A stretch of 45,982 bases of DNA from a virus. Where the stretch lies: the IMG/VR virus record IMGVR_UViG_3300047476_000780, positions 1-45,982 of that record. The stretch is one strand, 5' to 3'. This document shows, piece after piece, positions 1 through 45,982 of the stretch. A program made the position numbers and the translations under genes. Below the pieces are notes generated by a model, which saw only the letters and a list, made by a program, of their open reading frames with translations, was not told the DNA's origin and did no database searches. How positions within the stretch are numbered: the first letter of the stretch is position 1; each line of letters opens with the position of its first letter.

Positions 1-2
1 AG

Positions 3-407
3 TTTAGTCAACGTTACGCAGATCCTACTAAAGACTTAGACTTTGTTATCCGGGAAGCTCGACTACAAGACACAAAGAATCGTCAAAATAGCATTGCATC
101 TGACGATGCTGAATTGCAAGCATGGTGGGATGCAAAGCAAAAATTCATTATTGATACAGTTAGATCAACATACGCAGAGGCAATCGAAAAAGGCATTGCT
201 AAAGAGCAAGCTCGTGCTATCTTACCAGAAGGTAATACAGTAAGTCGTCTTTACATGAATGGTACATTACGTAGCTGGATTCATTACATCGAACTTCGAG
301 CAGCAAATGGCACACAACTAGAGCATATGGACATTGCTAAGGCATGTGCCAAAGTTATTGCTGAGATTTTTCCAATGGCTGGAGAGTTTGTTCAAACTGA
401 ATCTTGA
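3..407 (+). CDS. thyX: Flavin-dependent thymidylate synthase ThyX, C-terminal part (5' end outside window)
   Basis: ThyX makes dTMP from dUMP using methylene-tetrahydrofolate and FAD, supplying thymidine for phage DNA synthesis. The frame is open from the left edge of the window, so only about the last 134 residues are seen. The first residues read FSQRYAD, which fits the end of the ThyX signature RHRxxSxNxxSxRY. Further on, ARAILPEGNTVSRLYMNGT and the segment WIHYIELRAANGTQLEHMDIA match the conserved ThyX C-terminal half (R-x-LLP, then N-x-R/W-x-hhxxR and the glutamine/glutamate-rich helix). An internal ATG at 114 is not the start because homology extends upstream of it. The last 53 bases overlap the end of the opposite-strand glycosyltransferase-like gene. 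A hairpin plus T-run follows at 434-461. Common in aquatic phages as a replacement for ThyA/T4 td. Family assignment is firm; organism of origin is not deducible. Confidence 0.9.
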   Translation, partial: FSQRYADPTKDLDFVIREARLQDTKNRQNSIASDDAELQAWWDAKQKFIIDTVRSTYAEAIEKGIAKEQARAILPEGNTVSRLYMNGTLRSWIHYIELRAANGTQLEHMDIAKACAKVIAEIFPMAGEFVQTES

Positions 408-1407
408 GCCAATCAAAGTCGTTAATTAAAGACAATGCCGGTATATTACCGGCGTTTTCTTGGCCATATTTTTTGCCTGCGAGTGCGCCTGCAATGGCAA
501 ATTCGCCGTAAGGTCTGTCAGCCCCTACATTGCACCACACGCTCAGATTCTGGATAGTTTCTTCTGGATTTTGGCGTCTAATGATATTACTAGATAGCTT
601 AACGCATTCACGAAAGGCAGATTTCCAGGCACTAAAAGGATCTGTGTTAAATGCTGTAAAATTGCTAACTTCGTTAACTACATTGAACTTCTTACTAATA
701 CTTGTAGTCATATCGGGATTTGACATGTCCATGTTTAATGTTTGTTTAGTTGGTAGTAGCTTGATGCCGCCATACCCGTACTCTAATCCGTTTACTGGAT
801 TCTTGCTTTTCCATACATACACTGAGTCCGAATCCCACCTAGGAACAGAAAAGTTAAAATTAAAAGAATCTAGTACATCGGCATCGGCGTCGACCACCCA
901 GAACATATCTGTTTCAACTAACATTGCTGCTCTTCTATGAGCTTCGTGTATTCCTTTTACTCCGTCTATCCTAAGTAATGGCTGTTGAACTTTTGTCTTT
1001 AGTTTAGCAAATCTTGCATCTGCATCTTTTTCAAAGTAGGAAATAAACACCACTTCGTAAGGTTTAGGTGTGCTAGCGACAATGTCTACTTCTTTTTTGT
1101 TAATAAAGAATCTGTACTGAAACTCTCGTGCCGTGGGCATTGCCGTCTTTGATATTAAACAAACACCGTCCTGATGATCACCGTTCTTGAAAACATGCAC
1201 ATATTTTTGATCCCATTCAGGTACTTTATAATCAAACTTAAAGTCCGGGCAGACATTCATGTCCGGCCAGACTAGCCAAAATAATTTTGTAAAGGATTTC
1301 TTCTGTGCTTCTTCTAATGTAAGTGCAGGTTTTGCAGCTGGAAATCTTTCTTTTAGTTGCGCAAAAGCGTCTGAGTCTCTTGCTCCGATAAAGATTATAT
1401 CATACAC
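355..1407 (-). CDS. Glycosyltransferase-like protein with a degenerate duplicated N-terminal domain
   Basis: Last gene of the leftward tail-fibre/glycosyltransferase run, 350 residues from GTG at 1407. I chose this start because GTGTATGA overlaps the stop of the upstream gene by 8 bases and an AGGA lies about ten bases before it; a longer reading from TTG at 1452 would overlap by 53 bases. Residues from about 116 onward are paralogous to the whole of the preceding 299-residue protein: FISY, GVKGIHEAHRRAA, VVDADAD, the NGLEYGYGGIKLL segment, PFSAWKSAFRE, WCNVGAD and NDFDWL all have counterparts. DAD at 173-175 would be the metal/sugar-nucleotide DxD. Residues 1-100 look like a partial copy of the same fold in which the DxD position reads WPDM (47-50). 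Substrate unknown; next to tail-fibre genes it may decorate virion proteins or host glycans (inference). Its 3' end overlaps thyX by 53 bases. Confidence 0.7.
   Translation of the reverse strand: MYDIIFIGARDSDAFAQLKERFPAAKPALTLEEAQKKSFTKLFWLVWPDMNVCPDFKFDYKVPEWDQKYVHVFKNGDHQDGVCLISKTAMPTAREFQYRFFINKKEVDIVASTPKPYEVVFISYFEKDADARFAKLKTKVQQPLLRIDGVKGIHEAHRRAAMLVETDMFWVVDADADVLDSFNFNFSVPRWDSDSVYVWKSKNPVNGLEYGYGGIKLLPTKQTLNMDMSNPDMTTSISKKFNVVNEVSNFTAFNTDPFSAWKSAFRECVKLSSNIIRRQNPEETIQNLSVWCNVGADRPYGEFAIAGALAGKKYGQENAGNIPALSLINDFDWLKIQFEQTLQPLEKSQQ
434..461 (+). terminator. Intrinsic terminator of thyX, inside the antisense gene
   Basis: GCCGGTA (437-443) and TACCGGC (447-453) form a perfect 7-bp stem with a TAT loop. 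It can be extended by A-T, A-T and T-G pairs to ten pairs and is followed by GTTTTCTT. It lies 27-54 bases after the thyX stop codon and within the 3' coding part of the leftward gene 355-1407. The shape is that of a rho-independent terminator on the + strand. Termination is inferred, not shown. Confidence 0.75.
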
Positions 1408-2299
1408 GGCGTCTGGTAATCCTAGGAGTATTGTTGTATATTGTTTTAACAAACTTGCTTCCAGCTGGATCTAAGTTTGCAATGTCTAGCCCGCATTTGT
1501 CTCGGAGCTCTCTACCATAAAAGTTAACCTGCTCAGTAAGAACAGCAGGGTCAGCGTTTTCGTAATGTTCCTTCCAGTAGGTTGTTAGCCAATCAAAATC
1601 TCGAACATTTGCATAATCCCAATCAGTACAATTTGTTAGAGCTGCACCTTCTCTTGCTCCTAAAATACTATACATTCCATTTTCTACATCAGCACCAACA
1701 CTACACCATACTAGTAATCGATGGTGATTTTGCCACCAAATTTTCTTGATGTCGTCAACCCTAGATCCTTGGTCTAGTGACATCTTTACACCTTCGCGGA
1801 AGCCTGCTCTCCATGCTTGGAATGGACTTCCGTTAGTATAACTTTCACTGTAGTTATCATTAAACTGATAATATTTGTCATCAAAGCAAAACTCTACTTT
1901 ACCTTTAATATCATCTGGATCTGAGTTTTCGTGTGTACGCATATTGTTGACAAAGTTACGTGTCCACAACTTAAGGCCGCCGTTTCCATATCGCAAGCCG
2001 TTAACAAACACACTTCCGCACCAACTGAATACGTGGTCTGGTGTGAGTCCTAGTTCGTCTAGGTCAATTTCTACATTTAAAAATTCAGGATCGATAATGT
2101 TGTCCGCATCAACAGTAACAAAGTATTCCGTATCACTTAGCGCTGCACAGGCTTTATGCGCTGCGTCACTTCCTTTAACTCCGTGAACACGTTTTGCCCA
2201 AGGCACTTTTGAGCACAAATCTGAGTAATTTTTTTCAGCGTTAGGCTCGTCGTAACTTAAAAATATAATGTCTTGTTCAATTATTTTAATCTTGGTCAT
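1400..2299 (-). CDS. Glycosyltransferase-like protein, DxD type
   Basis: 299 residues. The N-terminus has a Rossmann-like beginning (DIIFLSYDEPNAEKNY), the GVKGSDAAHKA helix and VTVDADN with the DxD-like triad at 64-66, as in GT-A fold glycosyltransferases that bind nucleotide sugars through a metal. Conserved blocks shared with the downstream paralogue are NGLRYGNGGLKLW, PFQAWRAGFREGVK, LLVWCSVGAD and RDFDWL. ATG at 2299 overlaps the stop of the 207-residue gene by 14 bases; its own end overlaps the next gene by 8 bases (GTGTATGA). I do not recognise the precise GT family. The role could be modification of tail fibres, of phage DNA or of host surface sugar; position right after the fibre operon favours the first (inference). 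Confidence 0.65.
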   Translation of the reverse strand: MTKIKIIEQDIIFLSYDEPNAEKNYSDLCSKVPWAKRVHGVKGSDAAHKACAALSDTEYFVTVDADNIIDPEFLNVEIDLDELGLTPDHVFSWCGSVFVNGLRYGNGGLKLWTRNFVNNMRTHENSDPDDIKGKVEFCFDDKYYQFNDNYSESYTNGSPFQAWRAGFREGVKMSLDQGSRVDDIKKIWWQNHHRLLVWCSVGADVENGMYSILGAREGAALTNCTDWDYANVRDFDWLTTYWKEHYENADPAVLTEQVNFYGRELRDKCGLDIANLDPAGSKFVKTIYNNTPRITRRRV

Positions 2300-2909
2300 T
2301 TATTACTAGTCCGTATGAATCAAAAAATCGTCTAGTGCTAACTGATAAAGAGGAAATATCTTGTTCCATTTTACTAATAAAGGGCACTGACAACTTATCT
2401 AATTGTACAAGAGATGCTAGATCAATGTCAATGGTTCTTACTAAAAAGTTGGCATTTGATTCTTTGCTAACAAAGAACAATAGCTTAGTGCTCACACCCA
2501 TTTCTAACAATTGAGACTTATGTTCTGGATTAATCGAAAAGTTCCAACAATTATCTTTTTGATTCCATTCAATTAACATCAAAGTATGTTCGCTAGCTAC
2601 TTCGTCAACTAGTATTAAAAAATTAGTGTTTGTGCCTGCATCTTGCGTTTTCTTAACGATAGATAGCGTGTCTTTGTCAACTAATGATACTTTGTAGTCG
2701 ATGTAGTTTTCTTTGCCTTCTAAAAACTTTGAAACTCGATTATACTCGACTTCGATAAAGTTCTGTACCTTAGTAGTATCTTTTTCGTTAGAAATTAATG
2801 CGATGCTGCCATCTGTCTCAAAGTAAACATAGTACAGGTTAGAAAAAGATGTATAGGCAATTGCCTCGGCGATCTGCTCATCCGATAACGTTTCAATTTC
2901 TTCTATCAT
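2286..2909 (-). CDS. Unrecognised 207-residue protein in glycosyltransferase cluster
   Basis: I do not recognise this protein. It is acidic, with no signal peptide or membrane segment. The N-terminus is IEEIETLSDEQIAEAIAYTS, followed by alternating beta-type stretches (LYYVYFETDGSIALISNE, TNFLILVDEVASEHTLMLI, LLFFVSKESNANFLVRTIDI). ATG at 2909 overlaps the upstream glycosyltransferase stop as ATGA, and its own stop overlaps the next start by 14 bases, so it is translationally coupled on both sides. By position it may be an accessory of the glycosyltransferases or a small virion protein; nothing in the sequence decides this. Confidence 0.6.
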   Translation of the reverse strand: MIEEIETLSDEQIAEAIAYTSFSNLYYVYFETDGSIALISNEKDTTKVQNFIEVEYNRVSKFLEGKENYIDYKVSLVDKDTLSIVKKTQDAGTNTNFLILVDEVASEHTLMLIEWNQKDNCWNFSINPEHKSQLLEMGVSTKLLFFVSKESNANFLVRTIDIDLASLVQLDKLSVPFISKMEQDISSLSVSTRRFFDSYGLVINDQD

Positions 2910-3748
2910 TTTTCTAACCTCTGTTCAAGTTGAGATATTAAGCTATCATTTAAAAAGTCTTTTTCAACATAGTGGAACAAGAATCGTTGCCTAATATTGC
3001 CAACGAACATTTCCCCGTCGGTTGTTAACCGATGCTGAACAAAACCTTGCCAAGTACTGGGAACTGGCTTAATACCTTGGATTGCTGTTTTCATGTGTAC
3101 AAACTCTAACGGCGATGCGTTATCAATCACTACATCTTCGATCCCCATAATTGATATAGCAATCGCTGTGGCCAAATCAATGCTTAACCATTTTTGTGAA
3201 AGTTTAGGGCAATATAACTTATAACACTCTTCCCAGTTTTTAACTACAAATTCTAACGTTCTATAAAATTCGTATGCTAACTGTGACTTTTTAAAATAGT
3301 GTAGTGCAACGTATGGGTTAGACAGATTATTTTCTACAAATGTCCTACGTTGAATCATATCTTTTTCTACTACTTCACCTTTGTAGTTTCTAACCTTAGA
3401 GCAAAACTTAAGATCACTTGCCGAACAATAATCCCACCAATCTGAAATATCGTGTAGCATTAACATGTCTGTATCTAGTACTATCGTCTCTTCGTACGGG
3501 CTTGCATGATACAGCTTCCAACGATTTTCAATTTTCCAAAGAGGATTCTTAGCAAGGTCCCCCCATGGGATTTCAATTACTTGATCAAATGCTTTTCTAT
3601 ATTCATCAGGAACAACTGCATCAGTAACTACAGAAATATTAGTTACTTCTGCTTGAGTAGCTTTAATACTCAACGCTAGAGCGTATGCTTGCTTTAAGTA
3701 ATTAACTGTTTCTGTATTCTGTGCAAATACTAAAAATCCTTTAGACAC
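2906..3748 (-). CDS. Glycosyltransferase (GT-A fold, GT8-like)
   Basis: About 280 residues. The N-terminal segment GFLVFAQNTETVNYLKQAYALALSI, then ISVVTDAVVP and the ETIVLDTDMLML block with DTD at 92-94, give the typical order of a GT8-like glycosyltransferase: nucleotide-sugar-binding beta-strand, then DxD for the metal ion. W-rich segments and a late HYVEK follow. Start choice: GTG at 3748 has a perfect GGAGG five bases upstream and overlaps the previous stop by 8 bases; an in-frame ATG at 3760 (284 residues) has no ribosome-binding site and would contain the GGAGG. It is paralogous to the gene just upstream (3741-4574). Likely transfers a sugar to a phage structural protein or glycan; acceptor unknown. 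Confidence 0.7.
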   Translation of the reverse strand: MSKGFLVFAQNTETVNYLKQAYALALSIKATQAEVTNISVVTDAVVPDEYRKAFDQVIEIPWGDLAKNPLWKIENRWKLYHASPYEETIVLDTDMLMLHDISDWWDYCSASDLKFCSKVRNYKGEVVEKDMIQRRTFVENNLSNPYVALHYFKKSQLAYEFYRTLEFVVKNWEECYKLYCPKLSQKWLSIDLATAIAISIMGIEDVVIDNASPLEFVHMKTAIQGIKPVPSTWQGFVQHRLTTDGEMFVGNIRQRFLFHYVEKDFLNDSLISQLEQRLEK

Positions 3749-4574
3749 CTTGACCTCCATTAATTACACGTAACAGGCTTTCTTTATTCATCACATGCAC
3801 ATCTAAGCCTGTTGTCTTAGCTAGAGTATATTCACCGTGATGCCCTTCTTTTTCTACAAGGAATTGCATTTTGTCTTCAGCCAGTTTAACTAAAAAGTCT
3901 CGGTCAAGAATGTAAGTCATATTGCCGGGCAATGGCATGGCAAAGTCAGCATCTATCTGGCTATTCATGATATGTATAGCTATACTAAAGGCAAAGTCGT
4001 TCCTAAATGCCTTTGTTTCGATAGAATATAATAACTTGTAATATGCCCAGTTTTCTTTAATATGCTGGATTAAGGTAAAGAACGATTCGTTGACTTTGTC
4101 CTTAGTAAAAACAAATGCGGTTGCCCAGTAAAACGGAATTGAATACTGATTTAGTCTTTCAAAACTACTAGTATCTCTCCAGCCTGCTAGATCAAAACTG
4201 TGTTGATAAATCTGAAAAGAGTGGTCATTAAGAAACGCACCTTTTAACACAGAAGAGTTAATAATATAATCGCTATCGACAACCAATGTCTTATCATACG
4301 GTGTTAGTTCGTATGCCTGATATCTAGAAAAGTTTCTCCACTCTAAGTTTTTAGAAGACATTGTACCGTCAAAAAACTTTTTAGTCTGTGTCCCAACATT
4401 GTCAATAGTAATGACTTTGTCAAAGGTTTTTTCTAGGTCTACATACGCTATGTCCGTAACTAGCGATACTGGGATACCTAAATGTTTTTTAATTTGATTT
4501 GCGCAAAATACAGCTAAAGATATGTAATCAACCGCTGAGTTGTTATGCGCAAAAATTAATGCGCCATGTGTCAT
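3741..4574 (-). CDS. Glycosyltransferase (GT-A fold, GT8-like), paralogue of the next gene
   Basis: 277 residues. It opens with GALIFAHNNSAVDYISLAV, then PVSLVTDIAYV, then DKTLVVDSDYII with DSD at 100-102, the same order as in the neighbouring 280-residue protein (LVFAQN, ISVVTD, IVLDTDM), so the two look like diverged duplicates. A W/Y-rich region (WATAFVFTKDKV, ENWAYYKLLYS) and a C-terminal YTLAKTTGLDVHVMNK follow. ATG at 4574 overlaps the stop of the small upstream gene as ATGA. Sugar and acceptor are unknown. Possible roles: decoration of tail fibres encoded upstream in the same transcript, or modification of host surface glycans. Confidence 0.7.
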   Translation of the reverse strand: MTHGALIFAHNNSAVDYISLAVFCANQIKKHLGIPVSLVTDIAYVDLEKTFDKVITIDNVGTQTKKFFDGTMSSKNLEWRNFSRYQAYELTPYDKTLVVDSDYIINSSVLKGAFLNDHSFQIYQHSFDLAGWRDTSSFERLNQYSIPFYWATAFVFTKDKVNESFFTLIQHIKENWAYYKLLYSIETKAFRNDFAFSIAIHIMNSQIDADFAMPLPGNMTYILDRDFLVKLAEDKMQFLVEKEGHHGEYTLAKTTGLDVHVMNKESLLRVINGGQGV

Positions 4575-4921
4575 AGGTCAACAATATTAGTTAATTTGCG
4601 ATTAGTTTTAATTTGAGAAATTTTTGCAGCGTACTCGTTTGCAGCTTCGAAGTAAACATGCACAATGTCGGCTAAGAATTTAGAAACATCTTCCACAATG
4701 ACTGGCAATTGATTGTCATCGATAAACACTACATCGCTTGTGTGTCCTGCGTCAATTACGGTTTTTGTAAAAGCAATCAATTCCTTACCAACTTTAAATG
4801 TTCCACCATTTACGTAGTACATTAGTTTTTGGTTAAACTCTTCCTTAACAATCCTTTTCTGATTTGACAAGGTTGCCATGTAATTGGCTGTTTCAAATGC
4901 TTTTTCTAAACGTTCGTCCAT
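4571..4921 (-). CDS. Small conserved phage protein (116 residues)
   Basis: Begins MDERLEKAFETANYMATL and is predicted largely alpha-helical with a central beta hairpin (MYYVNGGTFKVGKELIAFTK, DVVFIDDNQLPVIVED). ATG at 4921 is chosen because AGGTAGGA sits seven to fourteen bases upstream; a TTG at 4948 would lengthen it by nine residues but would place that site inside the gene. I believe proteins like this recur near tail genes of T4-like aquatic phages, but I cannot name a function. It heads the glycosyltransferase run (ATGA overlap with the next gene), with a weak late-promoter-like octamer at 4939-4946. Confidence 0.65.
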   Translation of the reverse strand: MDERLEKAFETANYMATLSNQKRIVKEEFNQKLMYYVNGGTFKVGKELIAFTKTVIDAGHTSDVVFIDDNQLPVIVEDVSKFLADIVHVYFEAANEYAAKISQIKTNRKLTNIVDL

Positions 4922-4938
4922 AGATAATCCTACCTGAT

Positions 4939-4946
4939 AATTTATC
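4939..4946 (-). promoter_or_regulatory. Weak late-promoter-like octamer
   Basis: On the minus strand the octamer reads GATAAATT, one base from the NATAAATA motif seen before other late operons here, and lies 17 bases before the ATG at 4921. It would give the small protein and the glycosyltransferases their own late transcript. It sits in the palindrome GATAAATTATC, so the match may be chance. Confidence 0.35.
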
Positions 4947-4977
4947 AAGTAGTTATCTTTTTAACGTGCTAGGGAGA

Positions 4978-5871
4978 TTAGATTCCGGTTTGGCTTACAG
5001 AAGGTGCGCCAACTGAAACGTTTGAGCCAGTAGCTCTAATAATTTGAACTGTGTTAGTCAAAGTACCATCGACGTTTTCGTCTTCAGCTGGGCCAACACC
5101 AGTTTGGTCACCGGTGTCATCGTCTCTGTATTGTACTGTAAATACAATTTGGTTTCCGCTGCCTGCTAAACGAGCATAGATGTAGTAATCGTTTTCAGCA
5201 TAGACACCTGCTGGTGCTGGTTTCCAATATATTACCTGATCACTATATGTAAGATCATAAAACCCTAAGCCATATGTAGAACCAGGACTAGAACCACTAG
5301 ATGCGGTGGTTGTATGATCCATGTAAATAGTACCAGATTGATCTAACATTGTAGTCCAGGTATTATTTTTTGAGCTGCCAGAACCACCACTTCTTGACGA
5401 AGTAATCATGAACTGACCGCCGCTATTAAAAAAGTATCTAGCTTGGTCTGCACTACTAAAAGTTACAGTAACAACGTTGTTTAATGTGCCGTTCCAAGCA
5501 GCTGTTCGTTGTGCTGTAGCAACTGTTTCAACGGTACGTTGGTTTGTTGCTACGGCAAATCGATCAGTGTTAATTTGATTTGCGTAATTAGAATATTGTA
5601 ATCTTAATGCTTCTGTAATTACTGTAGAAGTATTAGGTAAGGATAAACTACCTTGCTCGTCAACACCTGTTTGATGTTGTCTAGCTTTAATTAGATCGTT
5701 ACGGAGTCTTAGCCAATTGTCTAATAATATTCTCTCACCGATTGCAACCTGAGGTGCGGTGGTATCCTGACCATAGCCAGTGTTACCGCTACCGCTACCT
5801 AAAACACTGACGATTAAATTTCGAATGCCGTTATAATCTAGTGCCGCTATTAATGTACCTTGGCCTGCCAT
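4978..5871 (-). CDS. Virion structural protein, tail-fibre region
   Basis: 297 residues. Residues 1-120 are helical: MAGQGTLIAALDYNGIRNLI, a GERILLDNWLRLRNDL helix and ALRLQYSNYANQINTDRFA. A Ser/Gly-rich middle (about 150-200) and a beta-rich C-terminal part (YYIYARLAGSGNQIVFTVQYRDDDTGD) follow. The composition (many Ser, Thr, Gly, Asn; no Cys) and the location right after three fibre genes mark a virion component, and it resembles structural proteins of T4-like cyanophages as I remember them. An AGGACA lies just before the ATG at 5871 and the gap to the upstream gene is 13 bases. Exact place in the particle unknown. Confidence 0.6.
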   Translation of the reverse strand: MAGQGTLIAALDYNGIRNLIVSVLGSGSGNTGYGQDTTAPQVAIGERILLDNWLRLRNDLIKARQHQTGVDEQGSLSLPNTSTVITEALRLQYSNYANQINTDRFAVATNQRTVETVATAQRTAAWNGTLNNVVTVTFSSADQARYFFNSGGQFMITSSRSGGSGSSKNNTWTTMLDQSGTIYMDHTTTASSGSSPGSTYGLGFYDLTYSDQVIYWKPAPAGVYAENDYYIYARLAGSGNQIVFTVQYRDDDTGDQTGVGPAEDENVDGTLTNTVQIIRATGSNVSVGAPSVSQTGI

Positions 5872-5884
5872 ATTTTGTCCTATA

Positions 5885-7363
5885 TTACAATATTACTGAT
5901 TCTACTAATTTAATGCCGGTATCGCTATTAGATTCTAATGCGATTGCAAACACATCATTAGCATGAGGGACTGCAGGAACTGCTGTACCGTCGTTGCCGG
6001 CAATCAATCTATCACCTTTTCTAACAGCACCAGATACTCTGACAGGAATTCTTCCCTTTAAAGCTATATATGTTCCGCCTTCTAATTCGCTGTTCATCTT
6101 GAACGCAGGATTAGCAGAAACAGCACCAATTGCACGTTGACCCCATGAGCTAGCTGTGACTTCTTTTTCGCCGCCTACTACAACTACTGTACCAATTTCA
6201 TAGTCTTTGTCTGCAAGGTATTTTTCTGCCAAGTCAGCATATCTAGCTGAAGTAGCTGTACCGTGGAACACGTTTGCATACAGATCACTGCTACCATCTC
6301 TTACAGCAATAGTATTTGGGCTAGAAGCAGAGCTTCCAGATCTAGCTGATCCAGATACTACAATAGTATCTGCTTGGGATGCTACCCCTTCAAATCTAGT
6401 AGCATACACTGTTTTGAATCGTGTGCCGCTAGTTCCAAGATCAGATACGTTATGCTCACCTGTTTCAATATTTAAGCCAACAATTTTTATAGGTGTCTTG
6501 ATCTGAGATAATACTGTTGACTGGAATAATATTGTACTACCAGAAGATTGGATAACTGGATTTGAATCAATATTTTTATAAATGCGCAGGCTACCAGATG
6601 GATAACCAAAAACTAATTCAGAGTTATCAAGTAATGTAACAGTACCCGATAACGACGGACTAGTTGATCTAACATAGTTTGATGCATCAATACCGCCTAA
6701 CTTGATAGAGTTCGTTGCTGTTCCCCAGAAGTTAACGCCGGCAATTGTGTCGCTAACACCAGTGTCACCATCGGTGTTAGATAAAGTAATACCTTTGTGA
6801 ATCTTTGTAAATCCGTCAATTTGATTTACTGGATCAGTTGTAGGTAATGTAAATACTGGATCTGAACTAATTACAAATACTGTTTGTCCGTTAGACTTTG
6901 CTTCAATAACAGCATGAGAGATATTATTAATATCTCGAATACTACGAGATACCATTTGTGTAGTATTTGCGCCGATAACTGACTGTGGGCCAATTAGCGT
7001 AAATCCTTCGCCGTTATAGGCGTATAACTGTTGCTTTGCAGAATCCCACCAGAAGTCACCGAGTGTTAAGCCTGTAGGTTCAGTTGGGCCAACTTCTGCG
7101 CCACCTGTAGTACGGAACTTAGAACCGTCAAAGAATTTTAATTTTTTGGTGCCCGAATCGTACCAAATTTGCCCCGAAATCGCTCTTGGGGGCTGTGTAG
7201 GGTTAGCAAAATTCTCTAGCAAAAACAAAAAGTTTTCGTTTTGAATTTCACCGTAACCGGCATAGTTTTTACCGATTAGTTTAATATCAAGAGTGCTGTC
7301 AATAGTGCCATCGGCTACTACAGTAACTTGCGCTCCGTTATATTTGTTGATGGTATATGGCAT
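5885..7363 (-). CDS. Tail fibre protein with shared baseplate-anchor N-terminus
   Basis: 492 residues. Residues 1-135 hold the domain common to all three fibre genes here: INKYNGAQVTVV, LIGKNYAGYGEIQNENFLFL, GQIWYDSGTKKLKFFDG, GDFWWD and LYAYNGEGFTLIGPQ. A beta-rich middle is followed by a C-terminal domain from about residue 374 (ARYADLAEKYLADKDYEIGT, then VVVVGGEKEVT and RIPVRVSGAVRKGDRLIAG), a module I associate with C-terminal or chaperone-like domains of phage fibres and spikes; a Peptidase_G2-type self-cleaving domain is possible but no catalytic residue is identified. It is expressed from a late-type promoter (7386-7393). Host-range role is inferred from position and architecture. Confidence 0.75.
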   Translation of the reverse strand: MPYTINKYNGAQVTVVADGTIDSTLDIKLIGKNYAGYGEIQNENFLFLLENFANPTQPPRAISGQIWYDSGTKKLKFFDGSKFRTTGGAEVGPTEPTGLTLGDFWWDSAKQQLYAYNGEGFTLIGPQSVIGANTTQMVSRSIRDINNISHAVIEAKSNGQTVFVISSDPVFTLPTTDPVNQIDGFTKIHKGITLSNTDGDTGVSDTIAGVNFWGTATNSIKLGGIDASNYVRSTSPSLSGTVTLLDNSELVFGYPSGSLRIYKNIDSNPVIQSSGSTILFQSTVLSQIKTPIKIVGLNIETGEHNVSDLGTSGTRFKTVYATRFEGVASQADTIVVSGSARSGSSASSPNTIAVRDGSSDLYANVFHGTATSARYADLAEKYLADKDYEIGTVVVVGGEKEVTASSWGQRAIGAVSANPAFKMNSELEGGTYIALKGRIPVRVSGAVRKGDRLIAGNDGTAVPAVPHANDVFAIALESNSDTGIKLVESVIL

Positions 7364-7385
7364 CTCTCTTATTCCTTGTTCCTAG

Positions 7386-7393
7386 TATTTATG
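7386..7393 (-). promoter_or_regulatory. T4-type late promoter
   Basis: CATAAATA on the minus strand, 22 bases before the ATG at 7363, in a 58-base spacer that is the only gap inside the fibre cluster. It matches the gp55-dependent late-promoter consensus TATAAATA at seven of eight positions. It would drive the 492-residue fibre and the 297-residue protein. Confidence 0.65.
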
Positions 7394-7421
7394 CTATTTT
7401 GGTTAGTTGTTTTCATAGCTG

Positions 7422-9089
7422 TTAGATAGTCTCGTCAGCTTCAAACTGCCAACCTAAACTTTCAATGATAATGTATCGCTTTGCATATCCTAAATTTGTA
7501 GCATAAACCCTGCATATTGTGCCTGTATCGTGTTCTGAAACAGGGAAAATCTTGGAAACAATGTTTGCTACAGTTGCATTATCAAGCCCTGTAGTATCAA
7601 ATGCTGTGCCTAAAGGTACAGATCTTACACTAGAGTTAAGAGTTTGTAAATTTACAGCATCAGTCGAGTTTTCTGGGTTACCAAGGTTGGTTATTTTCGA
7701 GTTGCTTACGCTAACTGATCCACTACCTTTAGGTGCTAGGATCACAGCACCGTCTGCTTCTAAAGCATTAAAACTAATAATATTGCCGTCGATCTTAATG
7801 CTGTCTACTTGAAGTGATTGTAATGTACCAATACTTTCAAGCCCTGGGGCACTTGTTACGCTAAATCCCAAAGATGAATAAGATAGTACGTCAATGTTGT
7901 TGATCTTATACGTCTTGCCTGCACTAATATTGAAGTTTTCAGACGACGACCAGCTTTCAGAACCTAATTGCCAAGTTAATAACTTATCACCGTCTGTACC
8001 ACCTTCTACTAAGATGCCACCACCGTCAGCTGTAGTGTTACTAGGAGAATCAGTTTTTCCTAATTCAATCAATTTGTCTTCAATTTGAAGATTTGTTGTA
8101 TTAACTGTAGTTAGTTCACCTTTAACTGTTAAGCTACCTTCAATAATTGCATCGCCATTAGCGTGTAAAGTTGCTAAAGGTAAATCCGTATTAATACCAA
8201 CTCGCTGAGTAGATGCAATTAAAGATAATGTAGGCTTATAACCTGGATCGGTTGTTCTAGTCTTAAAGTAAAAATTTTGTCCCGAGTTGTTAGCAACAAT
8301 GCTAAAACTTTCAGCGGTAACAATAACTTCGTTATTCTGACTTGGACCTAATAATAGTGGAACTGTATTTGTTAAAGATAACGATCCAGACAGTGACGGA
8401 GTTGGGTCATCGCTGAATAAAAATGTTTCTGCGGTTTTTAGCCCGCCTTGTGCATCAACAAGTGCATCTGCACGGGTAGCAACTACGTCAAACTTTAGTC
8501 CAGAAAGCGTACTAGCGGTAAATCCTTTTTGTATTTCTGTACCGAACCCCCCGAGTACATCAGCAGATGCCAAAGTAAACGATTCATTACTAAAGACTCC
8601 GAGTGGTACTTTACCGACTGACAAGTACGCAAGAGTTCGTACTGCATTGTTAACATCTACAACATCAATAATACTAAGTCCCGACTGTCCCTGCTGTTCA
8701 GTATAAATTGGACCTGCAAGGATTGTAGATACACCGTCGTTAAAGTATAATTGTTTTCTTAAACTGTCAATCCAAATCTCGCCCTGGCCAATTGTGCTAG
8801 GAACTGAATCAGAAACAATCGCTCCCCCACTGACTTTAAATCCAGAACCGTCATAGACTTTAAGTCTATTTTCGCTAGTATCAAACCATAATTGACCTTG
8901 GATTGGATTATTAGGTGCTGTTGTGTTGGAAAAGTTTTCTAACAGTCTTACAAAGTTTTCGTTGATAAACTCACCGTAAGTGCTAGCGTTTTTTCCAACT
9001 AAGGTAATATCCGTTGCTGTCTGATCGACTGTTCCGTCAACCACTTCTGTTAAAACAGTTCCGTCTGTTTTGTTTATAATGTAGCTCAT
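7422..9089 (-). CDS. Tail fibre protein with shared baseplate-anchor N-terminus
   Basis: 555 residues. The N-terminal 130 residues repeat the fibre-anchor domain (IINKTDGTVLTEVVDGTVD, LVGKNASTYGEFINENFVRL, GQLWFDTSENRLKVYDG, GEIWIDSLRKQLYF). Around 305-400 lies a module typical of aquatic T4-like phage fibres (IIEGSLTVKGELTTVNTTN, LQIEDKLIELGK, DGGGILVEGG). The C-terminus carries DAVNLQTLNSSVRS, a segment often found near trimerisation regions. ATG at 9089 overlaps the stop of the upstream fibre gene (ATGA), so the two are coupled. No tail-collar domain. Likely a distal or accessory fibre; receptor unknown. Confidence 0.75.
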   Translation of the reverse strand: MSYIINKTDGTVLTEVVDGTVDQTATDITLVGKNASTYGEFINENFVRLLENFSNTTAPNNPIQGQLWFDTSENRLKVYDGSGFKVSGGAIVSDSVPSTIGQGEIWIDSLRKQLYFNDGVSTILAGPIYTEQQGQSGLSIIDVVDVNNAVRTLAYLSVGKVPLGVFSNESFTLASADVLGGFGTEIQKGFTASTLSGLKFDVVATRADALVDAQGGLKTAETFLFSDDPTPSLSGSLSLTNTVPLLLGPSQNNEVIVTAESFSIVANNSGQNFYFKTRTTDPGYKPTLSLIASTQRVGINTDLPLATLHANGDAIIEGSLTVKGELTTVNTTNLQIEDKLIELGKTDSPSNTTADGGGILVEGGTDGDKLLTWQLGSESWSSSENFNISAGKTYKINNIDVLSYSSLGFSVTSAPGLESIGTLQSLQVDSIKIDGNIISFNALEADGAVILAPKGSGSVSVSNSKITNLGNPENSTDAVNLQTLNSSVRSVPLGTAFDTTGLDNATVANIVSKIFPVSEHDTGTICRVYATNLGYAKRYIIIESLGWQFEADETI

Positions 9090-11227
9090 TCCACAGCTCC
9101 GGTAAAGATAATGTAGTTAATAGTCAAGTAAGGGTTCATTGTGTTAAATGGCTGTCCAAGGTTGGTAGCCGATACCGCACCACTGTTAGGTAGACCGTAG
9201 CCTGTACCCGTGGATGGTAATCCAAATCCTTCAACTGCACTAGGATCAGCAGGTGCTGTTGGGGAGCCGGCTGCAAAATATTGTGCATTACCACTATACA
9301 TGTTATGTTTGTGATCCGGTAAATTGCTTAATGTTAGAACTCTTTCTTCCGAACCAGACCCTTCACCAACGTTGTCAGCAATAGGACTTACTACTCTATT
9401 TGCAGGGCCGCCGCCTGCATTAACTAAAATTTGCTCGTTAGTGATACTAGGAACTGTAGTTCCGTTATCCATGTTATCACGGCCTAATGCAAATCTACCT
9501 CTTAAGTCAGGTAGACCAAACGTATTTTTACCAACAAACCCTGTTCTTTTATAAGTGTATCCAATGGCTTGGAATAACAAAGAATATGTCGCAATACTAA
9601 CTTCACTACCGTCACACAGTAAGTAACCGTTTGGAATAGTAGTACCAGCGTACGGAAATATTGCTCCAACTGGCACTGTTGGAATATTAGAAATAAAGTT
9701 TTGTTTTGTAATCCTCTTCAAGCCACTATCAGCGCCAGATCTATAAACTAGTAACTGATCACCAGCAACTGATGTTGTTAATTGAGGCTTAGAAGTAATA
9801 ATACCAGCGTTAATTGCGGTAGTAAATGTAACTGTACCAGTTTGTGTTTGGCCATCAAAGTCAAACCCGTCGCTAGTAACGTCGCCAGTCATGTTGAATC
9901 GTGTTGAGCTAGCTAATCTTGCTGCAGATCCAGTAATGTCGCCAGTTAACCCACCGTTAAATGTTCCTTGGAATGATCCAACAAAAGCCTGTGCATAGAT
10001 ATTTCTAAAAGATCTGTTAGGCGAACCGATGTCATACAAGTTGTTAGCAGAGTCAGAACCTGGAGTTATTACTGTTCCAGCAACAGGCTCGCTGTTGATG
10101 TTAAGATTGTTAACTACTATTTGATTGTAGGTTGATAAAGTTCCACCAACTTGCAACTGTTTAGCAATACCGAGACCGCCTGCTGTCTTAATGCTACCAA
10201 CTGTAGGCGATGTTGCATCAGTTGTGTCAGTTACTCGCATAGTGCCGTTCAGTAAAATATTTCCATCAACGTCTAATACTTCTTCAGGATTAGTGTTATT
10301 GATACCAAACCCTACCTTTCCGTCTGCATTAACATATATTGATGTAATATTTGTGCCAGCATTGTTTGTTTTAAGACTAATACTATGGCCGCTGTTCTTA
10401 GATTGCAAGTTTATTGTGTTGATTGCACTGTCTAACGAGATACTAAAACTTAAATCACTACCAACGTTAAGACCGCCGTTGTTTCTAATACTTAATGGCC
10501 AATTAGTTGTACTAGAAACATCACTTCTTAAAAAGTTTTCTGCTTTAATTGCAGCGCCTGCAACATTTAATGCATCAGATGTGCTGGCTGTACCCCAGAA
10601 TTTTGTAGGTGCTGTATCGCTGGTAGCATCAACTGAACTTAAATTGACACCTTGGTTTATTGTTGTAAACCCAGCAATAACTGACTTTGGTGTAAATGCG
10701 TCTTTGCTGATTATTGCGATCCTGTAATTCTGTGAATACATAGAAATAACAGGGTGATACTGATCGTTTGTATCTACAATGGTTTCAACTTCTGGGCCTG
10801 TTTTTGCACCAGAACTAAATTGTGGACCAACTAAGATCCAGTTAGAACCAGAAAATAGATATAACTGTAAAGTTTCTGTATTAACCCACAAGTCGCCTTT
10901 AATACTATTACTAGCTAACGGCGCTGACGTGTCCTTTTTTAGCGATCCTGCCGCGGTCCAATTGGTGCCGTCGAATACCTTTAGTAAGTTTACGCCTGCG
11001 GTATTATCATACCATAGCTGACCTTGTACTGGATTTAGCGGCCCGGGTTGTGGGCCAGCAAAGTTTTCAAGTAAGTGTAAAAAGTTTTCTGCAACAACAG
11101 GACCGTATCCTGAGTAATTTTTACCCGGAAATGTTATACTTGTCTCATTGTTTAATGTTTGGTCTGCTACTGTAATTGCTGGTTTAGCAGGATTAGTAGT
11201 TTCAGTGAATTTGACTTGATATGACAT
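9086..11227 (-). CDS. Short tail fibre/collar protein (gp12-like C-terminus)
   Basis: 713 residues. Residues 1-140 contain the shared fibre-anchor domain (TFPGKNYSGYGPVVAENFLHL, GQLWYDNTAGVNLLKVFDG, GDLWVNTETLQLYLFSG). A long beta region follows, with DTTDATSPTVGSIKTAGGLG at about 330. From about residue 515 there is a phage tail-collar domain: VPVGAIFPYAGTTIPNGYLL, CDGSEVSIATYSLLF, FGLPDLRGRFALGRDNM, LSNLPDHKHNMYSG and NPYLTINYIIFTG. The DHKHN histidines are the metal-binding type seen in T4 gp12 and related fibres. ATG at 11227 has AGGAG nine bases upstream and starts 4 bases after the previous stop. It probably binds the host surface irreversibly or caps the fibre (from the gp12 family); the exact role is inferred. 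Confidence 0.85.
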   Translation of the reverse strand: MSYQVKFTETTNPAKPAITVADQTLNNETSITFPGKNYSGYGPVVAENFLHLLENFAGPQPGPLNPVQGQLWYDNTAGVNLLKVFDGTNWTAAGSLKKDTSAPLASNSIKGDLWVNTETLQLYLFSGSNWILVGPQFSSGAKTGPEVETIVDTNDQYHPVISMYSQNYRIAIISKDAFTPKSVIAGFTTINQGVNLSSVDATSDTAPTKFWGTASTSDALNVAGAAIKAENFLRSDVSSTTNWPLSIRNNGGLNVGSDLSFSISLDSAINTINLQSKNSGHSISLKTNNAGTNITSIYVNADGKVGFGINNTNPEEVLDVDGNILLNGTMRVTDTTDATSPTVGSIKTAGGLGIAKQLQVGGTLSTYNQIVVNNLNINSEPVAGTVITPGSDSANNLYDIGSPNRSFRNIYAQAFVGSFQGTFNGGLTGDITGSAARLASSTRFNMTGDVTSDGFDFDGQTQTGTVTFTTAINAGIITSKPQLTTSVAGDQLLVYRSGADSGLKRITKQNFISNIPTVPVGAIFPYAGTTIPNGYLLCDGSEVSIATYSLLFQAIGYTYKRTGFVGKNTFGLPDLRGRFALGRDNMDNGTTVPSITNEQILVNAGGGPANRVVSPIADNVGEGSGSEERVLTLSNLPDHKHNMYSGNAQYFAAGSPTAPADPSAVEGFGLPSTGTGYGLPNSGAVSATNLGQPFNTMNPYLTINYIIFTGAVE

Positions 11228-11231
11228 TCAA

Positions 11232-11840
11232 TTACACTCCTGCTAAGCCAGTTAAGCTCTGGATTCGTACAGTATAGTCAACCTGAATTAGTCTGTTCAG
11301 TGACTTTTGCACAGGGTGAAATACTACGTGAGTTAGTAATAGACTTTGGCCTGTTGAACTATAAGACTTTAACCCAAGTTCATCAAACACATAGGCGCTT
11401 TCGTTGTTATTTGTATTATCGTAAGCTGTTTGATTGCTAGGCTCACCGTAGTCTAGTAAACAAGTAATAAAGACATCAGTATAATTTGTACCAGTTACGT
11501 GTCTAGTTTCAACAAAATTCCTAGTTGGATCAATATTATTGCTAGAACGATCATCAACAACTTTAGCATAAGTTTGATTGTACAAACTAGCATTGGACCC
11601 AGAACTGTTTGGAGTTAGGTACGTGATAATACCTGTTGGATCAACAGCGGTTCCGCCGTTACCAAATGCCATTTCATAAATGAAACCCTGGCCGCTGTTA
11701 GCAATACTTTGTGCTAATGCAATACTCATATTTTCATAGTGAATTGCATTACGCTTATCAACAAAAACTTCTGCCGATAAGGGGTCATGGATCTTAATAT
11801 GACCCTCAATATGTACGCCTGTCATGTCTTTACTTTGCAT
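11232..11840 (-). CDS. Small structural protein between giant tail protein and fibres
   Basis: 202 residues. It opens MQSKDMTGVHIEGHIKIHDP, then EVFVDKRNAIHYENMSIALA, followed by beta-rich sequence ending VDYTVRIQSLTGL. I recall similar proteins at the same place in T4-like cyanophages, annotated only as virion structural. It may be a fibre-attachment or baseplate-periphery protein (a gp8/gp10-like position), but no T4 homologue is recognisable by eye. It has its own late promoter (11863-11870) and leads the fibre operon, 4 bases before the 713-residue fibre. Confidence 0.6.
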   Translation of the reverse strand: MQSKDMTGVHIEGHIKIHDPLSAEVFVDKRNAIHYENMSIALAQSIANSGQGFIYEMAFGNGGTAVDPTGIITYLTPNSSGSNASLYNQTYAKVVDDRSSNNIDPTRNFVETRHVTGTNYTDVFITCLLDYGEPSNQTAYDNTNNNESAYVFDELGLKSYSSTGQSLLLTHVVFHPVQKSLNRLIQVDYTVRIQSLTGLAGV

Positions 11841-11862
11841 AGTAATCTCTCTTTATCTTTTA

Positions 11863-11870
11863 TATTTATC
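11863..11870 (-). promoter_or_regulatory. T4-type late promoter
   Basis: GATAAATA on the minus strand, 22 bases before the ATG at 11840, in the 61-base spacer between the giant gene and the fibre operon. Seven of eight match to TATAAATA. A purine-rich leader (AGAGAG) follows before the start codon. Confidence 0.65.
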
Positions 11871-11901
11871 AAGCCCTATTATCTGATAGTTTAATAGAGC
11901 G

Positions 11902-14900
11902 TTAGCCCTTAAAGTCCACGTACCAGATACCAGATTCTGCCCTTAAAAACTCCCCTATTTTAGTTTGATCAGTAGTTAAATCAGCTGTGTTGTCCCAGAC
12001 AATACCTTTTCTCTTTACAACTGTTACTCTTGTTCCAACTTTTAATGGGTGTGTTAGTCTAATCTGATTAGAAGTTCCGCTAACGGCAAACTCTGCGTCT
12101 AGCTGGATATCGCCCTCTGGACTTTCGCTGTGAACCGACACATCATGTACCTTATACGGATGCTTCTTTAGTCTAATATTTCCAACAAAGAACTGCCATT
12201 TTGCAGAATCTGCACTAAACTTTGCCGAACTAGTATGAGAAGTTAGACATTTATAAGCATAGCTTCCATGTACTACAATTATACCAGCTGCGTAGCTAAC
12301 GTTTGGTGCCCAGTCGGCTGTTACTTCGTATCCGCCAACAAATACTTCAATGTCGTCTGCTTGGACATAATCTACTGGGAAGTCAGATGTATAACCATCT
12401 GCAATCCAATCGCTAACTTTTGTCACACTGTGGCCGTTAGCAATTACATCAGCCATCGGTGTAAACTTTAAATTAAGTGTAGTCGATCCTGTTGAAATCA
12501 CTTGTTCAATACTCTCTTCTTCAGAGTAAGGAATTGTTTCTGAAGATCCAATGTCCTGTACGTATGTTCCAACATCATAGTAAGATCTAGCACCAGTACC
12601 TAGTGTGCTTCTACGAAGTTGTCCTAGGATATTTCCGTTCTTACTAAAGTATTCGATGCGCTCACCGGCAATTTCAATAATGCCAGGACGATTCAACAAA
12701 GGATTTGGTTCGTCAAAGTTTGATGCATCATCAACTTCAATTGTGATATCAGTTTGTGCTAGTCCTTTAGATAATTTAGCTCTCTTAGACATGCTTAGTC
12801 GTTTAAAGTGTACACGATTTAGCATATCTTTAAACTGCATATAGGCAATATTTGTTTGCGATACCTGATTGCTAAATGTTATTACTGTAAACTGATCATC
12901 AGCTTCTGGGTTATAAGCCAACTTGACGCTGTTTTTGTCGTCTGTAATTCTATAATCAACGCCCGGTGTTAACAATGTTCCGTTCTTAGTGACCCAAACA
13001 TAGCTATCGCCAAGGACTGATCGTGTTAGCTGTAAGATGCCGCCTGCAACTTCTTTATAAGCATAGTACTCTAATGTATCAGCAACAAACGCAACGTCAG
13101 ATGTTACATTAATATCAGTTCTTCTTACATCGAGAATATCGTGCTTATAAGAAGAAATAACTTCTACAACTTCAGTCGGTGCGTTGACGAATTGAATTCT
13201 TGCACCAAATCCGCCCGCTGGTGGCAAATAAGTATATTCCTGTTCTTGGATTATGCTCACTACAAGCTGTTGGCCTGAGTACTTCTGATAAGTTTTCCTA
13301 TTAATCTTAACTGTAATACCGCTTAAATCGATAGTATAATCTAAACCAATAACAAGTTTAGTTCCGGCTGCTATTACAACAATATTATCAACTTCAACGG
13401 AAAACGGCGATGCCTTAGTTGCATCAATAGCATAGTTTAATCTATTGCTGCCGATTGTAAAGTAGCTATTGTTGGCTGCTTTAAGAATCTGTTGTCCTAC
13501 TCTAACAATCATATTTGTTTCAATTGGAGTAGCATTGCCTACAACGTTTTCTAAGTTGTAGATAGTTTCGCCTGTTGGTTCAATCTTTTCTGTCTTAGTA
13601 ATAGCAAATGTCTGTTCAGCACCCGCAACTATTACAAAATTAATCACTGAACCTTCGACAATTTCTCCACCAAAGCGTAGGCCAATTCTCTTAGAACTAG
13701 AGTACGAACTATCAGTTTCAAACACTTCTGGTGTAGCTGGTAGTCCGTCAATGTAAACTAACGATGTGAACGAATCAGTCCACGGAGCTTTAGTTACAAA
13801 CTCCGACGTTACTCCGTCTGCTACAAAATAGTCAATATCTAAAATGTTAGATCCGTTAAATCCAAAACTAAACACAGATACTACATCACCAACAGCTGGC
13901 GCTACTAGTAATTCAACTGTTTGCGCTACATAGTCAACAACGTACTCGTCAACTTGTGTTAGAACGGTAGTACCATTTCCATTAGTGATTTTTACTACTA
14001 CAGCTTGTGGGCTATTAGGAGTTTGTGAAATTGCATATAGTCTATTAGAACCATCAGCAACGTAAGTATCAACTTTAATAGCAGCCGAGCTGTACAGCGG
14101 ACGCTCGTACACTTTAATTGCTAACGCATCAACCACTTGTCCAGGAACAACTTCTTCAGGTGCAGGACTTGTAGTCGGTGTTACTAAGCCGTCACCGTCA
14201 ACAATGATGTCTTCGGCACGCAGACCGCTTGCGGTTGTGTACGCTAAGTTTCCACCTTGCAACGATGTATCATAATCATCGTTTGCAGGAGTAATTGATC
14301 CGTCACTTGTACTCTTTCTTAAGATAAACTGATCGCTTGCACCAACTGTTACCGAGTCTGAGATTGAAACAAACTGAGTAGTACCATCTGCTACACCGTT
14401 GTTTGATGGATCAACGTATGTTGTACCAAAGTGTACTAGTGATTGTTCAATGCGAACTGGACGTAATAGCGAAGTAATCTTAATTACGCTGTTTGCTTCG
14501 ATTGGATTTTCAAACACAATCGTTGTAAACAAGTCGGCATTGTAGTCAACGTTTTCAGTTAGAGTTCTAGTAAACTTAATAGTAGTGCTTGCACTAATAT
14601 CTGAAAGTACTACTTGGTCTACTTTAACTGAAGTTGCGCTAACAATTTCTGTTACTGTAGTGTTAGCATTAAACTTATCTAATATGTCGCAAGTAACAAT
14701 GTCACCAACTGAGATAGTAGTTGTGTTGTCAACAGTTAATATCAAGGAGCCGGCAACAATAGTTCTAGTAGTAGAAACTGGTTTTGTTACTGTGATGTGT
14801 AATCCACTGTTGTACTCTGGGAATACGTATTCAACATCTGTACCGTTAGATACATATTCTTGTGATAGTAATACAGAATGATAAACGTTAATCTCTGTTC

Positions 14901-17900
14901 CAACTTCTGGGACATATGGTAGTCTAAATTGGTGTGCTCCGGCATCTACTGTTGTGATAAAATCATCAAACAATGCATCAAAGCTATCCCACTTATCTGA
15001 GAAGTATGGTAGGCTGTCCCAACCTTGGCCAACATCAAACCCGATGCCGTCTACAATAACGCCACCGTAGTCAATACCTGTCATTAATTGAGACAGGTCT
15101 TTACCAACATAACCAGACTCTGGATTATAGTAGAACTGGATTCTATCAGCACTATTAAGTAATGACCAATCTTTTAGATAGGTAACTACTATGGTTTCTC
15201 CCTTTAACGGAGCGGTATCAAATGTAATTGATCCAGCATACGCGGTGTATCCACGTGATGTTGATTTTGTAATCTTTAAAGTGTAATCACTTCTTAATAC
15301 ATCAACACCTGCAACTGTTACTGACGAGTTACCTACTTTAATGTCTGGGGCCCATTGTAATGGCCACTGAACTCGAGTACCGGTTCCAACAAATGTCTCA
15401 GTGTGCTCTAGTTCTGTTATGAAGTACGACTTAGTTATTCTATCAAACTTCATTTTAATTAAATTAGATCGAACAACACTATTGCCAATGATAGCAACGG
15501 CTTTTGCTGAAGATCCTTCTGGAAGGATACCGCCTTCAATTAATACTGTGGGCGCTTTTAAATAGCCCTTGCCTGGAGATAGTAACACTACTCGATTAAC
15601 TTTACCGTTTGAGATAAATGCTCGAGCGGTTGCTGGCTCTGTGCATGATCCAACAAATCTGATAACTGGTTCAGTAATATACTGAGAGCCGTTGTCAATA
15701 ATTCTTAATTCAGTCACTTCGAATCCAACATTATCTAACCAGTGCTTCCACGGATAGCTAGTAATTAGTGCATTGTCTGCCTGTATAGCATCGTTAACTA
15801 CTGAGGTTGTGATTACTCCTAGGCTATTATTTTCAAAAATAGGTTGTAAGTCAAAGTCAGTCACTGACGAACGACTAGTCTCTAATTCAGTATAAGAGCT
15901 TACATACTCTCTTACTTTTGTTCTATAAGGCTTAACTTCGGCAACATAAGCTTCAAAGTCACTAAGATTGTCGTTGTTATAGGTAACATCTTGTCTTAGA
16001 TCACCAACATTATGTTGTGCTTTAACAAAACTAGTCTTAAAGATCCAGTCAACATACCCTTGCTCGCTAAGTGCATAACGCACAGAACCAAAGAACAACT
16101 CTAAATAAGTTTCCTTCAAGGTGTCAGTTAATACGCTATTCTTCAATGCGTTGAGAATATTTCTCAACTCTTTAGAAGCAGAGTTATCAAACACACTGCC
16201 GTCATATAACGAACCGTCGTAACCATACGATGTGTCGCTAAACGAATATAAGCTAGACTTTAGTTGTAAAGTACCGTTCTGGCTACCAACAACCGTATAA
16301 CTTTGTGTCCAATCAATTGAAGAAGAATCTTGATACTTCTTCAATAGTACCCAGTACCCGTTATTGTTAGTTTTAACTTTAACTAGTTGGTTGACCTTAG
16401 GGGTAACTAAATTTAAACCGCTGAATGTATCTACTACATGATCAATTGCTGTAAACTGATTGTAGCCAGTAGCATACCAATCAACATACTCCCAGTACCT
16501 ACGAGTATCAAACGCTTGTGATCTAGATCTAGACCAAGTTAGTGTTGACGGGTCGTATGAGTAAATGCTCCAAGCATCTAGCGCCTGCGTATCGGTATGC
16601 ACTAAAACAGAATAATCTCTGATTAATAAAGTAGTAGAGCTAGTGTATCCCTTACCTTTAGATAAAACTTCAGCGCCAATTAGTTGACCTCTTGTGTTGA
16701 TTTGTGCTCTAATCTTTGCGCCAGTGCCTGCACCTACAATAGTAAAGTACGGCGCTGTTACGTAGCCAGAACCTGCGCCAATAATATCAACTCCAGTAAT
16801 TTCACCATTCTCAATAATTGGTGCTATTTCTGGACGGCGGAAGGATCCAACACTTGCAAATCGTAATTCTAAATCTGAGTCAAGGACTGCATCGTATAGA
16901 CCAGTAGTGTTGTTAGGTTCTGGATCGTAAGATTCAAATAATGATAAGTCCTTCTGATTTGTAATCTGGTTATCTTTTAGAACCAAGTTGACTTGTTCGA
17001 CAAATTGCTTTAGTGCCTCAAAGCGATTTATAAACATACTTTGACGAGGTCTAAATTCGATACCGTATCTTAATTTAGGCGGTAGACTCATGTCTGGTAC
17101 TAGTCTGTCATTAAAGTCTTTTCCGCAAAGACTGTCGTACCATTTATCTTCAATTCGTGTAGGAATTATTGTATTAATGTTGTTACTGATTAACTTCCAT
17201 TCAGTGTGAATATTTTGATTAGTGTTCTCAGTAGTCCAATATTCTATAGACAAGACGACATCTTTATCTTCAAGAATTGGCTTAGCATTTACTAGTGTAA
17301 ATGAATTTGTTCCTGTTAGTGCTAGATATCGGTAGCCTTCACCTCGTGGGTTTGAGATTAAGTCAGCAACATCCTGTCCCGACAGCTTTCTATCAGGTAC
17401 TGCTGGAATAGTTTTCTTGTTCTTAACCCAGTAATAGTAAGTGTATTTTTTTGTCTTACTAACGTTATCGTATTTTACTTCATAACTGTAAGCAGAATCA
17501 CCGTACAACGATGTTCCGCTAATACCTAATGCAATGCCTGCTTCAGTATCAGCCTGTTCATCCCAAGCAGATGGTTTTAATGTAGATTCTACCCATTCGT
17601 ACACATCGATAGACGATCCAGGGAACAATGTGTTCCATGTACTATTTCGGTAAACAATATCTGCATCATAGCTATTAATAAACTTAGCGGTTCTTAAATC
17701 CCACCATAGTCTACCAACTTGTGCTTTGGTCCATGCCATACCGTTATCAATGTTTACTGTAGCATCAGGTGTTACATTATTAAGTGGTGTACAGTATGTT
17801 GCAGGATCGTAGAAAGTTTTATACTTGAGTTCTTGCTCAGCAAGGCCTGCAATCTTTCCTTGAGAAGAATCGATTACATCTAAATATGAAAGTAGCTTGC

Positions 17901-20900
17901 TAGTGCGTCTGTTGTAAAGGAAGACCGACTTAATCTTTTCTAAATTAGGATGATCAATTTCTTTATGAATTTTTGTCCAGCTGTATGTTTCTACGCTTTG
18001 TTTGTTAAACTCATATACACGGCCTGCATTTGTATAGGATGTATCGCTTAACGGAGCAGAAGCAACTACAATATTAGCAGCAACATCAATTGCTGTACCA
18101 AAACTTGCATCAGAAACTGTTGCTAAGTCTAGGCTTTCACTATAGATCCAGCGTGTATCATATCTGTCGTATATATCAATTCGCTTACCAGAAGCACTTG
18201 CGGTATCGTTGCCGTAGACTACCAATGTCTTAGAATCGTTCATGAAGAACACTTTTGAGCCAAAGTCGCCGTCTTCTGCTGGATGTACGTTTCTAATATC
18301 TTGTTCAAGATTATATGCTGATGTACTAATCTTAAATACGCCAACCCATCCTTGATTTGCAGGATCTAAGCCTGTGTAATCTTTAGATGTTAGTGCAATA
18401 AATTCACCAGTAGAAGATACTGATACAGACTCACCATAAGATACGCCAGCTTCAAGATTTATTGCAAAGCTATTAAATTTTCCTTGAGTATCTTTTCTAT
18501 AGACAGAAACTTGCCCTACTGCAGACGCGGTTGTTATTACTAGTGTAGATTCGTCTTTGCTTAACTTAATTTCTTTACCAAACTCGGCACCTGATGGCAA
18601 CGACTTTTCGTAGTAGACCGCTACGCTGTTTTCTCTAGAGTATGACCAGCGTGTAACCTTAAAGGAAATTTGCCCCGAAGGCGTAACTGTTGGAGCAGAA
18701 CTTAATGTTATTTTCTTTCCTACAGTATCAATATTTTCAATAACTTGCCCTGTGAGGCCAACTCCGTATGCTGCCATACCTACTGCCAATCCAGTAACAC
18801 TTTGGAGGGCGATAGTAGTACCAGAGCTTCCGTTAGGGTTGTATGATGTTACTGCAACCGTATCAGTTTGATAGTTCACTTGGTAAACTCTACCAGTCGA
18901 AGAGTTCTTACCGATAGCGCCAATGAATAGTGTGTCGGTTCCAAACTCTAAAGAAGAACCAAACTTTTCATTAGCCGCTGGGTATGGACTAGTGAAACTG
19001 TGTACTACTGAATAGTTGTTACTAGAATCTTTCTTAAGAATTGTAACTACTCCTTGCTGTGCAAGTGCAGAGTTAGTGCCAGTCTCGGTATTGACTAGGT
19101 ATAAAGGATCACTGCTAGGTTGAGTTGCTGTGGCAATATTGCTGGCAAGCGGACTGCCTAACGCTAACCAAGTACCATCTGGAGACATTGCTACAACAGA
19201 GTGTGTTACACTGTCGCTGTTAGGGTTTCCAAATACAATATCAGTCTTTGCATAATCAATTCGAGGTAAAGTCTGTCTATGAGTCCACGGCAATGTAGGA
19301 ACTGGACGATCGTGTATTGTTACTTGGCCAACATCAGTAGCCACAGCCATTAAAGATCCAGATACATTAATAGAAATAGCGCGGCCAAATAGCTGATTGT
19401 TAGCTGGTTCAGGCGCAGAAATTTCTCCGGTATTATAAACAGGGTTGTATTCCCAAGTTCCCCACTTACCTTCTATATCAGAGTCTGTCCATAACAATTC
19501 ACCTACTTGTAGATCTGCAGGTATTACATCCTCAGCATCGTCAATTGTATTAGCACGTTGAGATACTAACTTATAAATTTCTACGCTAGCAGATTCTGTA
19601 AACGGATCAGTCCATGGCGAAACTTCCTTAGATACAACAAATGTGTTAGTGGCTACAGACACTACTTTAGCAAATCCGCTGATTGATGCTACTCCGGTAA
19701 TACCGATGTAATTCCCTGCTACAAAATCAATAACGTCGTCTGCACAAGTAAATGTAATTTGTTTAAGGCTTGTACTGTATGTTGCATTTGTAATTTGGAT
19801 TGATGTAGGTGAATATCTATATACATTCCACGACTGGCCTTCAAAACCAACCCAAACGTAGCTGCCTACAGAGTAGTTGCTAATAGACTCATTTGCAATT
19901 TCATCTATTGTAGTCAACACAGAAGTAACTTCATCTTCACGAACATGTCCAGGATTTCTTAAGAACAGCTTCGGAGTGTTGTTAATAGGCCATGGGTTAT
20001 TATTATAACCTAACGGCTTTAAGTAAACATCGTTAAGTGTTTGACGAGAAATAAAGTCAACTACGTTTGTATCAATTTTATCAACTAACTCAAATCCTTG
20101 AGGGTTACTCTTAAATTCAGCTTCGTCTAAGATAAATTCAATATTTTCAAAAGCTGCGTTAGCACCGTACTGGCCGACACGTACTGCCCATTCTTCGTAA
20201 AAGTCTAAACTTTCTTGTCCGTCTACACTTAACACATCGAACAGTTTGTTGAATACGTTTTGAGTGCCTTTCTCAATAATCATACCTTGATAGAACTTAA
20301 ACTCGCTAACATCGTCTTTAATAATGTTAGAGAGATACTGGCGACGTTGATAGCCAACTAGATGTTGAGCCATTTTTTGTTGACCTAGATCAAAGTTGTC
20401 GCTATCTAAACTATAGAAGTCAGTAAACTGTTCCGCCTTGTATGTCCAGTTTGGTAGAAGACGTTCTGTTGGTTTTTCTTCTAGTCTAATCCACTCGTTT
20501 GCAACAAATTCGTTTGAACCAACAATAAAAGATTTAGCTGTATAGTAAAATTCTTTGTGTTTAACAATATCGCCTAACGCATAGTCGGCCCAAGGTGTCC
20601 AGTCTGCTATCTTTGCTTGATCAAAGATAAATCCTGGAGCATCAAATGCTCCGTACCAACCTGTAGTAACATAACCAGATACTTTAATTCTCTCTTGTCT
20701 GTAACCACTTTCTGGATTATAAATTGTATCGTTAAAAAGTGTAGAGTTGTTAAACACAACTACATGTTCTTTCTGTATTAGATGAAACGTAGCAGCATAA
20801 ATGCCGTCAGTAGTTGCAGGAGAGTACTCTACTAGGTTTTCGTTTCTATAAGAATTTAACGAGTTAGGCGGAATTGGCGTTCCGTCAACTTTAAAAATTT

Positions 20901-23900
20901 CGTATGCATAGAACGGATTAATAATGTCGTCTGGAATAGACAATGGTGCATTGAAGGTTAACTTATTAGCAGAAGGACTCAAAGAAATTACAGAGCTGCC
21001 TACGCTGCTAAGACCATCTAACTTGACAAAGTCTTCTTCTCGGAAGACAGGGTCTGCAGAAACTTTTCTTATAGCTCTATAGTAGTCTCCGTTGTATCGA
21101 ACAATAGCTCCGAACTCAGTAGCAACTGTAGGATCCCATTCTTGCCACTTGTCTTGGCCGCTAGACCAATTCTGTGTAGTCCAGAATAAGAATTCTTTCG
21201 CACTAGTTTCCCAGTTAGTTACTTGCGATAATGGAACATTAAAGTCGTCAAATACAAATCCCTGGTCTTTTAACCACTCGCCGTACCCTGTTAAGAAGTC
21301 CACCACTTCTTGTACAGTCCTAAACTTAGTGCCGTATGGTACATCAATTGCTTCAGTTCTATCCCATGCTTTTCTAAGAACAGCATTCTTTCCGCCGACG
21401 ATAGGCAACCCGCTTAGTGGCTGGTATAACTGTGCATCAAAGGTTCCGCTGGTAGTGTGCAAAGACTTAACTCTATAGTACTTGTTATTATAGTTAACTA
21501 CTTTGTTAGCAGCGTATTGTTGCCCCGGTGTCCACAATACATACCCTTCAGATATACCGCCAACATTAATAGTAATGCCGGATTGTGTCCAAGCATAGTA
21601 TTTGAAGTACGGTTGAACTCTGCTGTAGCCTTTTACTTCAAAGCCGTCAGATAGTTTTGTAACAATAACAGCACTGTATGTTATTTTTTTAATTGGAGAA
21701 GATGAACTTAATACAATATCATAGTCTTCTTGCGGAACAAACACACTGCCTGTAGATAAAGGAGACTTGCTATCTAATAACAAGTTAAACTTTTCTTTGC
21801 TAGTAAATGCGCCTAAACGATAGCTTAGTTGTCCGTTTATGTTCTTTAAATCTTCTACATAAACATCGTACGACTTTAGGTTATCGCTTAAAATATAATT
21901 AAGGATGTAGTTAACAATACCAGCGGTTTGTACGTTGTCAGTACTTGAGTATATGCTAGGCAAGATTAAATCTGATGGCCTAATTCTCAAGTTAGTATCT
22001 TTGTAAACAACTTGCCCTGCAAGGTTCCTGACAATTCTCGATCTATCAAATAATACACCAAACACCGATGCTGGCTTTAGTAACATTGCTGTAACTAATA
22101 CACTGAAAGGATAGTGGCTGCTTCTTCTCCAAGCTGCTTCAATTGGGCTAACATCGCCGAATACAAAGTCGCCCGTGGTTGATTGTGTAATCACTCCAAC
22201 TGACAAGTTTGCTAATAGCGGGCTGATTAAATTACCGTTTTCGTCAACTGGAATACAGTCTATTAAGAACGGTCTTACATATTGTTCTAGCTTAACTGGA
22301 GGGACTCCCGGCTCTCTAACCATGCCTTCGGCTAAGTCTTTCCACATTACTCGGTTGTCACTTGTGTACGGTGCTGGTCCATATACACTTTCCCACCATA
22401 GCGGCTGTTCAGTAAAGCCCAAGCACTCCCAAGGACAAATGTTAGGACGGTCAGTATCTAGCATCCAGCGATAGATACCTCTCCAATATCCCGGAGTTTC
22501 TCTGCCGTCAGGAGCACTGTGACCCCTATAGTTAAAAGTTAGAGGATTATTTCTATCAAAGCTCAATGGCTTTGTAAAGTCGTTGTTTACTAAACTTGTC
22601 CACTTGTAGAAGCTTGGTGCTAATACTTCGTTAAATTCTTTTAGACTATACTCTGTATCTCTAATGTATGATGGCACTATTGCATTAATATCAAACAACG
22701 AAGGATCATATTTTACCTTAATGTTGTTATAGATTCGTTTCTCTAACTCTAAAATTAACGCATCTCTAAAGTCAGCTGTGCCGTTTTCGTCGTACGTACC
22801 GTATGCAAGTACTTGGCTACCGTCATGGCCTTGGATCATCCATCGAGGTGTAATTAAGCTAGTATCTAAGTATAGCTTAGGTTCGTACTTAGGCCAGATA
22901 CCTAACTTAGTAGGAGTCTCTGGAATGTAACATCCGTTTGTATTTTCGTATTCGTAAATTGTAACAATATCATTTTCTTCTAATGGTGCAGAAATTACTA
23001 CGAATCCCTGGTCACTAAATGTATATTGTCTTTCGTAAAGAAGTTGAGTATCATTTACATAGACGTAAACAGCCTTTGTTGTCAATGTGTCTAAATTATA
23101 AACAGCTGACAGCGGATATGTTTTAATTCTGCCATCAATTACTTTAAAGTCGTTGCGAATATTAGCACTATATCCTACCATATCGCTAAAGTAGTATGCT
23201 GATGTAGTAGGTTTATCTTTGTTAATTTCTTGTAAAATTAAATTAACTTGTGTAACTGTATCAGTATCAACGCCAAGAGTGTTAGCAACGGCAACAAAAT
23301 TTCTCTTAAATGCGTTGTACTGATCTCTTGCACTTTCAATAGATCTAATTACATTATTATTTTCAGATGTTAGATGATATAATGCAAGGCTTAATGGGCC
23401 GCTGTGCTGTACAAATTTAGTACCCAGAGTAGTAATGTTACCTAAGTCTCTAAGGTTACCAGGGCCTGGATATGCCCCAACAAATGCTGTAGCATTATCA
23501 ACAATAGAGCCAACGTGATCAATTACTTCACCTAATGTAAAGTCCCCTAACGCATTGTTTAAAGGATTATTTTGTAAGTTAATTGGTATTTCGTAATGCC
23601 CGTTACTGTTAATTGATTGCTTTGCAAATGCTCTAATTGTTAGGACATCGTTAACTGAAATGTCAGTGTTAAGAACAACTTTTTTATATACCGGGCCGTC
23701 AACTACTGTCCAGTTTGATTTATCTAATCTTATACCATTGATGTAAACACGGACTTCTAAATCAGCAAGATCAGTGATATCGTCAAAAATATCAACGTCA
23801 AAGTTGTTAACCTTGTTAGTATTTTTATAAATTCGTAATGCTGCTTGCGTTCTTGTAACCGAAGACTTTTGCCAACCGTTTACATAGTTAACTGTATCAA

Positions 23901-25803
23901 GGTCAACTGTTTTTACTAGGTAACCTGTGCTAATTGTTTTGTTGATAACATTAGTAATTTCTTTGTACTGGAACGTATCAGTAACAGCATTAAAGTTAAA
24001 AACAATATCCCCAACGTTGTTAATATTCTTGTAGGATAGCGCAAATCCAAGAGTAGAATCAGCTGCTCCGTTGCCTACCTTATAAGAAAATACAGGGGTG
24101 CCGGCAAACGTTGAACCGTCATAAACAGAATAATCACCAAAACTAATACCGCTATCATCAACAACGTCAAATAACGGTTGCTGATTTAATTTAGTTTTTT
24201 GTTGCGCTACTAACCAATTATCACCGTCGAACCAATAGGTAACACCTTGGTTTTTCATACCTTGGCGTACAATCACTGACTGGTTCTTAAGTGGTTCATC
24301 TTCAAGTACTAGGTGTATTTGTCTGCTTCCCTCGTTTAGGTGTCTAACATCAATAAACTCTACTCTATAAATTTTATTTCTTACAAAAGAATCAGTATCA
24401 GCGGCAAATAAAATTCGCTGTCCTTGTACTACCTGGACACCGTCAATGTTATAGCCCAAGCTACCTTCAATAGTTGAAAATACATCTGTAGTAAATGTAT
24501 CAATTAGATCAATATCATTAACCGCTACTTGACCAAAATTAAACAATTTCAAATCTGCTTCAAATTCGATAATAGGTCGTACAGCACGAGCGCTTTGGTC
24601 AACACTAGCAATTTTCTTATTAATTGTTGCGCTGGCTTCGATGACATCTTTATGGAACCATCTGTTATAACGACTCCACGGATTTCTATCTTTACTTGCT
24701 CGGTTAACTACGATATAATCAGACTTGCCAGCAAAGCTAGTTGCATCGCTAAATGGCATATTATCAAACGGTGTTGTATCAAACAACACAGCTTCTGAAT
24801 CTGTATAAGCACTGATAATTTCTAAAGTGGCTGCTGAAACTAATTTAATTCCGGTTCCAACGCCTTCAACATAATATTGCCCGCTAGCATAAGACTCAGG
24901 AGTAACTTTTCCAATGAAGGAAACTCTCATTCCATTACTGAGTTCTTCGCCTGTAGATAACTTATAGGTCTTTTTTCCTAAGAGCTCTTGGTCAATATTA
25001 ATTGCTGTATTTTCTTCAATTGCCTTAACATGGATTACACCGCCAAGGTCAATGTCTGTTTCGCTAAGATAGTATAATACATCAGGTGAGTCAAACGGCA
25101 CTGTGAATGTAATAGTACCTTCTTTAACAGCATGGTCCAACCCTAGTGCTTGATAGCGTTCGACTGTGCCACTAACTCGTGCGGTTTTAATACTAAAAGG
25201 ATTACCTGGACTGTTAATCTCAAACTTATATGTTTGGCCTCTATATAGCGTTAATGTCGGATTGCGTGTTAATCCGTTCGGTGTAAACAGATACTGGTTG
25301 TTATCAAGCTGTGACTCGATCGACACTGTATATGTACTAACGATTGCCTGTTGCTGTCCTGCAACCTTAACTAAATCAGGCCCGTAAGGCAACCAGTAAT
25401 AGTTTTGAAAGTTTACAAACTTATCCCAATCAATATGTGGATCCCAAGAATAAAATTCTTGTTCGTTAATGCGAGAATGATTCTTAACATTACCGCCAAA
25501 GACATCAACTTGATTAACATAGTCTTGGTAGTCTTTGAAGAAAGTGGTATTACCTAACTCGTCTTTGATAACAAAGCTAGGCTCTAATTGATAGTTTTCT
25601 CTAAAGGCACTAGGCGCTTTGACAAAAATGTCGCTGCCTACAGTAGCCTTCGAATTGCGTCTACCAATATAACCGTTAACTTTTTGTACTGTGCCGGGCT
25701 GTATTAGCTGATCAAGTGTTGCTTGAAGGAATTTCTTGTTAGCATCTGATCTGTAAAAACGAGGTAATAATTCAGATGTTTTAATTTTCTTCGAATCAGC
25801 CAT
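11902..25803 (-). CDS. Giant 4633-residue tail/baseplate structural protein
   Basis: One unbroken 13.9-kb frame just after gene 6 (8-base overlap; GGAG seven bases before ATG 25803). T4 has gene 7 here (about 1030 residues, baseplate wedge), so the N-terminal part may replace gp7; this is inference from order. Residues 1-150 (SELLPRFYRSDANKKFL, TLDQLIQPGTVQKVNGYIG, WDPHIDWDKFVNFQNYYWLP) form a conserved-looking start I associate with cyanophage structural proteins. Further modules: aromatic beta-modules near 1423, 1555, 1733 and 4497 (pattern W-x-Y-x-x-G-x-x-V-x-x-x-x-x-x-Y), a seven-repeat FG-GAP-like propeller at about 2130-2602, two GxGY repeats near 3000 and 3361-3425, and beta-sandwich-like repeats in the last 1200 residues, several opening VADG or NGT. 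Low in cysteine, no signal peptide. It probably spans the baseplate rim and a fibre-like arm that contacts the host. Confidence 0.75.
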   Translation of the reverse strand: MADSKKIKTSELLPRFYRSDANKKFLQATLDQLIQPGTVQKVNGYIGRRNSKATVGSDIFVKAPSAFRENYQLEPSFVIKDELGNTTFFKDYQDYVNQVDVFGGNVKNHSRINEQEFYSWDPHIDWDKFVNFQNYYWLPYGPDLVKVAGQQQAIVSTYTVSIESQLDNNQYLFTPNGLTRNPTLTLYRGQTYKFEINSPGNPFSIKTARVSGTVERYQALGLDHAVKEGTITFTVPFDSPDVLYYLSETDIDLGGVIHVKAIEENTAINIDQELLGKKTYKLSTGEELSNGMRVSFIGKVTPESYASGQYYVEGVGTGIKLVSAATLEIISAYTDSEAVLFDTTPFDNMPFSDATSFAGKSDYIVVNRASKDRNPWSRYNRWFHKDVIEASATINKKIASVDQSARAVRPIIEFEADLKLFNFGQVAVNDIDLIDTFTTDVFSTIEGSLGYNIDGVQVVQGQRILFAADTDSFVRNKIYRVEFIDVRHLNEGSRQIHLVLEDEPLKNQSVIVRQGMKNQGVTYWFDGDNWLVAQQKTKLNQQPLFDVVDDSGISFGDYSVYDGSTFAGTPVFSYKVGNGAADSTLGFALSYKNINNVGDIVFNFNAVTDTFQYKEITNVINKTISTGYLVKTVDLDTVNYVNGWQKSSVTRTQAALRIYKNTNKVNNFDVDIFDDITDLADLEVRVYINGIRLDKSNWTVVDGPVYKKVVLNTDISVNDVLTIRAFAKQSINSNGHYEIPINLQNNPLNNALGDFTLGEVIDHVGSIVDNATAFVGAYPGPGNLRDLGNITTLGTKFVQHSGPLSLALYHLTSENNNVIRSIESARDQYNAFKRNFVAVANTLGVDTDTVTQVNLILQEINKDKPTTSAYYFSDMVGYSANIRNDFKVIDGRIKTYPLSAVYNLDTLTTKAVYVYVNDTQLLYERQYTFSDQGFVVISAPLEENDIVTIYEYENTNGCYIPETPTKLGIWPKYEPKLYLDTSLITPRWMIQGHDGSQVLAYGTYDENGTADFRDALILELEKRIYNNIKVKYDPSLFDINAIVPSYIRDTEYSLKEFNEVLAPSFYKWTSLVNNDFTKPLSFDRNNPLTFNYRGHSAPDGRETPGYWRGIYRWMLDTDRPNICPWECLGFTEQPLWWESVYGPAPYTSDNRVMWKDLAEGMVREPGVPPVKLEQYVRPFLIDCIPVDENGNLISPLLANLSVGVITQSTTGDFVFGDVSPIEAAWRRSSHYPFSVLVTAMLLKPASVFGVLFDRSRIVRNLAGQVVYKDTNLRIRPSDLILPSIYSSTDNVQTAGIVNYILNYILSDNLKSYDVYVEDLKNINGQLSYRLGAFTSKEKFNLLLDSKSPLSTGSVFVPQEDYDIVLSSSSPIKKITYSAVIVTKLSDGFEVKGYSRVQPYFKYYAWTQSGITINVGGISEGYVLWTPGQQYAANKVVNYNNKYYRVKSLHTTSGTFDAQLYQPLSGLPIVGGKNAVLRKAWDRTEAIDVPYGTKFRTVQEVVDFLTGYGEWLKDQGFVFDDFNVPLSQVTNWETSAKEFLFWTTQNWSSGQDKWQEWDPTVATEFGAIVRYNGDYYRAIRKVSADPVFREEDFVKLDGLSSVGSSVISLSPSANKLTFNAPLSIPDDIINPFYAYEIFKVDGTPIPPNSLNSYRNENLVEYSPATTDGIYAATFHLIQKEHVVVFNNSTLFNDTIYNPESGYRQERIKVSGYVTTGWYGAFDAPGFIFDQAKIADWTPWADYALGDIVKHKEFYYTAKSFIVGSNEFVANEWIRLEEKPTERLLPNWTYKAEQFTDFYSLDSDNFDLGQQKMAQHLVGYQRRQYLSNIIKDDVSEFKFYQGMIIEKGTQNVFNKLFDVLSVDGQESLDFYEEWAVRVGQYGANAAFENIEFILDEAEFKSNPQGFELVDKIDTNVVDFISRQTLNDVYLKPLGYNNNPWPINNTPKLFLRNPGHVREDEVTSVLTTIDEIANESISNYSVGSYVWVGFEGQSWNVYRYSPTSIQITNATYSTSLKQITFTCADDVIDFVAGNYIGITGVASISGFAKVVSVATNTFVVSKEVSPWTDPFTESASVEIYKLVSQRANTIDDAEDVIPADLQVGELLWTDSDIEGKWGTWEYNPVYNTGEISAPEPANNQLFGRAISINVSGSLMAVATDVGQVTIHDRPVPTLPWTHRQTLPRIDYAKTDIVFGNPNSDSVTHSVVAMSPDGTWLALGSPLASNIATATQPSSDPLYLVNTETGTNSALAQQGVVTILKKDSSNNYSVVHSFTSPYPAANEKFGSSLEFGTDTLFIGAIGKNSSTGRVYQVNYQTDTVAVTSYNPNGSSGTTIALQSVTGLAVGMAAYGVGLTGQVIENIDTVGKKITLSSAPTVTPSGQISFKVTRWSYSRENSVAVYYEKSLPSGAEFGKEIKLSKDESTLVITTASAVGQVSVYRKDTQGKFNSFAINLEAGVSYGESVSVSSTGEFIALTSKDYTGLDPANQGWVGVFKISTSAYNLEQDIRNVHPAEDGDFGSKVFFMNDSKTLVVYGNDTASASGKRIDIYDRYDTRWIYSESLDLATVSDASFGTAIDVAANIVVASAPLSDTSYTNAGRVYEFNKQSVETYSWTKIHKEIDHPNLEKIKSVFLYNRRTSKLLSYLDVIDSSQGKIAGLAEQELKYKTFYDPATYCTPLNNVTPDATVNIDNGMAWTKAQVGRLWWDLRTAKFINSYDADIVYRNSTWNTLFPGSSIDVYEWVESTLKPSAWDEQADTEAGIALGISGTSLYGDSAYSYEVKYDNVSKTKKYTYYYWVKNKKTIPAVPDRKLSGQDVADLISNPRGEGYRYLALTGTNSFTLVNAKPILEDKDVVLSIEYWTTENTNQNIHTEWKLISNNINTIIPTRIEDKWYDSLCGKDFNDRLVPDMSLPPKLRYGIEFRPRQSMFINRFEALKQFVEQVNLVLKDNQITNQKDLSLFESYDPEPNNTTGLYDAVLDSDLELRFASVGSFRRPEIAPIIENGEITGVDIIGAGSGYVTAPYFTIVGAGTGAKIRAQINTRGQLIGAEVLSKGKGYTSSTTLLIRDYSVLVHTDTQALDAWSIYSYDPSTLTWSRSRSQAFDTRRYWEYVDWYATGYNQFTAIDHVVDTFSGLNLVTPKVNQLVKVKTNNNGYWVLLKKYQDSSSIDWTQSYTVVGSQNGTLQLKSSLYSFSDTSYGYDGSLYDGSVFDNSASKELRNILNALKNSVLTDTLKETYLELFFGSVRYALSEQGYVDWIFKTSFVKAQHNVGDLRQDVTYNNDNLSDFEAYVAEVKPYRTKVREYVSSYTELETSRSSVTDFDLQPIFENNSLGVITTSVVNDAIQADNALITSYPWKHWLDNVGFEVTELRIIDNGSQYITEPVIRFVGSCTEPATARAFISNGKVNRVVLLSPGKGYLKAPTVLIEGGILPEGSSAKAVAIIGNSVVRSNLIKMKFDRITKSYFITELEHTETFVGTGTRVQWPLQWAPDIKVGNSSVTVAGVDVLRSDYTLKITKSTSRGYTAYAGSITFDTAPLKGETIVVTYLKDWSLLNSADRIQFYYNPESGYVGKDLSQLMTGIDYGGVIVDGIGFDVGQGWDSLPYFSDKWDSFDALFDDFITTVDAGAHQFRLPYVPEVGTEINVYHSVLLSQEYVSNGTDVEYVFPEYNSGLHITVTKPVSTTRTIVAGSLILTVDNTTTISVGDIVTCDILDKFNANTTVTEIVSATSVKVDQVVLSDISASTTIKFTRTLTENVDYNADLFTTIVFENPIEANSVIKITSLLRPVRIEQSLVHFGTTYVDPSNNGVADGTTQFVSISDSVTVGASDQFILRKSTSDGSITPANDDYDTSLQGGNLAYTTASGLRAEDIIVDGDGLVTPTTSPAPEEVVPGQVVDALAIKVYERPLYSSAAIKVDTYVADGSNRLYAISQTPNSPQAVVVKITNGNGTTVLTQVDEYVVDYVAQTVELLVAPAVGDVVSVFSFGFNGSNILDIDYFVADGVTSEFVTKAPWTDSFTSLVYIDGLPATPEVFETDSSYSSSKRIGLRFGGEIVEGSVINFVIVAGAEQTFAITKTEKIEPTGETIYNLENVVGNATPIETNMIVRVGQQILKAANNSYFTIGSNRLNYAIDATKASPFSVEVDNIVVIAAGTKLVIGLDYTIDLSGITVKINRKTYQKYSGQQLVVSIIQEQEYTYLPPAGGFGARIQFVNAPTEVVEVISSYKHDILDVRRTDINVTSDVAFVADTLEYYAYKEVAGGILQLTRSVLGDSYVWVTKNGTLLTPGVDYRITDDKNSVKLAYNPEADDQFTVITFSNQVSQTNIAYMQFKDMLNRVHFKRLSMSKRAKLSKGLAQTDITIEVDDASNFDEPNPLLNRPGIIEIAGERIEYFSKNGNILGQLRRSTLGTGARSYYDVGTYVQDIGSSETIPYSEEESIEQVISTGSTTLNLKFTPMADVIANGHSVTKVSDWIADGYTSDFPVDYVQADDIEVFVGGYEVTADWAPNVSYAAGIIVVHGSYAYKCLTSHTSSAKFSADSAKWQFFVGNIRLKKHPYKVHDVSVHSESPEGDIQLDAEFAVSGTSNQIRLTHPLKVGTRVTVVKRKGIVWDNTADLTTDQTKIGEFLRAESGIWYVDFKG

Positions 25804-28800
25804 TAGTTGCTCCGTATGGTGAACTTGTTATATTTTGTTGTACTGTTGTTGTCGACACTGTTTCTGTTCCGCTAACTGATTTAATTGCGCTTGAGGTAAT
25901 GCCGCTGATAATTTCAATGTCATCTACTGTTGCGCCGTTGATGAATAACTGGTCGCTAGCTGATTTAATTTCAAATAAACTACCAAAATTTAAACCTACT
26001 TGCTTTGGCACAATAACAAAGTTAGTTATGTCTGGAGCTAATTGGTTCATTACATAAGTGGACAATTCTGTAAAGTAGAATGTATCACCGAAGTCCCAAT
26101 TTTCTAAAGCAAAAAATTGGTTGATCGCTGTTAACGCTCTTGCTTTAATATCGTTGTCAGAAAGCACTTGTCCTGGATTTTTAATGATCTTAAAAGTTGC
26201 CTGAACATCGGTATCAGCAGACGGACCAAACAGTACTTTATAATTCACAGGATGGTACACAATCTCATCAGATACTGACTTAATTAAGTTTAGGCTTGGT
26301 GCAATAGTGTTGTGTAATTCATCAGTGCTAGGAGCTAACGGTTTTGTAATGTTAGCTCCAGATAGCCATTGTCTAAATTTAGTATCATATCCTTTTGTTA
26401 ACACAAACACATCGATGATGTTACTAACACCTGGATCAATACGAGATTCATAGTCTGCACTATGCGTATATTGGAATTTTAGATCATCGCGACCTAAGTA
26501 GACTTTATAATCTAAAGTAGGAACAAAAGGTGTTGCTAGCAACTTGTTAAGTTTAACTACTAGCTGTGTGTCAATAAAATAAAAATATTGCCCGTCAGTC
26601 CACTGTGTTAGAGGATAAGCCGAATCTTGTGTATCAAGAATTTTTACAAGATCATCTTTGTTACTTACATAACGATAGTCTTCTTGTCCTGCTGAAATTG
26701 CATATTTTTCTTGAATAATGTAGCTAGATGCGTCTGAAAGAATTGGGTCAACAATATTAACAAATAGTTCAGGATCGTCAACTACTCCGTTGTCGTCAGA
26801 GTCTGCAAAAGTTATAACTAACTTCTTTGTATCTACATAACCGTCAAGACCAGTAAACTCAGATACGATATCCCATTGCATATCTCTAGTATATGCTTGA
26901 GTATCAAGTCTAGGCAAATGATTGATACTTAACACATTAATTACATCTTTAATAATTGTATTTGTTCTGCTGTCAAAAATTTTGTTGCTACGATCAAAAT
27001 AGAAACGAATTTGTTTATCGCTTTCAAATATGTAGCGTTGTTCTCTAGATGTAATTGTGTAAAACTCGTTATCAGTAGTGAATAATAACAACCAACTTGC
27101 ATCTTGGCGTTGATTGCTCTTGTCACTTTCTTTGCCTAGACTAAATGTTGAGAAGGCATCCAAGTTTGCCTCGACAATAATCTTCCATTGCTTTGCTGTT
27201 CTGTCATATCTCAAACCAAACGGTTTATTGGCAAAGACTAAATCGATCATTGTAGTAATAACGTTGTCGTCTATTACTGTTCTCCACTTAGGAATAATAT
27301 TTGTAATAGTTGCTCCGCCAATACTAGTAATTGGGCTTGGGATTACTCTGTTTAGTGCAACCGCACCTATACCAGTACTTAACTTTCCAGTATTAGCAAG
27401 CCCGGTTCCGTTATCTGCAACTGAAACTACTTCTGCCCAGATGTACTTTGTAGTACCTAGTGCAGATGTTGTTGTAAAATCATTATTATTGTTTGTATCA
27501 AAATAATAACCAGTAGGTGCTTCAAAGCGAAGCAATGAACCCGGAGTTACATACTGTAAATCAGTTTGTGTGTATGATCCTAATGTCTGAGCAGGCGTGT
27601 TTGGTGTTGCGCTGCCGATCCACCCGGTTGAATAATTAGCATCAGTAGTTGCTCTATTCCACACGGCTTCGCCAAAACTTTCAGTAATTGCGATTGCATA
27701 ATTAGAATAATAAAAATTCTTTAAGGTTGTTCTATCTAAAATATCAAACACTGTGTTGTAAATTACAGCTTCAATGTCTGTCTTGTTAGCATAAGAAAAT
27801 CTTGTTTCAACTGTATAATCTTCTCTGAAGAGAACCCCGTCATTTGCAAATAAATTAGTCGAACTATATTTGCCTGTTGGATCAATTAAATCGAAGTAAC
27901 GACTAATGCCGCTGCTGGTTCTGTTTACAGATTTTACCTTTGCTACCTGCTGGCTTACACTTAACGGGCTAATGTTGTAGTCTTCACTAGTGATCATTCT
28001 GTTTTGTGTGTAATAAGTTGCAGGTGCATTTGCCTTAATACTTTCATTTGTTTCTGTAGTCTCCGCCGTAGAAACAGATGTTGCTAGAGTTAAAGAAATT
28101 GTTAACGACTCTGCTTGGCCTTGTGCCGAGGTGTAAGGCACTACAATAGAGACACTACGAATATCTTGAGGATTGACCGTGTATGTTAAGCCGTTACTGA
28201 TTCTGTAATAGACACGGAAAGTACCTAATGGCAGGTTGCCAAATGTTCCGTCACTAAATGCTAAACTGATTGCATCGCTAGCACGAGTTACAACACCATA
28301 AATGTTACGAATGTTTTTACTAAGGCTATTGTAAATTACGTTGTTACCTTCAAAGCTAGATACCTTTGTCCACTCTTCTGACTCTACACCGTTTTGGTCT
28401 AAACGATATAGCCACACATCAGAGTCGTTAATATTTGTAGAGTCAATGTCAACAGACTCGTTCTTGCTAGGTTGGTCAATAGTAAATGTACCTGTGTTTA
28501 GAGTACCTTGTGTAAAGTTTAAAAAGAAGCCAGTGCCTCGACTACTTGCACCGCGGCCGTCATCTCTGTAAACAAACCCTAGCTTGTTTCCAATTTTTGG
28601 AGTTTCTTCATAGATATAATCTTTACCAGCAAATGTTGTACTAGTAATTTCAAAATTCATTGATCGACCAGCCACCGACTTATTAAACCCGTAGACCGGC
28701 ACGTCAGTATTAGAGCCCTGGAAACGGTATTGCTCTGTAGGAATTCCATAGATCGTTGCTTTGTTAATAGGATTACCAAACTGTTGAGTCGTAGACATAG

Positions 28801-29287
28801 CAGCATTAATAATACGTACAAACTGATCATACCAATTGTTGTTACTTGGATCGTTCCAGGTAATAACTTGTCCAGACAAGTTCCTACCGTTGCTATCTAA
28901 TACATTTTGAGTTGTCTGTACTGTGCTGAATTTTAGTAGACCGTATGCAGGAATGTTACGCTTTGCATTGTAGCTAATCATACGTGCTAGACGTAATACG
29001 CTTTCGCGACGCTCGGCTAGCTCTAGGAAGTTTTCACGAGCATTTAAGTCAACACGGAAAGCTATGCTTTGGCCCAAGAACGCAATGAGGTCAATAAGGG
29101 CAAGGTATTCGCTAGACTCAATGTAATCGTTGTAATCTTCAGGGTAATTTTGACGGATATAATCAATCATCGTGCGACGAAGATTTTCAAAGTCGTAACT
29201 TTGGAAATCCGCATTACGGAAACTTTGATATACTCGTTTCCAGTCTTCTGCGACTAATAATCTATTTTGTCTATCTGTTGCACTCAT
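25796..29287 (-). CDS. 6: Baseplate wedge protein gp6 (baseplate J-like)
   Basis: 1163 residues. T4 gp6 (660 residues) forms the inner ring of the baseplate that dimerises wedges. The N-terminus LLVAEDWKRVYQSFRNADF, then YDFENLRRTMIDYIRQNYPE, ALIDLIAFLGQSIAFRVDLN and LELAERRESVLRLARMISYN are the classic gp6 beginning. A J-like core follows (ATYYTQNRMITSEDYNISPL, QVAKVKSVNRTSSG). The C-terminal part (LSDNDIKARALTAINQFF, ENWDFGDTFYFTELSTYVMN, ITNFVIVP) is the usual J/gp6 end. It is about 500 residues longer than T4 gp6, as in aquatic relatives, with an insertion around 550-800. It has a late promoter at 29307-29314 and an 8-base overlap with the giant gene. Confidence 0.92.
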   Translation of the reverse strand: MSATDRQNRLLVAEDWKRVYQSFRNADFQSYDFENLRRTMIDYIRQNYPEDYNDYIESSEYLALIDLIAFLGQSIAFRVDLNARENFLELAERRESVLRLARMISYNAKRNIPAYGLLKFSTVQTTQNVLDSNGRNLSGQVITWNDPSNNNWYDQFVRIINAAMSTTQQFGNPINKATIYGIPTEQYRFQGSNTDVPVYGFNKSVAGRSMNFEITSTTFAGKDYIYEETPKIGNKLGFVYRDDGRGASSRGTGFFLNFTQGTLNTGTFTIDQPSKNESVDIDSTNINDSDVWLYRLDQNGVESEEWTKVSSFEGNNVIYNSLSKNIRNIYGVVTRASDAISLAFSDGTFGNLPLGTFRVYYRISNGLTYTVNPQDIRSVSIVVPYTSAQGQAESLTISLTLATSVSTAETTETNESIKANAPATYYTQNRMITSEDYNISPLSVSQQVAKVKSVNRTSSGISRYFDLIDPTGKYSSTNLFANDGVLFREDYTVETRFSYANKTDIEAVIYNTVFDILDRTTLKNFYYSNYAIAITESFGEAVWNRATTDANYSTGWIGSATPNTPAQTLGSYTQTDLQYVTPGSLLRFEAPTGYYFDTNNNNDFTTTSALGTTKYIWAEVVSVADNGTGLANTGKLSTGIGAVALNRVIPSPITSIGGATITNIIPKWRTVIDDNVITTMIDLVFANKPFGLRYDRTAKQWKIIVEANLDAFSTFSLGKESDKSNQRQDASWLLLFTTDNEFYTITSREQRYIFESDKQIRFYFDRSNKIFDSRTNTIIKDVINVLSINHLPRLDTQAYTRDMQWDIVSEFTGLDGYVDTKKLVITFADSDDNGVVDDPELFVNIVDPILSDASSYIIQEKYAISAGQEDYRYVSNKDDLVKILDTQDSAYPLTQWTDGQYFYFIDTQLVVKLNKLLATPFVPTLDYKVYLGRDDLKFQYTHSADYESRIDPGVSNIIDVFVLTKGYDTKFRQWLSGANITKPLAPSTDELHNTIAPSLNLIKSVSDEIVYHPVNYKVLFGPSADTDVQATFKIIKNPGQVLSDNDIKARALTAINQFFALENWDFGDTFYFTELSTYVMNQLAPDITNFVIVPKQVGLNFGSLFEIKSASDQLFINGATVDDIEIISGITSSAIKSVSGTETVSTTTVQQNITSSPYGATNG

Positions 29288-29306
29288 GATTTGTCCCTAA
29301 TAAGTG

Positions 29307-29314
29307 TATTTATT
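29307..29314 (-). promoter_or_regulatory. T4-type late promoter
   Basis: AATAAATA on the minus strand, 19 bases before the gene 6 ATG, in a 47-base gap. Seven of eight match to TATAAATA. It would drive gene 6 and the giant gene independently of the upstream gene 25 operon. Confidence 0.65.
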
Positions 29315-29334
29315 GAAAAAATAATATGGGTAGT

Positions 29335-29772
29335 TTATTGTGCAAGCAGGCCGTTCGTTTGGTCAAACCTTAGTTGCAGGCTCTGGCTAATATTATACGG
29401 CAAGTAGGTTAGCATACACTCTATTTGTATGCCGCTTTCATAACTGGTTACAATGACGTTGTCTGCTTTAACACGTGGATCGTAGTTAATGATCTGGTTT
29501 ACATTTTGTAGTATTAGCTCTTTTAAATCGTCAGTTAACGGTTCAAACAATAAATCCCAAATAATAGTGCCAAACTCAGGTTGCATTAATCTCTCACCTT
29601 GTCTAACATGGAAGTGATTCAACAAGTCTTGCTGGATTAGGTCAAAATCGTATAGTCCAAAGTTTTCAGTGTTAGGACTTACTGTACTAAATCCCTTGTA
29701 CATCTTAGGACTAATACTTTCTGCAAGGTTGACTGCAGGAAGTGTTACTTTATTGTATAAATTTGAACTCAT
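29335..29772 (-). CDS. 25: Baseplate wedge protein gp25
   Basis: 145 residues (T4 gp25 is 132). gp25 belongs to the gp25/W family that nucleates the sheath on the baseplate. Key segment: NFGLYDFDLIQQDLLNHFHV, then RQGERLMQPEFGTIIWDLLF with EPLTDD. The glutamate-proline of the family core is present, and the C-terminal strand IQIECMLTYLPYNISQSLQL fits. ATG overlaps the spike-gene stop (ATGA). Typical family length, no oddities. Confidence 0.9.
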   Translation of the reverse strand: MSSNLYNKVTLPAVNLAESISPKMYKGFSTVSPNTENFGLYDFDLIQQDLLNHFHVRQGERLMQPEFGTIIWDLLFEPLTDDLKELILQNVNQIINYDPRVKADNVIVTSYESGIQIECMLTYLPYNISQSLQLRFDQTNGLLAQ

Positions 29773-31043
29773 TGTTCTTCCTCCTCAGATCCTTTAACTT
29801 TGCTAAAGGTGTCTGTAGTTGTTGTATATTTCAATCCAGTACCGTGTAGGTTTTCATGCCCTGCCCACGGTTCTGCTTGCGGCACTCTTGGAGCAGCAGA
29901 TGCTCCGCTAGTTCCAGAATTTAGATTAATGTTTCCGCCATCGATGTTTGTTCCGCCCGATTTAACATCAAAGTTTCCGCCTGCTACTACATTAACTTTT
30001 CCACCGGCGGTAAGATTAATATTTTTATCTGCGGTAACATTAAAATTGCCCTTAGTATGCATACTAATATCGTCAGCTGCATAAATGTCGATTTTACCAT
30101 TGCTAGTGAGTTCTATCCAAGTTGTTCCCCTAGCGTTACCAATATAAATTAAATCTTCCGAGTTGTGTAATAATATTTGGTGTCCTGTGCGGGTACGAAT
30201 TCTCACACATTCATTGTGAGGAATTGTAGGATCACCGCCAGTCTCGCCTTGTTCTACTGCCGCATATTCAGGCGGGCCATCCTTAGCATGTTTTTTACGA
30301 AGGAACTTGTCATCTCCGTCATCCATTACAAACGTAGTTCCGCCTAGTCTGCTAACAAAAGCATTATTAACACGATGTTCTACTTTACCAACTGGGCCTT
30401 GCTTGGCACCGCTTCGCTTGTCAATTGGCCCAGGTGTCGATATTCCAAACACTGAGCTTGGAGTCTCACGTCTAGCAGAGCTAGTTGTAATGCCTCTAGT
30501 GTCATCCTTCAATAACCCTTGTTTTTCTAAAACATCAGCTAATGGGTGTCTAGGTTTTTTAATCTGTGTTGGGTCCGAAGGTGTTTCGTTAATACGTTTA
30601 TTATATTCCGCAACCGGTACTCGACCTTCGCCTTCAACTACATACTGAGTTGCGGCAACACCTGGAACCATAAAGTTCATGTTCTCGTCTGGTATGCAAC
30701 CGAACCAGTAGCCTCTCTTTGGATCACCGTCGACAAAAATAACCATTACAATAGTTCCAGGATCCGGTGGGACAAACCACATACCATAACTCTTTTGTGT
30801 ATTATTATAGTCGTCAGGATCATCTGCTACATAGTCGATACTAGTTTGTCCCCAAAAAGGGCTCATCATCTTTACCTGGTGCAACTGTCCTTCTGAGCTA
30901 GAATTACCAACAGGTCTTAAAATTTCAACTTCAAGGACTCCCATGTAGGAAGGATCTAAATGCCCGACTACTTTTGCAAGGAAGGGGCCGGGTTTTGGTT
31001 CCGGTTGCCCTGCTGAGCTAAATTCTTCTTGATCTCTTTCCAT
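29769..31043 (-). CDS. 5: Baseplate central spike, gp5-like, without lysozyme domain
   Basis: 424 residues. An OB-fold N-terminal domain at about 18-150 (GPFLAKVVGHLDPSYMGVLE, PDPGTIVMVIFVDGDPKRGY, WFGCIPDENMNFMVPG) is followed by a linker with Pro/Arg-rich stretches, then HNECVRIRTRTGHQILLHNS, and a beta-helix from about 316 to 375 with octad repeats (IDIYAADDISMHTKGNFNVT, ADKNINLTAGGKVNVVAGG). This is the gp5/VgrG needle design. T4 gp5 has a lysozyme domain between OB fold and needle; here the 170 residues between show no lysozyme-like catalytic pattern. ATG overlaps the hub stop by one base (TAATG). Confidence 0.85.
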   Translation of the reverse strand: MERDQEEFSSAGQPEPKPGPFLAKVVGHLDPSYMGVLEVEILRPVGNSSSEGQLHQVKMMSPFWGQTSIDYVADDPDDYNNTQKSYGMWFVPPDPGTIVMVIFVDGDPKRGYWFGCIPDENMNFMVPGVAATQYVVEGEGRVPVAEYNKRINETPSDPTQIKKPRHPLADVLEKQGLLKDDTRGITTSSARRETPSSVFGISTPGPIDKRSGAKQGPVGKVEHRVNNAFVSRLGGTTFVMDDGDDKFLRKKHAKDGPPEYAAVEQGETGGDPTIPHNECVRIRTRTGHQILLHNSEDLIYIGNARGTTWIELTSNGKIDIYAADDISMHTKGNFNVTADKNINLTAGGKVNVVAGGNFDVKSGGTNIDGGNINLNSGTSGASAAPRVPQAEPWAGHENLHGTGLKYTTTTDTFSKVKGSEEEEQ

Positions 31044-33271
31044 TAATCTTCGCCTTTATTCCAAACGTTGTTAGCAGGTTGTTCAGTATTCTTTGTTGAG
31101 AATACCTTAGTGCTTGTGCCTTGTTCTGGGTTTTCTTGTTGAGGCAATCTTGCACCTTGCAGCGTTTGCCTAAACTGTCCATCTCTAAAACTATGTTGAA
31201 TTGTTTGTACTCGATACAGGCCGCTAAACTGTATGACAGGGGCCGACTTAGCTCCAGCAAAGTTATACAACCCAGTTCCTTGGTTAATATCTATTGGTGT
31301 TCTAAAGTTAACATTGATGTAGACTTCGCCGTTCTGATAGTTAACTGTACCGTCTTGATTTAAGTTATCAAACGGTGTACCTTTAGCTGTATAATTTCCC
31401 ATTCCGCTTTGTGCAATATAATACGGATCTCCCCAGATTTCCATGTTCAATAACATCATATCTAGGCCACTAGTAATAGCATCGTGGAAAACTCTTGCGG
31501 CTCTGGTAGCTTCAGTTTCGTTCCCGCCACCACCTTGTTTGTCTGAGGACGTCTTAGTTAAATTATAATTTACTGTAGTTGGTTGAACACCTGCCTTAGG
31601 CACAGGATTAGATCCCGAAACTAGCGGATCGTTCTCTGTATCTTTTTTATCCGTTGCGCCAGTATTTGCCGCTAACTTAACGTCTTGTGATCGCTTGTAG
31701 TTGTCGGCGGCCATTGTGGCACTAAAGCTAGCAGAATATTGAATATCAAATTTTAGAATCTCAGAATTCTTACCAGTATATAGATAGTTATATTCTTTAA
31801 CTGCCTGTTTCTTTAGTTCAGCTACACCAGGTGGTGCTGTGTTTGGCGGCATAGTTCTTGCTGTATGAACTTTGTAAGGTATAACTCTATATACGATTAG
31901 CTTTGGCTTTTGCCCTGTTGACTTTAAGTTTTCGTCTGACGATATGTTATAGACTTGTGTGTCAATTCTCCACCAGCCTACCATACCAGTTTTATCAACT
32001 TTTGCAGGGTCTAATGTTTCTGTTGCATAGTTACTCTTTAACAACACTTGATTGATTGCGTTGATAATATCGGTATCTTGTCTAAACTTCATCCCGCCTT
32101 CGTCGACTTTCTGTGTGTTGTTGCCGCGAACCCATACTTTCTTTTCCGGATCCCATACTTTGTTTTCATCGCCAGGAATTGGTTCGCCTTTGTTGTCTAG
32201 ACCAAATCCCATGCTTGCTTTTCCTAAAGCATTACATTCGCCTTCTGGCTGTACTAGTGTACTATTAACCTTGCTTTTAGCAACACCTAACTTTTGAAAT
32301 AAGCCTCCACCTGCGCCGCCACTGTTCATTGCTGCTGGACTAACTGTTGCGGTTACTTTTGATTCTATGTTATCAAGACTCTGTGCAGGCGAAGAAGACG
32401 ATGCAATCTCATTAGGAAATAATATTAATACTTCATCTGGGACTTCGACAATTTTATCTTTTTTATACTGTTGCAAACGCTGATTAATAACTGCTTGGAG
32501 ACTCTTTGGTCCTGTTTGCAACATTTCTTGCACTGTTGCACCGCGGATAGACATGTCGCTTTTTAAGGCAGAATTTTTTGTACTGTATGCTTGATGAGAC
32601 CAAGGCATAACTTGGCACTGGTACACAGCACCCTTTTCAGTTACCTTCATATCCATGTTAGTAAATCTAAAGGGAATATGTCTAGTGCATCCTGGAATTA
32701 GTTTAGGAATACCGTCTTGTGTATTTCCTCTAAATTCAAGCGTTAATAAGAATGGTGCTTCTCTATAGTTTGGATGTCCTGCTTGGTATGCAGCTGTCTG
32801 TAACGCAATCATAAACATGCCCATGCTGTAAGGTTCGATAATTTCAAAACTTAGCATTGACACGTTTGTGTTGTTGTTTTCTTCAAATCCAACTGCACTA
32901 GTCATGTTTACGTTATTGATGTAAAAATCAAATCTGCCGTATGCTGTTGCAATTCTGTTTGATGGGTCACCATTACCAGATTTGCAAATGATAGGCAAGG
33001 GTTTGCCTGTCATATAAGACTGGTCAGGGTTATTTAGATCATCGTCTGTTAAAACGCTAATTGTAAAATTGTAGTTGTATGTTGGATAAGCAGATAAAGG
33101 ATTTGGCAATGGCAAGCCGGTGAATCCCATTCCTTTTAGAAAATTTCCAACGCCCTGTAAAGCGCCGCTAATTCCGCTTGTAAATGATGAAAGCGCAGAT
33201 GCAGGACCAAACGAATCGATTGTTCGGCTAGCTGTACTTACGGCATTAGTTGCTGCATCAAGAATTCCCAT
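31043..33271 (-). CDS. Baseplate hub protein (gp27-like candidate)
   Basis: 742 residues. Hydrophobic/Ala-Gly N-terminus (MGILDAATNAVSTASRTIDS), then YNFTISVLTDDDLNNPDQSY, RFDFYINNVNMTSAVGFEEN, MLSFEIIEPYSMGMFMIAL and HIPFRFTNMDMKVTEKGAVY. The C-terminal part has VIQFSGLYRVQTIQHSFRDG and FRQTLQGARL, a motif frequent at the end of hub proteins (F-x-G-x-Y-x-V-x-x-x-x-H-x-F-x-x-G-x-F-x-Q-x-L). Immediately upstream of the spike gene, the position fits T4 gp27, which threads gp5, but the protein is nearly twice the size of T4 gp27 and full homology is not evident by eye. One base separates it from gene 53. Confidence 0.65.
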   Translation of the reverse strand: MGILDAATNAVSTASRTIDSFGPASALSSFTSGISGALQGVGNFLKGMGFTGLPLPNPLSAYPTYNYNFTISVLTDDDLNNPDQSYMTGKPLPIICKSGNGDPSNRIATAYGRFDFYINNVNMTSAVGFEENNNTNVSMLSFEIIEPYSMGMFMIALQTAAYQAGHPNYREAPFLLTLEFRGNTQDGIPKLIPGCTRHIPFRFTNMDMKVTEKGAVYQCQVMPWSHQAYSTKNSALKSDMSIRGATVQEMLQTGPKSLQAVINQRLQQYKKDKIVEVPDEVLILFPNEIASSSSPAQSLDNIESKVTATVSPAAMNSGGAGGGLFQKLGVAKSKVNSTLVQPEGECNALGKASMGFGLDNKGEPIPGDENKVWDPEKKVWVRGNNTQKVDEGGMKFRQDTDIINAINQVLLKSNYATETLDPAKVDKTGMVGWWRIDTQVYNISSDENLKSTGQKPKLIVYRVIPYKVHTARTMPPNTAPPGVAELKKQAVKEYNYLYTGKNSEILKFDIQYSASFSATMAADNYKRSQDVKLAANTGATDKKDTENDPLVSGSNPVPKAGVQPTTVNYNLTKTSSDKQGGGGNETEATRAARVFHDAITSGLDMMLLNMEIWGDPYYIAQSGMGNYTAKGTPFDNLNQDGTVNYQNGEVYINVNFRTPIDINQGTGLYNFAGAKSAPVIQFSGLYRVQTIQHSFRDGQFRQTLQGARLPQQENPEQGTSTKVFSTKNTEQPANNVWNKGED

Positions 33272-33272
33272 A

Positions 33273-33575
33273 TTATAATCCTAATACTGTTTTTAAACTG
33301 CTGCTCTTTGGAATGTAAATCTTTTTTCCTGGTACAAAGTCAAGTATAGGATCTTGTAATACATCTAAATTTCTTTGAATGAACACCCACCATAAAGCTG
33401 ATTCACCGTATAAGTCAAACGCCAACAGATCAGGTCTGTTAGTATATTGAGGTTCAATAGTGTAAAGAAAGTCATCAGACTCTGCACTAACAGGCCTAAT
33501 AGTTAATACATCAAGATAATTTTGTTTAACTTGAGTTGTGTACCATGGACTTAATGGTGAATAGTTTGCTGGCAT
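33273..33575 (-). CDS. 53: Baseplate wedge protein gp53 (short form)
   Basis: 100 residues. The segment TNRPDLLAFDLYGESALWWV, FIQRNLDVLQDPILDFVPG and KKIYIP is the gp53 signature (RPDxLA-x-x-x-YG-x-x-x-x-WW, then D-x-x-x-x-x-x-G-x-x-I-x-I-P). T4 gp53 is about 196 residues, so this is a core-only version, which I believe is usual in aquatic relatives. gp53 joins adjacent wedges. Gaps to both neighbours are one base. Confidence 0.82.
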   Translation of the reverse strand: MPANYSPLSPWYTTQVKQNYLDVLTIRPVSAESDDFLYTIEPQYTNRPDLLAFDLYGESALWWVFIQRNLDVLQDPILDFVPGKKIYIPKSSSLKTVLGL

Positions 33576-33576
33576 A

Positions 33577-34584
33577 TTATACGTATCCTGTGCTGCTGTT
33601 CATATATCCGCCTGTGACAAATCTATCTAGGCTGAACTTACGAGCATTGTCTCTGCTGTATGCAGGTATTAATGTTACTTTAATGCTGCTCTTTGTAGGA
33701 ACTCTTGCGGTACCGCCGCTAGTTGCACCGCCGACACCAAAGCTACCGAGTAAACTTGATACTTGGCCTACGCCGCCTGCAATACTACTTACTGTACTGG
33801 TAATACCAGACAGGCTAGGAATGGCTCCGCCTAATGTGTCTGCTAGGCCGCCAATTGAATCTGCAACATCTGCAACTTCACCTGCGGCACTGCCAACGAC
33901 GTCACAGCTAATATAGTCGCAAGCCTTATCTAAGGTCACCGACATTTCTGATACTACTACCGGAACGTTTTTAAACACGTACGGTCCGTATCCGTTCAAC
34001 TTTACAATTGGAGGAGGATTACCTGCTTTTGGATCGTAACCAGTAAACATTTTTGTAACTGATCTTAGATAGTGTACCGCAGCAATCCAATAGAGTGCCT
34101 GTGTTGAATCTTCAACATTAAAATCTGCTTCAATACTAATTTTTCCAGGATCGCTATTTCGGTACGCATTAAAGGAATAATTACTATGCACTGTACTAAC
34201 AGCATCATACTTTGCGCCGCCACTAATAGAAATACTTGGGGTGTAAGGAAATACTAATCCGCCTGCATCTTTAAGCGGCTTTAAGACGGCACTATTTTTA
34301 AAGCTAATCCAATTAGGAATTGTCAAACGCACACGCCAATCATTACCTGCATCATCCCCACCAAACATGGAGACAGCGCCCATAATGTCGCCAACTGCTT
34401 CTCCAGCTGCTGGTAAGTTGATGCTTCGAATGGCACTAACAATTCCGCCTGCACTATTATATCCAGCCGATATAGCAGATGCCATTTTTGATGCTGTTCC
34501 GACAGCTTGCGATGCAGCTCCAAATGTTGCCGCGGTAGCGGTCATCTTTGAAGTTAGGCTCTGTCCAGAGTCGAATAGTCCCAT
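33577..34584 (-). CDS. Baseplate-tail tube cap/initiator (gp48/gp54 type)
   Basis: 335 residues. An Ala/Gly-rich helical N-terminus (about 1-75) is followed by WRVRLTIPNWISF, GLVFPYTPSISISGGAKYDA, VHSNYSFNAYRNSDPGKISI, EADFNVEDSTQALYWIAAVH and YLRSVTKMFTGYDPKAGNPP. PYTPSI with the IEADF segment is typical of the tail-tube/tube-cap fold of T4 gp54/gp48. A Ser/Gly-rich segment (about 235-290) precedes the end. T4 has both gp48 (364 residues) and gp54 (320); which one this equals I cannot say. First gene of the leftward tail operon, with an AAGGA site and late promoter upstream. Confidence 0.75.
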   Translation of the reverse strand: MGLFDSGQSLTSKMTATAATFGAASQAVGTASKMASAISAGYNSAGGIVSAIRSINLPAAGEAVGDIMGAVSMFGGDDAGNDWRVRLTIPNWISFKNSAVLKPLKDAGGLVFPYTPSISISGGAKYDAVSTVHSNYSFNAYRNSDPGKISIEADFNVEDSTQALYWIAAVHYLRSVTKMFTGYDPKAGNPPPIVKLNGYGPYVFKNVPVVVSEMSVTLDKACDYISCDVVGSAAGEVADVADSIGGLADTLGGAIPSLSGITSTVSSIAGGVGQVSSLLGSFGVGGATSGGTARVPTKSSIKVTLIPAYSRDNARKFSLDRFVTGGYMNSSTGYV

Positions 34585-34607
34585 AGTATTTTTCCTTTTT
34601 GGTAATG

Positions 34608-34615
34608 TATTTATT
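34608..34615 (-). promoter_or_regulatory. T4-type late promoter of the tail operon
   Basis: AATAAATA on the minus strand, 23 bases before the ATG at 34584, with AAGGA between. Its first base is the first base of the -35 element of the rightward gene 55 promoter, so the two promoters abut. It would start the gp48/54-53-hub-5-25 transcript. Confidence 0.7.
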
Positions 34616-34643
34616 TGACTTTTTTATGTGCGTAGTTTATAAT
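34615..34643 (+). promoter_or_regulatory. Sigma-70-like promoter for the 55-47-46 operon
   Basis: TTGACT (34615-34620), a 17-base spacer, then TATAAT (34638-34643): five of six and six of six matches to the bacterial housekeeping consensus with ideal spacing. Transcription would start near 34650, leaving a leader containing CCGGAGAG before the ATG at 34666. This rules out the upstream ATG at 34642. An early or middle timing is inferred from use of unmodified host-type elements. Confidence 0.8.
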
Positions 34644-34665
34644 GTATCATCCGGAGAGTAATTTA

Positions 34666-35511
34666 ATGACAATAACAACACCAAAGGTTAACTATCTAAA
34701 CAATAAGGACATGCTAGCAGAAATACACAAATCAAAGAGCTCGTATTGTGTTTTTACCAAGCCAGAATATCATCAATATGACATTATTTTGCCAAGTTTA
34801 GACAAAATTAACATACGCACGATAGCCGAAGCTAAAAGGAATCAGGCGAAAAGACTGTCAGATTTGGACTATCAAACTCGCAAAAAAGCTGGTGAAAAAG
34901 TCAAACAAGCCGACTGCGAAGTTGACTATAAGAAGATTGCTAAGACAGATTTAGTCTTTAGAATCATGACGTTTGACCATATTCCGCTTAATAGTACACG
35001 CAAAAAGAACCCTAAAAGCCTAGCAGATCACCGCGATAAGGTAAACTTTCCACCGTTTCAACATTGGAAATTCAATGACGCTGACGAACTAGTATGCGTT
35101 GGAAAATCGCACTGGAAGGGTGATCTAGAAAAAGGACACTTTGACAAAGATGCTGGGCAAATTACAGATACACTAGCCCGTATGATGATTAAGCTCTGTG
35201 AGCGCTATGCTACTAGAGGAAACGTTCGTGGTTACACTTACAACGACGAAATGAAGGGGCAAGCAATCCTTCAACTAACTCAAATAGGACTGCAATTCGA
35301 TGAAAGTAAATCTGATAATCCTTTTGCTTACTTTACTGCTGCTGTCACTAATTCATTCGTTAGAGTTATCAACCTTGAGAAACGTAATCAAAACATTAGA
35401 GACGACATACTGGAGATGAACGGTATGAACCCAAGCTATTCTAGAACTGGTCAGGGTGAACACGAAGCTGCCATGAAACGATACAGCGAAAGCGAAGGAT
35501 CAAGCGAATGA
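34666..35511 (+). CDS. 55: Late-transcription sigma factor gp55
   Basis: 281 residues from ATG 34666, chosen because GGAG is nine bases upstream and the promoter -10 overlaps the other ATG (34642). gp55 is a minimal sigma-70 relative that directs host RNA polymerase to TATAAATA late promoters with gp33 and the sliding clamp. The sigma region is at the C-terminal half: MMIKLCERYATRGNVRGYTY, NDEMKGQAILQLTQIGLQFD, NPFAYFTAAVTNSFVRVINL, then EKRNQNIRDDILEMNGMNPS. T4 gp55 is 185 residues; the extra N-terminal 150 residues (phage-specific, with a KPEYHQYDIILP segment) are usual in aquatic relatives. ATGA overlap with gene 47. Nothing here shows gp33. Confidence 0.88.
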   Translation: MTITTPKVNYLNNKDMLAEIHKSKSSYCVFTKPEYHQYDIILPSLDKINIRTIAEAKRNQAKRLSDLDYQTRKKAGEKVKQADCEVDYKKIAKTDLVFRIMTFDHIPLNSTRKKNPKSLADHRDKVNFPPFQHWKFNDADELVCVGKSHWKGDLEKGHFDKDAGQITDTLARMMIKLCERYATRGNVRGYTYNDEMKGQAILQLTQIGLQFDESKSDNPFAYFTAAVTNSFVRVINLEKRNQNIRDDILEMNGMNPSYSRTGQGEHEAAMKRYSESEGSSE

Positions 35512-36521
35512 GTAATTTGTTTAAAAAAGTAGCATGTTTTACAGATATCCATTTTGGATTAAAGTCGAACAGCCAAGTACACAATCAGGACTGTGAAGAG
35601 TTTGTAGATTGGTATATTGCAAAAGCAAAGGAAGAAGGATGTGACACAGGAATTTTTCTCGGTGATTGGCACCACAATCGTAACAGTCTTAATATCACTA
35701 CTATGGACTATAGCCTTAGGGCCCTGGAAAAGCTCGGTGCGGCGTTCGATCAATTTTATTTCTTTCCTGGCAATCACGATCTGTATTACAAAGATAAACG
35801 AGACATCCATTCCGTCGAATTCGGAAAATATATTCCCGGAATCACTATTGTACATGAGCCTACCACCATTGGCAACGTTACTTTATGCCCGTGGCTCGTC
35901 GGGGAAGAGTGGAAACAAATAGGTAAGAAAAAAGCTGACTATGTGTTTGGCCACTTTGAATTACCGCACTTCTACATGAACGCAATGGTGCAGATGCCGG
36001 ATCACGGAGAAATCCAACTCGATGCTTTTGAAGGCTACAAGATGGGTTTCAGCGGGCACTTCCACAAGCGACAGAGTAAGGGCAATATGCACTACATCGG
36101 TAATGCGTTCCCGCACAACTATGCAGATGCGTGGGATGACGATCGTGGGATGATGATTTTAGAATGGGGCGGTGAGCCAGAGTATCATGCATGGCCTAAT
36201 CAGCCTACATTCCGAACAGTTAAACTAAGCCAGTTAATCGACGAAGCAGACACGCTAATCAAACCCAAACAACATTTGCGAGTCACGTTAGATATTGACA
36301 TTACTTACGAAGAAGCAAGTTTTATCAAAGAGAAGTTTATTTCCGACTACGACATTAGAGAACTTACTCTAATTACCGAAAAGAAGGAAGTCGAAATTAA
36401 CACAAGTATCGATGTTCAAAGCTTCGAATCTGTTGATCAGATTGTGTCCAGTCAGATTGTAAACATCGAGTCAGACACGTATAATAAGAATACGCTACTA
36501 GCGATCTATAATAGCCTATGA
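35508..36521 (+). CDS. 47: Recombination nuclease subunit gp47 (Mre11/SbcD-like)
   Basis: 337 residues, the same as T4 gp47's usual size. gp47 is the metal-dependent exonuclease subunit acting with gp46 to resect DNA ends for recombination-dependent replication. Phosphoesterase motifs are in order: FTDIHFG (D13, H15), LGDWHHN (D53, H55), PGNHDLY (N89, H90, D91), FGHFELPH (H149) and SGHFHKR (H184, H186). ATG overlaps the gene 55 stop and its stop overlaps the gene 46 start (ATGA both times), so the three are coupled. Confidence 0.93.
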   Translation: MSNLFKKVACFTDIHFGLKSNSQVHNQDCEEFVDWYIAKAKEEGCDTGIFLGDWHHNRNSLNITTMDYSLRALEKLGAAFDQFYFFPGNHDLYYKDKRDIHSVEFGKYIPGITIVHEPTTIGNVTLCPWLVGEEWKQIGKKKADYVFGHFELPHFYMNAMVQMPDHGEIQLDAFEGYKMGFSGHFHKRQSKGNMHYIGNAFPHNYADAWDDDRGMMILEWGGEPEYHAWPNQPTFRTVKLSQLIDEADTLIKPKQHLRVTLDIDITYEEASFIKEKFISDYDIRELTLITEKKEVEINTSIDVQSFESVDQIVSSQIVNIESDTYNKNTLLAIYNSL

Positions 36522-38296
36522 TAAAAATTAAAAATTTAACCGTTAAAAACTTCATGAGCGTGGGCAACCAAACTCAAGCTGTTGACTTTAGTAAGGAAAA
36601 CTTAACTTTGGTTTTAGGTGAGAACTTAGACCAAGGCGGCGATGATTCTGGCTCAAGGAACGGTACAGGTAAAACAACTATTGTTAATGCGCTAAGTTAT
36701 GCGCTGTTTGGCAATGCGTTAACTAATATCAAAAAAGACAACTTGATTAATAAAATCAACAACAAGAATATGTTGGTTACGTTAGCGTTTGAAAAAGACG
36801 GTATTGACTATCGCATCGAGCGAGGTAGGAAACCTAACGTCTTAAAATTCTACGTTAATGATCAAGAGCAGGAAACAGACGAAAGCGATGACGCCCAGGG
36901 CGACATGCGAGAAACACAGAAGGACTTAGATGATTTATTAGAAATGAGTCATGATATGTTCAAGCATGTTGTTGCGCTCAATACCTATACTGAGCCGTTC
37001 CTTAGTATGCGATCTGGCGATCAACGAGTAATTATTGAACAGTTACTAGGCATCACTATTCTTAGTGAAAAAGCAGAAGCACTAAAAGAGTTGATCCGTC
37101 AAACTAAAGAAGCAATTACACAAGAAACCGCCAACATCGAAGCTGCTAAAAAGTCTAACGAAAAGATCCAGCAGAGTATTGATGCATTACTTACTAGACA
37201 AAAAGCGTGGAATAACCAGCACGAAGTCGACCTTGAAAAGATCGCTAGGGCTATTGTAGAACTAGAAAGTGTTGATATTGAGGCAGAACTTTCCGCACAC
37301 GCATTGCTAAAAACATATCTTGAGCAATCCGCAAAACTAAAGAGTCTGCACAAAGAACGTGCGACGCTAGAAAGCGCGGTAGCGCAAGCGGAGCGAAGCG
37401 TAAAAAAATACGCGAGCGAGCTTGCAGCCTTAGACGGTAAAAAGTGCCACGCTTGTGAACAAGATCTTCACGATCACAAGCATGAAGAAATGTCAGCTAA
37501 GGCTAAAGAACACTTAGCAGAAGCAGAGAAATATCGTGATAAAGTACAAGCTGATCTTGAAAAGATCACAGCAGAAATTTCATCTATCGGTGATGTTTCT
37601 GCTAGGCCCAACACTTATTACGATACTGTTGAAGAAGCTCTCAAGCATCAAAATAATTTAAAAACTCTTGAAACACAGTTGACTATCAAGGCAGCTGAAA
37701 CAGATCCGTATCAAGAGCAAATTGACGAGCTTACTGATACAGCTATGCAGGAAGTCAGCTGGGATCAAGTTAATGCACTCAACAGCGTTAAGGAACATCA
37801 AGAATTCTTGCTTAAACTGTTGACCAGCAAAGACAGCTTTATTCGTAAGAAGATCATTGATCAGAACTTAGCTTATTTGAACAATAGACTAACTTACTAT
37901 CTAGACAAGATGGGCTTGCCGCACACTGTTACTTTCCAGAACGATCTAACTGTTGAAATTATGCAACTAGGTCAGGACTTAGACTTTGACAACTTGTCCA
38001 GAGGCGAACGCAATCGTTTGATCCTGGGCTTATCTTGGGCATTCCGCGATGTATGGGAAAGCCTGTATCAGAACATCAATCTGCTGTTTATTGACGAGTT
38101 AGTTGACAACGGTCTAGACGCTTCGGGTGTCGAAAGTGCCCTAGCTGTCTTGAAGAAGATCAGTCGTGAACGTAAGAAGAACGTGTTCTTGATCAGTCAC
38201 AAGGACGAGCTAATTGGTCGTGTTAACAATGTGCTTAAAGTTGTCAAAGAAAACGGCTTTACCAGCTATGCTACAGACTTAGAGGTTAATGAGTAA
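36518..38296 (+). CDS. 46: Recombination ATPase subunit gp46 (Rad50/SbcC-like)
   Basis: 592 residues. ABC-type SMC ATPase that drives the gp47 nuclease. Walker A is GSRNGTGKTT at 45-54, followed by a coiled coil (about 180-300), a zinc hook CHAC at 310-313, a second coiled coil (about 320-440), signature LSRGERNRL near 493, Walker B LLFIDELVDNGLD near 522 and the H-loop LISHKDEL near 560. All catalytic elements are present. The DNA encoding the stretch just before the hook contains an unusually GC-rich palindrome (37384-37425). It follows gene 47 with an ATGA overlap and precedes a small gene with a TAATG overlap. Confidence 0.93.
   Translation: MIKIKNLTVKNFMSVGNQTQAVDFSKENLTLVLGENLDQGGDDSGSRNGTGKTTIVNALSYALFGNALTNIKKDNLINKINNKNMLVTLAFEKDGIDYRIERGRKPNVLKFYVNDQEQETDESDDAQGDMRETQKDLDDLLEMSHDMFKHVVALNTYTEPFLSMRSGDQRVIIEQLLGITILSEKAEALKELIRQTKEAITQETANIEAAKKSNEKIQQSIDALLTRQKAWNNQHEVDLEKIARAIVELESVDIEAELSAHALLKTYLEQSAKLKSLHKERATLESAVAQAERSVKKYASELAALDGKKCHACEQDLHDHKHEEMSAKAKEHLAEAEKYRDKVQADLEKITAEISSIGDVSARPNTYYDTVEEALKHQNNLKTLETQLTIKAAETDPYQEQIDELTDTAMQEVSWDQVNALNSVKEHQEFLLKLLTSKDSFIRKKIIDQNLAYLNNRLTYYLDKMGLPHTVTFQNDLTVEIMQLGQDLDFDNLSRGERNRLILGLSWAFRDVWESLYQNINLLFIDELVDNGLDASGVESALAVLKKISRERKKNVFLISHKDELIGRVNNVLKVVKENGFTSYATDLEVNE
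37384..37425. repeat. GC-rich nested palindrome inside gene 46
   Basis: GCAAGC (37384-37389) pairs with GCTTGC (37420-37425), and inside it GCGTA (37398-37402) pairs with TACGC (37409-37413) around six A's. The segment is rich in AGCG/GCGA words, unlike the AT-rich surroundings, and resembles the words at 39378-39438. It is in frame and encodes part of the coiled coil just before the zinc hook. A small mobile palindromic element or a constraint from RNA structure are both possible. Confidence 0.5.
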
Positions 38297-38547
38297 TGAG
38301 GCAAGAGGAAGAGCTACACGATCAGCTCTTAAAGAAGTTTAGGGAATATTTTGAGGCAAATCAAAAATGGTTAGGCACAGGCACTAAACGTAGTGCCATC
38401 GAACTTAGGCGCATCATGAGTGAAATCCGAAAAATCTGTAGCGAACGACGAATTGTTGTTCGCGAATGGATGGATTGGAAAGAGGCAGAATTATTAGAAC
38501 GTAACATAAAACGCAAAGGCCAAAATTCCACCGATGGAGAAGAATAG
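38296..38547 (+). CDS. Small conserved phage protein after gene 46 (83 residues)
   Basis: Highly charged, helical protein: LHDQLLKKFREYFEANQKWL, then GTGTKRSAIELRRIMSEIRK, ICSERRIVVREWMDWKE. I recall similar small proteins following gene 46 in T4-like aquatic phages, without known function. Start overlaps the gene 46 stop (TAATG). The Arg/Lys-rich middle could contact nucleic acid (inference). A 9-bp hairpin (arms GCGAACGAC and GTTGTTCGC, 38441-38463) lies within the gene. Confidence 0.7.
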   Translation: MRQEEELHDQLLKKFREYFEANQKWLGTGTKRSAIELRRIMSEIRKICSERRIVVREWMDWKEAELLERNIKRKGQNSTDGEE

Positions 38548-38562
38548 TATGGTATATAGTTC

Positions 38563-39003
38563 ATGTCATGGACTTACCAGAATTCTATTGTTGAAGTATT
38601 ACCAGAAGACTGCGTAGGCTTCGTGTACATCATCACAAATCTCATCAGTGGACGCAAATATATAGGCAAGAAACTAGCCAAATTTTCTAAAACAACCTAT
38701 AAAACAGTAAAACTTAAAAACGGCACCAAAAAGAAAAAGAAGATTAGAAGTAAGATCGATAGCGATTGGCAAGAATACTATGGATCAAGCCCTAATCTAC
38801 AGGCAGACATAGACACACTAGGCAAAGAAAACTTTAGTAGAGAGATACTTTTTTACTGTAAATCCAAGGCAGAATGCTCTTACATCGAAGCAAGAGAACA
38901 GTTTACAAATCGTGTTCTTGAAAGCGACGAATGGTACAACGGGCATATTCAAGTTCGCGTCCACGGCTCCCACATCAAAGGCAAGATACAACTTAACGGT
39001 TAA
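38563..39003 (+). CDS. GIY-YIG nuclease-domain protein
   Basis: 146 residues. GFVYIITNLISGRKYIGKK gives the two motif strands (VYI 21-23, YIG 33-35). A Lys-rich loop (NGTKKKKKIRSKIDSDW), YYGSSPNLQADI, FSREILFYCKSKAECSYIEA (with a candidate catalytic Glu in YIEA) and WYNGHIQV follow. The family cuts DNA; relatives in phages are free-standing homing-type or repair-type endonucleases. It is too short to carry a long DNA-binding tail, so a Seg-type homing nuclease is less likely than a compact phage endonuclease. It starts 15 bases after the previous gene, with only a weak ribosome-binding site. Its stop codon directly abuts the closing helix of the putative structured RNA. Confidence 0.8.
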   Translation: MSWTYQNSIVEVLPEDCVGFVYIITNLISGRKYIGKKLAKFSKTTYKTVKLKNGTKKKKKIRSKIDSDWQEYYGSSPNLQADIDTLGKENFSREILFYCKSKAECSYIEAREQFTNRVLESDEWYNGHIQVRVHGSHIKGKIQLNG

Positions 39004-39270
39004 GCTAGCGCAGGCCAATATCGTGCGCCCAAGTCCCTGGTGATGTCGCAGGGTAAGGAAATCTCTCGCCGTAGTGAGTACTCAGCAACTATCCTTAACA
39101 GGACGATGATCAGATATGCCTTCATAAAACTGGTTTTGCTGTTTAAGACAATTTCAAAAGGCTAAAAGAGGGTTAATAGCCCACGGCTGTACAGATGATA
39201 GCGTATTTGTGCAGACCCGCCGTTGTAATAAGACGGAGTGAGCAGGTACCGGATAACCGCCTGCGCTAGT
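39004..39270 (+). ncRNA. Putative structured RNA following the GIY-YIG gene
   Basis: No ORF of 60 codons or more fits this interval. CTAGCGCAGGC (39005-39015), directly after the GIY-YIG stop codon, is perfectly complementary to GCCTGCGCTAG (39259-39269); a flanking G-U adds a twelfth pair. Inside are local helices: CCCTG/CAGGG (39035-39039, 39049-39053), TCCT/AGGA (39092-39103), GGCTA/TAGCC (39160-39164, 39177-39181), CTGTACA/TGTGCAG with one wobble (39187-39193, 39208-39214) and CCGT/ACGG (39220-39223, 39233-39236). GC content is visibly higher than in neighbouring genes. I looked for tRNA, tmRNA, RNase P and group I intron cores and did not find them. Strand is assumed from the neighbours; promoter not identified. 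Could be a new phage RNA, a diverged known class, or a large 3'-UTR structure. Confidence 0.55.
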
Positions 39271-39480
39271 AGAAATACTTGTAGCTCTAACGCTGTGTGA
39301 CACATGTTCGACTCAGATAATGTTCATTTCTTGGCCCGCTAGGGCTAAGTGTGACTGAACGATCTAGATAATATCTTAAACGCTTCGCGTTTTATCATGT
39401 GTATAAAATAAAGAAAAGTTCGAGCGATAGCGAAGAACAGATGAACGTAGTTCATCTTAACACTGACTAAATATTAGATT
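39271..39480. other. Non-coding stretch with three strong hairpins
   Basis: This 210-base stretch holds no gene. Three hairpins stand out: TTGGCCC/GGGCTAA around a GCTA loop (39331-39348, seven pairs with one wobble); AAACGC/GCGTTT around TTC (39378-39392), followed by one further T; and AGATGAAC/GTTCATCT around GTA (39439-39457). The second and third resemble terminators but have short T-runs. Between them lies GCGATAGCG-type sequence like that in gene 46. The interval may hold the 3' domain or terminator of the putative RNA and then the leader of the next gene. Confidence 0.5.
39466..39473 (+). promoter_or_regulatory. T4-type late promoter
   Basis: ACTAAATA, 21 bases before the ATG at 39495. 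It matches the CTAAATA/TATAAATA late-promoter style and the spacing of the other late promoters here. It would drive the 273-residue internal-protein candidate. Confidence 0.5.
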
Positions 39481-39494
39481 ACGAGACAATCACT

Positions 39495-40316
39495 ATGAAG
39501 ATTTACGACATTATAACCCCGACAGAACAAATTGATGAAGGTGTATTATCTAAAGCACTTGCGTCTTTGATGAAAAGCGGTGCTAAAAAAGCTGCTCCTA
39601 AAGTGGTTGCTAAAGCAGCAGCAGGTGGTGTTGTCCGTATGAGCACTGCAATATTCTCTGCTCTTAAGATGCTGGGTATTGGCGTTTTTATCATGGACTA
39701 TTACAAGCAGATGAAAGCAGCCGACGCTAAATTATCTTCAGGTGTATGGACACAGGACAAATATGACGATTTCCGTCAACAACAGATGACTATCTTAACT
39801 AGCCAGTTATTAGCTAGTACTGTGTTATTTGGCGCACTAAAGACAGTCACAGGGTTTAATCTGTTTACTAAAATCCTATCTATGTCTCGTTACACCCGAC
39901 CAGTTTCACAGCTTTTTGCAGGTGTTGCAGGTACAGCACAACTGGCTTTAATATACAAGCTACAAACTAACGAAGGTAGAAAGTACGTTGCTGATCTTAT
40001 TGGCACTGGTATTGTAGATGATGTTTTAGGCGGTGGCGGAGTTGCGCTATTAGATAGGGCTAAAGAGTTTGTTGGCCTTGCAGACAAAGAAGCTCGTTTA
40101 GAAAGAGAAAAACAAGCTGCAGAAAAACGTGCCGCTGACGAAGAAGAACTAAACAAGCAAGATCCGGACAACGGCAAAACACCGATTAAGCCTAGCGATA
40201 GAGGTATGGTTGGTACAGCACAGCCTAAGACTACTGGAAGTAGCAATCCTAACCTACAAAGAGATCCAAACGGTGAACTAGTTTGGGGACTAAATCCTGC
40301 ACTAATGAAAAAATAA
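39495..40316 (+). CDS. Probable internal head protein with capsid-targeting propeptide
   Basis: 273 residues. The N-terminus MKIYDIITPTEQIDEGVLSK looks like a T4-type capsid targeting sequence (internal proteins begin MK-x-Y-x-x-F/I and end in I/L-x-E before the prohead protease cut): IDE at 13-15 followed by G would be a gp21 cleavage site. Three hydrophobic helices follow, at about 49-68, 98-121 and 136-156, then a charged tail (about 185-215) and a Pro/Gly-rich C-terminus ending NPALMKK. Such a protein could be packaged in the head and injected with the DNA, the helices perhaps acting on the host membrane. A holin-like role is a weaker alternative. Its stop codon abuts the convergent gene's stop without a gap. 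Confidence 0.6.
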   Translation: MKIYDIITPTEQIDEGVLSKALASLMKSGAKKAAPKVVAKAAAGGVVRMSTAIFSALKMLGIGVFIMDYYKQMKAADAKLSSGVWTQDKYDDFRQQQMTILTSQLLASTVLFGALKTVTGFNLFTKILSMSRYTRPVSQLFAGVAGTAQLALIYKLQTNEGRKYVADLIGTGIVDDVLGGGGVALLDRAKEFVGLADKEARLEREKQAAEKRAADEEELNKQDPDNGKTPIKPSDRGMVGTAQPKTTGSSNPNLQRDPNGELVWGLNPALMKK

Positions 40317-40601
40317 TTAGAGTAACGGCATCTGCGTTACTTTAGTTGTTTCGATGTTGTCCTTGACAATTTCGTACATGGCTTCTCTATCTTCAAAAGA
40401 ATAGGTGTGGAACAGATCGTTAATGTTAACGCCTCCCCTCATATACCAAACAATTCTAAAAAGTTCTTTTTTAAAATCTTTAACTTCGTTGTCTAGCCTA
40501 ACCAAATACTCTTCAATCTCAGAGGGGGTTAATCTAATTAGGCTTACTCGAAAAAATTTGATTGGTCGAGCTCTACGTTGACGGTGTTTTCTTTTCCGCA
40601 T
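40317..40601 (-). CDS. Frameshift extension of the hub gene (gp26/gp51-type downstream frame)
   Basis: Open frame of 94 residues from ATG 40601. That ATG lies inside the upstream gene's zinc motif, has no ribosome-binding site, and its first 17 residues are an out-of-frame reading of the neighbour. The likely expressed part is 40317-40549: RVSLIRLTPSEIEEYLVRLD, FKKELFRIVWYMRGGVNIND, then FEDREAMYEIVKDNIETTKV ending MPLL, a helical domain I associate with the small frame beside T4-like hub/assembly genes. It would be joined by a -1 frameshift at 40550-40559 to give a protein of about 349 residues. Free translation cannot be excluded. Confidence 0.65.
   Translation of the reverse strand: MRKRKHRQRRARPIKFFRVSLIRLTPSEIEEYLVRLDNEVKDFKKELFRIVWYMRGGVNINDLFHTYSFEDREAMYEIVKDNIETTKVTQMPLL
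40321..40341. terminator. Possible bidirectional terminator between convergent genes
   Basis: AGTAACG (40321-40327) pairs with CGTTACT (40335-40341) over a seven-base loop. On the plus strand it is followed by TTAGTTGTT; on the minus strand by CTAATTA and six T's. It lies at the extreme 3' end of the leftward frame, between two convergent genes whose stop codons touch. The minus-strand direction is the better terminator. Confidence 0.45.
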
Positions 40602-41365
40602 TCACGACAGTTTACGTGCATAGTTGGTGCTTTCCAAGTCTGCTTGTTTCTTTCGTTTTGATTCTTAATAGCATCATAAACACTTTTATCGCTGTTCTCT
40701 AGCCACTCGCGGATATAAGGTTTTTCGGTTACAACCTTGTTATCTACTTCGATACAGTCAATTGAATCTGTGAATACATCAGTTTGTAACTTGCTTAGAC
40801 CATCGTAAATTTCTGCAAGTACTTTCTTTTGTTCGACACCGTCTTCAATCTTTAAACTTTGGATCAGCTGTTGCTGTAACTGGAAATTCTTAATGCCAAA
40901 ATCAGTTACTTGTTTGTAATTTAACGGATGTAGTTTAACAACTAAATTGCCGATGACAATCTTGCTGTCAAATTTGCAAGTTGTAAAGTGATCAATTAGT
41001 TTAGTTAAATCTAACTCATAATCGTTAGGTACTTCGCAATGTTGGCAGGGCTGTGTTAACGTCATTGAGTTGCCGTAGGTAGCAATACGGATAGCTGTTA
41101 AAATTAAATCAGTATCAATATTACTAAGTTCCCAAGCATTTTTAATAGTAGGGCAACAGCTTTCAATTACTCTAACGGTGCTTTCTCCGGACAGTAACGC
41201 ATCCGGAGTTTTCATGATAATTTCGTCCATGCCGGTCATACCATAGACTGGTAAATTTTCAGTAGGACCATCAAATGTTCCTGGCTTGCTGTATGCGCCC
41301 TGTGACGGCAAACTAACAAAGATCTTAGGTTGACGGAAATACTCTTGCAACGGATTTTGTGCCAT
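40544..41365 (-). CDS. Baseplate hub/assembly protein, T4_baseplate (gp26/gp51) family
   Basis: 273 residues. Starts MAQNPLQEYFRQPKIFVSLP, then GMTGMDEIIMKTPDALLSGE and VIESCCPTIKNAWELSNIDT, the usual opening of this family. Two Cys pairs, CQHC (107-110) and CREC (253-256), look like a zinc-binding site. The middle contains LVVKLHPLNYKQVTDFGIKN. T4 gp26 (208 residues) and gp51 (249) act in assembly of the baseplate hub. The ATG at 41365 is 30 bases after a perfect late promoter. The last codons contain the slippery sequence that would extend about a fraction of molecules into the next frame. Whether it equals gp26 or gp51 is not decided. Confidence 0.75.
   Translation of the reverse strand: MAQNPLQEYFRQPKIFVSLPSQGAYSKPGTFDGPTENLPVYGMTGMDEIIMKTPDALLSGESTVRVIESCCPTIKNAWELSNIDTDLILTAIRIATYGNSMTLTQPCQHCEVPNDYELDLTKLIDHFTTCKFDSKIVIGNLVVKLHPLNYKQVTDFGIKNFQLQQQLIQSLKIEDGVEQKKVLAEIYDGLSKLQTDVFTDSIDCIEVDNKVVTEKPYIREWLENSDKSVYDAIKNQNERNKQTWKAPTMHVNCRECGKENTVNVELDQSNFFE
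40550..40559 (-). other. Canonical -1 frameshift slippery sequence
   Basis: On the minus strand this decamer reads AAATTTTTTC, in the hub frame as tcA AAT TTT TTC GAG TAA. It therefore contains two overlapping heptamers of the form X-XXY-YYZ in the correct phase, A-AAT-TTT and T-TTT-TTC, just two codons before the hub stop. A -1 slip leads directly into CGA GTA AGC of the downstream frame. A weak stem (TAACC with GGTTA) lies about 20 bases downstream. Confidence 0.65.
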
Positions 41366-41376
41366 TATTAACTCCA

Positions 41377-41384
41377 GATAAATA
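41377..41384 (+). promoter_or_regulatory. T4-type late promoter for the tape measure-portal operon
   Basis: GATAAATA, 43 bases before the ATG at 41428, in a 62-base divergent spacer. Seven of eight match to TATAAATA. Longer leader than at the other late promoters. Confidence 0.55.
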
Positions 41385-41394
41385 TACTTGTTCG

Positions 41395-41402
41395 TATTTA
41401 TA
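41395..41402 (-). promoter_or_regulatory. Perfect T4 late promoter for the hub gene
   Basis: TATAAATA on the minus strand, identical to the T4 late consensus, followed by CGAACAAG, 29 bases before the ATG at 41365 with CTGGAG in between. It lies ten bases from the rightward late promoter, the two pointing towards each other so that their transcripts would overlap. Confidence 0.8.
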
Positions 41403-41427
41403 TACGCATATTTTCAGGATTTATTTT

Positions 41428-43440
41428 ATGGCCGATCCAGCTCCAATTAGTTATGAACAAATGCGCGACCTGCTTAGAGATCACGCTGCTTCTATTAGAA
41501 GCCCGAATACCGGCGGATCGTCTTCAGCGCCCCCGCCACCTACAGGCGGTGGAGGTGGAAGTGTATTACCTAGTAACGCATCAGTTCAAAGTTTTGGTGT
41601 AGGACTGCTAGAAGCATTTAATAAACTGCAAAAAGGTTCATTGTCTGCAGCCGACGGCCTTGGTCTAGTTACAGGAGCACTTGAAAAAATTCCAGGAGCG
41701 GGCAAACTAGCTGCCGCTGGAGTAAGCATGATCGGCCAAGAAGGCATTGCTGGGCAAAAAGCTATTCAACGTGGTGCAGACACTGGGGTAACTCTATCTG
41801 GTGATATAGGTGCTTTAAAAGAACTAGCAGGTAGGTCTCGTTTAACACAAGACGAGTTCATCCAGAAGATGGGAGCAATGGGTCCTAAGATGAACGGACT
41901 TGGTGCTACTATGGACGAAGCTGCAAAAAATACTGGTAAGGTTAGCGAAGAGTTTATTCAAAGCCCAATGGGTCGTCAACTAAAAGAAATGGGCCTAAGT
42001 TACGACGAGTTGAATAACATTACAATGCAATACCTTTCTAGTAGAAAGTTTAGCGATCTAAGTGATGCAAAACAACGTAAGCAAGTTAACGAAGAACTAC
42101 AACAATTTGCACAAAACTTAGCTGAGAATTCAAGAGTTACTGGTGTTAGTACACAGCAACAAGCAAAGAACGTTGAAGGCGCTGTAGCTAGCGGTATGAT
42201 CCAAGCTAAGATTCTACAAATGGGTCCAGAAGGTGAATCATCTTATAGAAAGATGCGAGGCTCTTTAGAAGGCATGGGCGACGAAGTTACTAAGTTTGCC
42301 GACGAAATCTTTACTGGCGGTATTAGGACCAAAGAAGGTACTGAACGTATGGCAGCTCTTGGACCTGCTGGTAGAGAGTTAGAAGCTGCTATTAACATGT
42401 CTAAGAATGCTAAGAATGCAGAACAACGTGCAGCTGCAGATGCAGCAATGGCGGCCGCTCAACAACGTGTTAGTGAACACATGCGTAGTAAACAATTTAC
42501 TGACACTGTTCTATATCAACAAAATTCGTTAGGGCAAACTGCGCAACGAATGTTAGAACAGAATAGACGTGTTGGATCACAGATGGCCGGCGAACGTGCT
42601 GCCATGGCGCAAGGACTTAAACCACAACAAGGTGCCGAAGTCCAACGACAAATGGCCGCCGCTGGTGCCCAAGGCCGTGATCCAAGAACTGGAGCTGCTT
42701 TACCCGGAGCAGAAGCATTTAAAACAATGCAAGCTGGAGAAACTAGACTTAAAGATGAAGCTGCAGGGTTAAGTACACAATTTAATAAGTTAAACACTGA
42801 ACTTGGTAAGTCTTTGCAGAACTGGGGAGTATTAAACAGCAAAATATTGCAACCTAGAACAACAGAAGGCGCTGGCATATCAGGTGCTATTAATAAAGTA
42901 ACTGGCAGAGATAAAGGTCCTAGAGAAACATCAGGTGAGATGTTGAGCAGAGAAACTGGATCTTTAGGTAGTGTTGGCAAGTTAATTGAAGACTTTGGCA
43001 AAGGCACACCGGCAATGTTACACGGCCGAGAGGGTGTTATTACAGAAAAGCAATTAAACGATTTACTACAATCGGCATCATCAACTAAGAACGTTGCTAG
43101 TGATCTTAAGATAAATGATCTAATGAAGACCGCCATGCCAAAACAAAATCTTGGCAGCGACATCCAGTCCAAAATGTCAGGTATGATGCAAGATATTCAG
43201 GCAAAGATTGCACAACCGCCAAAAGAACTAACACCAGCACCGGCTGTAACTACAGCAGAGACAGCTTCGTCTACATCGGCTACTAGCACAGAACAGCCAG
43301 TCATGACCGATATTAAAGACCTGTTGAATCAGTTAAATACAACTATGAAAGAAATGTTAGCTAAGTCAACAGATATGGTTGATATGTCTAGTCAACAAAT
43401 CCGAGTGACAAAGAAATTGTCCGGAAATAGATTTGGTTAA
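41428..43440 (+). CDS. Probable tape measure protein (gp29-like)
   Basis: 670 residues from ATG 41428; an AGGA eight bases upstream supports this start over the in-frame ATG at 41359, which lies upstream of the late promoter. A short N-terminal helix (SYEQMRDLLRDHAASI), a Pro/Gly linker (29-50), long helices rich in Gln, Ala and Met with coiled-coil character, and near the C-terminus GTPAMLHGREGVITEKQLND, a motif common in phage tail tape measures (HGxEAVxP/TE). A Ser/Thr/Pro segment follows, then a last helix TDIKDLLNQLNTTMKEMLAK. The T4 counterpart gp29 has 590 residues and sets tail length. Homology to gp29 itself is not clear by eye. Confidence 0.65.
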   Translation: MADPAPISYEQMRDLLRDHAASIRSPNTGGSSSAPPPPTGGGGGSVLPSNASVQSFGVGLLEAFNKLQKGSLSAADGLGLVTGALEKIPGAGKLAAAGVSMIGQEGIAGQKAIQRGADTGVTLSGDIGALKELAGRSRLTQDEFIQKMGAMGPKMNGLGATMDEAAKNTGKVSEEFIQSPMGRQLKEMGLSYDELNNITMQYLSSRKFSDLSDAKQRKQVNEELQQFAQNLAENSRVTGVSTQQQAKNVEGAVASGMIQAKILQMGPEGESSYRKMRGSLEGMGDEVTKFADEIFTGGIRTKEGTERMAALGPAGRELEAAINMSKNAKNAEQRAAADAAMAAAQQRVSEHMRSKQFTDTVLYQQNSLGQTAQRMLEQNRRVGSQMAGERAAMAQGLKPQQGAEVQRQMAAAGAQGRDPRTGAALPGAEAFKTMQAGETRLKDEAAGLSTQFNKLNTELGKSLQNWGVLNSKILQPRTTEGAGISGAINKVTGRDKGPRETSGEMLSRETGSLGSVGKLIEDFGKGTPAMLHGREGVITEKQLNDLLQSASSTKNVASDLKINDLMKTAMPKQNLGSDIQSKMSGMMQDIQAKIAQPPKELTPAPAVTTAETASSTSATSTEQPVMTDIKDLLNQLNTTMKEMLAKSTDMVDMSSQQIRVTKKLSGNRFG

Positions 43441-43459
43441 CACCTAAGGATACCAGTAA

Positions 43460-45196
43460 ATGAGTTGGAAAAAATACTTTACACCTGTACCTGTCAGTAG
43501 TGACCTAAGCCCCATTTCTGGTTACAATTCAGGCTCTAAGGCCGGCCCTGCTAAAACAAACTACTCTAGCTTTTTACCTGATGTTTATTCAGGTAGTCCA
43601 AACCGTATTGATAGATATCAACAATACGAAGTAATGGATAGCGACCCAGAAGTTAACGCCGCGCTAGATATTTTAGCAGAGTTTTGTACGCAGAAACTAA
43701 AAGATAACAAAAGCCCATTTAATGTAAAGTGGAGACATAAGGCCACTAACAGCGAAATTCGTATCCTAGGCGAATATATGCAACAATGGAATAAGTTGCA
43801 ACAATTTGATACAAGAATATTCCGTATTGTACGCAACGTATTCAAATACGGCGATGTATTCTTTATCCGTGATCCAGAAACACAAAAGTGGAGCTACGTC
43901 GATCCTAGTAACGTTGTTAAGATCATTGTAAATGAAAGTGACGGCAAAAAACCAGAGCAATATGTTATTAAGAACCTTGCTCCTAACTTTGAAAGCCTTG
44001 TTGCTACACAAATAACACCAAATATTAATCCTAGAAACGCAGGCGGCGGATTAGGTTCTGGCGCAGGTATGTATGGCGGAACAGGCCAACAGCGTGGATC
44101 TAATACGTTACCTAGCCCAGGGACAGGCGGACGTTTTGGATTATCTGAAACAGAATATGCGATTGACGCAGAACACATTGTACACCTAAGTTTATCTGAA
44201 GGGTTAGATAATAATTTCCCATTTGGTAACAGCTTATTAGAAAACATTTTTAAAGTTTACAAGCAAAAAGAATTGCTTGAAGATGCTATCTTAATCTATC
44301 GTATTCAACGTGCTCCAGAACGTCGTGTATTCCATATTGACGTTGGTAACATGCCAAGCCACATGGCTATGGCGTTTGTTGAGAGAGTTAAAAATGAAAT
44401 CCATCAACGAAGAATTCCAAGCCAAACAGGTGGTGGTCAAAATGTTATTGATTCAGCATATAATCCACTATCTATCAACGAAGATTACTTCTTCCCTCAA
44501 ACAGCTGAAGGCCGCGGTAGTAAAGTAGAAACATTACCTGGCGGTACTAACTTAGGCGAAATTGATGACTTAAAGTATTTCACTAACAAGTTGTTCCGTG
44601 GTTTAAGAATTCCATCTAGCTATTTGCCAACTGGCGCAGATGATTCACAAGCGTCTTTTAATGACGGTCGTGTTGGTACAGCGTACATCCAAGAATTACG
44701 TTTTAACAAATATTGCGAACGATTACAAAACTTAATCACCGCAAGATTTGACGAAGAATTTAAGATGTACATGTATTCAAGAGGGTTGAATATTGATGCA
44801 AACCTCTTTGAATTAAACTTTAATCCGCCGATGAACTTTGCAAGTTCACGCCAAAGTGAAATTGATAGTCAGCGTATTAATACATTTAATACTATTCAAG
44901 CGGTTCCTTACATGAGCAAACGCTTTGCTCTTAAGAGATTCTTAGGATTAACAGACGAAGAAGTTGCAGAAAATGAACGTCTATGGGCTGAAGAAAGTGG
45001 CAAAGGAATGCCAACACATACTGATGCTGCTGGAGAATTGCGCTCAGCAGGACTAAGCGCTGCAGGAATTGAAGGCGACTTAGGTATGGCAGGCGACTTA
45101 TCTGCTCCAGAAGATATGGACACAGAAGAGGGTGGCGAAGCTGGTGCAACTCCAGCGGTAGCACCTGCAACCCCTGCAACACCACCTGCTGCATAA
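43460..45196 (+). CDS. 20: Portal vertex protein gp20
   Basis: 578 residues (T4 gp20 524). The portal forms the dodecameric ring at the head vertex through which DNA is packaged and ejected, and starts head assembly. Diagnostic stretches: YQQYEVMDSDPEVNAALDIL, AEFCTQKLKDNKSPFNVKW, RNVFKYGDVFFIRDPETQKW, SYVDPSNVVKIIVNESDG, YRIQRAPERRVFHIDVGNMP, FPQTAEGRGSKVETLPGGTN, LFRGLRIPSSYLPTG and FNKYCERLQNLITARFDEEF. A Gly-rich loop at about 192-232 and an Ala/Pro/Glu-rich tail from about 520 are extra. ATG at 43460 follows AAGGATACCAGTAA. Confidence 0.95.
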   Translation: MSWKKYFTPVPVSSDLSPISGYNSGSKAGPAKTNYSSFLPDVYSGSPNRIDRYQQYEVMDSDPEVNAALDILAEFCTQKLKDNKSPFNVKWRHKATNSEIRILGEYMQQWNKLQQFDTRIFRIVRNVFKYGDVFFIRDPETQKWSYVDPSNVVKIIVNESDGKKPEQYVIKNLAPNFESLVATQITPNINPRNAGGGLGSGAGMYGGTGQQRGSNTLPSPGTGGRFGLSETEYAIDAEHIVHLSLSEGLDNNFPFGNSLLENIFKVYKQKELLEDAILIYRIQRAPERRVFHIDVGNMPSHMAMAFVERVKNEIHQRRIPSQTGGGQNVIDSAYNPLSINEDYFFPQTAEGRGSKVETLPGGTNLGEIDDLKYFTNKLFRGLRIPSSYLPTGADDSQASFNDGRVGTAYIQELRFNKYCERLQNLITARFDEEFKMYMYSRGLNIDANLFELNFNPPMNFASSRQSEIDSQRINTFNTIQAVPYMSKRFALKRFLGLTDEEVAENERLWAEESGKGMPTHTDAAGELRSAGLSAAGIEGDLGMAGDLSAPEDMDTEEGGEAGATPAVAPATPATPPAA

Positions 45197-45205
45197 ATAG
45201 ATAAT

Positions 45206-45445
45206 ATGATACTCCGCGAACTTTTTTATATTGATCCTGACACGAGAAACGTAGCGAACGACCTTCGTTACGATCCTAGTCACGATCAAAGTGTAGTTAA
45301 GAAAGACGATACTCGTAAAACAAGATTAACTCTTAGACAGTTAAACGAGTTACGCAAGAGTAGTGAAGCGCACATTTTAGAGCAGGAGAACGAGTTAGAA
45401 TTTATACATTCAATGTACGCAACCCCTGCCGCTCCCCCAGCCTAA
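45206..45445 (+). CDS. Small conserved protein after the portal gene (79 residues)
   Basis: MILRELFYIDPDTRNVANDL, then DDTRKTRLTLRQLNELRKSS, EAHILEQENELEFIHSMYAT and a short Ala/Pro tail. A charged helix dominates. I recall the RKTRLTLRQ-x-N-x-LRK-x-SEAH pattern in small proteins at this place in T4-like cyanophages; function unknown. The ATG at 45206 lacks a clear ribosome-binding site and follows the portal stop by nine bases, so coupling is likely. The order portal, this gene, gp67-like suggests a head-assembly role (inference). Confidence 0.75.
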   Translation: MILRELFYIDPDTRNVANDLRYDPSHDQSVVKKDDTRKTRLTLRQLNELRKSSEAHILEQENELEFIHSMYATPAAPPA

Positions 45446-45471
45446 TTGACAGATTTTCTAAAATCTGTCAA
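45446..45471. repeat. Perfect 12-bp inverted repeat
   Basis: TTGACAGATTTT (45446-45457) and its exact complement AAAATCTGTCAA (45460-45471), two bases apart, start at the base after the stop codon of the small gene. It could be a terminator (a T-run comes only after nine more bases), a protein-binding palindrome, or both. The left arm also contains a consensus TTGACA. Confidence 0.6.
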
Positions 45472-45484
45472 AATCGCGCCGTTT

Positions 45485-45529
45485 TTGTACTATATTACAC
45501 CGCTTTTTAAAATAATGTGTAAATATAAT
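45485..45529 (+). promoter_or_regulatory. Candidate promoters before the prohead-core gene
   Basis: Two weak options lie in the 92 bases before the gene 67-like start. One is TTGTAC (45485-45490), 17 bases, TAAAAT (45508-45513). The other is TATAAT (45524-45529) inside GTAAATATAATAC, which also resembles a late octamer (TGTAAATA, 45518-45525). A clean AGGAG (45551-45555) eight bases before the ATG shows this gene has its own leader. Confidence 0.35.
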
Positions 45530-45563
45530 ACAGCCTTGTACAACCATCACAGGAGAACTAACA

Positions 45564-45982
45564 ATGACTGATCGTACACAATTTGAAGCCATGCTAGAGG
45601 CGTTGATCAATGAAGATCAAGAAACAGCAAAAGAAATTTTTCATAATATCGTAGTTGCAAAATCACGCGAAATCTACGAAGAATTATTAGCAGAAGACTT
45701 TGACCTTGAAGAAGCTAACAAGGACGAAGATGACGAAGAAGAACGCACAGACGAAATGTTTGGCGACGACGAAGAAGGTTCTGATGACAAAGCTGGCGAT
45801 GATGAAGCCGGTGACGACGAAGAAGGTGCCGACGACGAAGCCGGCGACGACCATCATGCAGATGTTGGCGGCGAAGATGAATTAGAAGATCGTGTTTTAG
45901 ATCTTGAAGACGCACTAGATGAACTAAAAGCAGAATTTGAACAACTAATGGGCGGCGACGACGAAATGGGCGGCGACGACAT
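45564..45982 (+). CDS. 67: Acidic prohead-core protein, gp67-like (3' end outside window)
   Basis: ATG 45564 with AGGAG eight bases upstream; open to the right edge (139 codons seen, no stop). The N-terminus FEAMLEALINEDQETAKEIF, then HNIVVAKSREIYEELLAEDF, is the helical head of the T4 gp67/prohead-core type (a short LI-x-A-I-x-x-x-D-x-x-x-A-x-x-x-F segment, then an acidic tail). Residues about 55-100 are almost entirely D, E, G and A with DDEEG/DDEAG units, followed by a helix LEDRVLDLEDALDELKAEFE and more Gly-Asp. T4 gp67 is 80 residues, so this is longer. It is a scaffold component that is degraded by the prohead protease in T4. The gene order portal-67 matches. Confidence 0.75.
   Translation, partial: MTDRTQFEAMLEALINEDQETAKEIFHNIVVAKSREIYEELLAEDFDLEEANKDEDDEEERTDEMFGDDEEGSDDKAGDDEAGDDEEGADDEAGDDHHADVGGEDELEDRVLDLEDALDELKAEFEQLMGGDDEMGGDD

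What the first reader, a model, noticed from the sequence alone, without database searches (positions are those of the whole stretch)
39004..39270. Structured RNA candidate closed by an 11-bp long-range helix after a GIY-YIG gene
A 267-base interval without an ORF begins at the base after the GIY-YIG stop codon with CTAGCGCAGGC and ends with its exact complement GCCTGCGCTAG. Several local helices fit inside. A 491-base gap is extraordinary in a phage where nearly all genes overlap or abut, and its GC content is higher than the flanks. It does not match tRNA, tmRNA, RNase P or group I intron cores that I know. Nuclease-plus-RNA pairs are known for other endonuclease families (HNH-associated HEARO RNAs), so a GIY-YIG-linked RNA would be new, but the link here is adjacency only.
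Basis: partly seen in the sequence, partly recalled or inferred. Interest (0 to 1): 0.75.

Follow-up and report, generated by a model that had tools for sequence, protein, structure and literature searches.

The report
Twin-box RNA in phages and islands
The gap after the nuclease gene holds a real, elaborately folded RNA of a family named in 2010 whose function is unknown; it is about three times longer than described, ends in two short boxes that always match each other, and also sits in bacterial mobile islands behind what looks like a phage late promoter, which makes a phage-versus-parasite role testable.

Summary
The RNA is real but the proposed closing helix is not. The interval matches Rfam RF01718 (Polynucleobacter-1) at 91.8 bits, so the family is known; its model covers only the first 141 of about 470 nt. 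In 132 relatives the 11-bp helix occurs in 2. Its strands belong instead to local helices with abundant compensatory changes, inside a fold with two pseudoknots. The 3' part carries two direct repeats: their 7-nt boxes (AGATAAT here) are identical to each other in 132 of 132 phage RNAs although the sequence varies.

The GIY-YIG gene lies just upstream in 102 of 103 informative phage contigs. One phage carries the RNA elsewhere, and bacterial copies lack a conserved GIY-YIG gene, so it is no general partner. Bacterial copies (19 of 186 genomes of one Burkholderiaceae genus, probably Polynucleobacter) lie in a conserved integrative island with tyrosine recombinases, DUF6641 and, in most, a clamp-loader-like ATPase. 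All 23 copies checked follow a T4-type late-promoter sequence ([AC]TAAATA). I infer a trans-acting RNA of T4-like phages, also carried by a candidate satellite of such phages, whose boxes are read by one cognate partner. The partner and function are not shown.

The parts
38994..39458 (+). full extent of the conserved structured RNA (ends approximate, no transcript data)
   Evidence: conserved across 132 phage RNAs; bacterial profile matches 39311-39464 on its own
39003..39144 (+). Rfam RF01718 Polynucleobacter-1 match, positions 1-141 of 141
   Evidence: 91.8 bits, E 1.7e-18, cut-off 37
38996..39072 (+). outer helix of the 5' domain, 38996-38999 with 39069-39072; its 5' strand lies in the last codons of the GIY-YIG ORF
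   Evidence: covariation, 85-96% paired; CTACTG/CAGTAG and CTACCG/CGGTAG in bacterial copies
39008..39028 (+). hairpin helix 39008-39012 with 39024-39028 (uses the 5' strand of the proposed 11-bp helix)
   Evidence: 97.5% paired, 4 of 5 pairs with changes on both sides
39083..39141 (+). helix 39083-39088 with 39136-39141
   Evidence: 97.9% paired, 5 of 6 pairs with changes on both sides
39108..39135 (+). helix 39108-39113 with 39130-39135
   Evidence: 98.8% paired, 4 of 6 pairs with changes on both sides
39187..39214 (+). long hairpin whose loop forms the first pseudoknot
   Evidence: 94.2% paired, 9 of 9 pairs with changes on both sides
39198..39296 (+). pseudoknot helix 39198-39204 with 39290-39296
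   Evidence: 98.2% paired, 6 of 7 pairs with changes on both sides
39222..39263 (+). second pseudoknot: 39222-39226 with 39253-39257, crossed by 39243-39247 with 39259-39263 (the latter uses the 3' strand of the proposed 11-bp helix)
   Evidence: about 87-100% paired, with compensatory changes in both
39295..39322 (+). direct repeat 1: GTGTGAC - ACTC - box 1 AGATAAT (39315-39321)
   Evidence: box identical to box 2 in 132 of 132 phage RNAs
39327..39349 (+). hairpin between the repeats (TTGGCCC-GCTA-GGGCTAA)
   Evidence: counterpart TGAGCC...GGCTCA in bacterial copies
39349..39373 (+). direct repeat 2: GTGTGAC - ATCT - box 2 AGATAAT (39366-39372)
39380..39390 (+). small covarying hairpin ACGC-TTC-GCGT
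39439..39457 (+). 3'-terminal covarying hairpin AGATGAAC-GTA-GTTCATCT; not a canonical intrinsic terminator
   Evidence: covariation; no terminator-like site found
39467..39473 (+). T4-type late promoter CTAAATA of the following gene
   Evidence: same motif ahead of 6 other window genes; present in 108 of 149 relatives
38563..39003 (+). GIY-YIG endonuclease ORF (SegE type), 146 aa
   Evidence: PF19835 E 6.7e-33; YIG region and other motif residues conserved in 79 sequences
39495..40316 (+). fast-changing late gene downstream; N terminus resembles a T4 capsid-targeting peptide
   Evidence: found in 1 of 94 relatives at this place; MKIYDI-like starts
34642..38547 (+). upstream same-strand genes: late sigma factor, gp47- and gp46-like, 83-aa ORF

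Best explanation
This is a long member of the Polynucleobacter-1 RNA family: a stand-alone, trans-acting structured RNA of about 470 nt. A 5' domain and a double-pseudoknot core form a scaffold that presents two identical 7-nt boxes on either side of a hairpin. One cognate partner, most likely a dimeric phage or element protein (or one nucleic-acid target bound twice), reads both boxes, which is why they change together. In the phage the RNA is probably made by read-through of the late sigma, gp47, gp46, nuclease gene block. In the bacterial island it is probably made from a T4-type late promoter, that is, only when a T4-like phage infects. The island, a candidate satellite, thus carries its own version of a phage RNA with its own boxes and uses it in the late phase of infection. 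Shown: family membership, fold, boxes, both contexts, promoter motif. Inferred: RNA product, trans action, partner, satellite nature and late role. I put about 0.6 on the trans-acting two-box RNA and about 0.35 on the satellite-competition role.
For: RF01718 match. Fold: 94.8% of cells paired, 34 of 47 pairs with changes on both sides, 332 such cells against 92 in shuffles, and all slid controls far lower. Boxes identical in 132 of 132 phage RNAs across 5 sequence variants; 21 inferred changes per repeat on a tree of the rest of the RNA, never one repeat alone; first 7 nt also identical in 17 of 20 bacterial copies, with other sequences. Bacterial copies in an island with DUF6641, RNA, variable slot, XerC/D-like recombinase, then two ORFs of unknown function and usually a clamp-loader-like ATPase, with differing outer flanks (PHROG 168, E 1.3e-23). 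[AC]TAAATA before all 23 copies checked, including a much diverged one, and at -24 before one island gene (6 of 6), but before only 10 of 151 flanking genes. CTAAATA and TATAAATA are known T4-group late promoters (PMC1524935).
Against: No transcript data. No partner or target was found: reverse complements of the boxes are not enriched downstream of the phage RNA or in the islands. Three of 20 bacterial copies have non-identical boxes. The late-promoter motif is short and the 23 copies are related, so they are not independent. Phage infection of these hosts is not shown. No canonical terminator was found. Shared box variants could partly reflect recombination of the whole 3' module.
Confidence: 0.6

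Rival explanations
1. Guide-like RNA: the two boxes base-pair with DNA or RNA targets, as bridge RNAs or other dual-guide RNAs do, directing a recombinase or nuclease.
For: Two short boxes with changing sequence in an otherwise conserved scaffold, next to recombinases in the islands.
Against: No matching target found; boxes are only 7 nt and change slowly; the recombinases are tyrosine recombinases, not the IS110 kind.
Confidence: 0.15
2. The RNA is the guide or partner of the GIY-YIG nuclease, like omega RNAs of IscB or TnpB.
For: The RNA overlaps the 3' end of the nuclease gene and follows it in 102 of 103 phage contigs; nuclease motif residues are conserved.
Against: Bacterial copies have no GIY-YIG gene among the conserved island genes; one phage has the RNA elsewhere; phages can keep the nuclease without a detectable RNA; gp46 and others are as tightly linked.
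Confidence: 0.07
3. Cis-acting control element of a neighbouring mRNA (the 2010 survey table marks the motif as likely cis-regulatory).
For: The survey's rating (PMC2864571); position between two same-strand genes in the phage.
Against: The next phage gene usually has its own late promoter after the RNA (108 of 149) and changes from phage to phage; in the islands the next gene varies and is often on the other strand.
Confidence: 0.13
4. The boxes matter as DNA: direct repeats are sites for a replication initiator or recombinase, and the RNA is an origin primer or a bystander.
For: Direct repeats with concerted change resemble iterons; transcripts prime T4 origins (general knowledge); satellites have their own origins (PMC7145576; PMC10448857).
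Against: Heavy compensatory changes show that an RNA fold is selected upstream of the repeats; no further box copies nearby.
Confidence: 0.12
5. Decoy or processed substrate: the boxes are cutting or binding sites of an RNA-cleaving enzyme, as in type III toxin-antitoxin RNAs, and the hairpin between them is released.
For: Two identical sites flank a hairpin, and sites would change with the enzyme.
Against: No toxin or nuclease shared by both contexts was found; the large scaffold is unexplained.
Confidence: 0.1
6. One reading: an RNA of 39004-39270 closed by the 11-bp helix.
For: Exact complementarity in the window; the energy-minimum fold of the window alone uses it.
Against: Kept in 2 of 132 relatives, no covariation, both strands pair elsewhere.
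Confidence: 0.01

Closest known systems
Rfam RF01718, Polynucleobacter-1 RNA (Weinberg et al. 2010, PMC2864571)
   Same: Full-length match at 91.8 bits; the same helices at 39008-39028, 39083-39141 and 39108-39135
   Different: The model stops at 141 nt; the pseudoknot core, the twin boxes, the 3' hairpins and the phage and island contexts lie outside it, and the held library has only that one paper on the family
Bridge RNA of IS110 elements (PMC11208160)
   Same: A structured RNA in mobile DNA carrying two short recognition segments
   Different: No IS110 recombinase, no matching target found, the two segments are identical to each other
HEARO / omega RNAs and TnpB guide RNAs
   Same: An RNA beside (TnpB: overlapping the 3' end of) a nuclease gene
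   Different: No Rfam match, different nuclease, no hypervariable guide end, RNA also occurs without the nuclease
GOLLD and ROOL large phage RNAs
   Same: Large structured RNA in phage DNA
   Different: No Rfam match even at E 5; no tRNA in the window
PLE satellites of phage ICP1 (PMC7145576) and phage nucleases aimed at satellites (PMC10448857)
   Same: An integrated island that appears tied to a lytic phage; nuclease genes sit near such conflicts
   Different: The island here is not shown to move or to be induced; different genes; shares an RNA with the phage

Membership tests
RF01718 Polynucleobacter-1 | Covariance score above the family's cut-off (37 bits) | tested here: met
   91.8 bits in the window; 37 of 50 related phage records; bacterial copies over the cut-off 70-104 bits
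RF01718 Polynucleobacter-1 | Family helices conserved with compensatory changes | tested here: met
   three model helices 97-99% paired with changes on both sides
HEARO / IscB or TnpB omega RNA | Match to the family model | tested here: not met
   only RF01718 and one chance hit at E up to 5
HEARO / IscB or TnpB omega RNA | Adjacent RuvC-type nuclease (IscB or TnpB) | tested here: not met
   the neighbour is a GIY-YIG protein
IS110 bridge RNA | Adjacent IS110 (DEDD) recombinase | tested here: not met
   none beside the RNA in the phage; tyrosine recombinases in the islands
IS110 bridge RNA | Two loops pairing with target and donor DNA | tested here: inconclusive
   two boxes exist but no target was found
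Group I intron, tmRNA, RNase P, GOLLD, ROOL | Match to the family model | tested here: not met
Phage satellite (bacterial island) | Recombinase or integrase and variable chromosomal location | tested here: met
   XerC/D-like recombinase in 20 of 20, larger integrase in 17, differing outer flanks
Phage satellite (bacterial island) | Phage-type promoters | tested here: met
   TAAATA before the RNA in 23 of 23 and before orf124 in 6 of 6; promoter activity not tested
Phage satellite (bacterial island) | Induction, replication and packaging by a helper phage | not testable with these tools
   needs infection experiments
Phage satellite (bacterial island) | Attachment sites at the ends | not tested
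   boundaries were not mapped

The most novel reading that the evidence does not exclude
An RNA with two self-matching specificity boxes shared by a T4-like phage clade and a family of bacterial satellites of such phages: each genome carries its own box sequence, and the RNA marks or recruits phage late machinery (replication, late transcription or packaging) to its own genome, so the island uses a re-coded copy to divert a helper phage.
Probability: 0.2. Interest if true: 0.88.

Novelty: new variant of a known kind. Interest (0 to 1): 0.62.

Why it matters
RF01718 has had no known function since 2010. Placing it in T4-like phages and in a bacterial island behind phage-type late promoters, and showing that the described model is only the first third, turns an orphan motif into a testable phage-biology question. 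The perfectly matched, jointly changing boxes are an unusual feature that points to a specific partner. If the island is a satellite of T4-like phages, an RNA common to helper and parasite would be a rare handle on how such parasites tie in to a lytic phage.

Tried and rejected
The 11-bp closing helix was tested and rejected. Target searches with the boxes: no partner downstream of the phage RNA, in the window or in the islands. The window's own ATTATCT in the start of ORF 39495-40316 looked like a target, but relatives do not share it. Phage isolates with GIY-YIG relatives (Melnitz, cyanophages, Sinorhizobium, Acidovorax and others; 10 records searched whole) have no convincing RNA match. A nucleotide search of public phages and plasmids gave nothing. 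The pattern scan of bacterial genomes used too short a pattern and returned only chance hits. DUF6641 was not found in 20 phage records. Its predicted model (pLDDT 79.5) has no solved relative. A DNA repeat flanking the cargo slot was not found. A target-site duplication was rejected because the repeats and the hairpin between them are conserved throughout. A fourth candidate helix, 39237-39240 with 39284-39287, was not supported on the counted alignment (17% paired).

Full report
What was claimed and what is there. The interval, the complementarity (39005-39015 with 39259-39269), the 491-base gap and the higher GC are real, and the sequence folds better than shuffles. Rfam finds RF01718 (Polynucleobacter-1) at 39003-39144 with 91.8 bits against a cut-off of 37. 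The family dates from a 2010 survey that lists it as a probable RNA, probably cis-regulatory, from Burkholderiales and fresh water (PMC2864571). No other paper in the held library names it.

The window. It is a 45,982-base virus record of a T4-like phage: portal, baseplate, gp46- and gp47-like genes and a late sigma factor are present. The RNA follows a same-strand block of late sigma factor, gp47, gp46, an 83-aa ORF and the GIY-YIG gene.

Relatives. The nuclease protein brought in 80 virus loci. RF01718 was found in 37 of 50 whole records searched, one match in each. Conserved DNA continues to about 39460, three times the length of the Rfam model. A scan with a pattern from the 3' part of the RNA, independent of the nuclease, gave 119 further loci, all with the RNA.

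Fold. From 132 non-redundant RNAs I computed covariation. Counted on a separate alignment of 40 of them, a structure of 47 pairs has 94.8% of cells paired, 34 pairs with changes on both sides and 332 such cells against 92 in shuffles; sliding the partners destroys it. One of its helices, 39237-39240 with 39284-39287, is not supported on that alignment (17% paired). The fold includes two pseudoknots. The outer helix of the 5' domain uses the last codons of the nuclease gene, so gene and RNA overlap. The 11-bp helix is kept in 2 of 132 sequences and shows no covariation.

Twin boxes. The 3' domain has two direct repeats, GTGTGAC...ACTC-box and GTGTGAC...ATCT-box, around a hairpin. In all 132 aligned phage RNAs the two 7-nt boxes are identical, although the sequence occurs in five forms (AGATAAT, GGATAAT, GGATGAT, GAATAAT, AGATGAA). 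On a tree built from the rest of the RNA about 21 changes are inferred in each repeat, always in both. Exchange of the whole module between phages may account for part of this. Bacterial copies keep ACTC and ATCT but have other boxes (AGCGAAA, AACAAAA, AGAGAAA, ATCAAAA), identical in 17 of 20 copies.

The nuclease link. With the RNA as bait the GIY-YIG gene is upstream in 102 of 103 contigs with room for it, but gp46 is in 92 of 92 and the baseplate gene in 86 of 89, so this is general synteny. The one exception, L181, carries the RNA among unrelated genes. L009, L013 and L028 have another gene between nuclease and RNA. More distant nuclease relatives in phage isolates have no convincing RNA match in their genomes.

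Bacterial copies. In 20 of the 21 bacterial regions examined the RNA sits between DUF6641 (opposite strand) and a slot with differing genes, followed by a short XerC/D-like recombinase; beyond it come two ORFs of unknown function and, in 18, an AAA ATPase (this block is inverted in a few), and in 17 a larger integrase lies at one end or both; outer flanks differ. The ATPase is closest to phage clamp loaders (PHROG 168, E 1.3e-23) and distantly matches clamp-loader-sized ORFs of several phages. A more diverged GC-rich copy (L377) also has DUF6641 and matching boxes (GGCGAAAG twice).

Phage-type promoters in the island. Seven window genes, including virion genes, have TAAATA 12-35 nt upstream, the T4 late promoter type; CTAAATA is the form described for phage Aeh1 (PMC1524935). 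All 23 bacterial RNAs that could be checked, L377 included, have [AC]TAAATA upstream of the RNA, as does one island gene (orf124) at -24 in 6 of 6 cases. The other island genes rarely do, and flanking genes do in 10 of 151. Orf124 begins MKMYEI or MRMYEI, like the phage genes that follow the RNA (MKIYDI and similar), which look like T4 capsid-targeting starts; that last step is resemblance only.

Reading. The simplest account is a trans-acting RNA that presents two boxes to one cognate partner, used by T4-like phages and by an island that appears to respond to them. The RNA product, its partner, its action in trans, its late role and the satellite nature of the island are inferences. Guide, cis-regulatory, DNA-site and decoy readings remain possible and are scored separately.

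Limits. There are no expression data. Related sequences are not independent, so counts such as 23 of 23 and 132 of 132 overstate the number of events. Virus records are often fragments, so absence is weak evidence. Island ends were not mapped. The match of the bacterial profile to the window is modest outside the Rfam region (E 7.9e-5 for 39311-39464).

Noticed in passing
L336-L341 and L361-L374: A conserved integrative island in probable Polynucleobacter genomes: DUF6641, this RNA, a variable slot, XerC/D-like recombinase, clamp-loader-like ATPase in most, integrase, and phage-type late promoters at two places; a candidate satellite of T4-like phages.
   Followed up: partly
window 39495-40316 and the matching place in relatives: The gene after the RNA is replaced from phage to phage but often keeps a T4-type late promoter and an MKIYDI...E-like start resembling capsid-targeting peptides, so it may be a slot for internal head proteins.
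   Followed up: partly
L341 6349-6987, and the first gene after the RNA in L361, L362, L370, L374: Several slot proteins of the bacterial islands look strongly acidic by eye, which might mean DNA-mimic or counter-defence proteins; not tested.
   Followed up: no
L181: A phage contig with the RNA among unrelated genes, with no GIY-YIG gene; the clearest natural separation of the two.
   Followed up: partly
L009, L013, L028: A gene is inserted between the GIY-YIG gene and the RNA.
   Followed up: partly
public records H6-H55: Relatives of this GIY-YIG protein are widely annotated as NAD synthetase in GenBank and RefSeq, an apparent mislabel that has spread (also the description of PHROG 447).
   Followed up: no
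window 11902-25803: A single open frame of 4633 aa on the - strand, about 30% of the window; not examined.
   Followed up: no
L367, first gene after the RNA: The slot gene of one island seems to begin with a different GIY-YIG-like domain (GIYIL and LYIGEG motifs seen by eye); not tested.
   Followed up: no
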